Shown here piece by piece: positions 1 to 64,000 of a stretch of DNA of 64,000 bases; position 1 is the stretch's first letter; each line of letters begins with the position of its first letter. The position numbers were made by a program, and so were the translations under genes. Origin of the DNA: Gammaproteobacteria bacterium (GTDB lineage Bacteria; Pseudomonadota; Gammaproteobacteria; Pseudomonadales; Pseudohongiellaceae); assembly GCA_028818225.1 (NCBI GenBank), contig JAPPOG010000053.1:1-64000 (forward strand), written 5' to 3'. The notes beneath the pieces are model-generated. The model had not been told where the DNA came from. It saw only the letters and a program-made list of their open reading frames with translations, and searched no databases.

Positions 1-888
1 AGCAGCAATATCTTCATAGAGCTTCTGAATAGCAGCCGCATAATGCACATAGGGATCTTCCAGTAAATTTCCAGCCCGACGTGGGCCCAACATTTCCACC
101 AGCCTCTTGCTGAAGTAATGCCCTCGCGATTTTGCTTTATAACGCCGCAGTCCTATAGTGCTAATAAGCTTGTTGTTCACTTTGAAGTTTTTGCCATCAA
201 ATTGGGCCAGCGGTGACAGGTCATACTTATCTGGATCCCCGAACGGAGCAATTCCCATGACTTTAAATTCACCATCCAGAATCTCGAAGCCCAGGTAATC
301 CGTTAACGCTGCATACATGCCACAGAGTGAATCCGGGTTATAAAACTCTTTTACTTTTTCAATTTTACCCTTGTGACCAATCCCCAGAAACACATTGGAA
401 TATTCACCTTTAGAATCGACGCAGAATATCGCGGTTTTCTTATCGCTCTCATTGAGATGGTAACAACTACTAGCGTGGGCCAGCTGATGCTCAACAGGCA
501 CTAATTCCGTTTCCACGTTGGAGATATGCAAGCGCTCCACAAGTTCCCGTAGTTCCTTTAAGTAACGGCGATAGCGACGATTGCCATTGAAAAGGCTATC
601 GATACTTCGGTCCGGTGCATACCAATGGCGATAAGCATAATGCCAGCGAGCCTTGCTAAATAAGGAGATTGGCGCATAAGGAATGGCGATGTGGGTAATA
701 TCTGAACCACGTAGCCCAGCAATCTGCATACATTGCCTCGCTGCGTGGTAAGGCAGTTCACCCTTCGCATGTTTCCTTCTTATCAGGCGCTCTTCTTCTA
801 TAGCCGCTACAAGGTTCCCATCGACAAACAAGGCTGCCGCTGGATCATGACCAATCGCTCCTGATATTCCTAATGTAACAATACTCAT
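1..888 (-). CDS. Carbamoyltransferase, NodU/CmcH family (C-terminus outside window)
   Basis: The frame is open from an ATG at 888 to the window edge (296 codons), so the C-terminal part is missing. The protein starts MSIVTLGISGAIGHDPAA, typical of the Kae1-like domain of O-carbamoyltransferases, which transfer carbamoyl from carbamoyl phosphate. It carries the metal-site spacing HxxxH as EHQLAHASS and the family signature VMGIAPFGDP. It is followed on the same strand by sugar-kinase and heptosyltransferase genes. By analogy with the Pseudomonas core-LPS cluster (WapO), it probably carbamoylates heptose in the inner core; that substrate is inferred from context. Nodulation or antibiotic carbamoyltransferases share the fold, but the neighbours argue against those roles. 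Confidence 0.88.
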   Translation of the reverse strand, partial: MSIVTLGISGAIGHDPAAALFVDGNLVAAIEEERLIRRKHAKGELPYHAARQCMQIAGLRGSDITHIAIPYAPISLFSKARWHYAYRHWYAPDRSIDSLFNGNRRYRRYLKELRELVERLHISNVETELVPVEHQLAHASSCYHLNESDKKTAIFCVDSKGEYSNVFLGIGHKGKIEKVKEFYNPDSLCGMYAALTDYLGFEILDGEFKVMGIAPFGDPDKYDLSPLAQFDGKNFKVNNKLISTIGLRRYKAKSRGHYFSKRLVEMLGPRRAGNLLEDPYVHYAAAIQKLYEDIAA

Positions 889-900
889 CGGCTGTATTTT

Positions 901-2349
901 TTACACAGAAAGTCTAATTTCTGACACCATGGAATTAAACTGCTCTTCGAAACGACTGCCTTGCCAGTTTCGCATGAATCGATTCAAGTCCTTTTGCATA
1001 GCTTTATTGAAAGCCTTTCTACTGCTGTGTCGCTTCATTGCATCGAGGTCGAGGATATAGAGACGGCTATCCTTGAAAACAAAATTACTGGCTTTCATAT
1101 CCCCATGACTGATTTGATAAGTAATCATAGCCTCAAACAATCGCTTAAATGAAGCCAACAGCTGTTCTATGGGTAGTGAGTCAGCATTTGCTTCGAATTG
1201 CTCCAATAGATTCGCAGTATTCAAGTCTTCGCAAAGAAAAAAAGCTCTTCTACGCAGAAGCCAGCATGCTCTTTCTTCATAGATTAGATAAGGATGCGGG
1301 GTATCAAGCCCTAACATTTCAAGAAGCGATGCATTACGCCAACTCCGATGGGCCCTGCTCTGTCTGAATAAATATTTAAAGCTATGCCATAAGGATTTCA
1401 AATTGTAGCGCTTCAGGACATAGTTTTGCTGCCCTAATGCAATTCGGGCAACGGTTGAAGCATTACCAGCTTTGATGATGCTGTCGCCCTGAATCTGAGC
1501 TTCAGGATTCTGGATGAATTTATCCAGTTCAGCGGAATGTATCTGGCGATCATAGACTACAAATCTATTCACAGCCTGAATTCTGCGGTTCGCCGTTGTA
1601 GAGCGGTAAAGTTTTTTCTCAAAATTGTCGAGTCGCCGTTTTCGTTGACTGATAACCCGTTCAGGGAAATTTTCAATCTCAATATCCGGCAGGCTTTTAC
1701 TCAGAGACTGATAATAGTCGAGCATGGCAGGAATATCTGCATCCTTATCTACAGAAAACTGAGCGAAGAACGAAGCGAGGTTACCAAGTGCCTGCTCCAC
1801 TTGCAGAGCACCATCCACGGCGCCAATAGCACCTCCATCCAGTACATAAACGCTCTCTCCTGCTAGCATAAAGTTATCCAGATGAATATCATCCTGCCAG
1901 AGGCCCTGCCGATGACAGCGGGCGATAGTATCAATAGCCATTTTCAAAACAGGCAACGTCATTTGTTGCTCGTCAGGATTATCCAGCAACTCTTGCAGGC
2001 TGATTCCCTGCTTCAGGTAATCAATGAGCAGCACAGCACCGCGCTCATCCAGGGTGGTGGTTTGATGGAGAATTTCGGGAGTGGGTATGCGACGCTGCCT
2101 TAGCAGGTTTATACCGCGAATATCTGCCAATAAGTTGCGTTTCCAGTGTCCAGGCCCAAAAAATAGTTTTACGATAACTGACTGATTTCGCCACCTGGAC
2201 AGCCCGATTAGCCTCCTCCCCGGAACGATGCGAAGAATACTTTCTATCTTGATTTCTTCTTCCTGCTGTTCTTTTGTCAGAGAAAGATAGAACGGTGTGG
2301 GAATATGTCTCCCCATTGCGAGTAAATGATCACAATTTAAATTGTTCAT
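901..2349 (-). CDS. Tandem-kinase-domain LPS core protein (InaA/WaaP-like fold, PA5006 type)
   Basis: This 482-residue cytoplasmic protein holds two kinase-like domains. The first has WQDDIHLDNF around residues 151-160 (Asp154 and Asn159 in the catalytic-loop positions) and DGG at 171-173 in place of DFG. The second has SHGDMKASNF around 414-423 and LDLD at 433-436. Both catalytic loops therefore look intact. It lies between the carbamoyltransferase and waaP, with only 4 bases separating it from waaP. The arrangement resembles the uncharacterised two-domain kinase gene of the Pseudomonas core-LPS locus. The likely role is phosphorylation of inner-core sugars; the exact acceptor cannot be read from sequence. 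Confidence 0.8.
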   Translation of the reverse strand: MNNLNCDHLLAMGRHIPTPFYLSLTKEQQEEEIKIESILRIVPGRRLIGLSRWRNQSVIVKLFFGPGHWKRNLLADIRGINLLRQRRIPTPEILHQTTTLDERGAVLLIDYLKQGISLQELLDNPDEQQMTLPVLKMAIDTIARCHRQGLWQDDIHLDNFMLAGESVYVLDGGAIGAVDGALQVEQALGNLASFFAQFSVDKDADIPAMLDYYQSLSKSLPDIEIENFPERVISQRKRRLDNFEKKLYRSTTANRRIQAVNRFVVYDRQIHSAELDKFIQNPEAQIQGDSIIKAGNASTVARIALGQQNYVLKRYNLKSLWHSFKYLFRQSRAHRSWRNASLLEMLGLDTPHPYLIYEERACWLLRRRAFFLCEDLNTANLLEQFEANADSLPIEQLLASFKRLFEAMITYQISHGDMKASNFVFKDSRLYILDLDAMKRHSSRKAFNKAMQKDLNRFMRNWQGSRFEEQFNSMVSEIRLSV

Positions 2350-2353
2350 TGGC

Positions 2354-3139
2354 TTAGTTTGCCGGCCCCAATTTTGTAAACATCTTTTCTGCTCGTTGTT
2401 CTACTTCCAACCAAAATGACTTGCGTTTAGTAAGCACAGTACGTAAGCCCAGATCATGGTAGTGACGCATGAACCGGAATAAATCTCGCTGAGTTAGCCC
2501 AACCGTTTTTGCCGAGTAATATAGGCCGGCGACGTCCTTTACAACCCAGCGTTGAGCCAGATTGTTCCGCACTAGGGCTCGATGCAAGTCGATGACCGAA
2601 AGTTTTGGAAAGGGGTCTTCTCCCTGATGCAATAAAAAATGGCAGAGATAAAAATCACGATGGCAGATTCCATTGCGATGAATTACCCGTGCTATATGGG
2701 CTACCTTCTCTATCAACTTGCGTTTGATTACTGGATCAGGAGGAGTTCTTTCCCATTGTTTGCAGAATTCTTCCAGGCTTATCGTATTAAGCAGCTCTTC
2801 AGTAACAATAAACGATTCGCGGTTGGCAGGATTCCACCCTCGCTCACCATAAGCGACTGCATTCATTGAGGCAATATCGAGCTCCTGCAAGCGATGAATG
2901 GCCTCCCATTCATTACGTGCACCGATTATCGGCAATCGAAAGCTCATCAGGTTTTTAATAATCTCTAGCCAGCCAACCCCAGAATGCAGTTTTGCAAAAT
3001 AACTTTTACCATTGAGACTGAATTGAAAAGTTTTACGTGCTTTGACCTGGCGATAGACCTTACCCTCCATCGACTGCAAGAATTTGAAGGGATCTTCACC
3101 TTGAAAATTGTCCGCAATTTCTTCGTTCAAATAAAACAT
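2354..3139 (-). CDS. waaP: Lipopolysaccharide core heptose(I) kinase WaaP
   Basis: WaaP (RfaP) phosphorylates heptose I of the LPS inner core using ATP at the cytoplasmic face of the inner membrane. The 261-residue length is normal for the family. Visible kinase features are the nucleotide-binding lysine in YFAK (about residue 50), the catalytic-loop sequence CHRDFYLCHF with Asp162, and the metal-binding IDLHRA with Asp184. The gene sits between the tandem-kinase gene and waaG in a same-strand run with gaps under 10 bases, so it is probably co-transcribed. Core phosphates made by this enzyme are known to be needed for outer-membrane integrity, and the gene is essential in Pseudomonas. Confidence 0.92.
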   Translation of the reverse strand: MFYLNEEIADNFQGEDPFKFLQSMEGKVYRQVKARKTFQFSLNGKSYFAKLHSGVGWLEIIKNLMSFRLPIIGARNEWEAIHRLQELDIASMNAVAYGERGWNPANRESFIVTEELLNTISLEEFCKQWERTPPDPVIKRKLIEKVAHIARVIHRNGICHRDFYLCHFLLHQGEDPFPKLSVIDLHRALVRNNLAQRWVVKDVAGLYYSAKTVGLTQRDLFRFMRHYHDLGLRTVLTKRKSFWLEVEQRAEKMFTKLGPAN

Positions 3140-3145
3140 AGTTGC

Positions 3146-4270
3146 TTAATTTATCTTGGCATATTTTTCAATCAGGTCTGCGGCGGCTGAAGGCATTGAG
3201 AATAAATCTGCCTTGCGACCATACTCCAGGCCATTGTCTGACCAGCCTTCCTGGTATAGCGAGTTCAACATGGTCAACAAGTTCCTGTTCAAAACCGTTT
3301 GCTCAAATGGAAGTGGGCAGACTATGCCTGATTTCGCCTTCTCAATATGAAAAGAGTAGCCGCAGGAAGCAGTCGTGAGCACAGGCAGGCCGGCGATAGT
3401 CGCCTCCAGCAACACGTAACCCGCGCTTTCCATATAGGCGGGATGAATCAATAAATCCGCGCCAGCCAGGAAGCGTGGAATATCATCACGGCCAGGAAAG
3501 ATACTCAATCGGTCCACAATTTTCAGTCGCCTCGCAAGTCGGTCCACTGCAGTTGACTTATCTTGCCCAACCAGCATGAATTTTGTGCGTGACAGAATTT
3601 CTTCAGGTAAGGAAGCCATGGCCTGCAGTGACCTGTCCACTCCCTTAACCTTGAATCCAGAACCAATTTGCAGCAGCAGGAATTCGTTTGTAGCTATACC
3701 AAACTCTTCACGAAACTGTTTGCGGATTTTGATATCACGTTTTTCAACTTTACGATCAGTAGATAGGCCTGGGGGTAATTCGTGTAAGCGATCCCCACAC
3801 CCTGGATAATGCTTTTCGAAAGCCTGTCGCTGTTGTGGGGAAAGTATCAATGACTGGGTCTTGGAACTTCTGCCAAATACGGCATTTTCATAGCTACTGA
3901 AATGACGATAGCGAGAGGTGAATTTGTAGTAAAAGCCTCTTTGGGTTTGTGCTTTATCCGCGAAACAAGGATCGGCCGCAAAATATATATCCAGTAGAGG
4001 CATTTTGTTAAATCCAACTACTGTAGATGCCGCAGAAGCTTGCAGTGCATTATCCACCCAATCGGTATATTTCCTGTAAAGCTTGGTTCGGGTTCTTGCC
4101 TTGACCGGCACACGAATTAAATTTAAGCCTACCGGGACATCCCCTTGCCAGCGCATGGCATAAACATCTACTTCATGGCCACGATTAGTGCATTCATTTG
4201 CAATTCGAAGAAAGTCCCTTTGTTGCCCTCCGTAAGGAAAATAGGAATAAATCAGAAAGCTTAATTTCAC
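3146..4270 (-). CDS. waaG: LPS core glycosyltransferase WaaG (GT4 family)
   Basis: WaaG (RfaG) adds the first outer-core hexose to heptose II from a nucleotide sugar. The 374-residue protein has the GT-B fold signs of family GT4. There is an N-terminal YSYFPYGGQQRDFLRIA donor/acceptor loop, a RxxxxHYPGC segment, the second-domain start LLQIGSGFKVKGVDR, and the EX7E-type motif in MESAGYVLLEATIAGLPVL. Translation starts at a GTG at 4270. The stop is 6 bases before waaP and the start 8 bases after waaC, consistent with one LPS core operon. The exact sugar transferred (Glc, Gal or GalN) is not determined. Confidence 0.9.
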   Translation of the reverse strand: MKLSFLIYSYFPYGGQQRDFLRIANECTNRGHEVDVYAMRWQGDVPVGLNLIRVPVKARTRTKLYRKYTDWVDNALQASAASTVVGFNKMPLLDIYFAADPCFADKAQTQRGFYYKFTSRYRHFSSYENAVFGRSSKTQSLILSPQQRQAFEKHYPGCGDRLHELPPGLSTDRKVEKRDIKIRKQFREEFGIATNEFLLLQIGSGFKVKGVDRSLQAMASLPEEILSRTKFMLVGQDKSTAVDRLARRLKIVDRLSIFPGRDDIPRFLAGADLLIHPAYMESAGYVLLEATIAGLPVLTTASCGYSFHIEKAKSGIVCPLPFEQTVLNRNLLTMLNSLYQEGWSDNGLEYGRKADLFSMPSAAADLIEKYAKIN

Positions 4271-4278
4271 GGGATGCG

Positions 4279-5337
4279 CTATTCCTGCAGTAGATTTTCA
4301 AATCTCTGCCATACCTGTTCTGGTTTTTGAGCGGAAAAGCATGGTGGAGTTACAGCAAAAGGCTGATCTTCAAATTCGTCTGTAATGCCAGGCCCATTAT
4401 AGGTGCAGACCTTTTTAACACAGGGGGCACAATTGAAATTGGAATTCAGGTGCAACTGATTATCACCAAAGGTACCCGATAGTCCCGGGTTTGTTGGACC
4501 ATAAAGCGAAACCGTAGGTTTCGCCAGTGCTGCCGCCAGGTGGCCCAGCCCAGTATCCACTGCAATCACCCCTTTAGAATTATTGATATGCTGGGCAAGC
4601 CCTGAAAGTGATTGCTTATCCAGAACTATAGCTGACTCATTATTCTGCGCTATAAATTCTGCTCTTTGTCTTTCTTTGATATCTCCCCAGGGTAGCAATA
4701 CATTAAATCCAGATTCCGAAGCAATGTGTGCGAGGTGGCGCCAATAATATTCAGGCCAATGTTTAGTTCCCCAAGTCGTGCCATGCAGAAAGACGACTTG
4801 TTTTTCCGAATTTTCTTCACCACTATTTTTAATTCGATTTATATCGATTCCATAATCAATAGTGTCTTTATCATAACGGTACTTTAGCGCTCGAGAAAAT
4901 AACTGTCTTACCCGATCAACCGCATGCTCAGTCCAGGGAACAGAATACACTTTGTTATAGAACAGCGTCGCCAGAGGCTCTCGAATTGTTCTGTTGCTTA
5001 GCCCTATAGTGAGGCCACGCGATAATCGACTAATTAGCCCACTTTTGATCAGGCCCTGGGCATCGATGACAAGATCGTAGTGTACCCCTTGCAGAGCTCG
5101 CTTGAATGAACGGTATTCATGATTCAGATAGGTTTGCACCAAATTTCTTCGCCAGCGCCTGATCGCTATGGGAATTACATTTTCCACAGCGGGATGCCAG
5201 GAAGGAACTTCGACAAAACTCTCTTCTACTACCCAATCGAAGGTCAAGTTGGCATGGGCTTTACGGGCATCGGTAACTGCAGGCAGTGTATGAATAATAT
5301 CGCCCAGCGAAGAAACCTTTACAATTAATACTCGCAA
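4279..5337 (-). CDS. waaC: ADP-heptose:LPS heptosyltransferase I (WaaC)
   Basis: WaaC (RfaC) transfers the first L-glycero-D-manno-heptose to Kdo of lipid A. The 352-residue protein belongs to GT9, with the N-terminal RVLIVKVSSLGDIIHTLPAV typical of WaaC and a donor-site VDTGLGHLAAALAKPTVSLYG near the C-terminus. The start is a TTG at 5337, with AGGAA about 10-12 bases upstream; no ATG lies in frame at the conserved N-terminus. It follows waaF by about 15 bases. Near the C-terminus the cysteine-containing CAPCVKKVC segment is similar to the one in the neighbouring waaF product. Confidence 0.92.
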   Translation of the reverse strand: MRVLIVKVSSLGDIIHTLPAVTDARKAHANLTFDWVVEESFVEVPSWHPAVENVIPIAIRRWRRNLVQTYLNHEYRSFKRALQGVHYDLVIDAQGLIKSGLISRLSRGLTIGLSNRTIREPLATLFYNKVYSVPWTEHAVDRVRQLFSRALKYRYDKDTIDYGIDINRIKNSGEENSEKQVVFLHGTTWGTKHWPEYYWRHLAHIASESGFNVLLPWGDIKERQRAEFIAQNNESAIVLDKQSLSGLAQHINNSKGVIAVDTGLGHLAAALAKPTVSLYGPTNPGLSGTFGDNQLHLNSNFNCAPCVKKVCTYNGPGITDEFEDQPFAVTPPCFSAQKPEQVWQRFENLLQE

Positions 5338-5352
5338 TTATTCTTATTCCTA

Positions 5353-6396
5353 CTATTTGCTATTTGAATATAACTCTACTGATTCGATAGCTAACGATGG
5401 TTTTAGTTCTGTTAAACAACGAAGATGGCCAAAAGGGCACTCTCTTTTAAAACAAGGTCGACATTCTATATCAGTAGCCAGTAATTTTACCTGTTCTGCC
5501 AAAGGCGGTGTAAAGTCAGGTGATGTGGAACCATATATCCCTACTACCGGTTTACTCAATGCCGCCGCAACGTGCAATAATCCCGAATCATTCGAAACCA
5601 CGGCAGTGGTCACTGACATAAGATCGATTGCCTCTGCCAGGCTGGTTCTGCCAACCAGATTATGGCAGCGATCCAGCATTGCATGATCGATATCAGCCAA
5701 TATGGCTTCGGTCGCCAATTCATCATTGCTAGAACCAAAGATCCAAACCTGTTTATCCTGTTCCAGCATGGCATTACTCAGTTCTGCATAGTACTGAGAT
5801 GGCCATTGTTTGGCTTCACCGAATTCTGCGCCAGGACAGATAGCGATGATTTCACTATCAGTTCCCAGTCCAAATTTATTAAGGCTATCCTGAATACCTT
5901 GTTCTTGCGCCACCAGGCAGGGGTTGGGGATATTTTTCGGTGGAGCTTCATTCTCGGGATAGGCTAAGGCAGCAAATCTCTGCACCATCAATGGAAATTG
6001 CTTATCCCTGGGAGTGCGACAATCATTAAGCAGTAGATTGCGCCACTCTCCTCTCCAGCCTGTCCGTGTGCCAATGTTTGCGTGAAACGGCACCAGGGCA
6101 GATTTAAATGACAGTGGCAGTACAATGGCATGGGTGAAATTTGAGGCCCGAAGAGATTTGCCCAGTCTGCGCCTGGCACTTAGTCCGAGTTCACCGTGAC
6201 CGAATTCCATATCCATGCTGGCATCAACTTCCGGCATCCGATCCAGGAGGGGTAGAGTCCAGTTTGGAGCCATGACCGTAATTCGGCAATCAGGGTCTAA
6301 CACTTTCAAGCTTTTATAAAGTGCTTGAGACATAACCATGTCCCCAACCCAGGAAGGTCCTATGACTAATATATTTTTTCCGTTTTTTTGGACCAT
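5353..6396 (-). CDS. waaF: ADP-heptose:LPS heptosyltransferase II (WaaF)
   Basis: WaaF (RfaF) adds heptose II to heptose I in the inner core. The protein has 347 residues, as usual for GT9. It shows the WaaF-type N-terminus NILVIGPSWVGDMVMSQAL, a central ICPGAEFGEAKQWP, and the donor-binding VSNDSGLLHVAAALSKPVVG. Near the C-terminus is the cysteine motif CRPCFKRECPFGHLRC, which is common in WaaF. It is the first gene of the same-strand LPS run (waaF-waaC-waaG-waaP-kinase-carbamoyltransferase). A 69-base gap separates it from the upstream ATPase gene, so a promoter could lie there, although none is clear. Confidence 0.93.
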   Translation of the reverse strand: MVQKNGKNILVIGPSWVGDMVMSQALYKSLKVLDPDCRITVMAPNWTLPLLDRMPEVDASMDMEFGHGELGLSARRRLGKSLRASNFTHAIVLPLSFKSALVPFHANIGTRTGWRGEWRNLLLNDCRTPRDKQFPLMVQRFAALAYPENEAPPKNIPNPCLVAQEQGIQDSLNKFGLGTDSEIIAICPGAEFGEAKQWPSQYYAELSNAMLEQDKQVWIFGSSNDELATEAILADIDHAMLDRCHNLVGRTSLAEAIDLMSVTTAVVSNDSGLLHVAAALSKPVVGIYGSTSPDFTPPLAEQVKLLATDIECRPCFKRECPFGHLRCLTELKPSLAIESVELYSNSK

Positions 6397-6465
6397 AACT
6401 AAAACCCGGGGCTATCAAGTCCCTGGTTTATTTGTCTTTGGATTAGACTATTCCGATGATCTTGC

Positions 6466-8250
6466 TTACTTGGCAGTTTCAGGAGTAACCCGCAGCACTT
6501 CATTAACTGTCGTATATCCCGCAGCTACTTTTTGTGCTCCGCTCAAGCGTAAGCTTAACATGCCTTCCTTATAAGCTTGTTTTCTTAATGCAGGCAGGTC
6601 ACCTTTATCGTCGGCATATTCATGGAGAGATTCCGTAAAAGGCATTACTTCATAGATGCCCTGTCTTCCTTTAAATCCGGTTTCACGACAATCGATACAG
6701 CTCCCGGCGCTAAATGCATTCTGCGGCAGTTTTACCTTCCACGATTTGGTTAGTGTGTCCCAGGCATCTGGCTGGATCTCCTCTGCTTGTTTACAGCTCG
6801 GACAGAGGGTACGGACTAAACGTTGCGCCACGATGCCGATTACTGTGGCCTTGATCAAGTAAGGTGGAACTCCTAACTCCAATAATCGAGTAATCGCGGA
6901 AGGTACATCATTAGTATGGAGGGTGGTGAATACCAGGTGACCGGTAAGGGAAGCCTGTATCGCCATTTCTGCCGTGGCTAGGTCTCGTACCTCACCGATC
7001 ATAATGATATCAGGATCCTGTCTCAGCAAAGCCTTTACACCGTCAGCAAAATTCAGATTAATATTTTCCTGTACCTGCATCTGGTTGAAGCTGTCTTCAA
7101 CCATCTCAATCGGATCCTCAATGGTGCAGACATTGACTTCTTCCGTGGCCAAAGTTTTCAGCGTGGAATAGAGCGTAGTTGTTTTACCGCTTCCAGTGGG
7201 GCCAGTAATAATTACTATGCCGTGATTGTTTTGTATGATGTTTTGCCAGCGCAGCAAATCGTCATTGATTAGCCCAAGTTCTTCGAATGGTTTCAGTAAG
7301 ACCTCCGGGTCGAAGATGCGCATTACTAGCTTTTCCCCAAACGCAGTTGGTAACGTGGAAAGTCGAAGCTCGATTTCGTCACCATTCGGACTCTTGGTTT
7401 TTATTCGCCCGTCTTGTGGTTTACGCTTTTCCGCTACATTCATACGACCAAGGATTTTTAAACGGCTGGTAACTGCATTCATCGCAGCCATGGGCAGTGC
7501 GTAGACACTGTAAAGGACACCGTCAATGCGAAACCGTATGTTGCCTTTCTCCCTTCTTGGCTCTATGTGGATATCACTGGCTCTTTGTTCAAAAGCGTAC
7601 TGCAACAACCAGTCGACAACGTTGACGATATGTTGGTCGTTGGCCTCGGGCTCTTTAATGTTTCCGAGCTCCAACATTTGTTCCAGATTTCCAATCCCTT
7701 TCAATTGGGATATGCCAGCTGTAGCTCCCTGAATAGATCTGGATACACTGTAAAATTCTGTGGTTAAACGATTGATGTCGATTGGGTTTGACACCACGCG
7801 CCTTAATTTTTTTCCGGTTACCTGTTCAATAACCGATTCCCAGGAGTCCATATATGGCTCTGCGCTGGCGATAACAACTTCATCATTATTATCTTCAACT
7901 GCCAGAATCTCATGGAGCTGTGAAAACTTGTGCTGCATGACTTGAGTCACTTTAGCAACATCTATCTTTAAGGGATCTATACGATAGTAATCCTGACCAC
8001 ATTGTTTGCTCAAAGCCATGGTCAGGCTTTCAATATCGAGCATGCGCCCGGAATTTTGTTGATCGATTAGATCAATGTCGGCTAAATAATGAAGAATATG
8101 TTTGCCGCGATGATCAGCCGCATGGCGATCCTTAATAGCGCGATCATAATCCTGTAGATTAATTCGCCCATCGGCGAGCAACCCATCCAAAAATATTTTT
8201 AGATCGAGTTTAGTATTCTTAAGCTGAATGTTTTCTTGTGCCGCGGTCAT
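6466..8250 (-). CDS. GspE/PilB-family secretion or pilus ATPase, stand-alone
   Basis: A 594-residue hexameric secretion ATPase. An N-terminal GspE_N/MshEN-like domain (about residues 80-170) precedes the motor. The motor shows Walker A GPTGSGKTTT (about 350-359), an Asp box ending CTIEDPIE, Walker B DIIMIGEVRD (about 414-423) and a His box GHLVFTTLHTND. A four-cysteine zinc module CPSC...CIDC follows. All catalytic elements are present, so it should be active. The family drives type II secretion or type IV pilus extension. Unusually, no gspF, pilC, pseudopilin or secretin gene lies nearby; the flanks are waaF and the envelope cluster ending at 8418. Whether it serves a remote pilus/T2SS or the adjacent cluster cannot be decided here. 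Confidence 0.88.
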   Translation of the reverse strand: MTAAQENIQLKNTKLDLKIFLDGLLADGRINLQDYDRAIKDRHAADHRGKHILHYLADIDLIDQQNSGRMLDIESLTMALSKQCGQDYYRIDPLKIDVAKVTQVMQHKFSQLHEILAVEDNNDEVVIASAEPYMDSWESVIEQVTGKKLRRVVSNPIDINRLTTEFYSVSRSIQGATAGISQLKGIGNLEQMLELGNIKEPEANDQHIVNVVDWLLQYAFEQRASDIHIEPRREKGNIRFRIDGVLYSVYALPMAAMNAVTSRLKILGRMNVAEKRKPQDGRIKTKSPNGDEIELRLSTLPTAFGEKLVMRIFDPEVLLKPFEELGLINDDLLRWQNIIQNNHGIVIITGPTGSGKTTTLYSTLKTLATEEVNVCTIEDPIEMVEDSFNQMQVQENINLNFADGVKALLRQDPDIIMIGEVRDLATAEMAIQASLTGHLVFTTLHTNDVPSAITRLLELGVPPYLIKATVIGIVAQRLVRTLCPSCKQAEEIQPDAWDTLTKSWKVKLPQNAFSAGSCIDCRETGFKGRQGIYEVMPFTESLHEYADDKGDLPALRKQAYKEGMLSLRLSGAQKVAAGYTTVNEVLRVTPETAK

Positions 8251-8336
8251 GATTAAAGCCTGGGCCCAAAATTAAGTTTAACTCCGCATCAGGTAAAAAC
8301 AAACAATGCTTATTGATTATGCGAAACTATTTGCTT

Positions 8337-8360
8337 CCCTGGAAACCCGGGGTTTCAGGG
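8337..8360. repeat. Hairpin-forming inverted repeat between envelope cluster and GspE-like gene
   Basis: The stretch CCCTGGAAACC-CGG-GGTTTCAGGG can fold into a stem of about 10 base pairs with one bulged G. It lies in the 167-base gap after the M48 protease gene (minus strand) and before the GspE-like gene. No U-rich tract follows on either strand, so it is not a standard intrinsic terminator. It could be a processing or mRNA-stabilising hairpin. Confidence 0.35.
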
Positions 8361-8417
8361 TGCGAGAGTCAAAAATTGCCTTGAGTCGGGCCCTTGAAGA
8401 GTTATCGGCTATATTGC

Positions 8418-9935
8418 CTACTCAACTAGCTTTATCCAATCGCCGGCTTCTGGCGTGCCAGTTGGATAGTAGCCATTAAGCAAACGCAGTGTTTCTTCCG
8501 GGAAGTTACCAATTCTGCTCTGCTGGGCAACAACGGAAAAATCAAAGAATTCGCTGGCTTGAACATACTTAATCTTCATCTCATTACCTGCTACGACTTC
8601 TCCCTGTTGGATCGCTCGAAAGGAACGAATTGAAGACAATAACATCTCGTCTATCTCATCTACCCTGGCGTTGTCGGTAATTTCTCCGCGAAAGATAAAA
8701 GCGCGAGAACCTAAATAAAGTGTAGCGACTCGCTCCATTTTTCCAGTTTCGGGATTTATTGCCGTACCGGTATGTCCAATCAGGCGGTATTGAGCCAGAG
8801 GTTCAGATTTTTGTAAATTTTCAACTCGCATATTGTCTCTAATAAAGACACGTGGCTCTATATTACCGCGCAGGCGCTGAGCTTCTATTCGCATCCTACC
8901 TACATTAGGCGCACTGGCGGTAACGGTAGTAGTGGTTTCATTGATTGACCAGTCATCTGGAAACACTAATGTGTAGCCGAGTAAATCCTGGTAATAACGA
9001 TTTCGCTGGTCTGTTCGTTGAGAAGCATTACTTTGGCCGACAATTAAACCGTCGATTGACTCTCTAAATGTTTCGTTATCAACTTCAGTGGCCGCATTTT
9101 CGTCTAGCTGGCCAACCTGTGCTATCGCTTGCTGGAGGCGACGATCATTGCGAGGGTGAGTTGCGAACAGGCCATGATAGGTACCGCCACCACCGGTTAC
9201 ACGTCGATTGAAATCTTCCTGGTTCTTTAATACGGTAATAACATCAATCATTGCGGCGGGATCATAGCCCGCGTTGACCAGATATTCGGCTGCCAGACTA
9301 TCCGCTTCTAGCTCTTGTTCACGCCCAAAACCGGACAGGCCAGTTTGTGCCCAGATAGAAGCAACTTCACTGATTTGATTTGCGGCGTAGCCACTGCCAG
9401 TTGCAATACCGGCGACAATGCCACCCGCAACGGCAGCACCGCGGGCCAGAGCGCCGCGGGCCTGCTGCTGTACCGCATGGCGCGCTGTTATGTGCCCAAT
9501 TTCATGAGCCAGGACCGCAGCAAGATCTGCTTCTGAATTCATGTAGGTGAGCAGTCCTCTGTTTACATAAACATAGCCACCCGGTAAGGCGAAAGCATTT
9601 ATTTCAGGGCTGTCGATGACGTAAAAATTATATTCAAGATCTGGCCGATGACTAACGTCCGCCATTCTCTGGCCGATCCTGCGTACATAAGCGGCCAGCT
9701 CTTCATCTTCAAACAGAGGCATGGATGACATGACTTTTTCATGCTCTTCCAGTCCGATCTCTTTCTCTCTGTTTTCACTCATCAAGACCAAGTTTGCGCC
9801 CCCCGTCGCGGGATTAACTGCGCATGAGGAGAGAACCATAAAGAGGATCATTGCGCTTATAGCGCTGACATAAATCCTGAAATCAGTTTTCATAATAGAC
9901 ATAGTCGACATAGTTAGGTTGCCTGGTTTAATCAT
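8418..9935 (-). CDS. M48-family metalloprotease lipoprotein (BepA/YfgC-like N-terminal half)
   Basis: A 505-residue predicted lipoprotein with a hydrophobic signal segment and lipobox LSSC (Cys38). The zinc site is HEIGH at 144-148, with the third ligand in the downstream ELEADSLAAEY glutamate, as in peptidase family M48. FALPGGYVYVNRGLL just before it is the usual BepA/LoiP-type lead-in. The C-terminal third (from about 310) is a separate domain instead of the TPR tail of E. coli BepA. M48 lipoproteins act in the periplasm on misassembled outer-membrane proteins. The start at 9935 has AGGTGG upstream; an internal ATG at 9893 would give a shorter leader. It is the last gene of the envelope cluster, 36 bases after the lipoprotein gene 9972-10643. 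Confidence 0.88.
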   Translation of the reverse strand: MIKPGNLTMSTMSIMKTDFRIYVSAISAMILFMVLSSCAVNPATGGANLVLMSENREKEIGLEEHEKVMSSMPLFEDEELAAYVRRIGQRMADVSHRPDLEYNFYVIDSPEINAFALPGGYVYVNRGLLTYMNSEADLAAVLAHEIGHITARHAVQQQARGALARGAAVAGGIVAGIATGSGYAANQISEVASIWAQTGLSGFGREQELEADSLAAEYLVNAGYDPAAMIDVITVLKNQEDFNRRVTGGGGTYHGLFATHPRNDRRLQQAIAQVGQLDENAATEVDNETFRESIDGLIVGQSNASQRTDQRNRYYQDLLGYTLVFPDDWSINETTTTVTASAPNVGRMRIEAQRLRGNIEPRVFIRDNMRVENLQKSEPLAQYRLIGHTGTAINPETGKMERVATLYLGSRAFIFRGEITDNARVDEIDEMLLSSIRSFRAIQQGEVVAGNEMKIKYVQASEFFDFSVVAQQSRIGNFPEETLRLLNGYYPTGTPEAGDWIKLVE

Positions 9936-9971
9936 GGTGCCACCTGTCCCACTTTTGAGCAGCGTTTGTAG

Positions 9972-10643
9972 CTAGCTGCCGTTTACAAAGCCTTTAAGTT
10001 GAGTCGCCAAGCGGCTACACGCATTCGCCTCAACTCGCGCTATTAGCGGAATAGGAACTACAAGTGCTGGCAGATAGGATTGTCCAGTGGCATCGGCGTT
10101 TATTGTTCCAACGTTCCTTAACGAGCCGACGTCCCAAACGCGCGCATCGAAATTGGCATCATCTTCCCACGTGCCAAATCCAAAACACCCGCCACCGCCT
10201 GGACCAACGGTGCAGGAAATTGAACCTGAGCGGCCAGAGGTTTCGGTAAAACCATCGACCCAAACAATATAGCGAATTCCAAAATCATTCATCTTTCGAG
10301 CAACAACGTCTTCCGCCATTAGTTGCTCCAAATCGCGCGTACGCAAGGGTGCTGTGCGAGGCTCGAACCAGGGGAACATGGCATCGATAAATACTTGCTC
10401 TGGAACTACGCTGATAGCATTGTCCCCCCGCTGCATACGGTCGCCGACGCATTCAACAAATTCCGATCTGGTTTCGTAATCGCTGGCCTGGCGACGACCA
10501 AGAATTACCACCGACTCATCACTTTCGATACCCGTTTCACCCTGACGAAATTCATCCACAGTAGTGCTGGTGCAGGAAGCGATAAACCCTATCAGCAACA
10601 CACAAGCACTCAACTTCAGCATTGTTCTATTAATTGCATTCAT
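9972..10643 (-). CDS. Uncharacterised lipoprotein in the envelope cluster
   Basis: A 223-residue protein with a lipoprotein signal peptide: basic n-region, hydrophobic LSACVLLIGFIASC, and lipobox IASC at about residue 24. The mature part has four further cysteines, a Gly-rich turn TVGPGGGGCFGFG, and alternating strand-like segments. I do not recognise a named family. It starts at an ATG with GAGG six bases upstream. It lies between two other lipoprotein genes with gaps of 26 and 36 bases, so it is almost certainly co-transcribed with them. Outer-membrane location is inferred: residue +2 after the Cys is Thr, so the Lol-avoidance Asp is absent. Confidence 0.75.
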   Translation of the reverse strand: MNAINRTMLKLSACVLLIGFIASCTSTTVDEFRQGETGIESDESVVILGRRQASDYETRSEFVECVGDRMQRGDNAISVVPEQVFIDAMFPWFEPRTAPLRTRDLEQLMAEDVVARKMNDFGIRYIVWVDGFTETSGRSGSISCTVGPGGGGCFGFGTWEDDANFDARVWDVGSLRNVGTINADATGQSYLPALVVPIPLIARVEANACSRLATQLKGFVNGS

Positions 10644-10669
10644 TACAAACCTCTATCGAGCCCCTTGCT

Positions 10670-11296
10670 CTAAAGGTTACTTAACCAATCACGCACCTCA
10701 GGAACTTGCGCGAAGCTTAATGAAAAGCTCGAAGCAAGATCACGCAATGCAACAACGGCGGCTTCATTTATACCGGCTTCTACCGAGCGGAAAGTTTCTG
10801 TTGGTGTCTTTCCATAGGACGTCAGTACCCAATCCGCAATATAGTCACCCTCGGAAGTGAGCAAGCGCATATTGTACTTTATCCAAACTTCATAAACGTC
10901 CAGCTTGGTCTTTGCCGGAAGTGCCAGTTGAAATTCTTCGATAGCTGGCGCGAATACGGCGTCTACATCCTGACTGGCGGCGTCTTCGAGGCTAGTGACA
11001 CTGATGACCCGATCGAACATGGCCGGCAGTACGGCGTCAAACAGGCGGATATGAGACTCACCACTTTCTATGTTGATTTCTTCGCGGCCAGTTTCACTGT
11101 ATTCCATGTAAGCAAATTCCTTCAGCGCATCGTCGTAATAAACCGCTACTGCAAGAGGAATCTTGTTGATATTTGGGGTTGGGAAGCTTCCCTCAATGAC
11201 CACATTACTGGTGCCACAGGCCGTCAGCAGGCTTGCCCATATAAGGACTGAGATTCTGCCAAGAATAGCTTGCTGCGTGGTCTTCAGTACTTTCAT
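10670..11296 (-). CDS. Uncharacterised lipoprotein in the envelope cluster
   Basis: A roughly 208-residue lipoprotein with lipobox LTAC after a hydrophobic ISVLIWASLLTAC segment. An upstream GTG at 11314 is in frame, but the ATG at 11296 has AAGGAA six bases ahead and gives a normal signal peptide, so I chose it. The mature protein begins with an extended beta-type stretch (IPLAVAVYYDD) and ends in amphipathic helices (EAAVVALRDLASSFSLSF). This alpha/beta pattern recalls small envelope lipoproteins of the YajG or ABC-auxiliary kind, but no family can be named with confidence. It sits between the VWA gene ending at 11344 and the next lipoprotein gene, with short gaps. Confidence 0.72.
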   Translation of the reverse strand: MKVLKTTQQAILGRISVLIWASLLTACGTSNVVIEGSFPTPNINKIPLAVAVYYDDALKEFAYMEYSETGREEINIESGESHIRLFDAVLPAMFDRVISVTSLEDAASQDVDAVFAPAIEEFQLALPAKTKLDVYEVWIKYNMRLLTSEGDYIADWVLTSYGKTPTETFRSVEAGINEAAVVALRDLASSFSLSFAQVPEVRDWLSNL

Positions 11297-11343
11297 CGCC
11301 ATTTCCTTCGTCACTCAATGCCGCCTAAGTTTAAACCGGCAAA

Positions 11344-12354
11344 TCACTGATAATCGTTCAAGCCTACAAATGTACCACCATTTCGCTGCGTCATCTCCCG
11401 CATTAGGGTGGAATATCGGTAAACACTCTGCTGAAATCGCCTGGGACCCGCGAAAATCGTAGGAAATCCGATTCCGTGAATTCTCACCAGTCGATCACCA
11501 TTTTGATCCTCTACATTGATGCGGTCTATGGTCTGCAGCACATTCTGGATCGATCCACCGGGCTGAAAATCGTCGCCCAGCACATAAATACTAATCTTCT
11601 TGTCATTCTCATAAAAGGTATCAATGGCCCGGGTGACACCCTCTACCGGACTGCTATTACTGTAAGGATTCCAGCTACGCAGGGTTGAAATGATCTGATT
11701 ACGCCGTCCGGGTGTATCGGGAATCCAATCACCCCGATAAGAATCGAACATGTAATCCCCCATATCATTCATGACCTGAATCCCCTTAACTTCCGGATAG
11801 ACGTTGAGCGTGTCCTCGATTACGCCGAGCATTTTGTCCCAGCTGGGATTCTGGAACATGCTGCCGGAAGTATCGATGACAAAGATGATGTATTCGCTGT
11901 CCACCGGCACCCCACCAATCGCATTGTTTTCCGGTGCCCTGGTATTGGCCAACAGGCGCTGCATCTCCTCGGTCAAGGATTGCTGAGCTAAAGCCAGCCG
12001 GCCGAACTCATCAGTAGTTTCATCGGAAAGCTCTCTGGTGGTGTTGTAACGGCCTTCAATGTCCTCGAGATCCCGGCGCAGGCGCGCGATGCGCTCTTTC
12101 TCGGCAGAGAGCTGCTCATGCTTGGCATTTAGCTCGCGATTGAGGATGGTTGTCTCACCCCGGATCTCGAACAGTTGCTCCTGTAATTCCGCTACCACAC
12201 CTGCAGGCACAATATCTTCCACAACCTCCAGGGTTGTTGGTGCAGAGGATTTGGTGATCATCAGAAGAATGATCATGGCACCGAATCCACAGGAGGCCAC
12301 ATCCAGAAAGGATACGGTAAAGGAATCGGTTTCTCTGTTTCTGCGTCTGGCCAT
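11344..12354 (-). CDS. Membrane protein: ExbD/TolR-like TM helix, coiled coil and VWA domain
   Basis: A 336-residue protein. Residues 12-33 form a single transmembrane helix (FTVSFLDVASCGFGAMIILL) with an Asp at its cytoplasmic entry (Asp18). This resembles ExbD/TolR stator helices, where that Asp carries protons. Residues about 53-137 are a charged heptad-rich coiled coil. Residues about 154-336 are a von Willebrand A domain with an intact MIDAS start DTSGSM (161-166), expected in the periplasm. It is paralogous in plan to the protein at 12463-13566, sharing FLDV..CGFGA.I. It is encoded in the same run as a TolQ/ExbB-type channel gene. Energised coupling is inferred from architecture; no function is known. 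Confidence 0.82.
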   Translation of the reverse strand: MARRRNRETDSFTVSFLDVASCGFGAMIILLMITKSSAPTTLEVVEDIVPAGVVAELQEQLFEIRGETTILNRELNAKHEQLSAEKERIARLRRDLEDIEGRYNTTRELSDETTDEFGRLALAQQSLTEEMQRLLANTRAPENNAIGGVPVDSEYIIFVIDTSGSMFQNPSWDKMLGVIEDTLNVYPEVKGIQVMNDMGDYMFDSYRGDWIPDTPGRRNQIISTLRSWNPYSNSSPVEGVTRAIDTFYENDKKISIYVLGDDFQPGGSIQNVLQTIDRINVEDQNGDRLVRIHGIGFPTIFAGPRRFQQSVYRYSTLMREMTQRNGGTFVGLNDYQ

Positions 12355-12462
12355 CGGTGCTTAAAAGTTATCTCAATTATGTATGTAGTCTTTGTTCTAC
12401 CAAGTTTTAGTTTTTCTCAAACTCGTGAATTTACGAAAAATTCATCAATTTTATGCAATCAA

Positions 12463-13566
12463 TCAGGGCCAATCCTTGGAGGGCGTTAAAAATGATCCTC
12501 GCGTGTACTGTGCTAACTGCCAGAATACCGCGGCAGCACTGGGATCTCCCTCCAATGGCATCAATACTATATTGACCGGAATCGACTGGGGTAATTCTTC
12601 CACCGCTTCTTCAAATAATTCTACCCGTTCCCCCGGCGTAACCAGGGGCTCCGATGAGCCGCGATTATTAAGGGTTGGCAAGCCATCGGTGATCAAGAAA
12701 ATATTATCTGGCCGTGGTGACATATTCGCGACCGCAATGAAAACCTGCTCCATGTTGGTTCCATTATTAGGTACGATGGCGCGCACATTTTCGATTGCTT
12801 GATTTAGCTGATCTCTGTCGGCGACCTCCAACCAGTTGTCCTCGGTGCCGGAGATTACTGATTGGTATCCTGTATTGAAATTCCAGATCTGATACTGGCT
12901 GGTGATGGGAAGCTGGGTGCTAATCCAATCTACCGTACTTACTACCCGTTGCCATTTGGGTGCATTCCGTTTGCGCTCATCGCTCATATTACGGGTGCGG
13001 ATTATGTTAACGATAGTGCTGTCCAGCATACTGGCGGAACTGTCCAACAGAATTAAAATTCGCTGACCGCCGAGAAACAGTCCGGACAGGTACTGCCTGT
13101 TCCCGTCCCCGAGGAACTGCCTCACACTGTTCCCCTCCTGCTCGAAAGCGCTGGCTTGCAAGCGCAAAACCTCCTGCTCCAATGCCTCAATATCCGAACG
13201 TAGCCGGGCCAGATCCTCTACTGTAGCCATGCTACTGTTCTCAAGCGCCGCCAGCTCCTGCAAAAAGGTATCGATCTGCTCCATGATCTGTCGAGCGAGG
13301 CCTTCCGCTGTTACGACTTCGAAATCCACATCAGACAATGTATTGCGAATACGCACCAGACCTAGTTGGCCTTCTTCTACTTCTTCCCTTAACAGGTTGA
13401 TTTCAGCCAACAACTCCGGGCTGGTTTCTTCCGGGGAAATCGTACTGGCGTGGTCCAGGATCAGGAAAATCAAGATCACAGCGCCAAAACCACAAAACAT
13501 GACATCGAGAAATGCCAGGCTAAGAGGATTGACCTTGCGTCTGTTAATTTTGCTGTTACTGGCCAT
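12463..13566 (-). CDS. Second ExbD/TolR-like TM plus VWA-domain membrane protein
   Basis: A 367-residue protein with the same plan as the one at 11344-12354. A transmembrane helix at about 15-37 (LSLAFLDVMFCGFGAVIL, Asp21) is followed by a coiled coil at about 50-140. A VWA domain from about 165 has MIDAS DSSASM (175-180), a downstream NNGTNMEQ threonine and LITDGLPT. Metal-binding residues look intact. Its ATG overlaps the end of the Hsp70-like gene by 11 bases and has AGGTGA just upstream, indicating translational coupling. A 108-base gap separates it from the other VWA gene. The two may form a heteromer around the channel subunit encoded at 14933-15742; this is inference. Confidence 0.82.
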   Translation of the reverse strand: MASNSKINRRKVNPLSLAFLDVMFCGFGAVILIFLILDHASTISPEETSPELLAEINLLREEVEEGQLGLVRIRNTLSDVDFEVVTAEGLARQIMEQIDTFLQELAALENSSMATVEDLARLRSDIEALEQEVLRLQASAFEQEGNSVRQFLGDGNRQYLSGLFLGGQRILILLDSSASMLDSTIVNIIRTRNMSDERKRNAPKWQRVVSTVDWISTQLPITSQYQIWNFNTGYQSVISGTEDNWLEVADRDQLNQAIENVRAIVPNNGTNMEQVFIAVANMSPRPDNIFLITDGLPTLNNRGSSEPLVTPGERVELFEEAVEELPQSIPVNIVLMPLEGDPSAAAVFWQLAQYTRGSFLTPSKDWP

Positions 13567-14908
13567 TGTTCACCTGAATAAGGCTGATTTCTTCACCATT
13601 TTTAACAAAGCAAATGCGGTCGCCCAGGTTTAAGGGACACTCTCCCATGACGAGACTGCCATTCACAAATACTTGTTGATTCCCACATTTGAGATAGACC
13701 TCATCTCCGCATTTTTCAATGCGCCCCAGTGACTCGGGTAAATTCGCAATATTCATCACGATAGTACCGCTAACTTTGGCACTGCCATTGAGCGTCTCAT
13801 TATTCTTGATATCAATAGTGCCGATGGCAAACGCACGATTAGCAAAAAGGACGTGAGTTGGTCGCTCTGCTGCTGATACCTGCTGGCTGCTGTCAACAGT
13901 CCCGCGACCCAGCGCGCTGGCGGGAAATTTGTTAACCAGGTGTATACCCTGATCTGACCCCGCGATGAGTTCACGATATTGATGACAGGCAGAATTGACT
14001 GAATGATCTTCGACAATGACAAATTCACTTATCTGCTTTAGTGCTGATTGATAGCCCGGAAGCTCCGCCAAATTTTTACTCAGTAACAGCTGTGCGTTGT
14101 TCGTGACGCCGATGGCACTTATCTGTTCGTTAATTTTTTTATAGTAATCATTCAGCGTGGTGATCAAAGTTTCCCGGGGAAGCTTTGCTGTATGAACCGC
14201 AGTCGCACTCTTCAGTGCTAACTGTAATGTTTTTTCTTTGTCATCCTGTAGTAACCAGGAAGGTAATTCATTATAGAGTTGTTGTTCCGATTCGGCATTG
14301 TGTTGCGGATTAAAACGACACTGTTGGATAAACATATCAGTCGCAATCTGCATCATCAGGTTCATAAAATTCTGATTACCAACACCAGGTATTTGAACAA
14401 CACCCTCTGTTTCCAAATGATCTCCAACAATAGCCAGCTTGGTTAATACCACCTGGTGTAATTGTATGTCTGCATAAACGATATGCTCAGCTTGCGCTGC
14501 CGAGACTGTTGCCGCCAGTGCAGAATCGACCACGCCCACTGTCGTAAATGGGCTCTGTTGAGCCAGGCCAAGGAGGATCGCCAGTTGTTGTCGTGAAAAA
14601 TTACCTGGAACAGCAAAAATGACATCTTTGTCTATCGCACCAGCTTCAGCGAGATGCAAAAGTTGCGCATAAGCCAGGTCGGCGAAATGGCGAATTTTAT
14701 TACTGTGAGAGATCGGCTCGAGGCTTAACTCATGCCAATATTTATTGAAGCTATTAGTTGGTTGCAAACGTGCTTGTTGCTCTGCTGAATCACCGACTTC
14801 CAGAGTGTCGCCAACTACCAGAGCAAAACCCGGGCTTTGTACGATGATGCCACTCTCATCACCGACCTTTATGCCTCGATCGTTCAGCTCAATGACTTTC
14901 AACGACAT
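13556..14908 (-). CDS. Hsp70/actin-like ATPase-fold protein with FHA-like C-terminus
   Basis: A 450-residue cytosolic protein without signal peptide or membrane helix. The N-terminal region (1-310) reads like a divergent Hsp70/actin-fold protein: DVIFAVPGNFSRQQLAILLG matches the chaperone-type VPA-x-F-x-x-x-QR element, and GVVDSALAATVSA the following helix. HIVYADIQLHQVVL occupies the usual phosphate-loop strand position but lacks the classical DxGGGT, so ATP hydrolysis is uncertain. The C-terminal roughly 90 residues end in QQVFVNGSLVMGECPLNLGDRI, like the FHA pattern G-T-x-VNG...L..GD.I. It sits between the channel gene and the VWA gene and overlaps the latter by 11 bases. I infer a cytoplasmic regulatory or assembly factor for the membrane proteins. 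Confidence 0.7.
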   Translation of the reverse strand: MSLKVIELNDRGIKVGDESGIIVQSPGFALVVGDTLEVGDSAEQQARLQPTNSFNKYWHELSLEPISHSNKIRHFADLAYAQLLHLAEAGAIDKDVIFAVPGNFSRQQLAILLGLAQQSPFTTVGVVDSALAATVSAAQAEHIVYADIQLHQVVLTKLAIVGDHLETEGVVQIPGVGNQNFMNLMMQIATDMFIQQCRFNPQHNAESEQQLYNELPSWLLQDDKEKTLQLALKSATAVHTAKLPRETLITTLNDYYKKINEQISAIGVTNNAQLLLSKNLAELPGYQSALKQISEFVIVEDHSVNSACHQYRELIAGSDQGIHLVNKFPASALGRGTVDSSQQVSAAERPTHVLFANRAFAIGTIDIKNNETLNGSAKVSGTIVMNIANLPESLGRIEKCGDEVYLKCGNQQVFVNGSLVMGECPLNLGDRICFVKNGEEISLIQVNNGQ

Positions 14909-14932
14909 CTAGAACGCCTCATTAATTCCCAT

Positions 14933-15742
14933 CTACTCACCTTTCTCCGGTACCTGCAAGTGACGAACCAGTCTTTCGTCACAATAATTTTGGCAGTCCA
15001 GTACCAGTCGATCTTGCAGTAATTGCAGTTGGTGTAAAAGGAACATCAAGAAGATGCTGACTACCAGCGCAACAAAGGTTGAATTGAATGCAACACCCAG
15101 GCTTTGGGTTACCCCGGCGATATCACCTGCGACTGCTTGATAGGCCTGGCCCAGCGCTGTGCCGATACCACGCACTGTCCCCAGGAAGCCTATAGAGGGT
15201 ATAGCCCAAGCAATGTACCTGACGATGGTAAGCTCAGTTTCCATGCGATCAGCTTCTGTTTCACAGGTGTCTTTTATTATGGATGACACTGCCTGGATGT
15301 TTTGCGTACTTTGAAATCGATGTAAACCAGCGAGAAGTGCGCGCGGCAACAAATACTCTTGTTCTTTTTCTGACAGGGCCTGAACAGGCCGCGCGATATT
15401 CCGAGAGTCCTCCGGCAATATACTCATGCCGTCTTGCAGTTGTATCAGGGTTCTGTCGAGTAAATTCCGCTGGCGCAAGGTATGTTGGGTTTTCATACCA
15501 ATGATCGTTACCGCCCAGAGGAAAAATATGATGCAGAACTCCTGCTCATAGTTGCGCAGGATAATAAACACAGATCTTTCGGGAACGATCTCTGGATTCT
15601 GCTCCTGCATTAACGCTTGCTGCTCCTGAATCAAATCAGCATTTGGGCGGATCACGGTTACATAAGTGCCATGCACAATAATTATCACCAGGATTAGGGC
15701 GCCAACCTGAAAGAGAGCTTCATACAACGAGCCTTGCTTCAT
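14933..15742 (-). CDS. MotA/TolQ/ExbB-family proton-channel subunit
   Basis: A 269-residue inner-membrane protein with four predicted helices at about 10-30, 68-84, 174-196 and 216-238. The family signature is clear: AWAIPSIGFLGTVRGIGTAL in helix 3, then GDIAGVTQSLGVAFNSTFVA leading into helix 4, whose Thr/Ser residues line the proton path in TolQ/ExbB. It has a fourth N-terminal helix and a long cytoplasmic loop (85-170), unlike standard TolQ. AAGGA lies seven bases before the ATG. No ordinary exbD, tolR or motB gene is adjacent. The only candidate partners are the two TM-VWA proteins encoded 24 bases and more downstream. Confidence 0.9.
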   Translation of the reverse strand: MKQGSLYEALFQVGALILVIIIVHGTYVTVIRPNADLIQEQQALMQEQNPEIVPERSVFIILRNYEQEFCIIFFLWAVTIIGMKTQHTLRQRNLLDRTLIQLQDGMSILPEDSRNIARPVQALSEKEQEYLLPRALLAGLHRFQSTQNIQAVSSIIKDTCETEADRMETELTIVRYIAWAIPSIGFLGTVRGIGTALGQAYQAVAGDIAGVTQSLGVAFNSTFVALVVSIFLMFLLHQLQLLQDRLVLDCQNYCDERLVRHLQVPEKGE

Positions 15743-15771
15743 AAACTATTCCTTTTTCGAATAACCGGTTT

Positions 15772-16044
15772 TCAAATATCTACCGGAAACGAAACACCTA
15801 AGTCCTGGGAAATTTGTTCAGTGGGGATAAACCGTGAGTTTGATTGTTCTTGCTCCTCGTCACCCGCACTATTCTCAAGGACTAATTCATCATTTTCAGC
15901 GGCGGCTAGTTCTTCAGGGGTAAGATCTGTATCCAAACCCTGTTCGTTGTTTTGGGCTTCCTGCTCAGGCGCATTGGATTGCTGGTCCTGTGCCCAAACA
16001 CCGTAGGTAAAAACAAGAGCAAAAAATAAAATCAATTTCTTCAT
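15772..16044 (-). CDS. Small secreted acidic protein
   Basis: A 90-residue protein with a classical signal peptide (MKKLILFFALVFTYGVWAQ, cleavage probably after WA). The mature chain of about 71 residues is rich in Glu, Asp, Gln and Asn with no cysteine and few hydrophobics, so it is probably disordered. It ends with a more ordered IPTEQISQDLGVSFPVDI. It lies between the SUMF1 gene (33 bases) and the channel gene (29 bases) with AGAGAA ahead of its ATG, so it is a genuine member of the run. No family is recognised. A periplasmic linker or partner of the channel complex is possible, but only by position. Confidence 0.7.
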   Translation of the reverse strand: MKKLILFFALVFTYGVWAQDQQSNAPEQEAQNNEQGLDTDLTPEELAAAENDELVLENSAGDEEQEQSNSRFIPTEQISQDLGVSFPVDI

Positions 16045-16077
16045 ACTGTAGTTCTCTTTGTGAATACCCCGTGCTGC

Positions 16078-18159
16078 TTATTCCAAATAACGTGCGATTC
16101 GAAAACCCACGTCATCACGCGGTTCTTCACCAAAATCTCTGAATGATAGGCGCATTTCGGTGACTGCTCCATGAGCCCAACTGGATCCACGTATGGTGTG
16201 AAATTGTCCCAATTCTGGGCCAAGTGGATCGACTTCAACTCCGACTGTACCAACCGCCCCATAGTAATCATGCACCCATTCTGAAACATTACCGGCCATG
16301 TCATAGATGGCATAGTGATTTGGAGCAAACGAAGCAACTGGCGCTGTCGCAAAATAATTATCGTTATAGTTGAACATTATTTCGCCCAGATAATTCTGTG
16401 CCGTAATGTCAGCAAAATTTCCTGCATTTTCCGGTGGAGGAAGCTGGTCACCCCAGGGATACTTCAGGGTATTGCCGGTACCATCAGTTCTCGCAACCCA
16501 GGCCCATTCAGCTTCGGTAGGCAGGCGATAACCTGTTGCCTCCGGGTTAAACCCAATTATATCTTCACCGTCGATTTCATAAAAAAGCGGCAGGCCTTCC
16601 TGCTCGCTTAGCCAATTGCAGTAAGCAGCAGCCTGTGCCCAGGAAACCTGGACTACCGGCTGCGATTCATTATTTAACGTGACACCTGAAACCGTGCCCG
16701 AAGAATGATCGGCGCTGAACTGGCGAAACTCTGCATTGCTTACTTCATTGAATCCAATGTAGAAGGCTCGTTCCAATTGAATGTCACGCAGGTTTTCATT
16801 GGGCCGCCTGCCTGCCTCCCGCCTGGACGCACCCATGGTAAACGCACCTGGATAGAAAAGTTTTAACTCCTGACCTGCTGCGGTAGTTATCACTGGTCTG
16901 ATTTGCTCCAGACGAGCCTGCTCAAGAGATTTAAGAGTGACTCGAATCGCCTGATCCAACCCGGGTCGGGAAGTAAATTCGGCCGTATAGGGGACAAAGC
17001 CGTCTTTACGGATTTCGATCTGTTGGCTGGCAGCCATCAATTCCAAAGTCTGGTTTGCCAGACCTCGGAACTCACCATTTACATAGAGCTCGGCGTCTTC
17101 CGGCTGGGCAATCACACTCACGCTTGCCAGTTCCGGGTCCAAACTGACATTTAACTCTCTTTCCTGGTTCGGTTCAGTGCGAATCGAGGTCCTGCTGGAA
17201 TAATAGCCACTTTTGAAGAAGCTCAGCTCGTGGTTCTGACCAGGAGGCAGGGCGACTTCCAGTGGGGTAAGCCCTTTGAACTCTCCACCGATAGTGACCG
17301 ACGCGGCCGAAGGATTGCTGCGAATAAAAACCAGTCCATCGGCAGGTTCCAATTCTACCAGGGGCACGTTGAAATCCTCGCCGGCAATGATATCGAAGTC
17401 TTCCTGCCATGCTTTGTGTCCTGCCAGCTTGAGGGTTAAATCCCGCCGCCCTTGCAGAATTTCAGCATTAACAGGCGTTATGCCGATAACTTCGCCGTCT
17501 AATAAAACATCGGCGCCAGGCGGTGTGGTTGAAAGACCCACAACTGCCCACGCTGGCTCCAGGCTGGCTTGATAACTCTGTTCCACTTGCCGCCCTTCGA
17601 TGTCAATGGTCTGGCCAAAATCCAAATATCGATCCAGCGAAATCGTCATCTGATGTTCGCCCGGCTCAACTGGAATTTCTATGAGTGGAGTCAGGCCAAC
17701 ATCCACTCCATCAATTTGCACTCGGGCACCACTTAGGTCCATTGTTGCAATGGAAACTTTGCCCGGCAGTCTGCGCATTTCAAAGGGAATTGTTTGCGAC
17801 TGTTCAGTATTAACCAGAAGTTGCGTCACCGTGTCGTGGTAACCCTCATTACTAAGCCTGATGGCATAAGAACCGGTACGAATCAGGTATCGCTGCCCCA
17901 AGCGAACATGTAATCCACCACTAATTTCTATCTGCGCAGTAATTGGATTGACCTCGACAAAAACAGATCTGGCGGTTAATACAAACCATCCAGCAATACC
18001 GGAAATAATCAGGAATATACCAACAACAAAATGAACAGGCTTGGGCTTAAAAGTGACTCGTGGCCCCTTTTCGTCATGAGGGGTAAAGTCGATAGGAACA
18101 ATAGGGTCAGCAGGCCCATTAACTTTATTAATGTCGTCGTCAATGTTGTCCACACTCAT
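16078..18159 (-). CDS. Membrane-anchored PEGA-repeat protein with C-terminal SUMF1 (formylglycine-generating-like) domain
   Basis: A roughly 693-residue protein. A short cytoplasmic segment is followed by one transmembrane helix (about 44-64, FVVGIFLIISGIAGWFVL) and then about five tandem PEGA-type beta modules (66-410). These show repeats such as GADVLLDGEVIGITPV and AASVTIGGEFKGLTPLEV. Residues about 428-692 are a SUMF1/FGE-sulfatase domain with FTMGASRREAG, YRLPTEAEWAWVAR, DMAGNVSEWVHDY and RGSSWAHG. Most bacterial SUMF1 domains are binding or regulatory and not formylglycine-making; no sulfatase gene is nearby. The ATG at 18159 overlaps the stop of the TPR gene as TGATG, so the pair is translationally coupled. 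An in-frame GTG one codon earlier is the alternative start. Confidence 0.85.
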   Translation of the reverse strand: MSVDNIDDDINKVNGPADPIVPIDFTPHDEKGPRVTFKPKPVHFVVGIFLIISGIAGWFVLTARSVFVEVNPITAQIEISGGLHVRLGQRYLIRTGSYAIRLSNEGYHDTVTQLLVNTEQSQTIPFEMRRLPGKVSIATMDLSGARVQIDGVDVGLTPLIEIPVEPGEHQMTISLDRYLDFGQTIDIEGRQVEQSYQASLEPAWAVVGLSTTPPGADVLLDGEVIGITPVNAEILQGRRDLTLKLAGHKAWQEDFDIIAGEDFNVPLVELEPADGLVFIRSNPSAASVTIGGEFKGLTPLEVALPPGQNHELSFFKSGYYSSRTSIRTEPNQERELNVSLDPELASVSVIAQPEDAELYVNGEFRGLANQTLELMAASQQIEIRKDGFVPYTAEFTSRPGLDQAIRVTLKSLEQARLEQIRPVITTAAGQELKLFYPGAFTMGASRREAGRRPNENLRDIQLERAFYIGFNEVSNAEFRQFSADHSSGTVSGVTLNNESQPVVQVSWAQAAAYCNWLSEQEGLPLFYEIDGEDIIGFNPEATGYRLPTEAEWAWVARTDGTGNTLKYPWGDQLPPPENAGNFADITAQNYLGEIMFNYNDNYFATAPVASFAPNHYAIYDMAGNVSEWVHDYYGAVGTVGVEVDPLGPELGQFHTIRGSSWAHGAVTEMRLSFRDFGEEPRDDVGFRIARYLE

Positions 18160-19697
18160 CACCTATTGGTGGCAACTACTCGTTCCACACATTGCACTAC
18201 TACAACATCGGGAGTTTGACCGAAGCCGACAACGAATTCTTCTCTAACTTCCCGGTAGCCTATACGCTTGCCGACGGCAACGTAACGACCAGGCTTAAGT
18301 GAAACTGATGTTTCTTCGAACAAACCCAGATTCCCGATACGCAAGATCGTCACATCAGTAAGATTGTCAGACGCCATTCGAATATCCAGCGGCACTTGGG
18401 AAGTTTCGAGGAGCACTTGCAAGTTATCGAGCTGATCCAGTAGGCGTGGACCTGGATTTTCAATAGCACGACCAGTGTAATAAATGTCCAGTGTTTGCTG
18501 GAAAACATCCTCTTCATAGAAACGGTCAGGTGTTTCTATTGAGCCCACAAGAAGATCATCCAGTTGCGCGCGTTTGCTTGCATAATCGCGGCCATTTATA
18601 GCGAATATCAGGTTGGCATCGATCGCCAGTACATTGTCATATTCAGCAACGGCGGTGTGCCATTCTTCCTGCGCTTCGGCAGCGCTGATTCTTTCCTGCA
18701 TCACTGCAATCTGGGCATTAGCTACTTCATTTTCCGTTTGAGTGATAGCAGCCAGCGCTTGCTCGGCATTAATTCCCATAGCCGCAGCGCGTTCAAATTC
18801 AGCAATGGCAGCCTCAGGATCACCACTCTCTAATGAGGCATAACCCGCTGACATGATTCCTGCAAATTCGCGCTCCAAAATTAACGCTGAAATTTCTGAA
18901 ATTCTCTGCTGTGCCGTTTCATTGTAACTATCGAGGCTAACAATCTGTTGGTAAGTGTTCCGGGCCGCCTCCAGTTCGCCGTCTTCCTGCAGCTCCTCTG
19001 CTTCAGCCATAAGGCGAAGCACTTCATCCAGCGCCCGGGATCTCTCCAATCCGATCTGTGCAGTTTCGCTGTTACCGTCGAACAGTAACGCTAATGAGAA
19101 TTTGTCCTGGGCCAATTCTGATTCGCGATTGTCCAAGGCATTCTGCCCTTCGCTTAAGGTCTGCTGAAGCACTGTTGGCACTGTTTCGAGAATTGCCAAG
19201 AGGCCATCTCGCCCACTGGTGTAAGATTCTATTGCCAACGGGAAATCCTGGGTGCGGTAATACTCATCGCCGATACTGGCCACTTCCAGCGCAGCGGCAT
19301 AATCTTCCTGTGCCCATTTTTCTACTTCCAGTAATTCCAGATCACCTTGACGCTCTAACAGCTCGGCCAGGACATCTTGCGCCTCTTTTCTCTGTCGCGA
19401 GCGCTGCGCTTCTTCGAAAGGCGAGATTGAAGTAACTGTTTCAGCTTCTTCCTGAGCCGGGACCAAGTCAGCGACATCGACACGTCGCTCTAGAGGTAAT
19501 TCATACTCGGTAACGATGTTTGGCAAGACAAATATGACTAGCAGCGCCACCAGCAAAAGACCAGCGACACTGAACCACACCCATACAGGAGGTTTGTTGG
19601 ATTCTACGGCTGCAGTTGAATTGACATAAATCTGGTTTTCCTTAAAACCAGATTCTTGCGACTCTTGTTTGTCCTTGTCGGCATCGTTTTCTGACAT
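18159..19697 (-). CDS. TPR/coiled-coil inner-membrane protein with PEGA-like C-terminus
   Basis: A 512-residue protein. An acidic cytoplasmic head of about 35 residues precedes one transmembrane helix (about 37-60, VWFSVAGLLLVALLVIFVL). A periplasmic, very Glu/Ala-rich alpha-helical region follows with TPR-like repeats (for example DKFSLALLFDGNSETAQIGLERSRAL is one helix pair, and YASLESGDPEAAIAEFERAA another). The last 75 residues switch to a beta-type PEGA-like module (SVSLKPGRYVAVGKRIGYRE). Its stop overlaps the ATG of the PEGA-SUMF1 gene. The shared topology and coupling suggest the two proteins form one periplasmic scaffold; this is inference. Confidence 0.78.
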   Translation of the reverse strand: MSENDADKDKQESQESGFKENQIYVNSTAAVESNKPPVWVWFSVAGLLLVALLVIFVLPNIVTEYELPLERRVDVADLVPAQEEAETVTSISPFEEAQRSRQRKEAQDVLAELLERQGDLELLEVEKWAQEDYAAALEVASIGDEYYRTQDFPLAIESYTSGRDGLLAILETVPTVLQQTLSEGQNALDNRESELAQDKFSLALLFDGNSETAQIGLERSRALDEVLRLMAEAEELQEDGELEAARNTYQQIVSLDSYNETAQQRISEISALILEREFAGIMSAGYASLESGDPEAAIAEFERAAAMGINAEQALAAITQTENEVANAQIAVMQERISAAEAQEEWHTAVAEYDNVLAIDANLIFAINGRDYASKRAQLDDLLVGSIETPDRFYEEDVFQQTLDIYYTGRAIENPGPRLLDQLDNLQVLLETSQVPLDIRMASDNLTDVTILRIGNLGLFEETSVSLKPGRYVAVGKRIGYREVREEFVVGFGQTPDVVVVQCVERVVATNR

Positions 19698-19736
19698 ATC
19701 TATTTCTGAGGATGGAAATAACCTTTGGGCTTTTGG

Positions 19737-20921
19737 TTAAAATTGTCCTACTTCCGCTGCATAAAGATCTGCCAAAATTTCTCGCCACTGTTCGTATTGT
19801 TCTTCGACTGAACCTGACAATGTAATTGTACGATCATCCAAATTGATAACTTGCGGCGCTACTTCGTTTTCAAGTGACTGGCCAAGCTCTTCCAATGCTT
19901 CCATGTGAATGCGCGCTTCGGCCTGCTTATCGAAACCACTCTTGATCAAATACGCCCCGGCACCAACACCGAATGCTCCCCCGGTTTGGGTGGCATAGTT
20001 ACTTCCCTGAGTTGCCGCAGCCAATCCACCAACTACAGCTGCAGCCCCAGCGATGAAACGGCGCCTGGCGGAAGCTTCCAGTTCTCGCAGGGTGATGGTT
20101 TCGTGGTAACTCTGTTCCCGCCAGGAATCGTAAGGCAGACGCATCTGTCTTACATAAGTCGCATAATAATCCTGAACCGTATCGATAAACATGAAATCAC
20201 GCTCTCGTATATCACGTATACGGCTTAACACCGGGTCAGAATCGGCCGGTAAGGCTACAATTTCGTAAATACCATCTCGGCCCTGGCCAAGGTAGTTGTT
20301 AAAGACGTCGGGCGAAAATCGCTGAGCAAACAGCATCTCCGAAACGGTGCGGATTTCCATTACATCTTCGTTTTCAATGTTGTCCTTTTTCCATGCCAAT
20401 AGATCATTGGCAATGTTGTTGTACAAAATCTGGAATGGATCAACCTGCTGACGTTGAGATGGGTCATAACTAAACTGGCTAATCTCCTGATCGTACTCCC
20501 TGGTATACCAGGTACGACCGGTAGAATCTGCAACCTGAATTCTCATGGCCATGGATTCACCATTGGACTCGAGTATCGTGCCGTTAATGAACACATCCAT
20601 TGGGCTGGAATCATTCGGCATCAAGCGCACGATTCCCCAGTTGGCAGAACGTTGCAAAGTTTCAGCAAGCAAGTAAGGCGCATAGCGAGACTCGGCAACC
20701 CGGATTTGTGGATTGGTAAGTGCTTCCTGGTCATCATCCATGTCATCAAGACCTGGATCGAAGATGGCGACACCCACATCCAGCAACAGATCTTCAGGAA
20801 CATATTCACTATCCTGAATCACCGGCGTATAAGAGGTGGTTTTCACGGTATGGGTTGCACAGGCAGTTAAACCTATCGCAAACACTATTAATCCAATTGT
20901 GTTTCTACCAAAGCATCTCAT
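19737..20921 (-). CDS. Uncharacterised lipoprotein with internal Gly/Ala-rich hydrophobic segment
   Basis: A 394-residue predicted lipoprotein (IVFAIGLTACATHTV, lipobox LTAC at about residue 21). The first half of the mature chain is alpha/beta (LLLDVGVAIFDPG; MDVFINGTILESNGESMAMRI) and resembles envelope lipoproteins that assemble at the outer membrane. Around residues 285-320 a Gly/Ala-rich stretch (FIAGAAAVVGGLAAATQG) could insert in or pack against a membrane. The C-terminus (RTITLSGSVEEQYEQWREIL) is beta plus helix. The family is not recognised. Its ATG overlaps the stop of the Ser-rich lipoprotein gene as ATGA, so it is translationally coupled to it. Confidence 0.75.
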   Translation of the reverse strand: MRCFGRNTIGLIVFAIGLTACATHTVKTTSYTPVIQDSEYVPEDLLLDVGVAIFDPGLDDMDDDQEALTNPQIRVAESRYAPYLLAETLQRSANWGIVRLMPNDSSPMDVFINGTILESNGESMAMRIQVADSTGRTWYTREYDQEISQFSYDPSQRQQVDPFQILYNNIANDLLAWKKDNIENEDVMEIRTVSEMLFAQRFSPDVFNNYLGQGRDGIYEIVALPADSDPVLSRIRDIRERDFMFIDTVQDYYATYVRQMRLPYDSWREQSYHETITLRELEASARRRFIAGAAAVVGGLAAATQGSNYATQTGGAFGVGAGAYLIKSGFDKQAEARIHMEALEELGQSLENEVAPQVINLDDRTITLSGSVEEQYEQWREILADLYAAEVGQF

Positions 20922-22087
20922 TGCTCATCACCTTCACTAATACCTGTATAGTTTCTGTATTCATCCCACAGTGCCTCACGCAACTCTGGGTCTGGTTCGC
21001 TCATCGCCGCTTCTCTTAACTGGCGTGCAACCACATCATCATCGCGACCGCTGGGAATGTCCTCCGGTGGCGGAAAGGTTTGACTGGGTGGAGGCGGGGA
21101 TGAAGCTGACGGCTGTGATACAACTGCGCCGGAAGGCGTGCCTGCTTCCGTCAGAATCTGAGGCTGAGCCTGGGCGCTGCCACCGCCGCCGGCATCTCCA
21201 CCGGGTTGGGCGCTGCCTGCCGCGTTACTTTCATTCTGTGCTCTTTCACGCTCACTGAGGATGAAGCCATCGAAGGTTTCATAGCCGCGGCGCAAGGCCT
21301 CATCCAATACCTGGGCCCTCTCTGCGGCTGTCATAGGCCCCGAATTCTGGTTTTGCGTGGTACTATTCCCACTTAATACGCCGTTTGGCAGCGTATCCAG
21401 ACTATAATCCCCACCTGGATTTGCCAAAATGCCTCCTCCAGAACCGGTATTCCCACTTTGGCCACTATTTAGATCACCTGTTGAACTATCCCTGCCACTA
21501 TCGCCATTCTGCTCATCGCCGGGAAAGCGGGTTTGGGCACCTGCGTCCTGACCCGGACTATTCTGGCCAGACTGGCCACCCTGTTGAGAGGAAGCCTGCT
21601 GAGAAGCGGCATTTCCGGATGTTCCTGATGGGCTAGCGTTATCCCTTTGGCCAGTGCTGCCGGACGGGCTATTCGCCGTACCCTGGCTGGTGCTTTGACT
21701 GGAAGCCTGGGGAAATGCGCCGGACAGGGTTGGTAGAGCGCCACTGCTTCCGCCACTGTTCTGGGATTGCGCGCTCGACTGAGCCCCCTGAGCAGAGCTT
21801 TGGGAAGAACTGCTCGAGCTGTTCGAAGAAGACTGGGACGACGGCGAAGGAAACGAACTCGACGCAGGGCTCGACGGCGAGGATTGTGACGAGGACGAGC
21901 TCTGACTCGATGGCGATGGCATCGAGGGAGAACTCTGAGAGCTTGAACTTGATGACGACGGCATGGACGGCATCGGCATGCTTTGTGACGAACTCTGCTG
22001 CTGGCTGGCACTTTGACAGGCCAACAGACTGACACTCAGTCCGCCCAATAGCAGGACCTTGGACAGGGTTATGGTTTCCTTTTTCAT
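20918..22087 (-). CDS. Ser/Gln/Pro-rich low-complexity lipoprotein
   Basis: A 389-residue lipoprotein with lipobox LLAC (Cys24) after a normal signal segment. Residues about 25-125 are almost only Ser, Gln, Pro and Met in SSSQ/SMPSP-type repeats. About 126-250 are Gly/Ser/Gln/Asn-rich, and about 275-345 Gly/Ala/Pro-rich. Only two short stretches look folded: AERAQVLDEALRRGYETFDGF near 252-272 and the C-terminal VVARQLREAAMSEPDPELREALWDEYRNY-type helix region near 348-382. The long disordered arm after a lipid anchor would suit a tether that spans the periplasm or extends through another structure. Low complexity leaves long spurious frames on both strands here. The family is unrecognised. Confidence 0.72.
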   Translation of the reverse strand: MKKETITLSKVLLLGGLSVSLLACQSASQQQSSSQSMPMPSMPSSSSSSSQSSPSMPSPSSQSSSSSQSSPSSPASSSFPSPSSQSSSNSSSSSSQSSAQGAQSSAQSQNSGGSSGALPTLSGAFPQASSQSTSQGTANSPSGSTGQRDNASPSGTSGNAASQQASSQQGGQSGQNSPGQDAGAQTRFPGDEQNGDSGRDSSTGDLNSGQSGNTGSGGGILANPGGDYSLDTLPNGVLSGNSTTQNQNSGPMTAAERAQVLDEALRRGYETFDGFILSERERAQNESNAAGSAQPGGDAGGGGSAQAQPQILTEAGTPSGAVVSQPSASSPPPPSQTFPPPEDIPSGRDDDVVARQLREAAMSEPDPELREALWDEYRNYTGISEGDEQ

Positions 22088-22145
22088 CGTTTAATCCCGG
22101 GCTAATAATACGCTTTTCAACATTGTCTATGTTCGCGGTTTTTGC

Positions 22146-22257
22146 CAACGGTTAAGAGAATTTCACGGATTTTCGCTGCCGTTCTATTCAATTTTTTCCG
22201 TCGCTAACTCACTGATAATGCGAAGCTTATTTGTAGTCCACGCCCCCTTAACCGTTG
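22146..22257. promoter_or_regulatory. Paired 11-base inverted sequence upstream of the envelope operon
   Basis: The 220-base gap between the genes at 20918-22087 and 22308-23693 contains CAACGGTTAAG at 22146-22156. Its exact reverse complement is at 22247-22257, about 90 bases apart. The position, just ahead of the first lipoprotein gene, would suit a looping regulator or paired operators. No clean sigma-70 promoter was found in this gap, so the regulatory role is only a suggestion. Confidence 0.3.
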
Positions 22258-22307
22258 CTTAACAATAGAACACCCAAGCCTTCGATGCTACAACTTACGT
22301 CCCAAAA

Positions 22308-23693
22308 TTAGTACCAGTAACGGTATCGAAACTGGTGCCCGCCAGAGCGAACCAGCTGACCTTCCTCCAGCAGCGGACGGAACTTGGTTGTCCTTACTTC
22401 CCGCTGCAAACTGGAAAGCATTTGTGCATTCTCTGCTGTTTCCTCAGTGAGGATTTGAATATTTCGCGTGGCACCACTGGCAGTAACGTCTACCAAAATA
22501 TCGGCGTAGGCATAGTTCAGTGATGCACGCGTTCTGGATAGGCTGGACCTGATCGCCAAATTCTTGGGCTCATTAGCATAAGTCGGTATAGGTACTACTT
22601 GTCCAAATAGTTTTTGGATTAATTCTTCCCCATTTTCTTCCGCTGCCAATATTTCCCAGGCCCTGGTGTAGTATTCCTGCGCAAGACGGCGCCGATCAAA
22701 AAGTAAATACCAATCAGCTAAGTGAGTAATCACTTCCGCTGTATCATATGGTTCTTCTGAGTTCTCTTGATAGTAGGCAACAATATCCCGAAGTGCTGCC
22801 TCGCCAATTCCAAAACCCTGGGGCACCACAGAGCCCTGTTCGTTGAGCAAATCCCGCAGTAGCTCCTGATCAGCCCTGAACTCGGCACGATCAACTTCCA
22901 GGGAGTAGTGCGGATAGCGTGAAGCCTGGTAACCGGAAATGGCCAGATTACGCAGGTAACGCTCGAAGCGTTCGTCCTGGCGCCCGAAATGTTTACCGAC
23001 CATCCGCACCGCCGCACGAAATAACATCTGGGCTGAACTAAGACGCACTCCAAGTGATTCTCCGTAGCCGATATTAAAGGCACGCATATGCCAGGAGGCC
23101 AGACGATCGAGTACCGGGATTATGCGCGGATCATCTGCGCCAAAAGCTTTCTGTTGCACAAAGAACAAATAGTTGTTGTAAAGGTCTGCCTGCTCCCAAT
23201 TACCAATAGCCAGATAGCTATCGATCATGCCTTCCACCTGGGGTATTTGATCCAGTGTGTGCAGGCCGTTGCTAATGCGATTGATATGTATGGCGCGGTC
23301 ATAAGCCTGTATGGCGCCAGGATGATTGCCCTGCTGTTGTTCAAGCTCGGCAATTGAAGCTAACTGCTCGACTAATCCCGCATCCCACGCTCCACCCGCT
23401 TGTTCGAGAGACTCTACGGTAGCTGTGTATTCACGAATACTGCTCATACGCCGAATAAATTCAGGATCGTCTTCCGGCTCCAGATCAAGCTCAGGCTCAG
23501 GTAATGCCGGCATTTGCGGGTCTACCCCCGGCTCCACAGCCACCGGGACTTCAAGATAGCGGATGCGCAGCATTGAAGGGGATTCTGGAGCATTTTCAGC
23601 AGTTTCTTGTTCCTGCCCAAGGGACAGATTGGCGCAGAGGGATGCAAATAAGGCCGCCAGGCTGAAACATACTTTAGAAAAATTGCTGCTCAT
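22308..23693 (-). CDS. Secreted TPR-type protein with TonB-like C-terminal domain
   Basis: A periplasmic protein of about 461 residues counted from the ATG at 23693; a GTG at 23759 is in frame but would place 22 polar residues before the signal peptide. The signal segment is KVCFSLAALFASLCANLSLG, probably cleaved at LGQ. The middle contains TPR-like repeats (HPGAIQAYDRAIHI, WEQADLYNNYLFF, RRLAQEYYTRAW). The last 65 residues (ADILVDVTASGATRNIQIL ... VRTTKFRPLLEEGQLVRSG) match the TonB C-terminal pattern: strand, SG turn, helix, then RF-x-P and a hairpin. There is no TonB-type N-terminal anchor. It lies directly upstream of the lipoprotein operon on the same strand and may be its first gene. 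Confidence 0.75.
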   Translation of the reverse strand: MSSNFSKVCFSLAALFASLCANLSLGQEQETAENAPESPSMLRIRYLEVPVAVEPGVDPQMPALPEPELDLEPEDDPEFIRRMSSIREYTATVESLEQAGGAWDAGLVEQLASIAELEQQQGNHPGAIQAYDRAIHINRISNGLHTLDQIPQVEGMIDSYLAIGNWEQADLYNNYLFFVQQKAFGADDPRIIPVLDRLASWHMRAFNIGYGESLGVRLSSAQMLFRAAVRMVGKHFGRQDERFERYLRNLAISGYQASRYPHYSLEVDRAEFRADQELLRDLLNEQGSVVPQGFGIGEAALRDIVAYYQENSEEPYDTAEVITHLADWYLLFDRRRLAQEYYTRAWEILAAEENGEELIQKLFGQVVPIPTYANEPKNLAIRSSLSRTRASLNYAYADILVDVTASGATRNIQILTEETAENAQMLSSLQREVRTTKFRPLLEEGQLVRSGGHQFRYRYWY

Positions 23694-23828
23694 GATCTTT
23701 TGCTTGGGCTGGTGATGGAATTCCCCTTGTTTGCAAATATTCTTCCTGAAGCATTGCACGATGTCTAAGGAACTACGCTCCCTGCGGCCACCAAGTTCAG
23801 TAATTCTGCGGGGACGACCGGGTTAACT

Positions 23829-23858
23829 GTTATATCACCTGTGAAAATAGCGTGTAAA
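23829..23858 (-). promoter_or_regulatory. Predicted sigma-70 promoter for the TPR/TonB-C gene and possibly the envelope cluster
   Basis: On the minus strand a -35 TTTACA (23853-23858) is followed after 18 bases by TATAAC (23829-23834). An upstream TGA gives an extended -10 of the form TGnTATAAC. The 5' untranslated leader to the ATG at 23693 would be about 130 bases. No other strong promoter was seen between here and 8418. Confidence 0.5.
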
Positions 23859-23924
23859 CAACCTCTCTATTTTTGGCTTACTGCAAAGAGACTAGTTGCA
23901 GCACGGCTGCATCAACTTCGCAGG

Positions 23925-25940
23925 CTAAGCACTGATTTTTGAAAGCAGCAAATTACTGTATTGATCAACCCGTACTTGCCAACCTTCAGCTACATAGGTA
24001 GTGGCAGAATATTCGATGATTATGGCCGGACCTTCTATTTCTGAATCTGTCGACATTGCCTGCCGGCTATACACTTTCGCTGGCTCCGCAGAACCATAGA
24101 CCCTGCTGGTTTCATAATTATTGCAGGGTTCCCCGGCAGTATTTTTCGGTAAGCTGATTTCCTGCGCCGGCGCGACTACATTGACTCGAATGTTGACGAT
24201 TTCAATTACAGTGTTTAAAGCGTAGCCGTATCTTTTTCCATGCAGCGCAGTAAAAGCATCGCAGCAGTTCTCCAGGTTTTCCCAAGGCACATTCAAGGTG
24301 TAAGACTGTCCCCGATACCGACAATCTGCTGAACGAATTGTTTGCAGGGAATCCGGCGTTAATCCTTCCTGCTGCAATTCTTTGCTGCCCTGAGCAGCCA
24401 ATTCCATAAAATGCTTGTCCAGTTCAGCGCTACAAATAGCATCGGCGTCGACGCCAACGGTTCGGGTATATTGCCGACCGCGGTCGGCAACCAACATTCC
24501 CAGGGCTGAAAGCACACCCCCGTACGCCGGCACGATGGCTTTGCTCATTTGCATCGCTTCTGCAATTGCACAGACATGCAACCCACCGGCACCGCCAAAA
24601 CTCGCCAGCATAAATTCTTTTGGATCGTGCCCTCTGTTCACTGAAATCAAGCGAATTGCTTTTGCCATGTGTTCATTGGCAATAGTGACAATGCCCAGGG
24701 CAGTTTCCTCGATCGACAGGCCTAAGGGCTTACTCATTTTTTCGATGGCGGCTCTGGCTCTGTCCTGATCCAGTGACAAACCACCGGCGAGCTCCGCGCT
24801 TTCCATTAAGCGACCAAGCATCAGGTTGGCATCGGTGACCGTTGCAAATTCGCCACCTTTACCGTAACTCGCAGGACCGGGATTGGCCCCCGCTGACTGC
24901 GGTCCGACCCTTAACATGCCACCGCTATCAATAAAGGCGATAGAGCCACCTCCAGCACCAATGGTATGCATATCCACCATGGGAACGCCTACCGGATAGC
25001 GATCGATTTGCCCTTCTGTCGTTGTGCTAATGGCACCATCCATTAGCGCCACATCCGTAGAAGTCCCTCCCATATCGAAGCTGATGATTTTATCCACGTC
25101 GATCTGCTTACCCAGAAACTGGATTGCGGTAAGACCTCCTGCTGGGCCGGAGAGCAATAAATGGACGGCAGAGTCTGCAGCCTTGTCCGCGGCGATGGTT
25201 TCACCGCTCGATTGCATAATTTGCAATGGGCAGCGGTGCAGTTGCTCACTCAATCTATTAAGGTAGCCATGGACGATGGGGGCAAGCGATGCATTAAGCC
25301 AGGTCGCGATTCCTCGTTCGTATTCCTTGTACACCGGCAGTACCGCTGAAGATCGGCTGATAAAAAGATCCGCGTTTTCATTTCTTAATGCAGCTTCAAT
25401 CTGTTTCTCAAAACGGTCATCCAAAAACGAGAACAGCAAGTTTATGGCCACCGAGTCCGGATTAAGTGAAACTATTGATTGGGCCAACCTCTGAATTTCA
25501 TCCGCATCCAGGTCTTCGACAATTGAGCCATCTGCCGCCAATCTACCGCCTGTCTCCAGGCAAAGTTCTGGCGGCACCGGAGGGTTTATCGGTTCGAATT
25601 CGAGGGCATAGAGTTCCGGGCGTGTTTGGCGAGCCAGACGTAACATGTCTTTAAAGCCATAATTCGTTACGAAAACAGTCCTGGCAACTTTTCCTTCAAG
25701 GGTTGCATTGGTTGCCACGGTGCTACCATGAATGATGTACAGGCCACCGCTTTCAAGCTTATCGGCTAAGCCCAATGCGTGTATGCCGGCAAGAATAGCT
25801 TCCTCTGGTGCCTGAGGTGTTGATAATGTTTTATGAATGCGCAGGGAATTTTCAGTGCCGCTATCAATACAAACAAAATCGGTAAAGGTTCCACCGGCAT
25901 CAACACCCAAAATTGTTATTGTGTCCGCACTTGAATTCAT
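23925..25940 (-). CDS. Hydantoinase/oxoprolinase family protein, HyuA-type subunit
   Basis: A 671-residue HyuA-like subunit of ATP-dependent hydantoinase/5-oxoprolinase (also acetone carboxylase beta-like) enzymes. The N-terminus ILGVDAGGTFTDFVCID is the ASKHA phosphate-1 loop. IISFDMGGTSTDVALM is the second phosphate motif, followed by the family's MHTIGAGGGSIAFID. FGGAGGLHVCAIAE lies in the adenosine region. Length and motifs are complete. The usual HyuB partner gene is not adjacent: upstream is mutM on the other strand and downstream the envelope cluster. The substrate (hydantoin, 5-oxoproline, ketone or other) cannot be told. Confidence 0.88.
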   Translation of the reverse strand: MNSSADTITILGVDAGGTFTDFVCIDSGTENSLRIHKTLSTPQAPEEAILAGIHALGLADKLESGGLYIIHGSTVATNATLEGKVARTVFVTNYGFKDMLRLARQTRPELYALEFEPINPPVPPELCLETGGRLAADGSIVEDLDADEIQRLAQSIVSLNPDSVAINLLFSFLDDRFEKQIEAALRNENADLFISRSSAVLPVYKEYERGIATWLNASLAPIVHGYLNRLSEQLHRCPLQIMQSSGETIAADKAADSAVHLLLSGPAGGLTAIQFLGKQIDVDKIISFDMGGTSTDVALMDGAISTTTEGQIDRYPVGVPMVDMHTIGAGGGSIAFIDSGGMLRVGPQSAGANPGPASYGKGGEFATVTDANLMLGRLMESAELAGGLSLDQDRARAAIEKMSKPLGLSIEETALGIVTIANEHMAKAIRLISVNRGHDPKEFMLASFGGAGGLHVCAIAEAMQMSKAIVPAYGGVLSALGMLVADRGRQYTRTVGVDADAICSAELDKHFMELAAQGSKELQQEGLTPDSLQTIRSADCRYRGQSYTLNVPWENLENCCDAFTALHGKRYGYALNTVIEIVNIRVNVVAPAQEISLPKNTAGEPCNNYETSRVYGSAEPAKVYSRQAMSTDSEIEGPAIIIEYSATTYVAEGWQVRVDQYSNLLLSKISA

Positions 25941-26031
25941 TGAACCAGTTAGTTCGAGCTTTTATTCTGAAAGAGGAAGGATTATAACTACTGTTCATTG
26001 AATCAACTATCAAGTAGACAGTAATAGTAAC

Positions 26032-26847
26032 GTGCCTGAGTTACCCGAAGTAGAGACAACTCGAAATGGAATCTACCCGCATATTAAAAATAAGCGAGTT
26101 GAGGAAGTAATTGTACGCCAGAAAAAATTGCGCTGGGAGATCCCTGATACGCTCCCTGCGGAATTGCCTGGCCATAGCTTCAATCATATAGATCGAAGAG
26201 GAAAGTACTTATTACTTCATAGCAAGAAAGGTATCCTTATTATTCATCTTGGAATGAGTGGTAGTCTACGTATCGTTGCGCAAGATTCACCAGCAGGCAA
26301 ACATGATCATGTAGATATCGTTCTGCAGGGTGGAAAAGTATTAAGGTATACCGACCCACGACGATTTGGTTGCATGCTTTGGGAGCAAGCTCCTGTAGAA
26401 TCCCATCCGCTATTAATAAAACTCGGCCCCGAGCCACTTACAAAAGATTTCGATTACAAGCATTTGTTTAAAGTTAGCCGCGGTCGGTCAGCAGCAGTTA
26501 AAACCTTTATTATGGATAGCAAGGTTGTGGTCGGTGTTGGCAATATTTATGCGAATGAAGCATTGTTTATGGCCGGTATAAATCCAAAACGTGCTGCTGG
26601 AAAAATTTCTAAACAAACTTATGTAAGCTTAGTGCATTGCATTAAGGAAATATTGCAGAAATCCATTTCTGTTGGCGGCACTACGCTTCGGGATTTCACC
26701 AACAGTGGCGGTGAGCCTGGTTATTTTAAACAAGCTTTAAGTGTCTACGGCCGGGGTGGAGAGAATTGCCTGAAATGTAATCGCGTGCTCAAAGAAATTC
26801 GCCTGGGTCAACGCAGTACTGTTTACTGCACTCAATGCCAGCGCTAA
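26032..26847 (+). CDS. mutM: Formamidopyrimidine-DNA glycosylase MutM
   Basis: MutM (Fpg) excises 8-oxoguanine and formamidopyrimidines and nicks the abasic site. The 271-residue protein starts at a GTG. It begins [13 protein letters not shown], where the N-terminal Pro becomes the Schiff-base nucleophile and Glu the catalytic acid. The conserved [14 protein letters not shown] lies in the helix-two-turn-helix. The C-terminal zinc finger CLKC...CTQCQ supplies four cysteines. It is divergent from the hyuA-like gene and convergent with coaD, with 9 bases between the stop codons. Confidence 0.97.
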
Positions 26848-26856
26848 CTATCGCTG

Positions 26857-27330
<474 letters not shown>

Positions 27331-27384
27331 TTAATCGTCCTCTTGCAAGCTTGAAACGCATAATAGCGAATTGAATAAGCTTGC

Positions 27385-28377
27385 TCAATCGAGCAGGTAA
27401 CGCATGAGTTGGTTTTCCAACCATTTCTCTCGCTGCCCATCGAAAAATCCAACATGCCCGCCTGTGTCTTCCAGGTGTAAATGAATATTACTGCGCAGGA
27501 ATTGTGCAGCTGGAACTGATTCAGGAGGAATGAAAGGATCATTCTTACTTTGAATTAGCAGTGTTTCTGTGTTTATGGCAGACAAGAATTTGTCGCTGCT
27601 ACATCGATGGTAATAGTCTTCAGCATGCTTAAAGCCATTTAGCGGGGCTGTTACTGCCTCATCAAATTCCCATAAGGTTTTTACCGACGAAAAATCTCCC
27701 AGGCTCTTTAGTAATTCCAGTTCTTCTTCAAAACGGTTGGCTTCGAAAACCGCTAGTTTTGTCTGCAATTCCTTTACCAGTCGCCATACGAAATATTTTC
27801 CGTAAATGCGACTGGGTCCGCTTAACATTGCCTGAGAACAATATTTCAGTGAGAAAGGCGTTGAAACTGCTGCGGCTTTACTAATTCGCCGATGCTCACC
27901 AATTTCACCTAACCATTTAAGCATTACATTTGCACCCAATGAAAAACCTATGCAGACAAAATTTTTACTTGGGTATTTGGTACTGAACTTCGTGAATACT
28001 TCGTTAACATCTTCAGAGGCTCCTGAATGGTAAGCTTTTGCCTTTCTATTCACTTCCCCACTACAGCCTCTAAAATTCATTACCACACTTGAGACTCCTT
28101 GTTTGGAAAGCAGCGCCTGCAAGGATTGAATATAGGAGGAACCGGAGCAACCGCAAAGTCCATGGAGTATAAAAACTATTGTTTCACTAGCCTCATGACC
28201 AGTTGGCGCATCTGCAGACCAATCGAGATCAATAAAATCCCTATCATCCAGCTCTATGCGTTCTCTTTTTTGCTTAACTGACTCGGTCGGCGAAAACTTT
28301 CTGAAAAGTGTTTGGCTATGTCCGCCTTGCAGCCACCAGGGAGGTGATAGCCTGTCTATTGAGGCGCCATGTGTCAT
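27385..28377 (-). CDS. YheT-family alpha/beta hydrolase
   Basis: A 330-residue cytoplasmic hydrolase of the YheT (AB-hydrolase 4) family. It shows PPWWLQGGHSQTLF at the N-terminus, the oxyanion region VFILHGLCGCSGSSY, the nucleophile elbow CIGFSLGANVMLK, an acid residue in SKNDPFIP, and the catalytic histidine in DTGGHVGFFDG. All triad members are present. Substrates of this family in bacteria are poorly known; lipid or ester hydrolysis is likely. It is 6 bases downstream of rsmD on the same strand. Confidence 0.88.
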   Translation of the reverse strand: MTHGASIDRLSPPWWLQGGHSQTLFRKFSPTESVKQKRERIELDDRDFIDLDWSADAPTGHEASETIVFILHGLCGCSGSSYIQSLQALLSKQGVSSVVMNFRGCSGEVNRKAKAYHSGASEDVNEVFTKFSTKYPSKNFVCIGFSLGANVMLKWLGEIGEHRRISKAAAVSTPFSLKYCSQAMLSGPSRIYGKYFVWRLVKELQTKLAVFEANRFEEELELLKSLGDFSSVKTLWEFDEAVTAPLNGFKHAEDYYHRCSSDKFLSAINTETLLIQSKNDPFIPPESVPAAQFLRSNIHLHLEDTGGHVGFFDGQREKWLENQLMRYLLD

Positions 28378-28383
28378 ATTTTA

Positions 28384-28953
28384 CTAACCATTCCTTATAT
28401 AGAGATAGAAAAATACATTTCCAGCTTTCTTTTCTTTTATCAGCTTCCATGTCGAGGGTATTTGATCAGATGATACTGGAGCCGCCTGTTCAACATAAAT
28501 CAGGCACTGGTTTGCCAGTATAGAGGAACGTTCAAGCGCGATAGTGACCTTGCCAAGCAATTCAGAATCAAATGGAGGGTCGAGAAAAACAATGTTGAAT
28601 TTATCGCTGCCACTATTCGATTCGATCCATTGCTGAGCATCTTGCTGATAGACCATGCTGTTATCTAATTGCAACTCCTTTAAATTATTTGAAAGGGCTG
28701 CTGCTATTATAGGATCTGTTTCCACAAAAATGGCTTGCCCAGCACTGCGGGACAAGGCCTCTATTCCCAACGCTCCGCTGCCTGCAAAAAGGTCAAGGCA
28801 AAGAGCGCCTGCTACTTCTTGCTGAATCCAATTGAACAGGGTCTCCCTTATTCGATCTCCAGTTGGGCGGATTTGAGCTTTATCAGGAAAGGCAACTTTC
28901 CTGCTTCTATGAGTACCAGCAATTATTCGAATGGTGTTTGATTGATTCGTCAT
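28384..28953 (-). CDS. rsmD: 16S rRNA (guanine966-N2)-methyltransferase RsmD
   Basis: RsmD methylates G966 of 16S rRNA with S-adenosylmethionine during 30S assembly. The protein has IRIIAGTHRSRKVAFP at the start, RPTGDRIRETLFNWIQ, the SAM site CLDLFAGSGALGIEALSR and the N6/N2-methyltransferase motif FLDPPFDSELL. I chose the ATG at 28953 (189 residues); an in-frame ATG six codons earlier (28971) is the alternative. Neither has a clear Shine-Dalgarno. It is transcribed divergently from ftsY, as commonly seen in Gammaproteobacteria. Confidence 0.95.
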   Translation of the reverse strand: MTNQSNTIRIIAGTHRSRKVAFPDKAQIRPTGDRIRETLFNWIQQEVAGALCLDLFAGSGALGIEALSRSAGQAIFVETDPIIAAALSNNLKELQLDNSMVYQQDAQQWIESNSGSDKFNIVFLDPPFDSELLGKVTIALERSSILANQCLIYVEQAAPVSSDQIPSTWKLIKEKKAGNVFFYLYIRNG

Positions 28954-29124
28954 CGATACGTATCGAAGCATATAAATCAGCGTCTGGCAAAGCAGGTTTA
29001 ATTTACAGTACCGGGCCTTGCTTCACGCTAGTCAATACCACATCAACGTAGCAAGTGATAGCATAACGACCTACTTTGTATTGCATGCTGGGCTTTAGAT
29101 TAAGCAGCGTTAAATGACATAGAT

Positions 29125-30120
29125 ATGTTTGGATTTGGGAATAAAGACAAAGCTGATAATAAAACTGCTTCGCTATCGCAATCTACTAATGGCGATGAAG
29201 CTGGGCTGTTAGGCCGATTAAAGCAAGGGCTTACAAAAACACGTGGCAAACTCAGTGACGGATTGAGCACTCTCATCCTTGGTGAAAAATCCATTGATGC
29301 CGACTTATTGGATGAGGTGGAAACACAATTGCTTTCTGCGGATGTGGGGATCGAAGCCACTGATCAAATTATCTCAAATTTAAAATCCAGGCTTGCCCGC
29401 AAACAGCTCGCTGATCCTGAGCAGTTTATGGCAGCACTACAGGACGAATTAGGGTTAATTCTACAAGCCTGTGAATCACCCTTAGACATTAGTAACGCAG
29501 AGAAACCCTTTGTCATTTTGATCGTCGGCGTAAATGGTGTCGGTAAAACTACCACCATCGGCAAACTTGCCAAAAAATTACAGAGTCAAAATCTGCAAGT
29601 GATGTTAGCCGCTGGTGATACTTTCCGGGCCGCAGCAGTGGAACAGTTACAAGTTTGGGGCCAGCGTAATAATGTCCCGGTGGTTGCGCAAGCCAGTGGC
29701 GCCGATAGCGCCTCCGTTATATTCGATGCCTATCAGTCCGCTAAAGCCAGGCAGATCGATGTGCTTATTGCCGACACTGCCGGGCGGCTTCATAACAAAG
29801 ACAATCTCATGAATGAACTGGAAAAGATTGTGCGGGTGTTAAAGAAACAAGATGATCGATTACCAGACGAGACATTACTGGTGCTGGATGCAACTACTGG
29901 CCAGAATGCATTGAGCCAGGCTGAAAGTTTTCATGCGGCGACTAACTTGTCCGGAATCGCTCTGACTAAACTCGATGGCACGGCGAAAGGGGGCGTGGTG
30001 TTTGCAATTGCTAAAAAACTTGGATTGCCAATTCGATTTATTGGCGTTGGTGAGCAGGTGGATGATTTACGCCCCTTTGATGCCAAACAATTTATTTCTG
30101 CTCTTTTTATACAGTCTTGA
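29125..30120 (+). CDS. ftsY: Signal recognition particle receptor FtsY
   Basis: FtsY is the SRP receptor GTPase that docks ribosome-nascent chains at the Sec translocon. The 331-residue protein has only about 40 residues before the NG domain, much shorter than the acidic A domain of E. coli FtsY. G-domain motifs are complete: GVNGVGKTTTIGKLA, DTFRAAAVEQL, DTAGR, and TKLDGTAKGG. FIGVGEQVDDLRPF closes the protein. It is the first gene of ftsY-ftsE-ftsX, with 18 bases to ftsE. Confidence 0.97.
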   Translation: MFGFGNKDKADNKTASLSQSTNGDEAGLLGRLKQGLTKTRGKLSDGLSTLILGEKSIDADLLDEVETQLLSADVGIEATDQIISNLKSRLARKQLADPEQFMAALQDELGLILQACESPLDISNAEKPFVILIVGVNGVGKTTTIGKLAKKLQSQNLQVMLAAGDTFRAAAVEQLQVWGQRNNVPVVAQASGADSASVIFDAYQSAKARQIDVLIADTAGRLHNKDNLMNELEKIVRVLKKQDDRLPDETLLVLDATTGQNALSQAESFHAATNLSGIALTKLDGTAKGGVVFAIAKKLGLPIRFIGVGEQVDDLRPFDAKQFISALFIQS

Positions 30121-30138
30121 TTTTTTTCAACAGTACGC

Positions 30139-30813
30139 ATGATCAGGTTTGACAATGTCTCCAAACAATATGTCAGTGGCCAGAATGCGCTGAATGCAGT
30201 TTCGTTTGAAATCGCCAAGGGGGAGATGGCTTTTATTACCGGACACTCTGGTGCCGGCAAAAGCAGCTTGCTCAAACTCATTCTCGCTGCCGAGAAATCC
30301 ACTGCCGGCTCTGTCATTGTTAATGGCTCAGATCTCAGCAAATTAAGAAAAAGGGACGTTCCATTTTTACGCCGCCGCATTGGCTCGGTGTTTCAGGATC
30401 ATCAATTGCTGCAGGACAGAACTGTGGCTGACAACGTGGCACTGCCATTAGACATCAGCGGGTTCGATAGAAGAGATGCCCAACGACGAGTGCGCGCGGC
30501 GCTGGATAAAGTCGGCTTGTCAGGGAAAGAAAAACAATACCCGGCAGCCCTATCCAGTGGCGAACAACAACGAGTAGGTATAGCCCGGGCAGTAGTCAAT
30601 CGACCAGCAATAATCCTGGCTGACGAACCCACTGGCAACCTTGATCCAGAGCTGTCGGCGGAAATCATGGCTGTTTTTGAGCAATTCAAGAATGTGGGAG
30701 TGAGTTTGCTCATCGCCAGCCACGACATCTCGCTGATCAATCAAATGGACTATCGCACCCTGGTCCTGAAAGAGGGGCAATTAATCGGTGATACCGGGCG
30801 GGGAGAAAGCTAA
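30139..30813 (+). CDS. ftsE: Cell-division ATP-binding protein FtsE
   Basis: FtsE is the ATPase of the FtsEX complex, which links the Z-ring to activation of periplasmic peptidoglycan hydrolases. The 224-residue ABC protein shows Walker A GHSGAGKSSLL, Q-loop VFQDHQLL, signature LSSGEQQRVGIARA, Walker B IILADEPTGNLD and the H-loop ASHD. The N-terminus MIRFDNVSKQY is typical of FtsE. Its stop codon overlaps the ftsX ATG as TAATG, so the two are translationally coupled. Confidence 0.97.
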   Translation: MIRFDNVSKQYVSGQNALNAVSFEIAKGEMAFITGHSGAGKSSLLKLILAAEKSTAGSVIVNGSDLSKLRKRDVPFLRRRIGSVFQDHQLLQDRTVADNVALPLDISGFDRRDAQRRVRAALDKVGLSGKEKQYPAALSSGEQQRVGIARAVVNRPAIILADEPTGNLDPELSAEIMAVFEQFKNVGVSLLIASHDISLINQMDYRTLVLKEGQLIGDTGRGES

Positions 30814-31766
30814 TGCCGCGCCAGGCCGCCAAAGTAAAAAGTCGCAAAAATCCGTCAAAATTCACGAAAACTATAAGAAATCATGGCAAAGATGCGCTAA
30901 ACAGCCTGCTACGTATGGCTCGAACACCGCTTTCCAGCACTATGACGATTGTCGTGATCGCGGCAGCACTGTTGCTTCCTTCTCTACTGTTTTCCCTGAA
31001 CGCCAACATTTCGCAGTTACTGGCACAATTTCAGAATAATGCCCGCGTTGTCCTGTATTTGAATGAGAGCACAACTGATAGCCGTGGAATAGAAGTAAGT
31101 GAAAGCTTACTTACTCTAAGTGACATTGATTCCGCGGCATTTATATCAAGCAATGAAGCATTGCAGGATTTTAGTAGTGCCGCGGGGTTTACTGATATTG
31201 TGGCTGAGCTCGACAAAAACCCCCTGCCATCATCGATTGTTATTACCCCGAATCTCAATGCTATGGAGGGGCTGGATCAGCTGGCTGAAACTCTGCAAGC
31301 CATACCCGAAGTGGATTTGGTGCAAGTAGATAGTCAGTGGTTACGCCGGCTCGCCGCCATATCCGACCTCATTGAGCTGGTGGCCCGAATCCTGGGGCTT
31401 ATCGTGGTATTGAGCCTGTGCTTTATTGTTGGAAATACGGTCCGGCTGCACATTGAGAATCGACGGGATGAAATCCGCATCATCAAGTTAGTTGGTGGCA
31501 CACACAGCTATATCGCCCGCCCGTTTCTTTATACCGGTTTCTTTTACGGAATCATTGGTGGAATTCTGGCAGGTCTGCTGCAGGCCGCAGTATTCCTCGC
31601 CTTTAGCGATTCCATCGCGACCATCGCCAGGCTTTACGACAGTAGTTTCCAGCTGCAATTGCTGACCCCGGTAATCCTGATTTCGCTTGCGCTAGCCGGC
31701 GGGCTAATGGGCTGGATAGCCGCCATGATTGCCGCTTATCGGCGTATCGGTGCCATCAATCCTTAG
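30813..31766 (+). CDS. ftsX: Cell-division membrane protein FtsX
   Basis: FtsX is the four-helix membrane partner of FtsE and signals through its large periplasmic loop. The 317-residue protein has a basic cytoplasmic N-terminus, a first helix near STMTIVVIAAALLLPSLLFSL, and a periplasmic domain of about 120 residues. Three C-terminal helices include the conserved RRDEIRIIKLVGGTHSYIARPFLY cytoplasmic loop (about residues 213-236). It is the last gene of ftsYEX; a 312-base gap to rpoH follows. Confidence 0.96.
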   Translation: MPRQAAKVKSRKNPSKFTKTIRNHGKDALNSLLRMARTPLSSTMTIVVIAAALLLPSLLFSLNANISQLLAQFQNNARVVLYLNESTTDSRGIEVSESLLTLSDIDSAAFISSNEALQDFSSAAGFTDIVAELDKNPLPSSIVITPNLNAMEGLDQLAETLQAIPEVDLVQVDSQWLRRLAAISDLIELVARILGLIVVLSLCFIVGNTVRLHIENRRDEIRIIKLVGGTHSYIARPFLYTGFFYGIIGGILAGLLQAAVFLAFSDSIATIARLYDSSFQLQLLTPVILISLALAGGLMGWIAAMIAAYRRIGAINP

Positions 31767-32078
31767 ACCAGGCTGGCCCAGCATGCAATAAGGCTTTACA
31801 TCTCCCGCCAATACTGGAAAATGCGCTTCCCGCGATATTTTTTGGCCTTGAAAACTGAGAACGCGAGCCCCACGTATGAGTTAGGTGCAGATCAAGGAAT
31901 CTGGCAGGTTTCGGTGGCAAACTGGGAATTAAGGAAAATTCCGCTACAGCCCAGTAGATAAGGGCGTTGCCAGTAGCGTGCAAATGGCGACCTGAACGAA
32001 AAAATGCTAAAATAGGGACTTATCGGTTGCGTGAAACAGGCGCAATTTAATTGAAAGAGGCTTTACAAAGAACCATTC
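31767..32078 (+). other. Intergenic region between ftsX and rpoH
   Basis: This 312-base stretch holds no convincing gene: the open frames on either strand are short and lack ribosome sites. Its right end contains the predicted rpoH promoter. No clear intrinsic terminator for ftsYEX was found. Confidence 0.5.
31985..32013 (+). promoter_or_regulatory. Predicted extended -10 promoter for rpoH
   Basis: An extended -10 element TGCTAAAAT (hexamer at 32008-32013) lies about 65 bases before the rpoH ATG. With 17-base spacing the -35 would be TGGCGA (31985-31990), a weak match. The extended TG compensates for it. rpoH is usually served by several promoters; no sigma-E-type site could be assigned. Confidence 0.4.
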
Positions 32079-32939
32079 ATGAGCACAGGCAAACAATTAC
32101 AAGTTATTGATCCAACCACGCCGGGTCGCGATTTAACCGCGTATATAGCGTCGGTTAACAGCATCGCTGTGCTGACGCCCGAGCAGGAGAGAGAACTTGC
32201 AAATCAGTATTACTATGATGCCAACGTCGATGCAGCGCGCCAATTGGTTATGGCGCATCTACGCTTCGTTGTGCACATGGCAAAGTCCTATTCCGGCTAT
32301 GGGCTCTCTCAAGCAGATTTAATTCAGGAAGGAAATGTTGGCTTGATGAAAGCGGTTAAACGCTTTAATCCTGAAGTAGGCGTGCGTCTCGTTTCATTTG
32401 CGGTTCACTGGATCAAGGCAGAGATGCACGAATACATTTTGCGCAATTGGCGAATCGTTAAGATCGCGACAACAAAAGCGCAGAGAAAATTATTTTTTAA
32501 TCTGCGCAGTTCTAAAAAACGCCTTGGCTGGTTAAACAACGAAGAAGCCCAGGCAATGGCTGCAGATTTGGGCGTAGACGAAAAGGTTGTTCGGCAGATG
32601 GAAGGTCGAATGGCTGCCTATGATATGGCTTTTGACGCTGAACCAGACACCGATGAAGATGCTGTTTATCGTGCACCGGCATTCTACCTCGAAGATCAAA
32701 GTTCAGATCTGGCGCAGAATATTGAAGAAGCGGAGTGGGAAGAAGTTACCAATGCCAGTTTGCAACTAGCCATGGGCGAGCTGGACGACCGCAGTCAGGA
32801 TATTTTGAAGAGCCGATGGCTAAGTGATGAGAAGTCTACCTTGCACGATCTGGCGGATAAATACGGCGTGTCAGCAGAAAGAATTCGCCAACTTGAAAAG
32901 AATGCCATGAATAAGATCAAGGTTCACATGGAAGCCTGA
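32079..32939 (+). CDS. rpoH: RNA polymerase heat-shock sigma factor RpoH (sigma-32)
   Basis: RpoH directs RNA polymerase to heat-shock promoters. The 286-residue protein has sigma region 2 with [24 protein letters not shown] and [20 protein letters not shown]. The RpoH box, which follows region 2.4 and is involved in core binding and stability control, is seen as [13 protein letters not shown]. Region 4 ends in [23 protein letters not shown]. It has its own promoter region and a strong intrinsic terminator just downstream, so it is probably monocistronic. Confidence 0.97.
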
Positions 32940-32951
32940 TCCCTTTATGGG

Positions 32952-32981
32952 AAAAAGCCGCGCATCAGTCGCGGCTTTTTT
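32952..32981 (+). terminator. Intrinsic terminator after rpoH
   Basis: AAAAGCCGCG and CGCGGCTTTT form a stem around the 7-base loop CATCAGT, followed by a run of six T. It begins 13 bases after the rpoH stop codon. The next gene's possible upstream ATG (32982) directly abuts it, which favours the later start for that gene. Confidence 0.9.
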
Positions 32982-33017
32982 ATGCCAGCCAAATCTCTAC
33001 ACGCTACAATCTCGCCA

Positions 33018-33401
33018 ATGCCTATACGCCTATTGATATTCGCCGCCACCAATGGCTTTCTTGCCGTCGGTCTGGGTGCGTTTGCCGCGCACGGACTGGA
33101 GTCAATTATGGCCGCAGATTTATTGGAAACTTTCGGCACAGGCGTGGAGTACCACATGTATCACTCGCTCGCAGCCTTGGGAACTGCCGCACTGGCGTTT
33201 CAGTTTCCAGAGGAGAAATTACTGGGATTAGCCGGAAATCTTTTCCTGCTTGGTATACTCTTTTTTTCTGGCAGCCTCTATCTCTTGAGCTTGAGCGGCA
33301 TTCGCTGGTTAGGCGCAATTACGCCGATCGGCGGCCTCTTTTTTCTGGCGGCTTGGGCAACACTAATTCGGTTCGCCATCAATATTGCAAAACAGGAATA
33401 A
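33018..33401 (+). CDS. DUF423 family small inner-membrane protein
   Basis: A roughly 127-residue protein of the YgdD/DUF423 family with four predicted helices. It shows the family N-terminus RLLIFAATNGFLAVGLGAFAAHGLE, then FGTGVEYHMYHSLAALG, FLLGILFFSGSLYLLSL and the closing GAITPIGGLFFLAAWATL. An ATG at 32982 is in frame, but it touches the rpoH terminator and adds 12 residues absent from the family, so 33018 is preferred. The function of DUF423 proteins is unknown. It lies 8 bases before thiS. Confidence 0.85.
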   Translation: MPIRLLIFAATNGFLAVGLGAFAAHGLESIMAADLLETFGTGVEYHMYHSLAALGTAALAFQFPEEKLLGLAGNLFLLGILFFSGSLYLLSLSGIRWLGAITPIGGLFFLAAWATLIRFAINIAKQE

Positions 33402-33409
33402 TCTTTCTC

Positions 33410-33610
33410 ATGCAAATCACAGTAAATGGTGATCAACAAGTCATTGGGGCCGCATCGTCTCTTCAGGACTTGTTAGAATCATTGCAAATGACCAACGGTC
33501 GTATCGCTGTCGAATTGAATGGCGAGATTGTTCCGAAAAGCTCCTTTCAGCGACACGTACTCAGAGATGGCGATAAGATCGAAATCGTGCAGGCAATTGG
33601 CGGTGGCTAG
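33410..33610 (+). CDS. thiS: Sulfur carrier protein ThiS
   Basis: ThiS is the ubiquitin-like sulfur donor for the thiazole moiety of thiamine. The protein has 66 residues and begins MQITVNGDQQ. It has the typical GRIAVELNGEIVPKSSF segment and ends in the Gly-Gly motif (IGGG) that becomes the thiocarboxylate. An upstream in-frame ATG at 33353 lies inside the DUF423 gene and is rejected because ThiS proteins start at the strand beginning MQI. It is followed by thiG 24 bases later. Confidence 0.95.
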   Translation: MQITVNGDQQVIGAASSLQDLLESLQMTNGRIAVELNGEIVPKSSFQRHVLRDGDKIEIVQAIGGG

Positions 33611-33634
33611 CCAAACGGTATAGGAATAGAAGTA

Positions 33635-34426
33635 ATGGATCACCATGCAGACAAGCCTTTGCAAGTTGCGGGCAAGAAATATCAATCACGCCTGATTATT
33701 GGCAGCGGGAAATACCAGAATTTCGATCAAAACCTGGCTGCACTTGAAGCCAGTGGCGCCGAAATGATTACGGTCGCAATTCGTCGAGTTAATCTGGGTC
33801 AAAATGCCGATGAGCCCAGTCTGTTGGATGTTATTTCTCCCGCTAAATTCACTATCCTGCCCAACACTGCAGGCTGCTATTCGGCTGATGATGCTGTTCG
33901 TACCTGTCGTATGGCGCGCGAGCTTCTCGATGGCCATAAGCTCGTCAAGCTGGAAGTATTGGGTGATCAGACTACCCTTTACCCGAATGTCACTGAAACG
34001 CTGGCCGCCGCCGAAACGCTGGTAAAAGAGGACTTCGATGTAATGGTTTATACCAGCGATGATCCACTTGTGGCGAAACGCCTGGAAGAAATTGGTTGCG
34101 TGGCAGTTATGCCATTAGGTGCCCCTATCGGTTCCGGATTGGGAATTCGCAATCCCTGCAATATCCGGCTAATTCTGGAAAAAGCATCAGTGCCGATAAT
34201 TGTCGATGCCGGTGTAGGCACGGCATCCGATGCTTCCATTGCCATGGAACTGGGTTGTGATGGGGTATTAATGAATACGGCTATTGCGGAAGCACAAAAG
34301 CCAGTGCTAATGGCATCAGCAATGAAGAAAGCAGTCGAATCCGGCAGGGAAGCCTTTCTCGCTGGGAGAATGCCGCGACGGCTTTATGCCAGCGCCTCGT
34401 CACCCATCGATGGTACTTTCTTCTAG
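33635..34426 (+). CDS. thiG: Thiazole synthase ThiG
   Basis: ThiG condenses 1-deoxyxylulose-5-phosphate, dehydroglycine and ThiS thiocarboxylate to the thiamine thiazole phosphate. The 263-residue TIM-barrel protein has [55 protein letters not shown] with the Schiff-base lysine, and [13 protein letters not shown] plus [12 protein letters not shown] in the phosphate site. It is coupled with thiS upstream and trmB downstream (28 bases), the arrangement also known from Pseudomonas. Confidence 0.96.
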
Positions 34427-34454
34427 CGTGTTACCCACTTCAAGCTGAGCCGCT

Positions 34455-35150
34455 GTGGCCACTGAATCTACTCAACATAAACGTCCGGTTCGCAGTTACG
34501 TGGTTCGGTCCGGGCGTCTTACTGACTCGCAACGCAAAGCTATCGATGCCCATTGGGACAGGCATGTCATTGATTTTAACAATCAACCCTTAGATTTAGA
34601 GACACTATTTACCCTTCCGGCACCGCTAATCCTGGAAATCGGCTTCGGCATGGGCGCATCGCTGCTGAGCATGGCCCAGCAAGATCCGCATACTAATTTT
34701 CTTGGCATTGAAGTGCATAAACCTGGATTGGGCAAAGTGCTGCATGAGATCGAGGCTAATGACCTGAGAAATCTCAAACTTATTTGTCACGACGCCAAAG
34801 ATGTTTTTGAGCATGGGCTCGGTGCTAGCTGCCTGGATCGCATAAACATATTTTTTCCCGATCCCTGGCCAAAGAAGCGCCACCATAAGCGCCGCCTGGT
34901 TCAATCTGATTTTGTCGAGCTGCTGTCAAGTAAACTCAAAACAGGCGCTGTTCTCCACCTGGCTACGGACTGGGAACCCTATGCCACACATATGCTGGAA
35001 GTACTGGAAGCAAGCCCGAATCTTGCTAACAAGTTAGGCGAGTGGAACTACTGGGAAAATCCAGAGCGGCCGCCAACCAAGTTCGAAGCTCGTGGCAAAC
35101 GCCTGGGACATGGAGTTTGGGACTTGCTGTTTGTTAAAACGGACAGTTAG
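34455..35150 (+). CDS. trmB: tRNA (guanine46-N7)-methyltransferase TrmB
   Basis: TrmB places N7-methylguanosine at position 46 of tRNA. The 231-residue protein starts at a GTG. The SAM-binding segment is LILEIGFGMGASLLSMA. NFLGIEVHKPGLGKVLHEI follows, then the tRNA-binding INIFFPDPWPKKRHHKRRLVQ and, near the C-terminus, RPPTKFEARGKRLGHGVWDL. All are TrmB hallmarks. The stop codon overlaps by four bases the end of the convergent YgjP-type gene. Confidence 0.96.
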   Translation: MATESTQHKRPVRSYVVRSGRLTDSQRKAIDAHWDRHVIDFNNQPLDLETLFTLPAPLILEIGFGMGASLLSMAQQDPHTNFLGIEVHKPGLGKVLHEIEANDLRNLKLICHDAKDVFEHGLGASCLDRINIFFPDPWPKKRHHKRRLVQSDFVELLSSKLKTGAVLHLATDWEPYATHMLEVLEASPNLANKLGEWNYWENPERPPTKFEARGKRLGHGVWDLLFVKTDS

Positions 35151-35881
35151 TCGAACCAGAAACGGTGCTCGTGAGCCTTTAACCAGTCGATGTAATGCAC
35201 ATAGTCAGGACAAATAGATCCTACTAGGTTCCAGTACTGGCGAGAGTGGTCCATGTGTATCATGTGGCAAACTTCATGGGTGATCATGTAGTCGATAATG
35301 CTGTAAGGAGCGAGCATGATCAGCCAGTTGTATTGAAGGATTCCCTGGGAAGTGCAATGACCCCATTTGGATTTCGTTTTACGCAGCTTTATTTCTTTGA
35401 TTTTTCTATCGACACCAAGGTATTTAGCCAATCCCCGTGCTCTGGGAATAATGTATTCACTGGCTTTATCGATTAAGTAGTCTTCCACCTGAACCCTGGC
35501 CTTGGCGGCGTTGAGCTTGTAACCCTGAATGATGAATTTGTCGCCATTTATAAGAATTCTTTGCTTGCGCCCTTCTTTAAAGACGATAGTCAGTTCCCTG
35601 GCGCGATAAAAAATCTTGCCTCCCTTCTCGATTTTGAGCGTCTCTCGCTCCAGCTGCAGCTCTTCCAGCAAGCGCTCCTGGATCCAGGCATGATTATTCT
35701 CAATAAACTCATCAACTTCGGCATTAGACGCTCCCCAGGGGCAGCGAACTACTACTTTTTGCTGCTTTATATAGAGCGCAAGGGTCTTGCGTTTGCTGCG
35801 TAATACTTCGCAATGGATAGGCTGACGGGGTTGTTTGCTTCCTGCGCCTATATTCAAATGTACAATTTTGGTTCTAGCCAT
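35147..35881 (-). CDS. YgjP/SprT-like zinc metallopeptidase (DUF45)
   Basis: A roughly 244-residue cytoplasmic protein of the YgjP (M48-like DUF45) family. The zinc site is in MITHEVCHMIHMDHSRQYW: HExxH followed five residues later by a third His. KWGHCTSQGILQYNWLIMLAP is the other family signature. The ATG at 35881 with AAGGA upstream is preferred over an in-frame TTG at 35902. The start overlaps the end of the upstream methyltransferase gene by 8 bases. The biological substrate is unknown; it was formerly annotated as a predicted metal-dependent hydrolase. Confidence 0.88.
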   Translation of the reverse strand: MARTKIVHLNIGAGSKQPRQPIHCEVLRSKRKTLALYIKQQKVVVRCPWGASNAEVDEFIENNHAWIQERLLEELQLERETLKIEKGGKIFYRARELTIVFKEGRKQRILINGDKFIIQGYKLNAAKARVQVEDYLIDKASEYIIPRARGLAKYLGVDRKIKEIKLRKTKSKWGHCTSQGILQYNWLIMLAPYSIIDYMITHEVCHMIHMDHSRQYWNLVGSICPDYVHYIDWLKAHEHRFWFD

Positions 35882-36443
35882 CTGGGCTTTGTTTCCTTGC
35901 AATAAGGCTCGCTACTGCTCTCTCTGGATCAGGTTTTACCCCTTCGAAATAATCGATCACTTCCCAGCCTTCAAAGGCATCAAGAAGCTCATTCTCTTTG
36001 AGAAGGTAGTCCGGATTCAAAGGCCTGCCAAATTTTGGCTGATGCACTGTGAATGTCTCGTAAAAGATCAGCCCAGCTTGAGTAATTACTTGTTTTATTG
36101 CCGGCAATAATGGCCGGTGCAGGTAATTAAAAACCAGAACTGCACCATAGTGCTTACCATCGAGTGGATTAGTACCCTCTTGCTCTAGATCGACTTCCCA
36201 AGCCTCATAGCTCGCAGTCAGTGAATTCTCACGCTTGAGTAGTTCGGCCGAGCACTCTACCTCGTCCAGCGCTGCTCGATTATTATCTGCGAATATTACT
36301 GCTATATTATTTTGCAGCAGCAATAAACCGTTTCTGCCATTTCCACAGGCTAAATCAAGCACCCCATGGTCACCAATCGTAGAATCAAACAGCGCTATGT
36401 TTTCCAGCAGAAGCTCAGAAGCGCTGGCGATTGAATGTGACAT
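35874..36443 (-). CDS. Class I SAM-dependent methyltransferase (TehB-like)
   Basis: A 189-residue Rossmann-fold methyltransferase. Motif I is HGVLDLACGNGRNGLLLL, then IAVIFADNNRAALDEVE in the SAM ribose-binding strand and YGAVLVFNYLHRPLLPAI as motif IV. The latter, with the following LIFYETFTVHQPKFGRP, resembles TehB-like tellurite-resistance methyltransferases and related small proteins. The substrate is unknown. It overlaps the YgjP-type gene by a few bases and is probably co-transcribed with it. Confidence 0.8.
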   Translation of the reverse strand: MSHSIASASELLLENIALFDSTIGDHGVLDLACGNGRNGLLLLQNNIAVIFADNNRAALDEVECSAELLKRENSLTASYEAWEVDLEQEGTNPLDGKHYGAVLVFNYLHRPLLPAIKQVITQAGLIFYETFTVHQPKFGRPLNPDYLLKENELLDAFEGWEVIDYFEGVKPDPERAVASLIARKQSPDG

Positions 36444-36603
36444 GAATTACCGGATAATACGCTGAAAGAATGCATCCAAAGCAATGCGTAAAATAAGTGA
36501 AAGTATTTCTCTGTACAACAATTTTTAAATAAAAATTTCCAAGCACTAGCGCATCGAATTGTTGCTGCTTAATGAACGTAAAAAATGACACTGATTTTAT
36601 TCC

Positions 36604-37344
36604 ATGTCTAACACCTTGCAACGCAAAGATAGGCTGTTTACTGAACATCGCTTACCTGGTGATTTTGTTTTCGATGAAAAAGTGGCGAATGTTTTTGAAG
36701 ACATGCTTAATCGATCTATACCAGGTTACAGCACGATTATTGCCATGATCGGCGTGCTGGCAGAGCGTTATTATCAAGAAAACACAGTCGTCTATGACCT
36801 GGGTTGTAGCCTCGGCGGCGCAAGCTTTTCGGTTTTACAACACTTAAAGGGCAAGCCTTGCACCATAGTAGCCATCGATAATTCTGCAGCTATGATGGAA
36901 AGACTCGAGTTGAAGAAGCAGCAATTTGGGGACGCTGGCGAACAGATTTTGTGTCAATGCGAAAGTATCCAGGAAAGCGTTATTCGCGATGCCTCCGTCG
37001 TAATACTCAATTTTACCTTACAGTTTCTTGCGATCGAAGAACGCGAGGCATTGATCGATAAAATCTATGAGGGTATGGCACCCGGGGGCGTACTCATAGT
37101 CTCGGAGAAAATTATATTTGCTGATGAGCATCTCAACGAGCTGCTCATTGATTCCTACCATCAGTTTAAAGAGAACATGGGTTACAGTAAGTTGGAAATT
37201 AGCCAGAAACGTACTGCCCTGGAAAATGTGCTAATTCCTGAAACATTGGAAGATCATAAAAAGAGAATCCTTGGAGCTAACTTTGGCTCTTTCGAAGTAT
37301 GGTTTCAGTGCTTCAATTTCGCCTCTATGATCGCTTTTAAGTAG
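36604..37344 (+). CDS. cmoA: Carboxy-S-adenosyl-L-methionine synthase CmoA
   Basis: CmoA makes carboxy-SAM from SAM and prephenate for wobble uridine modification (cmo5U34) of tRNA. The 246-residue protein shows FVFDEKVANVFEDMLNRSIPGY, the SAM site VYDLGCSLGGASFSVLQ, VAIDNSAAMMERL and NFTLQFLAIEEREALIDKIYEG. All are characteristic of CmoA. It is followed after 9 bases by cmoB, its pathway partner. The 160-base gap upstream is AT-rich and probably contains the promoter. Confidence 0.97.
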   Translation: MSNTLQRKDRLFTEHRLPGDFVFDEKVANVFEDMLNRSIPGYSTIIAMIGVLAERYYQENTVVYDLGCSLGGASFSVLQHLKGKPCTIVAIDNSAAMMERLELKKQQFGDAGEQILCQCESIQESVIRDASVVILNFTLQFLAIEEREALIDKIYEGMAPGGVLIVSEKIIFADEHLNELLIDSYHQFKENMGYSKLEISQKRTALENVLIPETLEDHKKRILGANFGSFEVWFQCFNFASMIAFK

Positions 37345-37353
37345 TCACTGCTT

Positions 37354-38313
37354 ATGGACTATAGTGACCTTCAGGACTCTCTCGCTGGCAGCAAGCTGGA
37401 AGCGCTGCTTGCGTTTTGTGACTCTAACTACCTTGATCAACTGACTCATGGTGACTTTCCTCGCTGGCGTCAGCATTTGTCTAAATTTCCCGCCATCAAC
37501 GTTGCTGATTATGACTTTAGCGAGACAGTCAGATTTGGCCATGCAGATGGCATAGACGCTGAGACCAGCGACATCCTGAAGCAGTTGCTATTGGATATGC
37601 TGCCCTGGCGCAAAGGCCCTTTTGAGGTGTTGGGCATTTTCATTGACAGCGAGTGGCGCTCGAATTTGAAATGGGCTCGGGTTAATAATCAAATAGCTTC
37701 TCTGGCAGGTAAGAAGGTTCTGGATGTAGGCTGCGGTAATGGTTATTACGGATTTCGAATGCTTGCACACGAACCTGAGCAGGTAATCGGAATCGACCCC
37801 CACCTCGCCTATGTCGCACAATTTTGGGCCTTAAAACAGTTCGTCCCCCACTTGCCCCTGGCGGTGCTGCCTTGCTCACTGGAGCAAGTTACAGAACCGC
37901 TACGTGGATTTGACACGGTTTTCTCAATGGGGGTTATTTATCACCGGCGCTCTCCCATCGATCATTTAAAACAATGCTATCAGTGCCTTGTTCCAGGTGG
38001 GCAACTTGTGCTGGAAACCCTCTATGTGGATGGGCCTGCTGGTTACTCTTTAATTCCGGCAAAAAAGTATGCTCGCATGTCGAACGTCTGGTTCATACCC
38101 AGCATCGGTACCCTTGAACAATGGTTATTTCGCTGTGGCTTTTCGAATATAGAAGTTATCGACGAATCAATGACTACTTCCGACGAACAACGCAAGACAG
38201 CATGGATGCCTTTTGAATCTTTCGAAGATGCTATCGATAAAACAGAGCCAACAAAAACAATAGAAGGATCGCCCGCCCCCAAAAGGGTTGTTATATTGGC
38301 AACCTCTTCTTAA
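37354..38313 (+). CDS. cmoB: tRNA U34 carboxymethyltransferase CmoB
   Basis: CmoB transfers the carboxymethyl group of carboxy-SAM to 5-hydroxyuridine-34 in tRNA. The 319-residue length is normal. Signatures are LLPWRKGPFEVLGIFIDSEWRSNLKW (residues about 87-112), the cofactor site VLDVGCGNGYYGFRMLAHEP, VIGIDPHLAYVAQFWALK, FSMGVIYHRRSPIDHLKQ and LVLETLYVDG. It is second in the cmoA-cmoB operon. Downstream is a 219-base gap with RAYT-associated repeats. Confidence 0.97.
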   Translation: MDYSDLQDSLAGSKLEALLAFCDSNYLDQLTHGDFPRWRQHLSKFPAINVADYDFSETVRFGHADGIDAETSDILKQLLLDMLPWRKGPFEVLGIFIDSEWRSNLKWARVNNQIASLAGKKVLDVGCGNGYYGFRMLAHEPEQVIGIDPHLAYVAQFWALKQFVPHLPLAVLPCSLEQVTEPLRGFDTVFSMGVIYHRRSPIDHLKQCYQCLVPGGQLVLETLYVDGPAGYSLIPAKKYARMSNVWFIPSIGTLEQWLFRCGFSNIEVIDESMTTSDEQRKTAWMPFESFEDAIDKTEPTKTIEGSPAPKRVVILATSS

Positions 38314-38318
38314 CACTC

Positions 38319-38336
38319 AAAAGGGGTCAAGCCTCC
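38319..38336 (+). repeat. RAYT-associated short repeat, copy 1
   Basis: AAAAGGGGTCAAGCCTCC lies 6 bases after the cmoB stop. It resembles the GGGGTCA-type sequences that often flank REP-associated tyrosine transposase genes. A second, similar copy lies 164 bases on, just before the transposase-like gene. Confidence 0.45.
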
Positions 38337-38482
38337 TTCATTTTCAGCGCAAACTAATTGCAATTGCAGTGACACAATTCACCTTTAAACACTGTATTTT
38401 GCGACTTGAAACAAAAACACTTGTATCGGCCTTAATTGAGTTGACGCACTTACCTAATTGCGCTAGTTATAAGATTAGATCC

Positions 38483-38500
38483 TTAAAGGGTCAGCTCTAA
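38483..38500 (+). repeat. RAYT-associated short repeat, copy 2
   Basis: TTAAAGGGTCAGCTCTAA, similar to the copy at 38319, ends about 30 bases before the ATG of the transposase-like gene. The shared core is AAAGGG(G)TCA(A)GC followed by a pyrimidine-rich stretch. Confidence 0.45.
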
Positions 38501-38532
38501 TTCTATCCATGCAAAACAATAGAGAATAAAAG

Positions 38533-39501
38533 ATGGCCAGACCTCTTCGAATTGAATATCCAGACGCGGTATATCATGTTTCAAATTATGGTTTGGATAA
38601 TCAACGCGTATTCCCATCCGCAAAGTACTTCGATGCCTTCCTTGAAGGACTCGGTGAAACCTGTGCACGGCTGAATGTAGAAGTGCATGCCTTCTGTTTG
38701 CTGCGCGATCAATACCACTTGGTTATCAAGACACCTGAAGCGAATCTTTCGAGATTCATGCGCCAGGTTGATGGCTTATACACACAACAATACCAGCGTA
38801 TGAAGAGGAGCGATGGCTCACTATTTAAAGGCAGGTATAAAGCGGTTCTTATTCAAGCTGAAAACTATTTGCTGCCACTTTCTCGCTATATTCATGCAAA
38901 AGTTAAATCTTCGGAATTGAATAGCTACCCCTATTGTAGTTATACCTATTTTACTCGTAAGTCCAAGCCCCCAATCTGGTTTAATCGTGATGACACCTTG
39001 AAACAGTTAAAGGTAGCTGCAGCAAAGCGTGCCAACGCCTATAAAAAATATGTTGCTGCTGGAGTCGATGAGGAAACTGCCCATTTTTATGGCAAGAAAA
39101 ATCTTTCTTCCATTATGGGTGATAGCAAGTTCAAGAAAGCAGCTCAAAGAAAGAGGTCCGCCACCTCTATGCGTGGCGTTTCGCGAGGAGCAAATGCAAA
39201 GTGGCGTCCTTCCTGTAAACAAATTATTACAGCGGTTGCGAAACAGTTTAAAGTGTCCGAGGCCAGCATCTACAAAGCAGCCCGCGGGCCTGGTTCAAAA
39301 AATGTTCCACGCTGGGTCGCCATGTATCTTTGCCAAGAGCTCTCGGCGGTGACTCTCCAGGCCATTGCCAAGTTGTTTAAGCTTAAGCGCTACGGTACGG
39401 TTTCAACTACCGTCGGTAAGCTAAAGAAGGAATTTGACGAAAATCCAAAGGTATTGGCCGCAACTGAAAAATTGGCGAGGCAATTTAGCCGGGGCAAATA
39501 A
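38533..39501 (+). CDS. REP-associated tyrosine transposase-like protein (RAYT, Y1_Tnp) with altered HUH motif
   Basis: A 322-residue protein. Its N-terminal 170 residues are of the IS200-like Y1 transposase/RAYT type: RPLRIEYPDAVYHVSNYG, HAFCLLRDQYHLVIKTPEANL, LFKGRYKAVLI, LSRYIHAKV. In typical members the second segment reads NHYHLLIETP with an HUH metal site and the last YIHLNP; here the first His is Gln (QYH) and N-P is lost. The C-terminus (about 225-300) resembles a DnaA-type DNA-binding helix-turn-helix (KQIITAVAKQFKVSEASIYKAARG). No mobile-element ends or target duplication were found. This suggests a domesticated or catalytically weakened single-copy gene. A strong terminator follows. 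Confidence 0.85.
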   Translation: MARPLRIEYPDAVYHVSNYGLDNQRVFPSAKYFDAFLEGLGETCARLNVEVHAFCLLRDQYHLVIKTPEANLSRFMRQVDGLYTQQYQRMKRSDGSLFKGRYKAVLIQAENYLLPLSRYIHAKVKSSELNSYPYCSYTYFTRKSKPPIWFNRDDTLKQLKVAAAKRANAYKKYVAAGVDEETAHFYGKKNLSSIMGDSKFKKAAQRKRSATSMRGVSRGANAKWRPSCKQIITAVAKQFKVSEASIYKAARGPGSKNVPRWVAMYLCQELSAVTLQAIAKLFKLKRYGTVSTTVGKLKKEFDENPKVLAATEKLARQFSRGK

Positions 39502-39516
39502 GGATTTCGAAAGCAC

Positions 39517-39559
39517 AAAAAAGCCGGTGCGTTCCCATTGAATGCACCGGCTTTTTTTT
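39517..39559. terminator. Bidirectional intrinsic terminator between RAYT-like gene and rpmG
   Basis: AAAAAAGCCGGTGC pairs with GCACCGGCTTTTTTTT across a 13-base loop. Runs of A on the left and T on the right let it work on both strands. It ends both the RAYT-like transcript and the convergent rpmB-rpmG operon, whose stop codon is 11 bases away. Confidence 0.92.
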
Positions 39560-39569
39560 ACTGCAAAAA

Positions 39570-39725
39570 TTACTTAATTTTCGATTCTTTGTAGATCACA
39601 TGTTTGCGAACAACGGGATCAAATTTCTTGATCTCCATCTTGTCCGGCATGGTTCGCTTGTTCTTGTCTGTCGTATAGTAGTGACCAGTGCCTGCACTTG
39701 AAACCAGTTTAATTTTATCTCTCAT
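39570..39725 (-). CDS. rpmG: 50S ribosomal protein L33
   Basis: Ribosomal protein L33 of 51 residues. It begins [19 protein letters not shown] and contains [22 protein letters not shown], the standard gammaproteobacterial sequence. It has no cysteines, so it is the zinc-independent form. The gene follows rpmB on the same strand, with 22 bases between them, and GGGAGCG lies ahead of the ATG. It ends next to the bidirectional terminator. Confidence 0.97.
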
Positions 39726-39747
39726 GATTCGCTCCCTACTCTGTCGA

Positions 39748-39984
39748 TTAGACCTGGACGCCCTTTGCGCGAATGTCGGCTAGTACGACGTCAATGCCTA
39801 ACTTGTCGATGATCCTCATTCCTTTGGTAGACACGCGCAACTTCACGAATCGTTTCTCAGACTCTACCCAGAATCGGTGAGTGTGGATGTTTGGCGAGAA
39901 TCGACGCCGCGTTTTATTGTGTGCGTGTGAAACATTGTTTCCTGTAACCGGCTTCTTGCCCGTTACCATACAAACCCTAGACAT
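39748..39984 (-). CDS. rpmB: 50S ribosomal protein L28
   Basis: Ribosomal protein L28 of 78 residues, the usual length. Features are [38 protein letters not shown], and [20 protein letters not shown]. It is the first gene of the rpmB-rpmG operon, with a strong predicted promoter about 90 bases upstream. Confidence 0.98.
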
Positions 39985-40073
39985 TGTTCTGCCTCGTACT
40001 TTTGAATACTTTGACTTGCTCGACCCCGGGGAGGAATTTGCGTCTTCTGCCAGGGCCCAAAAAAGAGCTGCGT

Positions 40074-40102
40074 TTTATACCAGAACACCCTTGCAATAGC
40101 AA
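40074..40102 (-). promoter_or_regulatory. Predicted sigma-70 promoter for rpmB-rpmG
   Basis: On the minus strand, -35 TTGCTA (40097-40102), a 17-base spacer and -10 TATAAA (40074-40079) are well placed. The -10 is followed by ACGCAGC, a moderately GC-containing discriminator. The leader to rpmB is about 85 bases. Confidence 0.65.
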
Positions 40103-40170
40103 GGCAGTCGCAGCCTTCATCCAGGTTGGGCAGATGGGCTGCACCCCTTTGTTTACGGTAATTTCAGACC

Positions 40171-40845
40171 TCATAGCAAGGCTCGTTCGGTCATAGAAGT
40201 GACTTCATTTTGCCCTACAACCAGATGATCCAGAACCCGCACATCGATCGCTGCTAATGCGCGCTTCAATTTTGCCGTGATGGCGATATCTGCCTGACTT
40301 GGTTCGGCAACTCCGGATGGGTGGTTGTGGGCCAGAATGATGGCCGCTGCATTATGCTGCAAGCAGCGTTTGATGACTTCTCGCGGGTACACTGCGGCGC
40401 CATCAATGGTACCTTTGAAGAGCTCCTCAAAAGCCAAGACCTGATTTTGGGTATTGAGAAATATGCCGCAAAACACTTCGATTTCGTATCGATAGAATTT
40501 ACGCTGCAAAAACTCCCGGGCCGAGGACGTATTAGTAAGCCCTTCCTTACCTTTAATTTCCCTTATTTTAAGCCTTAAGCCAAGTTCATGTATCGCATGG
40601 AATTTGCAAATCTTGGCTACCCCCATGCCGGGAATTTGCTCCAGTTCGCTGGATTTTGCAGTGACGATGGCGAGCGGATTACCGAATTGGCGCAACAACG
40701 CATGCCCCAAGTCCAGTGCCGATTGGCGCTGATGACCAGAAGTGAGAATTACCGCCAGCAATTCCGCGTCAGACAGGGAGGCGACACCGAAAGCCTGCAT
40801 CTTTTCCCTTGGCCTTTCTGCTTTCGGCCAGGTTCTTAGGGTCAT
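40171..40845 (-). CDS. radC: RadC family JAB-domain protein
   Basis: RadC (YicR, DUF2466) has a helix-hairpin-helix region and a JAB1/MPN-like metalloprotease domain. The motif NHPSGVAEPSQADIAIT with the upstream glutamate and HNHPSG core is intact (ILAHNHPSG). The N-terminus RTWPKAERPREKMQAFGVASLSDAELLAVIL fits a start at the ATG at 40845 (224 residues); an in-frame start at 40965 would add 40 unrelated residues. Despite its name, a DNA-repair role is not established for the family. It is divergent from coaBC, as in many Gammaproteobacteria. Confidence 0.94.
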   Translation of the reverse strand: MTLRTWPKAERPREKMQAFGVASLSDAELLAVILTSGHQRQSALDLGHALLRQFGNPLAIVTAKSSELEQIPGMGVAKICKFHAIHELGLRLKIREIKGKEGLTNTSSAREFLQRKFYRYEIEVFCGIFLNTQNQVLAFEELFKGTIDGAAVYPREVIKRCLQHNAAAIILAHNHPSGVAEPSQADIAITAKLKRALAAIDVRVLDHLVVGQNEVTSMTERALL

Positions 40846-40987
40846 AGTGAAATCACCGCTTGCAATATGGTTTATCAGCCTAGTCGAGAAGCTGGCAATG
40901 GCCCAATTTACGGGCAAATTGCGTCCGTTCAGGTGAGCTGCTAGTCTACCCCTCCTTGTTACCATGCCCTATTTTTCAATGGTTTCC

Positions 40988-42175
40988 ATGTTAAGCCTCA
41001 CTAACAAACGCATACTTCTGGGTATTACTGGTGGAATCGCCGCCTACAAGTGTGCCGAGCTAACCAGGCTCTTCGCCAAGGCGGGCGCTGAAGTGCGCGT
41101 GGCCATGACCCAGGCAGCCACAGAATTTATTACACCTTTAACCATGCAGGCGCTGTCAGGTAATCGCGTGTCATTAGACTTACTCGACACTGAGGCCGAA
41201 GCAGCCATGGGGCACATAGAGCTGGCGCGTTGGGCAGATCTGGTTTTAGTCGCCCCCGCAACGGCTGACTTTATCGCCCGGGTAACGCACGGACAGGCAG
41301 ACGATATTCTTTCCACTTTAGTGCTTGCGACCAACGCCCCAATTGCCCTGGCGCCTGCGATGAATCAGGCCATGTGGGCAGATACCGGAACCCAATCAAA
41401 CCTGCGTTCATTGCGCGAACGCGGCTTTCATATTTTCGGTCCGGGAGAAGGCGCGCAGGCCTGCGGCGATATCGGCCTCGGTCGCATGTTAGAACCCGAG
41501 CAATTAATAGAACATAGTGCCGCTCTTTTTGAAGTAGGCGAGCTCGCCGGACTGCGCTTTGTTATAACCGGTGGGCCAACCCGCGAAGCGATTGATCCGG
41601 TCCGCTTCATTACCAACCATAGTTCGGGAAAGATGGCTTATGCCCTGGCCCAGGAAGCTGCCGCTGCCGGTGCACAGGTTACACTCATTAGTGGTCGTGT
41701 TAATTTGTCAGCGCCCGAGACTGTTCGAACGCTGGATGTTGAGAGTGCTGAAGACATGTTAACTGCGGTGATGGAGAACATCAGTGATGCCAGTGTCTTT
41801 ATTGGAGTGGCGGCTGTCGCTGATTATCGGCCGAGGTTGCAAGCTGAAGAGAAGATAAAGAAAGATGGAGAAAATTTAACACTCGAGTTAGTAAAGAATC
41901 CCGACATTATTAGTGAAGTCGCAAAGCTCGAACCCAAACCTTTTGTAGTTGGCTTCGCAGCAGAAACTAATTCCATTGTCGAAAACGGAAAAGAAAAATT
42001 GGATAAGAAAAACTTGGATTTATTATTTGCGAACAATGCGACGGAAACATTCAACAGTGACTCTATCTCCGTTACGGCGATTACTCCGGACAATGAATTT
42101 GAGTTGGCAACAGCAAATAAAAATGTTGTCGCCAGAGAAATGCTTAAACTCATAGCAGAAAAAGTTAAGGGCTAA
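40988..42175 (+). CDS. coaBC: Bifunctional phosphopantothenoylcysteine decarboxylase/phosphopantothenate-cysteine ligase CoaBC
   Basis: CoaBC (Dfp) makes 4'-phosphopantetheine from phosphopantothenate and cysteine in coenzyme A synthesis. The N-terminal flavodomain shows RILLGITGGIAAYKCAELTR, the CoaC motif LAPAMNQAMW and CGDIGLGRM. The CoaB half starts at FVITGGPTREAIDPVRFITN and contains NHSSGKMAYALA and a late VKNPDII lysine region. The ATG at 40988 gives 395 residues; two upstream in-frame ATGs (40964, 40979) add residues not usual in the family. The next gene is algC, 9 bases away; dut, often found here, is missing. Confidence 0.96.
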   Translation: MLSLTNKRILLGITGGIAAYKCAELTRLFAKAGAEVRVAMTQAATEFITPLTMQALSGNRVSLDLLDTEAEAAMGHIELARWADLVLVAPATADFIARVTHGQADDILSTLVLATNAPIALAPAMNQAMWADTGTQSNLRSLRERGFHIFGPGEGAQACGDIGLGRMLEPEQLIEHSAALFEVGELAGLRFVITGGPTREAIDPVRFITNHSSGKMAYALAQEAAAAGAQVTLISGRVNLSAPETVRTLDVESAEDMLTAVMENISDASVFIGVAAVADYRPRLQAEEKIKKDGENLTLELVKNPDIISEVAKLEPKPFVVGFAAETNSIVENGKEKLDKKNLDLLFANNATETFNSDSISVTAITPDNEFELATANKNVVAREMLKLIAEKVKG

Positions 42176-42184
42176 GTCAGTAGT

Positions 42185-44508
<2,324 letters not shown>

Positions 44509-44539
44509 CAGTTACTTCAGGAACGGGAATAAATTCTCG

Positions 44540-45160
44540 ATGGAAACAGGAAATAAAATTTCGCGTAAAGATCAAATTCTCCAGGCTTTAGCGCGCATGT
44601 TGGAAACATCTCCTGGTGAGCGAATTACTACCGCAGCCTTAGCCAAAGAAGTGGGCGTCTCAGAAGCAGCACTCTATCGACATTTTCCAAGTAAGGCGCG
44701 TATGTTCGAAGGACTTATAAAATTCATTGAAGAAACCTTGTTTCTGCGGATATCCAGAATATTGAATGAAGAAAGCAGTGCCGAAGTGCGCTGCCATAAA
44801 ATTCTAACTTTACTGCTGACATTCTCCGCCAAGAACCCGGGCATGACTCGCTTGCTTACCGGAGATGCTTTGGCGGGTGAAACTGAAAGACTGCGCGCTC
44901 GCATTGCGCAATTCTATAGTCGGCTCGAAGCACAGCTGAAACAAATATTAAGGGAAGCGCAGATTCGAGAAAATCTGAAACCGACTATCTCACCTGCGGC
45001 TTTAGCGAATTTGTTATTGGCATCCGCAGAAGGCCGACTAATTCAGTTCGTGCGCAGTGAATTCGAGCAATCTCCATTGGAAAACTGGGATCTTCAATGG
45101 GAATTCTTGAGCAAGAACTTGTTGACGCCTTTCACCGCTCCCAGTACGGCTACCGGATAA
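44540..45160 (+). CDS. slmA: Nucleoid occlusion factor SlmA (TetR family)
   Basis: SlmA binds chromosomal sites and blocks FtsZ ring assembly over the nucleoid. The 206-residue protein has the TetR-type helix-turn-helix [43 protein letters not shown] (residues about 26-68). It also has the SlmA-typical C-terminal domain with [17 protein letters not shown] and [18 protein letters not shown]. The position after argB and before pyrE is conserved in Gammaproteobacteria. It converges with pyrE. Confidence 0.94.
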
Positions 45161-45183
45161 GGACTTTTCATTTTCCTTAGTTA

Positions 45184-45831
45184 TTAGACGCCGTATTCTG
45201 TTCGATAGGCTGCTACTGCACCTAAATATTCTTGCAGCGCGCTATCACTGGTTGTTTCCAGATAGTCGATTATGTTTTGTAGATTAATGATATTAGTTAC
45301 AGGAATTTCATAAGTCTGCTCAATCTCCTGAATGGCTGACAACTCGCCTATACCCCGCTCCTGCCTATCCATGGCAACTGCGATACCGCTTAACTCGGCC
45401 TTATTAGATTGCAATAATTCAACTGCTTCGCGAATTGCTGTGCCGGCGGTTATGACATCATCGATTATTAACACCCTGCCCTTTAATTCTGCTCCAACAA
45501 TCAATCCACCTTCGCCATGGTCCTTCGCTTCCTTTCGATTAAAGCAATAAGGCTTGTTCATACCATGATTATTCGCGAGAGCAATGGCCGTTGCAGAGAC
45601 TAATGGTATACCTTTGTAAGCAGGCCCAAACAAAACGTCGAATTGCTGGCCTGAATCAGCAATCGCTGCTGCATAACATTTTGCCAGGAAAGCAAGCTTC
45701 TCTCCGGTGTTGAATAGCCCTGCATTAAAGAAGTATGGGCTAACTCTGCCTGATTTTAATGTGAATTCACCGAATTTAAGAATTTCATTATTGAGAACAA
45801 ATTCCAAAAACTCTGATTGAAAATCTTGCAT
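45184..45831 (-). CDS. pyrE: Orotate phosphoribosyltransferase PyrE
   Basis: PyrE joins orotate to PRPP in pyrimidine synthesis. From the ATG at 45831 (AGGA seven bases upstream) the protein is 215 residues, matching the family. An in-frame GTG at 45855 would overlap the rph stop as GTGA and add 8 Gln-rich residues. Motifs are [48 protein letters not shown] (catalytic loop) and the PRPP site [17 protein letters not shown]. It is co-transcribed with rph upstream. Confidence 0.96.
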
Positions 45832-45851
45832 CTCCATATCCTGTTGCTGCT

Positions 45852-46580
45852 TCACTTGCCTAAAGCTTCTTGTTGCTCTGCTATAAGTGATTTTATCCCA
45901 GCTTCCGCAAGGCTAATCATTTGCAATAACTGGTCGTGAGAAAAGTCACCATCTTCTCCTGTGCCTTGCAATTCGATAAATCCGCCGGACTCTGTCATCA
46001 CGATATTCATATCCGTTTCAGCATTGGAATCCTCGATGTAATCGAGATCCAAAATAGATTGGCCTTTGTAAATTCCAACTGATACCGAGGCAACCAGCTG
46101 TTTGAATGGCGAAGTGCTCACCAGGTTTTTTGATAGCATAAAACTAATCGCATCATGCAAAGCGACGCAAGCACCAGTAATTGATGCTGTGCGAGTCCCA
46201 CCATCTGCCTGAATAACATCGCAGTCTACTTTCACCGTATGCTCGCCCATTGCTTGCAAATCAACTGCTGCCCGCAGTGAGCGGCCTATCAAACGTTGAA
46301 TCTCCAAGCTTCGCCCGGATTGCTTGCCCCTTGCTGCCTCTCTGTCCATCCGTGTTCCGGTTGATCTAGGCAGCATGCCATATTCAGCGGTTACCCATCC
46401 TCGGCCAGAACCTTTCAGAAAACGCGGCACTGATTCCTCAACTGTGGCATTGCACAAAACCTTGGTTTCTCCAAATTCAACAAGGACCGAACCCTCGGCG
46501 TGTTTCGTATAGTTCCGGGTTATTTTAATTGACCTAAGTTTATCGGGATCTCGATTACTCGGGCGCAGGGAATCTGTCAT
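45852..46580 (-). CDS. rph: Ribonuclease PH
   Basis: RNase PH trims the 3' ends of tRNA precursors by phosphorolysis. The 242-residue protein begins [20 protein letters not shown]. It has [20 protein letters not shown], the catalytic [50 protein letters not shown] and [19 protein letters not shown]. The sequence is full length with no frameshift, unlike the truncated rph of E. coli K-12. It is divergent from yicC with about 145 bases between. Confidence 0.97.
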
Positions 46581-46724
46581 TGTTTACAATTTCCACTTTC
46601 AGAAGATGGGCGGATTATCCTTGAAATGACTTGCACTTGCGAGTAATCAGAATAGTTTCAATGTTGCCTGTGTTTGATAGCGTATTGAGATAGAATAGCG
46701 GCTCTTTGAAATCGAGCTATTAAC

Positions 46725-47591
46725 ATGATGTTGAGTATGACTGCCTTCTCGAGGCAGCAACTGGATAAAGAGTGGGGTTCCCTTACATGGGAAATACGCT
46801 CAGTAAATCATCGCTATCTGGAGACCAGTGTTCGTCTGCCAGAATCGTTTCGTGGATTAGAAAATACCGTCAGGGATGCTGTTAGAAAAAAACTTAATCG
46901 TGGCAAGGTTGAGTGCCAGTTAAGGTATCAGGCTGTAGAGATTGCCCAAAGTGATATAAGCCTGAATAAGGGGCTCATAGAAAAACTAATCCAGGCAAAC
47001 AATGAGATTAATAAAATTACTAATTTGGATAATCAGCTAACGTCATCAGAGATACTACGTTGGCCTGGAGTTATCGCTAATCAAGACACAGATACTGATA
47101 CTGTTGAAAAAGAAGCTCTCGGGCTATTCGGTGCTGCTCTGGATGAATTAGTTAGTACACGAGAAAGAGAGGGCGAGGCTTTAAAAGGATTTCTCAATCA
47201 ACGAATTGATTCCATCAGGCAAATTGTTGCCTCTATTCGCGAGCAGATGCCAGAGATAATAAGCAGTCAGCGCAAGAACTTGCTGAATCGTCTGGAAGAA
47301 TTAAAAGCAGAACTTGAGCCTATCAGATTGGAACAAGAGGCAGCGATCCTGGCGCAAAAAGCAGACGTTGATGAAGAATTAGACCGCTTAGATTCGCATC
47401 TGGATGAAGTAAAAAGGGTTATCGAGTCAAATGGGCAAAAAGGGCGAAGACTGGATTTCCTGATGCAGGAATTGAATCGGGAAGCCAACACGCTTTCGTC
47501 CAAGTCCATCGTAATAGATACGACTCTTGGTGCTGTTGAGCTAAAAGTTCTGATTGAGCAAATGCGCGAACAGATTCAAAACGTAGAATAG
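46725..47591 (+). CDS. yicC: YicC family endoribonuclease-like protein
   Basis: A 288-residue protein of the YicC/YloC family, reported as an endoribonuclease in E. coli. It shows the N-terminal SMTAFSRQQLDKEWGSLTWEIRSVNHRYLE region (residues 4-33), RLPESFRGLENTVRDAVRK and a long helical middle. The C-terminal HLDEVKRVIESNGQKGRRLDFLMQELNREANTLSSKS is the DUF1732 signature (residues about 225-262). The gene order rph/yicC/gmk is conserved. Two consecutive ATGs are possible starts. It is separated from gmk by only 7 bases to the preferred gmk ATG. Confidence 0.93.
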   Translation: MMLSMTAFSRQQLDKEWGSLTWEIRSVNHRYLETSVRLPESFRGLENTVRDAVRKKLNRGKVECQLRYQAVEIAQSDISLNKGLIEKLIQANNEINKITNLDNQLTSSEILRWPGVIANQDTDTDTVEKEALGLFGAALDELVSTREREGEALKGFLNQRIDSIRQIVASIREQMPEIISSQRKNLLNRLEELKAELEPIRLEQEAAILAQKADVDEELDRLDSHLDEVKRVIESNGQKGRRLDFLMQELNREANTLSSKSIVIDTTLGAVELKVLIEQMREQIQNVE

Positions 47592-47598
47592 ATTGAAT

Positions 47599-48216
47599 AT
47601 GAGTAAAGGAAAGCTGTTTATTGTCACTGCGCCTTCCGGCGCAGGAAAAACTACCCTGGTCACTAAGTTGGTCAGGATGGATGACAACCTAAGAGTTTCG
47701 ATTTCCCATACAACCCGTCCAGCCCGACCCGGCGAGGAAGATGGCGTCGACTATTACTTCATCGAAAAGCCTGAGTTTATGGGTATGTTATCCGACGGCG
47801 ATTTCCTGGAGTCGGCTGAGGTCTATGGCTATCACTATGGCACCTCGCAGCATTGGGTCAATCAGCAACTCGAACAGGGATTGGATGTCATCCTGGAAAT
47901 AGATTGGCAAGGGGCTGAACAGATAAGAAATCTGTACCCGGATTCTTGCGCGATCTTTATTCTCCCTCCCTCAATCGAATCCTTAACAGAGCGATTGCAG
48001 GAGCGCGCGCAGGACGATAGCGACACTATAGAAAACCGAATGCAGCAAGCCCGAAGCGTGATTGAGCATGTAGCAGAAGCTGATTACGTGGTGGTGAATG
48101 ACGTTTTCGAAGATGCCCTCGCTGATATTCGTGCCATCGTCCGGACCCAGAGACTCACCGTTACTATCCAACAGGAAAATCTAAGCCAACTACTCTCTAG
48201 CCTCACTCGCGACTAG
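47599..48216 (+). CDS. gmk: Guanylate kinase
   Basis: Gmk phosphorylates GMP to GDP. The 205-residue protein has the P-loop APSGAGKTTLV, VSISHTTRPARPGEEDGVDYYF in the GMP-binding region, FLESAEVYGYHYGTS, VILEIDWQGAEQI and the lid region RLQERAQDDSDTIENRM. The start is the ATG at 47599; an in-frame TTG two codons earlier is less likely. rpoZ and spoT follow, as in many Proteobacteria. Confidence 0.97.
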   Translation: MSKGKLFIVTAPSGAGKTTLVTKLVRMDDNLRVSISHTTRPARPGEEDGVDYYFIEKPEFMGMLSDGDFLESAEVYGYHYGTSQHWVNQQLEQGLDVILEIDWQGAEQIRNLYPDSCAIFILPPSIESLTERLQERAQDDSDTIENRMQQARSVIEHVAEADYVVVNDVFEDALADIRAIVRTQRLTVTIQQENLSQLLSSLTRD

Positions 48217-48378
48217 CGTTGCAGCAAGTTCCGGGAGATGCATTTTGGGCAGGAATTCTGTACAATCCCCGATCCTTTTAGAAGGAGCGCTTGGTCAGGC
48301 CAGTCTAAGGAAATCATTGTTTTTTCTGGATTTTTCAACCAAGCTAATTAACGTAACGGTAAAGTTTAAGGTTCTGAA

Positions 48379-48708
48379 ATGGCAAGAATTACAGTAGAAG
48401 ATTGTTTAGACAAAGTAGATAACCGCTTCGAGCTGGTCATGGTATCCAGTAAACGTGCCCGACAGCTGCAAATCGAAGGCAAGGATCCCATGGTTTCTGT
48501 CGATAATGATAAGCCTACCGTAATCGCCCTGCGGGAAATTGCTGACGGTCTGGTCAATGCTGAAATTCTGGTCGAAAAACCCAGCGTAGAGTTAGAAGAC
48601 ATTGAAGAAATGGAAGGTGCTATTGAAGCATCAAGCGAAGAAGCTAGTGAAGACACTGAAGCAGCTCCCGTTATCGAACAGGAAGAACAACCCCCCGCTG
48701 AAATCTAG
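48379..48708 (+). CDS. rpoZ: RNA polymerase omega subunit
   Basis: Omega helps assemble the beta' subunit and takes part in the ppGpp response. The protein has 109 residues, against about 91 in E. coli. It begins [31 protein letters not shown], the conserved fold (residues 1-31), then [15 protein letters not shown]. The extra length is an acidic Glu/Ala-rich tail (about 68-109) that looks disordered. The next gene, spoT, starts 17 bases after the stop. Confidence 0.97.
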
Positions 48709-48725
48709 AGTGAAGGAGTCGCGTC

Positions 48726-50906
48726 TTGCAAGTAGCTGCTTTAGACACAATCGACTCCCTTGCTGATGGCCTTTCCGATTATCTAGGAAAAGACCAGGTC
48801 AATAGCGTCCGCCGCGCTTATTTCTATGCGGAACAAGCACACGATGGGCAATTCCGTCGCAGTGGCGATGCCTACGTAACCCATCCGCTGGCAGTCGCTT
48901 CAATTCTAAGCGAAATGCACATGGATCATCAGAGTCTGATGGCTGCCATGTTGCATGACGTGATCGAAGATACCGGCATTACCAAAACAGCCATTAAATC
49001 TCAGTTTGGAAATACTGTTGCCGACCTGGTCGATGGGGTTAGCAAACTCAATAAGATTACCTTCAGTTCTCGAGCTGAAGCCCAGGCAGAAAACTTTCAG
49101 AAAATGGCCATGGCGATGGCCAAAGACTTGCGAGTAATTTTAGTCAAAATTGCTGACCGCCTTCATAACATGCGTACTCTGGATGTATTAACGCCGGATA
49201 AACGGCGACGAATCGCCAGAGAAACTCTCGATATCTATGCGCCGATAGCCAATCGCCTGGGCATGAACAATGTGCGAGTAGAATTTGAGGAATTAGGATT
49301 TTCAGCTCTTTACCCAATGCGGGCGAGAAGAATCGATGCTGCCGTAAAAAGTATTCGAGGCAATCGCAAAGAGATTGTGAGCCAGATTCAAACTTCTCTA
49401 GAAGCCTGCCTGGAACGAGAAGGGTTGCCTGGCCGAACAATTGGCAGGGAGAAACATCTTTACAGTATTTACGAAAAAATGCGCAGCAAGCGTAAATCTT
49501 TCTCTGAGATAATGGACGTGTATGCATTTCGCATCATTGTCGATCGTGTTGATACTTGCTATCGAGTTTTAGGTGCCGTCCATAGTTTGTATAAACCAGT
49601 GCCGGGTCGTTTTAAAGACTACATAGCTATACCAAAGGCCAACGGCTATCAATCACTGCACACCACGTTGTTTGGCATGCATGGTGTGCCTATCGAAATT
49701 CAAATTCGAACTGAAGAAATGGAGGCCATGGCTAACAACGGTATTGCCTCTCATTGGTTATATAAATCGAGCGACGATTTGCCCAGCAATGCACATATTC
49801 GTGCACGAGATTGGGTAAACGGGTTGCTGGAGATGCAAAAACATGCGGGCAATTCGCTGGAATTTATTGAGAATGTGAAGATTGATTTATTCCCGGACGA
49901 GATCTATGTCTTTACACCAAAAGGGCAAATCTTCGAATTACCAACAGGATCTACCGCTGTGGATTTTGCTTATGCGATTCACACAGATGTCGGCAATTCC
50001 TGTGTGGCCTGTCGCATCAGTCGCCGTCTCGCTCCACTGAGCGAACCACTACAAAGTGGGCAAACAGTTGAAATAATCACTGCTCCGGGAACTCAACCTA
50101 ATCCGGCCTGGCTAAGTTTTGTCGTCACCGGAAAAGCACGCAGCAATATTCGCCATTATCTTAAGAATCAAAAACACTCTGAATCTGTTGCGCTGGGCCG
50201 GCGACTGCTAAACAAAGCTCTCGCTGGCTTTGGCACCCAAATTGAATCCATTGCCAGTGAGAATTTTGAAACTATTCTGCAACAAACCAACCTGAAGACA
50301 GTGGATCAACTGCTGGAAGAGATCGGGCTTGGTAACCGAATGTCCTATATGATTGCGCAGCGCCTTGCAGCCCATAGCAATGTGCCTGCAGGCCATGATC
50401 AGACTGAACCTGAGCAGCAAGGCACGCTCGCGATTCGCGGGTCTGAGGGTATGGTGATGAACTATGCCAAGTGTTGCCATCCAATTCCAGGTGATCCAAT
50501 TGTTGGTCACATTAGTTCTGGTCGAGGCATGGTCATTCATACCGATGATTGCAATAACATTGCCGACATTCGCGATAACCCTGAAAAATGTGTTGCGGTC
50601 TCTTGGGACCCAGATGTTGAAGGCGAATTCTCGGTAGAGCTAAGGGTAGAGCTGGAAAATCAACGCGGCATTATTGCAACCCTGGCCACAACGATTACCG
50701 GGGCGGAAGCGAATATTGAAAAAATCAGCACGGTAGAAAGAGATGCACGCTTCAGCATTGTTAATCTTTCACTCAATGTTAAGAATCGTATACACCTCGC
50801 CCGGGTAATGAAGAGAGTGCGATTGATTAAACCCGTTAGCAGAGTAACTCGAGTAAAAAGCCGTAAGGTTAAGAAAACCATAAAGAGCACTTTAGGAGCT
50901 CATTAA
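48726..50906 (+). CDS. spoT: Bifunctional (p)ppGpp synthetase/hydrolase SpoT
   Basis: SpoT makes and degrades (p)ppGpp. Start is TTG, supported by AAGGAG seven bases upstream and by the lack of an ATG near the family N-terminus. The 726-residue protein has the HD hydrolase with HPLAVASIL, MLHDVIEDTGI and KIADRLHNMRTL. The synthetase has FRIIVDRVDTCYRVLG and KDYIAIPKANGYQSLHT. Then come TGS (IYVFTPKGQIFELPTG), the Cys-containing zinc-finger region VMNYAKCCHPIPGD and a C-terminal ACT domain. Both catalytic domains appear complete, as expected for a Rel/Spo enzyme. It overlaps ridA by one base (TAATG). Confidence 0.96.
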   Translation: MQVAALDTIDSLADGLSDYLGKDQVNSVRRAYFYAEQAHDGQFRRSGDAYVTHPLAVASILSEMHMDHQSLMAAMLHDVIEDTGITKTAIKSQFGNTVADLVDGVSKLNKITFSSRAEAQAENFQKMAMAMAKDLRVILVKIADRLHNMRTLDVLTPDKRRRIARETLDIYAPIANRLGMNNVRVEFEELGFSALYPMRARRIDAAVKSIRGNRKEIVSQIQTSLEACLEREGLPGRTIGREKHLYSIYEKMRSKRKSFSEIMDVYAFRIIVDRVDTCYRVLGAVHSLYKPVPGRFKDYIAIPKANGYQSLHTTLFGMHGVPIEIQIRTEEMEAMANNGIASHWLYKSSDDLPSNAHIRARDWVNGLLEMQKHAGNSLEFIENVKIDLFPDEIYVFTPKGQIFELPTGSTAVDFAYAIHTDVGNSCVACRISRRLAPLSEPLQSGQTVEIITAPGTQPNPAWLSFVVTGKARSNIRHYLKNQKHSESVALGRRLLNKALAGFGTQIESIASENFETILQQTNLKTVDQLLEEIGLGNRMSYMIAQRLAAHSNVPAGHDQTEPEQQGTLAIRGSEGMVMNYAKCCHPIPGDPIVGHISSGRGMVIHTDDCNNIADIRDNPEKCVAVSWDPDVEGEFSVELRVELENQRGIIATLATTITGAEANIEKISTVERDARFSIVNLSLNVKNRIHLARVMKRVRLIKPVSRVTRVKSRKVKKTIKSTLGAH

Positions 50907-51289
50907 TGTCAAACAAGGACCCTGTGCAAACGGCTGATGCACCAGCGGCGATCGGCCCCTACTCGCAAGCTATAAAAAGTGGTTCTCTGGTTTTCTTATC
51001 AGGGCAGATTCCGCTCGATCCCGTCACTATGGAATTAGTGGGGCCAGGAATAGAAGAACAAACACAGCAGGTCTTTAAAAACTTGAGTGCTGTGGCCGCT
51101 GCCGCTGGCGGGAGTCTCAATGATATCGTCAAGCTGACAATATTCCTCTCTGACCTTAATGAGTTCGCTACGGTAAATTCAATTATGGCTGAACATTTTT
51201 TCGAGCCTTATCCTGCTAGAGCAACAATCGAGGTTAGCGCACTTCCCAAAGGCGCAATTGTCGAAATAGAAGCGACAATGTCATTATGA
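50906..51289 (+). CDS. ridA: RidA family enamine/imine deaminase
   Basis: RidA hydrolyses reactive enamine/imine intermediates such as 2-aminoacrylate from PLP enzymes. The 127-residue protein begins with QTADAPAAIGPYSQAIKSG. It has FLSGQIPLDP and the conserved arginine in YPARATIEVSALPKGAIVEIE, which binds the carboxylate. Its ATG shares one base with the spoT stop, so the two are translationally coupled, an arrangement also known from Pseudomonas and E. coli neighbourhoods. Confidence 0.96.
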   Translation: MSNKDPVQTADAPAAIGPYSQAIKSGSLVFLSGQIPLDPVTMELVGPGIEEQTQQVFKNLSAVAAAAGGSLNDIVKLTIFLSDLNEFATVNSIMAEHFFEPYPARATIEVSALPKGAIVEIEATMSL

Positions 51290-51390
51290 TTGCTTGTTCT
51301 AATTAGCCCCTCGATTTTTTGATTTCTAGCGGCCTCATCTAAAAGCCCATATACTCTGCTTCAGGCTTTCACGCGCTGCATTACTATTCT

Positions 51391-53478
51391 ATGTCAAATC
51401 CTGCCCTGGATCAGATTTCCTTAACAAGGTTGAAAGGAGTTGGTCCTGCTCTTGAAAAGAAGTTTAACCAACTGGGTATTTTTAACGTACAAGATCTGCT
51501 ATTCCATCTTCCTTTTCGCTACGAAGACAGAACCCGTGTTCATCAAATTGGCAAAGTACGAGTGGGTGACCATGTGCAACTTCAGGGAGAAATCCTATCC
51601 AATAATATTCAATTTGGCCGAAGGCGAAGTTTACATTGTGTAATTCAGGATGAGACTGGTTTTATCAGTCTGCGGTTTTTCCATTTTAGCGCTGCACAAA
51701 AACAATCCCTTGCTACCGGCAATTTGATTCGTTGTTACGGCGAAGTGAGAAGAGGCCGGACCGGGATGGAAATTTATCACCCGGAATACAAAATCCTTTC
51801 GAATTTCGATGAGTTACCGGTAGAAGACTCACTCACTCCTATCTATCCGGCAACGGAAGGACTACAGCAGGCGAGGCTGCGGAGCGTGATTAACCAAGCC
51901 CTGGCCTTAATGGAAGAGTCTCCCGATGTTCAGGACCATCTGCCGGCAGAACTGGTTAAGCAGCTGGAGTTAGAGAGGCTGACCGATGCCATTCGCCTGT
52001 TACACAAACCACCCATCGATGCGCCGCTTAGCTGGATTAATGCCGGAATAAATCCAGGTCAAAAGCGACTGGCGTTTGAGGAGTTGCTGGCCCATCGCTT
52101 ATGTATGCGTCGTCTGAGAGATGTCTCTAACCAACAGCAGGCGGCGCAGTTAAGCGCTGATGACAAACTGCTAACCCGGTATTTGCAGTCGCTACCATTC
52201 ACCCTAACTAATGCACAACAGCTTGCTTACCTGGAGATATCGCAAGACTTAAATGGACTATGTCCAATGTTGAGATTATTGCAAGGTGATGTGGGGTCAG
52301 GGAAAACTGTCGTTGCCGCTCTCACCGCGTTACATGCCATTGGTAGCGGTTACCAGGCTGCCATAATGGCACCCACCGAAATTCTTGCAGAACAGCATTT
52401 CTTAAATTTCGAGCAATGGTTTGCACCTTTAGGTATTCGGGTCGGGTGGTTAAGTGGAAAAACCAAAGGCAAAGCAAGATCCCATCAATTACAGGAATTA
52501 GTATCCGGCCAATGCCAACTCTTAATCGGTACCCATGCACTATTTCAAGATGAGGTTGAGTATAAGAACCTGGGATTGATCATTATTGATGAACAACATC
52601 GATTCGGCGTTCATCAGCGTCTGGCGCTGCGAGATAAGGCAGCTAGCAATTCTATCAATCCACATCAATTAGTTATGACGGCAACGCCCATTCCCCGCAC
52701 GCTCGCGATGAGTGCTTATGCTGATCTTGATAGCTCTATTATTAATGAATTACCACCGGGAAGAACGCCGGTTAATACCGTAATAATTTCCAGCAATAAA
52801 AGGGGTGAAGTGGTGGTACGAATCGAAAACGCCTGTAAGGAAGGAAGTCAGGCCTATTGGGTTTGTACCTTGATTGAAGAGTCGGAAGCATTGCAGTGCG
52901 AAGCGGCAGAGGCAACGGCTGATAGGTTGCGCAATCAGTTACCTCAAATCAAAGTTGGCCTGATTCATGGCAGGATGAAACCAAAAGAAAAAGCTGATGT
53001 CATGGCGGAGTTCAAACAAGGCCAGATAGATTTGCTTGTCGCAACAACAGTCATCGAAGTTGGTGTCGACGTACCCAATGCAAGCCTGATGGTTATTGAG
53101 AATCCAGAGCGGTTGGGACTTGCGCAATTACATCAGCTCCGAGGGCGTATTGGCCGTGGCACTATTCAAAGCCATTGCATACTTCTCTACCAGGCTCCAC
53201 TGTCGGAAGCGGGCAAACAGAGATTAGCCGTAATGCGAGACAGCACTGATGGCTTTTATATTGCTGAGAAGGATTTGCAGCTGAGGGGCCCAGGGCAAGT
53301 CCTGGGTACACAGCAAACTGGCATGATGACTTTTCGTGTCGCCGATATTGCACGTGATGCACCACTGTTGGACAGCGTCAAAGAAGCGTCAGAAATAATC
53401 CTGCAAAATCATGATGAAATCGTTGAGCCCCTGATAAGACGCTGGCTGGGGGAGCGTGAGCATTATGCGAATGTTTAG
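51391..53478 (+). CDS. recG: ATP-dependent DNA helicase RecG
   Basis: RecG remodels stalled replication forks and branched DNA. The 695-residue protein has an N-terminal wedge/OB domain (LKGVGPALEKKFNQLGI, PFRYEDRT). The helicase motifs are RLLQGDVGSGKTVVA (I), AAIMAPTEILAEQHF (Ia), LIIIDEQHRFGVHQR (II), VMTATPIPRTLA (III), LLVATTVIEVGVDVPNA (V) and QLRGRIGRG (VI). All are intact. It begins 101 bases after ridA, with its own promoter likely but not identified. Confidence 0.97.
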   Translation: MSNPALDQISLTRLKGVGPALEKKFNQLGIFNVQDLLFHLPFRYEDRTRVHQIGKVRVGDHVQLQGEILSNNIQFGRRRSLHCVIQDETGFISLRFFHFSAAQKQSLATGNLIRCYGEVRRGRTGMEIYHPEYKILSNFDELPVEDSLTPIYPATEGLQQARLRSVINQALALMEESPDVQDHLPAELVKQLELERLTDAIRLLHKPPIDAPLSWINAGINPGQKRLAFEELLAHRLCMRRLRDVSNQQQAAQLSADDKLLTRYLQSLPFTLTNAQQLAYLEISQDLNGLCPMLRLLQGDVGSGKTVVAALTALHAIGSGYQAAIMAPTEILAEQHFLNFEQWFAPLGIRVGWLSGKTKGKARSHQLQELVSGQCQLLIGTHALFQDEVEYKNLGLIIIDEQHRFGVHQRLALRDKAASNSINPHQLVMTATPIPRTLAMSAYADLDSSIINELPPGRTPVNTVIISSNKRGEVVVRIENACKEGSQAYWVCTLIEESEALQCEAAEATADRLRNQLPQIKVGLIHGRMKPKEKADVMAEFKQGQIDLLVATTVIEVGVDVPNASLMVIENPERLGLAQLHQLRGRIGRGTIQSHCILLYQAPLSEAGKQRLAVMRDSTDGFYIAEKDLQLRGPGQVLGTQQTGMMTFRVADIARDAPLLDSVKEASEIILQNHDEIVEPLIRRWLGEREHYANV

Positions 53479-53900
53479 TAGCAGCCTGTTTAATTGCAAA
53501 TAAACTCCAAATCTTCCTATTTTAATCACTACTCCCCTCCCACTCCTCTATACAAGATATATGTCTGGTATAGAAAATCTCGGCGCCAGAAAATCGATTG
53601 CTGCATGTAAAAAGCACCAAAGCACTAACCGATAGAGATTTGGTTGCCAGTTGCGAGTCGGCAATGGAGGCGCTTTACCTTACCAGGCGTCTGAAAAACT
53701 TGAACAATTGACAGTTCTAATCAATGTAACAGGCATCATTGATGAACCCATGCTGGCCGAGGTATCGCGCTTTCCTGCCCGGGGATTAGTGCCCGCATTT
53801 TTCGTCGAAACGAATTTCATAAATTTGGGTTTCTATCTGAAGTGGAAATCTTTTATGCTACGGGCTCATACCGAATTGTGGTTTTCTTGTAACTCCAATC
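53479..53900 (+). other. Intergenic region between recG and ubiA, without a convincing gene
   Basis: A 422-base stretch with several stops in all frames. The longest plus-strand frame (53651-53938) runs into ubiA and has no ribosome site or recognisable domain. ubiC, which often precedes ubiA, is not present in intact form. No terminator or tRNA was found. Confidence 0.5.
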
Positions 53901-54815
53901 ATGACTTCCCTCAGGCCAATCTTGTCAAAGTTTGTTAGCCGTTTTCGAGCTCGATTTCCGGAGTTTTATGAAAAGCTGCCGGCGCTTATCGACCTCACCC
54001 GGTTAGATCGCCCAATCGGAATATATTTACTGTTGTGGCCAACAATTACGGCATTGTGGATTGCAGCTGAAGGTTTTCCTGGAATTGCGCTTTTTCTTAT
54101 CTTTACTTTGGGTACAGCGATTATGCGGTCGGCAGGCTGCTGCGTTAATGACTTTGCTGATTATAGAATTGATGGCCAGGTGCTAAGAACAGAAAAACGG
54201 CCAATACCTAGCGGCATGCTAAGGCGCCGGGACGCATTCTTATGTTTTGGTGTTTTATCCGGAGTTGGGTTTCTACTTGTATTATTAACCAATAGGGAAA
54301 CTGTTTTTCTTTCTATCGGTGCCATCGCGATAATTGCTGTTTATCCATTTATGAAACGTTTTACCAACCTTCCCCAGTTAGTGCTTGGCGTAGCCTTCTC
54401 GTGGGGAATACTGATGGCGTTTACGGCCGTCACTACAGAAATTCCACAAGCAGCCTATTTGCTATTTATCGCCAATGCATTATGGACTATTGCTTATGAC
54501 ACACAGTACGCAATGGTAGACAGAGAATTCGATATGCAAATAGGAGTCAAGTCTACCGCAATACTATTTGGTGACGCCGACAGGTTAATGATAGGCATGC
54601 TACAAGCGATGTTTATTATTTCCCTGGTCTTGGCAGCACGACAACTACAAATGGGAACAGTTTTCTATTTTTCCCTGGTGGCCGCTAGTGGGTTACTCGC
54701 CTATCAGCAATTCCTTATCCGCCATAGACTGCCTGGCCCTTGCTTTAAGGCCTTCCTGAATAATAACTGGGTCGGTGCGATTATATTTGTAGGCACGTTC
54801 CTTAACTACTTATGA
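53901..54815 (+). CDS. ubiA: 4-hydroxybenzoate octaprenyltransferase UbiA
   Basis: UbiA attaches the polyprenyl tail to 4-hydroxybenzoate in ubiquinone synthesis, in the inner membrane. The 304-residue protein has about eight helices. Its two Asp-rich metal/diphosphate sites are CCVNDFADYRIDGQV and TQYAMVDREFDMQIGVKST. LTRLDRPIGIYLLLWPT at the N-terminus is typical. No ubiC lies upstream, so chorismate lyase must be elsewhere. The start ATG is 53901. Confidence 0.95.
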   Translation: MTSLRPILSKFVSRFRARFPEFYEKLPALIDLTRLDRPIGIYLLLWPTITALWIAAEGFPGIALFLIFTLGTAIMRSAGCCVNDFADYRIDGQVLRTEKRPIPSGMLRRRDAFLCFGVLSGVGFLLVLLTNRETVFLSIGAIAIIAVYPFMKRFTNLPQLVLGVAFSWGILMAFTAVTTEIPQAAYLLFIANALWTIAYDTQYAMVDREFDMQIGVKSTAILFGDADRLMIGMLQAMFIISLVLAARQLQMGTVFYFSLVAASGLLAYQQFLIRHRLPGPCFKAFLNNNWVGAIIFVGTFLNYL

Positions 54816-54998
54816 GTTGGAGTCGGTCGTCCCTGGTGGCGGCATTCCTCGTTGAGCGTGCCCTCCAATGTCATCATTTACTGACTGTAAAATCCGCCTG
54901 TAGAGCGTGCTTTCAACGCAGTATCGTGCCAGCAGAAGAAGCCGTTTTATCCAACGAATTGAAAAACGCTTTTAACCAAGAATAGTGCCGTCAGAATT

Positions 54999-56192
54999 TT
55001 ACATTCCGGTAAACGCCTGGATACCTGTCTGGGTTCTACCGAGGATCAGGGCGTGGATGTCCTGAGTACCTTCATAGGTATTCACCACTTCCAGATTCTG
55101 CGCATGACGCATCACCGGATACTCATCGGAAATGCCATTGCCACCGAGCATATCGCGGGCTTCCCGGGCTGCATCAAGAGCTTTAAGACAGGAGTTGCGT
55201 TTAAGCAGGGAAATTAGCGGTGGCGCCAGCTTGCCCTGGTCTTTCAGACGACAGGCCTGCAAACAGCCCTGCAGCCCCAGGGAAATATCCGTTTGCATCT
55301 GGGCCAGTTTCTTCTGGATTAATTGATTAGCAGCCAGTGGCCGACCGAATTGCTTGCGATCCAGGGTGTATTGCAAGGCCGCATGCCAGCAAGTTTCTGC
55401 CGCACCCAGTGCCCCCCAGGCAATTCCCAAACGGGCAGAATTCAAACAGCTAAATGGGCCATTCAATCCTCTGGTTCCCGGGAGCTTGTTTTCTTCTGGT
55501 ACGAAGACCTCATCCATTACGATTTCACCAGTGATTGATGCTCGCAGTGCCAGCTTGCCTTCAATCTTTGGAGCACTTAGCCCTTCCATCCCTTTATCCA
55601 GGATAAAGCCATTTATGACGCCGTCGTCGTCTTTCGCCCAAACGATAAAAACATCCGATATTGGCGAATTGCTAATCCAATTTTTGGCGCCGGAAAGACT
55701 GTAGCCCCCCGCAACGGATTTAGCCCGGGTATTCATGCCACCGGGATCTGAACCGTGATCCGGTTCGGTTAAGCCAAAGCAACCAATCAATTCGCCGCTG
55801 GCTAGTTTCGGTAGATACTTTTGCTTCTGCTCCTCCGTGCCGAATGTATTTATTGGGTGCATGACCAGACTGGATTGCACTGACATCATTGAGCGGTAAC
55901 CGGAGTCGACTGCTTCAATTTCCCGGGCAATCAGTCCGTAGCAGACATAATTCATGCCAGCACAATCGTAGCCTTCAATCATGGGGCCCAATAAACCAAG
56001 CTCTCCCATTTCCCGAAATATTGCTGGATCAGTTTCTTCGTTGCGATAAGCTTCGCGGACCCTCGGCAATAGTTTGTTTTGGGCATACTGCTTTGCAGTA
56101 TCCCTGACCATGCGCTCTTCTTCACTCAGCTGTTCTTCTATAAGAAATGGGTCTTGCCAATTGAATGGCACATCGTCCGCTCTGACAGACAT
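54999..56192 (-). CDS. gcdH: Glutaryl-CoA dehydrogenase GcdH
   Basis: GcdH oxidatively decarboxylates glutaryl-CoA to crotonyl-CoA in lysine and tryptophan breakdown, using FAD. The 397-residue protein has the N-terminal [18 protein letters not shown], typical of GcdH. It also has [27 protein letters not shown] at the FAD site, [18 protein letters not shown] and the catalytic-glutamate segment [17 protein letters not shown]. These separate it from other acyl-CoA dehydrogenases. It stands alone, with no CaiB-type or LysR gene next to it. Confidence 0.93.
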
Positions 56193-56366
56193 TGGTGTCT
56201 CCTGTATATTTTCCTGATCTTTTACTTTCGGATGCTGCGCTGAAAGGCGCGCTATTCTAGCAAATAAACGGGCTATTCTCTAAGTGGTCGCAATCGCTGA
56301 AAAATCTTTGTCCTCTAACAAGTTATCACAAGCACAGGCGTTACATTTTTTATAGAATACGCTGCC

Positions 56367-58583
56367 ATGGACGTATCCCACATTCTCGATTCCCTTAACG
56401 ATCAACAACGCGATGCCGTGGCCAGCCCTTCCAGGAACTTATTGGTACTGGCAGGAGCGGGGAGTGGGAAAACGCGAGTTCTGGTGCATCGAATTGCCTG
56501 GCTAATTCAGGCCGAGCAGGTCTCACCTTTTGCCGTATTGGCGGTGACTTTTACCAATAAAGCCGCACGGGAAATGCGGGGCCGCATTGAAGAGTTACTA
56601 GGCCAATCATTTAGCGGTATGTGGGTTGGTACCTTTCATGGTCTTGCCCACCGTTTATTGCGCTCACACTGGCAGGAAGCTGGTCTGCCAGAAGATTTCC
56701 ATATTTTGGATGCAGATGATCAGCTGCGGCTTATCAAAAGGACTATTCGTTCTCTGCATATCGATGAAGAAAAATGGCCAGCAAAACAATGCCAGTGGTA
56801 CATCAGTGCGCAGAAAGACGAGGGATTACGGGCCAATAACATCGAACATTACGAAGATGACTATACTAAAACCATGCTTGAGGTTTATAAGGCCTACGAA
56901 CAGGCCTGTGAACGCGGCGGCATGATCGATTTCGGCGAAATCCTGCTGCGGGCCCATGAGCTCTGGCTAAAAAATCCCCAGGTGCTTGCCCATTACCAGA
57001 ATCGATTTCAATTTATCCTGGTAGATGAGTTTCAGGATACCAACTCAATCCAGTATGCCTGGTTGCGGGTACTGGCCGGTAACCAAAATCAGCTAATGGT
57101 AGTAGGGGATGATGATCAGTCTATATACGGTTGGCGCGGGGCAAAAATTGAAAACATTCAGAAATTCAATGTGGATTTTCCCGCTGCCGAGATTGTGCGC
57201 CTGGAACAAAACTACCGATCCACTTCGACTATTCTCAATGCTGCAAATAAGTTAATCGCCAACAATCAGGGCCGCTTAGGCAAAAACTTATGGACAGAAG
57301 GCTCGGAGGGCGAACCACTAAGTCTGTATGAAGCCTTTAATGAGCAGGACGAAGCTCGCTTTATCGTTGATCGTTTACAAGACTGGTTTAATCAGGGGAA
57401 TAGGCGCACAGAGTCGGCGGTGCTCTATCGCTCAAATGCGCAGTCGAGGGAATTGGAAGATGCATTGCTCCGAGTTGGAATGCCCTATCGCATCTATGGC
57501 GGACATCGGTTCTATGAGCGTCTGGAAATTAAAAATGCACTTTCCTATTTGCGGCTATTAGTAAATCGTAACGACGATACTGCGGTAGAGCGGGTAATTA
57601 ACGTCCCTGCCAGAGGAATCGGTGGGAGAACTATCGACACGATTCGAACAGTTGCACGAGAACGTAACTGCTCCCTATGGCAAGCCTGTGTGAACTGTGT
57701 AAATGAAACGATTCTGACTTCACGTGCCGCCAATGCAGTTCTCGCTTTTCTGGAACTTATCGACAAGATGGATGAAGAGTGTGCGAATCTCGAACTGCAT
57801 GCAAAAGCTGAGCATAGCATCAGACAAAGCGGCCTTGTCCAGCATCATGAAAAAGAAGGTGGTGAAAAAGCCCGCAGCCGTATCGAAAATCTGGAAGAAC
57901 TAGTCAATGCCTGTGGTAATTTCGATGATGCGGACATCGAGGTAGAAGAAGGCGAAGGATTCGATTTAACTTCAAAAATAATGTTGGCAGCTTTTCTTGA
58001 TCAAGCCTCTCTCGATGCTGGAGACGCGCAGGCCGATGAAACAGAGGATGCGGTTCAGTTGATGACCTTACATTCCGCAAAAGGGCTGGAATTTCAACTG
58101 GTATTTCTGGCTGGCATGGAAGAGGGCCTATTTCCTCACAAGATGTCTATGGATAATTTAGCTGGTTTGGAAGAAGAAAGACGCCTCTGTTATGTGGGTA
58201 TCACCCGGGCTAAAAACAAACTCTATCTCTGTCATGCAGAATCCCGCCGCCTGCATGGTGATGTCACTTTGTGCAGACCGTCGCGCTTTATCAAGGAGAT
58301 CCCTCAGGAGCTAATTGATGAAGTGCGGTTAAAAACAACTATTAATAGAACGGGGAGTAAATCCAGCAAGAATGGCAGCTTCGGCAAATCGTCCAGTAAT
58401 GGTGCCGAAGTCCCCGAAACTGAGCTATCACTCGGGCAACGGGTAGCCCATGGCAAGTTTGGTGAAGGCGTGGTATTAAACTATGAAGGTCAGGGAACGA
58501 ATGCCAGAGTTCAGGTAAACTTTGATGCTGTGGGGAGCAAGTGGTTAGTGCTTTCCTATGCCAAACTGGAAGTATTGGGGTGA
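56367..58583 (+). CDS. uvrD: DNA helicase II UvrD
   Basis: UvrD is a 3'-5' superfamily 1 helicase in nucleotide excision and mismatch repair. The 738-residue protein has LNDQQRDAVASP, motif I LAGAGSGKTRVLVHR, TFTNKAAREMRGRI (Ia), ILVDEFQDTNSIQY (II), VVGDDDQSIYGWRGA (III), LEQNYRST (IV), VQLMTLHSAKGLEFQLVFL (V) and YVGITRAKNKLYL (VI). The C-terminal LGQRVAHGKFGEGVVLNYEGQG resembles the Tudor-like RNA-polymerase-binding module. It diverges from gcdH and ends just before dctP. Confidence 0.97.
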   Translation: MDVSHILDSLNDQQRDAVASPSRNLLVLAGAGSGKTRVLVHRIAWLIQAEQVSPFAVLAVTFTNKAAREMRGRIEELLGQSFSGMWVGTFHGLAHRLLRSHWQEAGLPEDFHILDADDQLRLIKRTIRSLHIDEEKWPAKQCQWYISAQKDEGLRANNIEHYEDDYTKTMLEVYKAYEQACERGGMIDFGEILLRAHELWLKNPQVLAHYQNRFQFILVDEFQDTNSIQYAWLRVLAGNQNQLMVVGDDDQSIYGWRGAKIENIQKFNVDFPAAEIVRLEQNYRSTSTILNAANKLIANNQGRLGKNLWTEGSEGEPLSLYEAFNEQDEARFIVDRLQDWFNQGNRRTESAVLYRSNAQSRELEDALLRVGMPYRIYGGHRFYERLEIKNALSYLRLLVNRNDDTAVERVINVPARGIGGRTIDTIRTVARERNCSLWQACVNCVNETILTSRAANAVLAFLELIDKMDEECANLELHAKAEHSIRQSGLVQHHEKEGGEKARSRIENLEELVNACGNFDDADIEVEEGEGFDLTSKIMLAAFLDQASLDAGDAQADETEDAVQLMTLHSAKGLEFQLVFLAGMEEGLFPHKMSMDNLAGLEEERRLCYVGITRAKNKLYLCHAESRRLHGDVTLCRPSRFIKEIPQELIDEVRLKTTINRTGSKSSKNGSFGKSSSNGAEVPETELSLGQRVAHGKFGEGVVLNYEGQGTNARVQVNFDAVGSKWLVLSYAKLEVLG

Positions 58584-58615
58584 GCAAACAGGACAGGTCA
58601 TTAAAGAGTGGCGAC

Positions 58616-59737
58616 ATGATTAAAGATTCACAACTGTTCAGAAAATTCCTATTACCGGGTCTGGCCTTGCTGACTCTTTCAGCCTGCGGTGGCGAAACAC
58701 AAATCGCAGCGATTGATGATTCAGGCCTCGACCAGACTGTCTTTGAATGGAAGATGATTACTTCCTGGCCTAAAAACTTGCCGGCTTTGGGAACTTCACC
58801 AGAATATTTTGCCGATATCGTTGAAACAATGAGCCAGGGCCGTATGCGCATTCGAGTATATGGCGCAAATGAATTAGTCGGTGGTCTGGAGGTTTTCGAT
58901 GCTGTCTCTCAGGGCGTTGCTGAAATCGGTCACTCCGGAGCTTACTACTGGCAAGGCAAAATTCCAGCAACACCATTCTTCTCTTCGATACCGTTTGGCA
59001 TGACCAGTTATGAACAAGATGCCTGGCTCCGCTATGGTGGCGGCAATGAGTTATGGCGAGAGTTGTACGCACCCTTTAATCTTATTCCGGTACGAGGTGG
59101 AAATTCCGGCGTACAAATGTTTGGCTGGTTTAATAAGGAAATAACTTCTCTGGAAGATGTGCAGGGATTAAAAATGCGCATTCCAAGCCTCGGTGGCGAA
59201 GTGTTTCGTCGCGCCGGTGGCGTGCCGGTAACCATGCAGGTCAGTGAAGTATTTACCGCCTTACAGACCGGCGCACTGGATGCGACAGAATTCGTCAGCC
59301 CCTACAATGATCTTGCTGCAGGCTATCACACTGTTGCTGACTACTATTATTACCCCGGTTGGCATGAGCCCGGCTCTACCCTGGAAACAGTCTTTAATAA
59401 AGAAAGATTTGAGGCCCTGCCCAGCGATCTTCAGGCTATATTGATGGCGGGTACCGAGGTTATGAACCAGCTTTTGCTCGATGAGCTTACCGCAAAAAAC
59501 AACGAAGCCTTGCGTGCACTGGTTGAAGATCACGGCGTGCAGCTGCGTCGCCTTCCCGACGATGTGCTTATTGAGTTGCGGCGCATTTCTGATGAAGTTG
59601 TTGCGGAAATGGCTCAGGCCGATGAGGCTGCAGCGCGGGTTTATGAATCCTGGAAGCGCTTTAAAGACGGCGTCATGAATTACAATGGCATTGCCGAAGA
59701 AGCATTTATCGAAGCACGCAAACTACCTACCAACTAG
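58616..59737 (+). CDS. TRAP transporter substrate-binding lipoprotein (DctP/TakP type)
   Basis: A 373-residue solute-binding component of a TRAP transporter, anchored by a lipobox LSAC. The ATG at 58616 has AAAGAG upstream; an earlier in-frame ATG (58541) lies inside uvrD. The mature chain has FEWKMITSWPKNLPALG, GHSGAYYWQGKIPATPFFSSIPFGM, LKMRIPSLGGEVFRRAGG with the substrate-carboxylate Arg, and ATEFVSPYNDLAAGYHTVADYYYYPGWHEPGS (residues about 222-253). The last two match the 2-oxoacid-type TakP subfamily. A 2-oxo acid or similar carboxylate is the likely ligand. The membrane subunits are on the opposite strand at 60156-62041. Confidence 0.9.
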   Translation: MIKDSQLFRKFLLPGLALLTLSACGGETQIAAIDDSGLDQTVFEWKMITSWPKNLPALGTSPEYFADIVETMSQGRMRIRVYGANELVGGLEVFDAVSQGVAEIGHSGAYYWQGKIPATPFFSSIPFGMTSYEQDAWLRYGGGNELWRELYAPFNLIPVRGGNSGVQMFGWFNKEITSLEDVQGLKMRIPSLGGEVFRRAGGVPVTMQVSEVFTALQTGALDATEFVSPYNDLAAGYHTVADYYYYPGWHEPGSTLETVFNKERFEALPSDLQAILMAGTEVMNQLLLDELTAKNNEALRALVEDHGVQLRRLPDDVLIELRRISDEVVAEMAQADEAAARVYESWKRFKDGVMNYNGIAEEAFIEARKLPTN

Positions 59738-60156
59738 GCTTCATTAACTTTCGGTATTGGACGTGGTTTGCCATCATCGTCGAGTGCCACGAAAACGAAT
59801 AAACCTTCTGCCACTTTGACGCTATCCTGATGGGTAAGACGATGAGATACCCATACGTCTACTGCGATATGAACTGAGCTATTGCCGGTTTTGGTCACGC
59901 GACAATAGCAACTTACTGTGGCGCCGACGCTTACCGGTTTGATAAAGTTTACATTCTGTATCGCTACGGTAGCGGACCTTCCCTGAGTTACTTGTTTGCT
60001 CATGATACCTGCTGCCAAATCCATTTGGGAAACCAGCCAGCCGCCAAATATATCTCCATTGGCATTGGTATCCTTTGGCATGGCAAGGGTTTGTAGTGCT
60101 AACTCCCCTTCTATTGCCATGTCGGTTGTTGCTTTATCACCCATTATGCTTTCCAT
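59734..60156 (-). CDS. Acyl-CoA thioesterase, YciA-like hotdog protein
   Basis: A hotdog-fold thioesterase of about 140 residues. LALQTLAMPKDTNANGDIFGGWLVSQMDLAAG is the YciA signature (about residues 19-50 of this reading), with the Asp of NGDIFGGW in the active-site position. VAIQNVNFIKPVSVGATVSCY and GLFVFVALDDDGKPRPIP follow. It should hydrolyse acyl-CoAs. The ATG at 60156 overlaps the dctM stop (TAATG); an ATG at 60144 with GGAAAG ahead is an alternative. It is the last gene of the minus-strand TRAP operon and converges on dctP. Confidence 0.9.
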   Translation of the reverse strand: MESIMGDKATTDMAIEGELALQTLAMPKDTNANGDIFGGWLVSQMDLAAGIMSKQVTQGRSATVAIQNVNFIKPVSVGATVSCYCRVTKTGNSSVHIAVDVWVSHRLTHQDSVKVAEGLFVFVALDDDGKPRPIPKVNEA

Positions 60157-61538
60157 TATTGATTTAGAATCGACGGCAACCAAGCAGCCAAGCCTGGTTG
60201 AAATGCTAATAAAAGAAGGAGGAGAAGCTGCAATCCAACGAAAGGTATGACCCCTCTATAGAGGTCGCTGGTTACCACTTCTGACGGGGCCACACTGCGT
60301 AAATAAAACAATGAAAAGCCGAAAGGCGGCGTCAAGAAGGATGTCTGCAGGTTAATCGCAATCATTACTCCCAGCCAGATTGGATCGAGCCCCATGCCTA
60401 ACAGAACCGGCCCGACAAGCGGAACCACCATAAATGTAATTTCGATAAAGTCGAGAATAAAACCCAGTAAAAATATAAGCAGCATGACGATGATGGTTGC
60501 TGATACCACTCCGCCGGGAAGACCAGTTAACAAATTTTCAATTAACTCTTCGCCTCCAAAGCCACGAAAAATTGACGAAAAAATTGTCGCACCAATCAAT
60601 ATCAGGTAAATCATGGAAGTAATACGTGTGGTGTCCAGGCAAACTTCGTGCATGATTTTCCAATCCAATTTACCTCTACTTAAAGCAAGCAGCATTGCGC
60701 CAACTGCACCCACACTTGCCGCTTCAGTAGGCGTTGCTACACCCAGGAGAATCGAACCGAGCACAGCAACCATCAGAAGTACCGGCGGCAGCAGGCCTTT
60801 GAAAAGTGCAGCGGCCAGTTCAGAGCTGGAAATATCGGCGGCCATGTCTTCTACTGATGGAGCGTCCATCGGCCGTACTGTTGCCACTATAAGTACATAA
60901 CAAGCATAGGCGACTACCAATAACAGGCCCGGCATAATCGCCCCCGCAAAGAGGTCTCCGATAGACACGAAATCAGGCGCGAATACCCCTGCGTTTAACT
61001 GCGACTGTTGGTAAGCATTGGAGATTACCTCACCTAGCAATACCAGGCAGATAGAAGGAGGAATGATTTGCCCCAGGGTGCCGGTCGCACAGAGCGTGCC
61101 GCAGGCCAGGGACGGTCGATAGCCGGCTTTAAGCATGGTGGGTAAGGACAAGATGCCCATGGTAACAACAGTTGCTCCGACTATTCCGGTACTTGCCGCC
61201 AGCAACATTCCCACCAGAATTACCGCTATGCCGAGGCCGCCCGGTAATCGACCAAACACGAGCTCCATGTTTTTTAGCAAATCTTCAGCGATCCGTGATT
61301 TTTCCAGCATCGTTCCCATAAAAACAAACAGGGGAACGGCGAACAGGTTCTGGTTTACCAGCACACCAAAGATACGGTTTGGGATTAAGGTAATAAAAGC
61401 TGTATCGAATACACCGGCAAGCTGCCCAATGGCTGCAAACAAGAGTGAGACTCCTGCCAGTGTCAGTGCAACCGGGTAACCTGTCATAAGAAACAGGCAC
61501 ACAATGATGAATAACAAAAGAGGGAGCAGTTCCAACAC
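60156..61538 (-). CDS. TRAP transporter large permease (DctM)
   Basis: The 460-residue membrane subunit of a sodium-coupled TRAP transporter, with about 12 hydrophobic segments. Typical features are FAVPLFVFMGTMLEKSRIAEDLL, LACGTLCATGTLGQIIPPSICLVLLGE, LGVATPTEAASVGAVGAMLLAL and DFIEITFMVVPLVGPVLLGMGLDPIWLGVMIAINLQTSFLTPPFGFSLFYLR spread through the protein. The end is Leu-rich. It follows dctQ with 2 bases between. With dctP it should import carboxylates. Confidence 0.93.
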   Translation of the reverse strand: MLELLPLLLFIIVCLFLMTGYPVALTLAGVSLLFAAIGQLAGVFDTAFITLIPNRIFGVLVNQNLFAVPLFVFMGTMLEKSRIAEDLLKNMELVFGRLPGGLGIAVILVGMLLAASTGIVGATVVTMGILSLPTMLKAGYRPSLACGTLCATGTLGQIIPPSICLVLLGEVISNAYQQSQLNAGVFAPDFVSIGDLFAGAIMPGLLLVVAYACYVLIVATVRPMDAPSVEDMAADISSSELAAALFKGLLPPVLLMVAVLGSILLGVATPTEAASVGAVGAMLLALSRGKLDWKIMHEVCLDTTRITSMIYLILIGATIFSSIFRGFGGEELIENLLTGLPGGVVSATIIVMLLIFLLGFILDFIEITFMVVPLVGPVLLGMGLDPIWLGVMIAINLQTSFLTPPFGFSLFYLRSVAPSEVVTSDLYRGVIPFVGLQLLLLLLLAFQPGLAAWLPSILNQ

Positions 61539-61540
61539 GA

Positions 61541-62041
61541 CTATTCTTGCCTGTACTTCTTCATCGATTTTAAAAACTCAGCAACGCCCTGGATCCCCAG
61601 GAATGAAGCGATTAATAGAATCGTCGTTTTTAGCAAGTAGACTAATGGTAATCCGCTAGATTCAGCCGAGCCTTCCAAGATACGCCAGGATACAGCCACA
61701 TAATCCCAGCTTGCCCACAAAATGAAACCCACTGTCAGCATCAGAAACACGGCACATCCAAGCATATCAACCAAGGCCTGCTGCTTCGCATTCAGCTTAT
61801 TATAAAAAACATCGACACGAACATGCCCTTGCTCTTTCAGGGTGTAACCCACGCCTACGGTAAAAATAAGCGCGTTGATATACATGACCGATTCTTGCAG
61901 CGCGATAGAGCCTATTTGAAATGCATAGCGCAAGAGTACGATCAGGAACATGACCGATACCATAAGCAAGGCCAGCCAGGAGCCAGCTTTGCCAAGTCGA
62001 TCACTGCAATAATCGATAGTTTGGATAATTCGGTTAATCAT
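61541..62041 (-). CDS. TRAP transporter small permease (DctQ)
   Basis: The 166-residue small membrane subunit with four helices. It has SDRLGKAGSWLALLMVSVMFLIVLLRYAF, the conserved ALQESVMYINALIFTVGVGYTLKEQGHVRVDVFYNKL and a final PLVYLLKTTILLIASFLGIQGVAEFLKS, each spread through the chain. These are standard DctQ elements. It precedes dctM by 2 bases and follows a small membrane protein gene by 7 bases. Confidence 0.93.
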   Translation of the reverse strand: MINRIIQTIDYCSDRLGKAGSWLALLMVSVMFLIVLLRYAFQIGSIALQESVMYINALIFTVGVGYTLKEQGHVRVDVFYNKLNAKQQALVDMLGCAVFLMLTVGFILWASWDYVAVSWRILEGSAESSGLPLVYLLKTTILLIASFLGIQGVAEFLKSMKKYRQE

Positions 62042-62048
62042 GCAGTAA

Positions 62049-62411
62049 TTATCCCATAATCCAGGTACGCAAAAGCTGGTAGCTCAAAATGACCAGGGCC
62101 CCACTGAGTAACAACAAAGAAACACCTGTTAGCCAGAGAGCTCCCCGCCGAATTGAATTTGAAGTTCGATTACGCCAACTCTCCGACTTATCGACTTTTT
62201 CTGGTATATGCTGAAACAGGGCAATCACGCTGTAAAGCGTCAGGGACCAGCATAAAGATAGGAGGCCGGGTATTAACCAGACATCACCATCGAGCCAGGA
62301 ATTTTGAAACAGGCTAACGCTAAAAATACCCAGGCTCGTCACTCCCAGGGCGACAATGAAAAGTCGAAAGCGATGTAAAAAAGTAGCAATTCGCTGCAGG
62401 CGCTCTATCAT
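62049..62411 (-). CDS. Small inner-membrane protein of unknown function upstream of dctQ
   Basis: A 120-residue protein with three predicted helices: about 17-36 (LFIVALGVTSLGIFSVSLF), 44-66 (VWLIPGLLSLCWSLTLYSVI) and 92-113 (LWLTGVSLLLLSGALVILSY). A basic linker lies between the last two. No family is recognised. It ends 7 bases before dctQ, so it is probably the first gene of the dctQ-dctM-thioesterase run, but it is not a usual TRAP component. The start ATG at 62411 is divergent from the DUF4265 gene. Confidence 0.7.
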   Translation of the reverse strand: MIERLQRIATFLHRFRLFIVALGVTSLGIFSVSLFQNSWLDGDVWLIPGLLSLCWSLTLYSVIALFQHIPEKVDKSESWRNRTSNSIRRGALWLTGVSLLLLSGALVILSYQLLRTWIMG

Positions 62412-62429
62412 GACTGTTCCTATTTACCA

Positions 62430-62990
62430 GTGCCTAAGGGCACTACCCCAAGCTTAACCTTTACTGGGGTCCAGACACTAATCGGAATTGTTTTGCAGAA
62501 TCCTGAGAAATTGGAATTGCCCTTTCTGGCCGGCGTAAATGATAACGGTGAACCAGTATTTGAAAGTCTAGAAGTAGAACTACTGCCAGAAAACCCCCAT
62601 CATGCTCGACTAATGAAATCTCCCGTTCTAACCAGAAACCTCGCCGCTGGCGATACCATCAAACTCGTTAACCCGGACACTGCTGAATATGAGTTAGTAG
62701 CAAGAAGCGGTAATCTTTGTGTGCGTGTATTTGGCCGGGAAGAGTTAAGCGAACTTGAACAAAACCTGACTTCTGCCATAGAAAAACTGGGCGGGAGCCG
62801 GGATAGGCAAACAGATCGAGCATTGGTGTACAGCATTCACATCTCAATTGGCTTCCAAACCATTGAGCAGCTGCTGGATAACGCTTGTCGGGATTATCCA
62901 GAGACTGTTTGGTATTATGGCAATGTATATGATCCCGAAGATGGCATAACACCATTGGAGTGGTGGCTGGACTTCGATAATCAAGATTAA
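62430..62990 (+). CDS. DUF4265-domain protein
   Basis: A protein of up to 186 residues that matches the pattern of DUF4265: LPFLAGVNDNGEPVFESLEVELLPENPHHARLMKSPVLTRNLAAGDTIKL (residues about 30-80), VARSGNLCVRVF, and PETVWYYGNVYDPEDGITPLEWWLDFD near the end. The given GTG start at 62430 is uncertain: the first 22 residues lack family similarity, and a later TTG near 62493 could be the true start. Domain function is unknown. The gene lies just before yaaA (27 bases), so co-transcription is likely. Confidence 0.72.
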   Translation: MPKGTTPSLTFTGVQTLIGIVLQNPEKLELPFLAGVNDNGEPVFESLEVELLPENPHHARLMKSPVLTRNLAAGDTIKLVNPDTAEYELVARSGNLCVRVFGREELSELEQNLTSAIEKLGGSRDRQTDRALVYSIHISIGFQTIEQLLDNACRDYPETVWYYGNVYDPEDGITPLEWWLDFDNQD

Positions 62991-63017
62991 TTTTAAAAAA
63001 GGAAACGAGAAGCATCT

Positions 63018-63800
63018 ATGTTAACCGTTGTGTCCCCTGCTAAATCATTAGACTTTACTACCAAAACAAAAACAAAAAAGTATTCAGATCCATCTTTTCT
63101 TAGCGAAGCCGAGCAGCTAGTTCAGGGCTTGCAAAAATTGCAACCCGCACAATTGTCTTCATTAATGGATATAAGTGAAGACCTGGCGGTACAGAACTTT
63201 GAGCGTTACGCAGAATGGCAACGCCCTTTCAATCTCAAGAATGCAAAGCAGGCGATTTTCGCTTTTAAAGGCGATGTCTATCTTGGTTTGCGGGCAGAAC
63301 AATTTGGCACCGCTGACCTCAATTTCGCGCAAAAGCATTTAAGGATTCTGTCCGGCCTTTATGGCGTCCTGCGCCCGTTAGATTTAATGCAAGCTTATCG
63401 TTTAGAGATGGGCCGCAGCTTTGGTATCAATGGCAGTAAGAATCTCTATGATTTCTGGGGATCAAAAATTACCGATGCTCTAAATAAGGCTCTTGAGAAG
63501 CAAACCCAGAAAAGAAAGGTACTGATTAATCTTGCCAGTAACGAATACTTCAATTCAGTTAAACCAAAGTTACTGGATGCGGCAGTGATAACGCCGCAGT
63601 TTAAAGACTGGTCCGGTGGACAATATCGGGTCTTGAGTTTCTTTGCAAAAAAAGCGCGTGGTGAAATGGCCGCTTACATAATAAAGAATAGAGTAAATTC
63701 TCCTAATAAGCTGAAACAGTTCGACGTAGATGGTTATTGCTTTGATGAAGAGGAATCTAACAAAACCAACTTTGTCTTCAAGCGCAAACAAGCGAAATAA
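63018..63800 (+). CDS. yaaA: Peroxide stress protein YaaA
   Basis: YaaA (DUF328) lowers free intracellular iron during hydrogen peroxide stress in E. coli and is reported to bind DNA. The 260-residue protein begins MLTVVSPAKSLDF. It has RYAEWQRPFNLKNAKQAIFAFKGDVYLGL, LRILSGLYGVLRPLDLMQAYRLEMG, NLYDFWGSKIT and LINLASNEYFNSV, all typical of the family. AAAGGAAACGAGAAG lies upstream of the ATG. Confidence 0.96.
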   Translation: MLTVVSPAKSLDFTTKTKTKKYSDPSFLSEAEQLVQGLQKLQPAQLSSLMDISEDLAVQNFERYAEWQRPFNLKNAKQAIFAFKGDVYLGLRAEQFGTADLNFAQKHLRILSGLYGVLRPLDLMQAYRLEMGRSFGINGSKNLYDFWGSKITDALNKALEKQTQKRKVLINLASNEYFNSVKPKLLDAAVITPQFKDWSGGQYRVLSFFAKKARGEMAAYIIKNRVNSPNKLKQFDVDGYCFDEEESNKTNFVFKRKQAK

Positions 63801-63805
63801 TCCTG

Positions 63806-64000
63806 GTGGGCTCCAATCCAGCACTACCATTCAGTCAGGCTAGCGAGAACAATAAACTCCCTATCCTGGAAACCGTAAAGCCTTACCTTAGTACGGTTAA
63901 CTCAGTGCTGGAAATTGGCAGTGGCACAGCACAACATGGCGAGTATTTTGCGGAAAGTTTTCCCCGGCTGATCTGGCAATGTACCGATATTCCCGCTCAT
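63806..64000 (+). CDS. DUF938-type SAM-dependent methyltransferase (N-terminal part)
   Basis: An open frame from a GTG at 63806 runs to the window edge (65 codons). It reads LPFSQASENNKLPILETVK, then VNSVLEIGSGTAQHGEYFAE and LIWQCTDIP. This is the N-terminal pattern of DUF938 methyltransferases, in which the second segment is the SAM-binding loop. It begins 5 bases after yaaA and is probably co-transcribed. The rest, including any substrate-determining part, is outside the window. Confidence 0.8.
   Translation, partial: MGSNPALPFSQASENNKLPILETVKPYLSTVNSVLEIGSGTAQHGEYFAESFPRLIWQCTDIPAH

Follow-up and report, generated by a model that had tools for sequence, protein, structure and literature searches.

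A conserved gene cassette around a TolQ/ExbB-type channel and two membrane VWA proteins, a candidate ion-driven trans-envelope machine in Gammaproteobacteria

To our knowledge, few ion-driven motors of the 5:2 type are known together with their partners: the flagellar, Tol, Ton, gliding/T9SS, and Zorya motors. A motor combining TolQ with a pair of membrane VWA proteins ("transpore-helix" vWA, TPH-vWA) has been predicted with AF3 (Williams-Jones et al., 2025, PMC12204202), and the AglRQ/S motor of Myxococcus is described as having one channel subunit and two different B-type subunits (PMC9389320). The locus that we compare with these systems lies in a window of 64,000 nucleotides from a gammaproteobacterium of the Pseudohongiellaceae, probably one of the Pseudohongiella/OM182 type (contig JAPPOG010000053.1, positions 1 to 64,000). 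An ORF check finds 12 genes in the minus-strand run at 8418-22087; a sequence-only reading of the same DNA had placed these ORFs correctly and counted ten genes, although its own list adds up to 12. The overlaps that it reported recur at 18159-18162, at 20918-20921, and over 11 bases at 13556-13566, and it overlooked a 13th gene, TPR2, which belongs to the cassette:

22308-23759, minus strand: TPR2, accessory; hydrophobic N-terminal segment, TPR repeats, TonB-type C-terminal domain at about 22311-22562; probable start an ATG near 23693
20918-22087, minus strand: SerLipo, core by synteny; Ser-rich lipoprotein candidate, lipobox LLAC, conserved C-terminal end
19737-20921, minus strand: lipoB, core; lipoprotein candidate with a CsgG/PelC/TolB-N/FlgT-like fold
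18159-19697, minus strand: TPR protein, core; one N-terminal TM helix (residues ~40-58)
16078-18162, minus strand: PEGA-SUMF1, core by synteny; one N-terminal TM helix (residues ~45-63), five PEGA stretches, SUMF1 (FGE) domain
15772-16044, minus strand: sec, small protein with a signal peptide by eye; FPVDI tail at 15775-15789
14933-15742, minus strand: TolQ/ExbB-type channel, core; PF01618, Thr189 at 15176-15178, Thr222 at 15077-15079
13556-14908, minus strand: Hsp70-like FHA protein, accessory; Hsp70 ATPase-domain fold, C-terminal FHA-like domain
12463-13566, minus strand: VWA1, core; Asp21 at 13504-13506, coiled coil, MIDAS DxSxS at 13030-13044
11344-12354, minus strand: VWA2, core; VWA1 paralogue, Asp18 at 12301-12303, MIDAS at 11860-11874
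10670-11314, minus strand: lipoC, accessory; lipoprotein candidate, Cys33
9972-10643, minus strand: lipoD, accessory; lipoprotein candidate, Cys24
8418-9935, minus strand: M48 metalloprotease, accessory; lipobox LSSC, PF01435

The channel and the two membrane VWA proteins named in the sequence-only reading are confirmed. The channel matches Pfam MotA_ExbB (PF01618) at 1e-16, and its Thr189 and Thr222 are invariant (21/21) and align with the conserved Thr of this genome's own TolQ/ExbB. VWA1 matches Pfam VWA_2; VWA2 by itself stays under the VWA cut-off (13.9 bits) and is a clear paralogue of VWA1, the two N-terminal profiles matching at an hhalign E of 1.4e-22 and a joint alignment of 29 sequences having 22 invariant columns. 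The paralogues form separate clades (support 100/100, 31 rows each), which makes an obligate VWA1/VWA2 pair likely. Each has a single N-terminal membrane helix, followed by a coiled coil and a VWA domain whose MIDAS is intact in all relatives (69/69 for VWA1, 68/68 for VWA2). The strict motif around the helix Asp occurs in 68/69 VWA1 and 64/68 VWA2 proteins, all five exceptions retaining the Asp, and in 28 of 30 VWA ORFs of the class sample; the other two are both in locus L141, where one retains the Asp and the other was called from a later start, its helix not being read. The Asp is thus kept in every VWA copy in which the helix was read.

No ExbD, TolR, or MotB gene is present at the locus; the ExbD-family (PF02472) places in this genome are on contigs C28, C35, C41, and C59, with none on C76, and no MotB plug domain was found in the genome. 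VWA1 and VWA2 are most likely the ExbD/MotB-type partner of the channel, a role that the sequence-only reading overlooked. When VWA1 and VWA2 are aligned separately, the Asp of the FLD motif lands on the MotB Asp without gaps. Across all comparisons, the VWA helix scores E 0.002-0.01 (probability 4-13%) against the ExbD and MotB profiles: the combined VWA profile gives 0.0032 against ExbD and 0.0022 against MotB (probability 10-13%, not significant), and the single profiles of VWA1 and VWA2 give 0.0029 and 0.0064 against MotB and 0.0096 and 0.0073 against ExbD, both of the latter local alignments missing the Asp. For comparison, the ExbD profile gives 0.017-0.21 with five other helix profiles, and the MotB profile 0.0089-0.17; reversing the VWA profiles gives 0.23 and 0.032, and ExbD against MotB, our yardstick, 0.0004 (probability 34%). 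These profile scores are too weak to show that the VWA helix is homologous to ExbD or MotB.

The motor part of the locus is of the kind predicted by Williams-Jones et al. (PMC12204202): a tolQ-like gene adjoining genes for a heterologous pair of membrane VWA proteins, no tolR/exbD, an Asp in the helix, and a Thr in the channel subunit are all found here, the ring itself being a prediction. The claim of the sequence-only reading that the system as a whole is undescribed is therefore not supported. PEGA and SUMF1 have no matches in the text of that paper, figure 4c aside, and we found no published text on the surrounding cassette with its PEGA/Cys-less SUMF1, TPR, CsgG/PelC/TolB-N-like lipoprotein, and FPVDI protein. 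Relative to Williams-Jones et al., what looks undescribed is the machine beyond the motor: a core of seven genes, the FPVDI protein, and the accessory genes.

These genes form a conserved unit of one kind, centred on the MotA/TolQ/ExbB-type channel. Gene order is unchanged in 59/59 named loci with sufficient flanking DNA, drawn from the best 80 channel matches (21/80 were excluded for too little flank or no channel call), which places conservation of the cassette far above chance. All six core genes are present in 58 of the 59, and single genes occur in 58 (SerLipo), 58 (PEGA-SUMF1), 52 (lipoC), 52 (lipoD), 49 (TPR2), and 42 (M48). The channel gene adjoins the VWA genes directly or with the Hsp70-FHA gene in between. 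Among 275 genomes sampled from the class, a channel homologue (E < 1e-70) occurs in 21 and VWA genes in exactly those 21, with both VWA1 and VWA2 in 19 and the remaining two interrupted by contig ends; lipoB was found in 19 of the 21 (not found in 2), the TPR gene in 20 (not found in 1), and Hsp70-FHA in 12/275, every one among the 21 and none in the other 9. The sequence-only reading would have fallen had the channel mostly occurred apart from its neighbours, and these counts show the reverse. Five remoter channel relatives lack this VWA pair. The cassette also extends outside the class, to family f208 (11 genomes labelled "same phylum", with L141 as an example).

In the PEGA-SUMF1 protein, PEGA (1.3e-46, five stretches) and FGE-sulfatase (SUMF1; 2.2e-42) are both found by Pfam, as is Peptidase_M48 (PF01435, 4.1e-40) in the protein with lipobox LSSC. 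Formylglycine-generating enzyme has catalytic cysteines; the C-terminal motif of the SUMF1 domain has no Cys in 51/51 proteins examined (out of 73, the other 22 being without the search motif), and identity with that enzyme was rejected on this ground. For the supposed TPR-PEGA protein, TPR stands (TPR_2 in 16/18 relatives, E <= 0.01, the window's own matches alone being under the Pfam cut-off) and PEGA does not (0/18, E <= 0.01). TPR2 is probably exported, because of its hydrophobic N-terminal segment; its family profile matches TonB2 (E 1.1e-8) and TonB (7e-8) in the PDB, and Pfam TonB_C occurs in 11/17 members, the window's own protein having no match. In lipoB, whose Cys21 is invariant (28/28 in the alignment), residues 31-186 have the CsgG/PelC/TolB-N/FlgT-like fold, followed by a long helix, a Gly-rich stretch, and a C-terminal part of two strands and a helix; the AlphaFold2 model (pLDDT 75.6) gives VIA Z scores of 11.2 to FlgT and 10.4 to PelC (rmsd 2.3 over 111). 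This fold is common among envelope lipoproteins generally. Cys33 of lipoC and Cys24 of lipoD are each invariant in 14/14, and neither profile had a usable match in the PDB. The sec protein ends in a conserved E(E/Q)ISxDxxVSFPVDI-COOH, with DI as its C-terminus in 69/71 relatives; the tail pattern occurs at 16/19 class-sample loci (11 of these already sec-profile matches) and at 0/7 control loci.

The sequence-only reading set the locus apart from Tol-Pal, Mot, and Zorya, and none of their defining parts was found in the scanned proteins. With Tol-Pal the cassette shares the channel type and a lipoprotein whose fold resembles the TolB N-domain, but it has two VWA proteins instead of TolR, TolA, a TolB propeller, and Pal, none of which matched in the 13 cassette proteins (Pfam, E <= 0.1). 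Ton (ExbBD-TonB) shares the TonB C-terminal domain, which here sits in the TPR2 family, on a probably exported TPR protein with no ExbD at the locus. A SUMF1-domain protein beside an ion-driven motor recalls the T9SS/gliding motor GldKLMN, but the cassette protein is TM-anchored and bears PEGA, and GldK, its best NCBIfam match, scores 109 bits under a cut-off of 350. AglRQ/S has the same layout of one channel and two B subunits (PMC9389320), with TolR-like domains where the cassette has VWA heads. Zorya shares a MotA-like subunit (a weak ZorA2 match, 18 bits); the cassette has envelope lipoproteins instead of ZorB, ZorC, ZorD, and ZorE, which had no match in the 7/13 proteins scanned.

We give a probability of about two in three that the cassette specifies a machine that spans the envelope and is powered by ion motive force, most likely that of protons, and its best reading is a force-transducing machine like Tol or T9SS; the proton drive and the outer-membrane link are what we infer. 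A channel pentamer would enclose one VWA1 and one VWA2 helix, the proposed axle or B subunits, with their aspartates standing in for those of MotB/ExbD, and ion flow would turn or rock the pair. The coiled coil of ~100 residues would put the VWA heads far out in the periplasm, where they could act on the outer-membrane lipoproteins lipoB and SerLipo, coupling motor to outer membrane much as in Tol or the T9SS/gliding motor. lipoB may form a ring, like PelC/CsgG/FlgT, the membrane-anchored TPR and PEGA-SUMF1 proteins may scaffold the driven lipoproteins, the FPVDI tail may be a docking or gating peptide for this complex, and the Hsp70-FHA protein, where present, may regulate the machine from the cytosol. 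Candidate processes are transport, of lipoproteins or at the surface, and stabilisation of the envelope. Somewhat short of an even chance, and so tentative, is a stronger claim: a complete undescribed motor in many Gammaproteobacteria and at least one proteobacterial family outside, with an obligate VWA1/VWA2 heterodimer axle, FPVDI as docking ligand (of the VWA MIDAS) or channel-mouth plug, PEGA-SUMF1/TPR scaffolds, and a driven CsgG/PelC-like lipoB ring. If true, this would be a motor whose axle consists of two different proteins bearing metal-binding heads. The cassette provides a parts list towards finding what the motor drives. It also allows the 2025 prediction to be tested in hosts that are in culture, Microbulbifer and Pseudohongiella among them, with the two Asp and the FPVDI tail as point targets.

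The same parts could instead serve secretion or surface assembly, the motor powering export of sec or of lipoproteins as in T9SS (GldK SUMF1 with GldLM) or PelC/CsgG export. The GldK match of the SUMF1 domain, the CsgG/PelC-like lipoB, and four more lipoprotein candidates in the run, the M48 protease among them, point this way; yet the GldK cut-off is missed, GldL, GldM, and GldN have no match in the 10 cassette proteins scanned, Pfam scans of the cassette proteins show no barrel family, and the sec forms of L138-L141, reaching merely ~15 residues beyond the last hydrophobic stretch, would be poor cargo, which leaves this reading unlikely. Harder still to credit is a regulated ion channel or sensor, in which the VWA heads would bind metal or ligand and gate ion entry while Hsp70-FHA signals to the cytosol. 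Both VWA proteins do have an intact MIDAS, some loci include an FHA-type domain, and in a remote cousin locus (L142) a TolQ-like gene is accompanied by genes for VWA, FHA, PP2C, and Ser/Thr kinase proteins, a signalling context. However, Pfam scans found no kinase or phosphatase domain in the cassette proteins, and Hsp70-FHA is the part not found in 9/21 motor genomes, whereas lipoB and TPR are nearly always retained. The Hsp70-like FHA protein itself has no match in Pfam, and no TM segment was found in it. Its predicted structure (AlphaFold2, pLDDT 89.5) resembles Hsp70 ATPase domains (Foldseek E 1e-16), and its C-terminal part has a weak similarity to FHA structures (E 0.004). Its nucleotide motifs look degenerate by eye.

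The variable presence of TPR2, lipoC, lipoD, M48, and Hsp70-FHA would suit a set of unrelated envelope genes that share a locus and promoter and do not form one machine. This is very improbable, as the core order is kept between families and beyond the class, and separate genes co-occur genome-wide even where the channel gene has moved: at locus L133 (genome G144) it is relocated behind the VWA pair, and in genome G261 it is on another contig, retained in both. Against it stands also one additional genome of the class sample, which has just broken remnants of two core genes.

An envelope cassette built around a published predicted motor is real and strongly conserved, and it is most likely an ion-driven force-transducing machine. 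The sequence-only reading had called it a candidate undescribed proton-driven envelope machine. Williams-Jones et al., 2025 (PMC12204202), in a survey seeded on an Idiomarina species, described this kind of motor from structure prediction: tolQ-like genes beside heterologous vWA gene pairs, without tolR/exbD, with an Asp within a "transpore helix" and a distribution mostly in Proteobacteria and Verrucomicrobia. Neither PEGA nor SUMF1 occurs in the available text of that paper (figures aside), and no text on the surrounding cassette was found in the open-access PMC literature, preprints excluded. The word "undescribed" thus no longer fits the motor, which is known as a prediction, while the cassette appears to be new. 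A defence-system reading was rejected, as PADLOC scores were uniformly low for the seven proteins scanned.

The window is contig C76 of a host draft genome of 3.47 Mb. ORF calling on it gives 12 ORFs on the minus strand of 8418-22087, not the ten genes initially counted there; the overlaps between neighboring genes that had been reported are correct by ORF coordinates. A thirteenth gene lies upstream of the 12.

Genes of the cassette, from the upstream gene and then from 22087 down to 8418
TPR2, 22308-23759, thirteenth gene: TPR repeats and a TonB C-terminal domain
SerLipo, minus strand: Ser-rich lipoprotein candidate
lipoB, minus strand: lipoprotein candidate
TPR, minus strand: TPR protein
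PEGA-SUMF1, minus strand: PEGA-SUMF1 protein
sec, 15772-16044, minus strand: small protein with an FPVDI end
channel, 14933-15742, minus strand: TolQ/ExbB-type channel
Hsp70-FHA, minus strand: Hsp70-FHA protein
VWA1, 12463-13566, minus strand: membrane VWA protein
VWA2, 11344-12354, minus strand: membrane VWA protein, paralogue of VWA1
lipoC, minus strand: lipoprotein candidate
lipoD, minus strand: lipoprotein candidate
M48, minus strand: M48 lipoprotein

The TPR protein had been labeled TPR-PEGA, and the second half of that label falls away, Pfam PEGA being present in 0 of 18 family members. TonB structures are among the best PDB matches of the TPR2 profile (E 1.1e-8 to 8.5e-8), Pfam TonB_C is present in 11 of 17 TPR2 relatives, and the protein is probably exported. 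Scans for promoters (12 vs 18.5 in shuffles) and terminators (22 vs 16.4, sd 4.5) did not stand out, so we claim no operon boundary. After the cassette, a GspE/PilB-type ATPase gene (6466-8250 in the window) follows in 8 of 11 loci of the host genus, two of these being partial matches; it is not beside the cassette in L036-L038, loci from three other families of the order.

Among the best 80 of at least 544 matches to the channel gene, the closest named records are UBA3498 (96% identity), OM182 MED-G28 (91%), and then Pseudohongiella isolates, which makes a gammaproteobacterium of the Pseudohongiella/OM182 type the most likely host. The gene is found in 34/37 host-genus genomes at E < 1e-100 and in 3 of 21 other families of the order (E 6e-102, 1e-98, and 1e-84). 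The 14 fully read loci, of which 11 belong to the host genus and 3 to other families of the order, all share the order lipoB, TPR, PEGA-SUMF1, channel, Hsp70-FHA, VWA1, VWA2, lipoC; tblastn missed SerLipo in five of them, sec in one, and lipoD and M48 in one. Of the best 80 named loci, 59 have 6 kb on either side of the channel ORF; gene order is kept in all 59, and 58 hold all six core genes counted (lipoB, TPR, PEGA-SUMF1, channel, VWA1, and VWA2), the sole exception (L082) being without lipoB, TPR, and PEGA-SUMF1. The other genes are found in these 59 loci as follows: TPR2 in 49, SerLipo in 58, sec and Hsp70-FHA in 59 each, lipoC and lipoD in 52 each, and M48 in 42.

Genome-wide searches, on samples filtered to at least 80% completeness, link the same genes. 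In one set of 275 class genomes searched with five queries (channel, VWA, lipoB, TPR, and Hsp70-FHA), the channel at E < 1e-70 and the VWA genes at E < 1e-50 were found in an identical 21 genomes. Both VWA1 and VWA2 were found in 19 of these, and in the other two (G141 and G151) a contig ends inside or beside VWA1; lipoB was found in 19 (not in G141 or G261) and the TPR gene in 20 (not in the fragmentary G141). Hsp70-FHA was present in 12 of the 275, every one among the 21, and in several lineages its gene is missing between channel and VWA1. The channel is displaced behind VWA2 in G144 and lies on a separate contig in G261. For five channel relatives in this sample that are more remote (E 5e-13 to 1e-26), the VWA search gave nothing at E < 1e-8; among them, G087 has a weak match on a different contig (2.8e-4) and G090 a remote VWA gene (E 8e-5). 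In the phylum sample, VWA genes were found in 13/299 genomes, 11 of them in one family labeled "same phylum" and hence outside the class, where one locus (L141) reads SerLipo-lipoB-TPR-PEGA-SUMF1-channel-VWA1-VWA2 plus an FPVDI ORF. From co-occurrence and locus comparisons, the core comprises seven genes, usually joined by sec. In another genome (G235, contig C1, around 1844372-1847095), stops interrupt the lipoB and TPR genes, and neither the channel nor the VWA search gave a match. This is a remnant, and the whole cassette seems to disappear together.

In alignments, Thr189 and Thr222 of the channel fall on conserved threonines of the host genome's TolQ and ExbB, and the channel profile has no PDB match at E <= 0.01. 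The host genome has four ExbD-family genes, on contigs C28, C35, C41, and C59; there is none on the window's contig (C76), and no MotB plug domain in the genome. VWA1 and VWA2 each have a basic N-terminus followed by a single membrane helix; a coiled coil of about 100 residues then leads to a VWA domain. The Asp of the helix motif FLDxxxCGFGA is present in every VWA copy whose helix was read, and the MIDAS DxSxS is intact in 69/69 VWA1 and 68/68 VWA2 proteins. With this Asp-bearing helix, coiled coil, and MIDAS-bearing VWA domain, their shape is right for a partner. A tree of 31 VWA1 and 31 VWA2 sequences splits into two clades with 100/100 support, which marks the pair as old and retained. 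We consider it likely, with a probability of about 0.85, that VWA1 and VWA2 are the channel's partner subunits.

In hhalign, the comparison of the VWA helix with ExbD and MotB is no more than suggestive, and we do not claim homology. With ExbD and MotB segments excised by their own motifs (30/30 and 23/28 loci), the combined VWA profile gave E 0.0032 against ExbD (10% probability) and 0.0022 against MotB (13%), and single profiles gave 0.0029-0.0096 (4-11%); the known pair ExbD-MotB, tested alike, reached E 0.0004 (34%). For five other helix profiles, E was 0.017-0.21 against ExbD and 0.0089-0.17 against MotB; the two values for reversed VWA profiles were 0.032 and 0.23. The Asp of VWA1 and VWA2 aligns ungapped with the MotB Asp, and the single-profile local ExbD alignments leave it out. 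Against PDB, the VWA family profile matched coiled coils only. One ExbD-family gene of the host genome, at C28:61709-62095, is on a contig where a MotA_ExbB search found no channel gene.

The sec protein, whose signal peptide was judged by eye, is variable apart from its C-terminal end, so the tail, not the rest of the protein, seems to be under selection. Asp-Ile ends 69 of 71 sec relatives found by similarity; these are the independent evidence, since the consensus of 86 tails, E(E/Q)ISxDxxVSFPVDI-COOH, includes members found by tail pattern. A tail-pattern search found a matching ORF in 16/19 class-sample loci (not in L134 and L135, both from G261, or L136) and in 0/7 control loci, which together span about 125 kb. 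The sec profile had already matched 11 of the 16, and five (L131 and L138-L141) were found by tail alone. The ORF lies between PEGA-SUMF1 and channel or, in L133 with its displaced channel, directly after PEGA-SUMF1. In L138, L139, and L141 it has 47-60 residues from the first ATG, with a hydrophobic segment and about 15 residues to FPVDI. A MIDAS usually binds an acidic ligand, and by analogy the tail may serve as a docking ligand for a VWA MIDAS; should the short forms remain anchored in the membrane, it may instead act like a plug near the channel mouth.

A lipobox is present in 5/5 lipoprotein candidates of the window, and alignments of the lipoB, lipoC, and lipoD families show its Cys to be invariant; in relatives, by chosen starts, the pattern is found in 34/58 SerLipo, 64/72 lipoB, 50/56 lipoC, 52/61 lipoD, and 30/44 M48 proteins. 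Under the Lol rule, a +2 residue other than Asp points to the outer membrane, and the absence of Asp at +2 from every window candidate favors that placement. In the predicted structure of lipoB (pLDDT 75.6), residues 31-186 resemble FlgT (Z 11.2), PelC (Z 10.4, rmsd 2.3 over 111 residues), CsgG (Z about 10), and the TolB N-domain (Z 7.5-9.1), a fold widespread among envelope lipoproteins; Foldseek agreement is weak (best E 8.7e-4), and in Pfam the family matches C19orf12 only, weakly, in 3/28. Several envelope lipoproteins with this fold form rings, and by analogy we infer that lipoB might do so. Neither lipoC nor lipoD has a usable match to PDB profiles, and the lipoD family has no Pfam match. 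The SUMF1 domain of PEGA-SUMF1 is probably a binding module, as cysteines are absent from its C-terminal motif in all 51 proteins examined out of 73. The Hsp70-FHA protein has an Hsp70 ATPase fold in its predicted structure, and visual inspection suggests that the usual nucleotide motifs are degenerate.

Elsewhere in the host genome, a lipoB paralogue (E 2.6e-73) lies at C12:13426-14553 (L208:10409-11566), with no other cassette gene within the 19.9 kb read around it, and C59:13567-15000 (L216) holds another M48-family gene (E 2e-39 against the cassette M48 profile), on the same contig as the genome's own TolQ. A remote cousin of the cassette locus, L142:8994-18452 in G090, encodes a TolQ-like protein, an FHA protein, a PP2C phosphatase, two trypsin-like FHA proteins, a VWA protein whose membrane motif is related (ALDLFASALGAFILI), and a PEGA-bearing Ser/Thr kinase, a gene set that suggests a kinase-regulated relative of the cassette motor.
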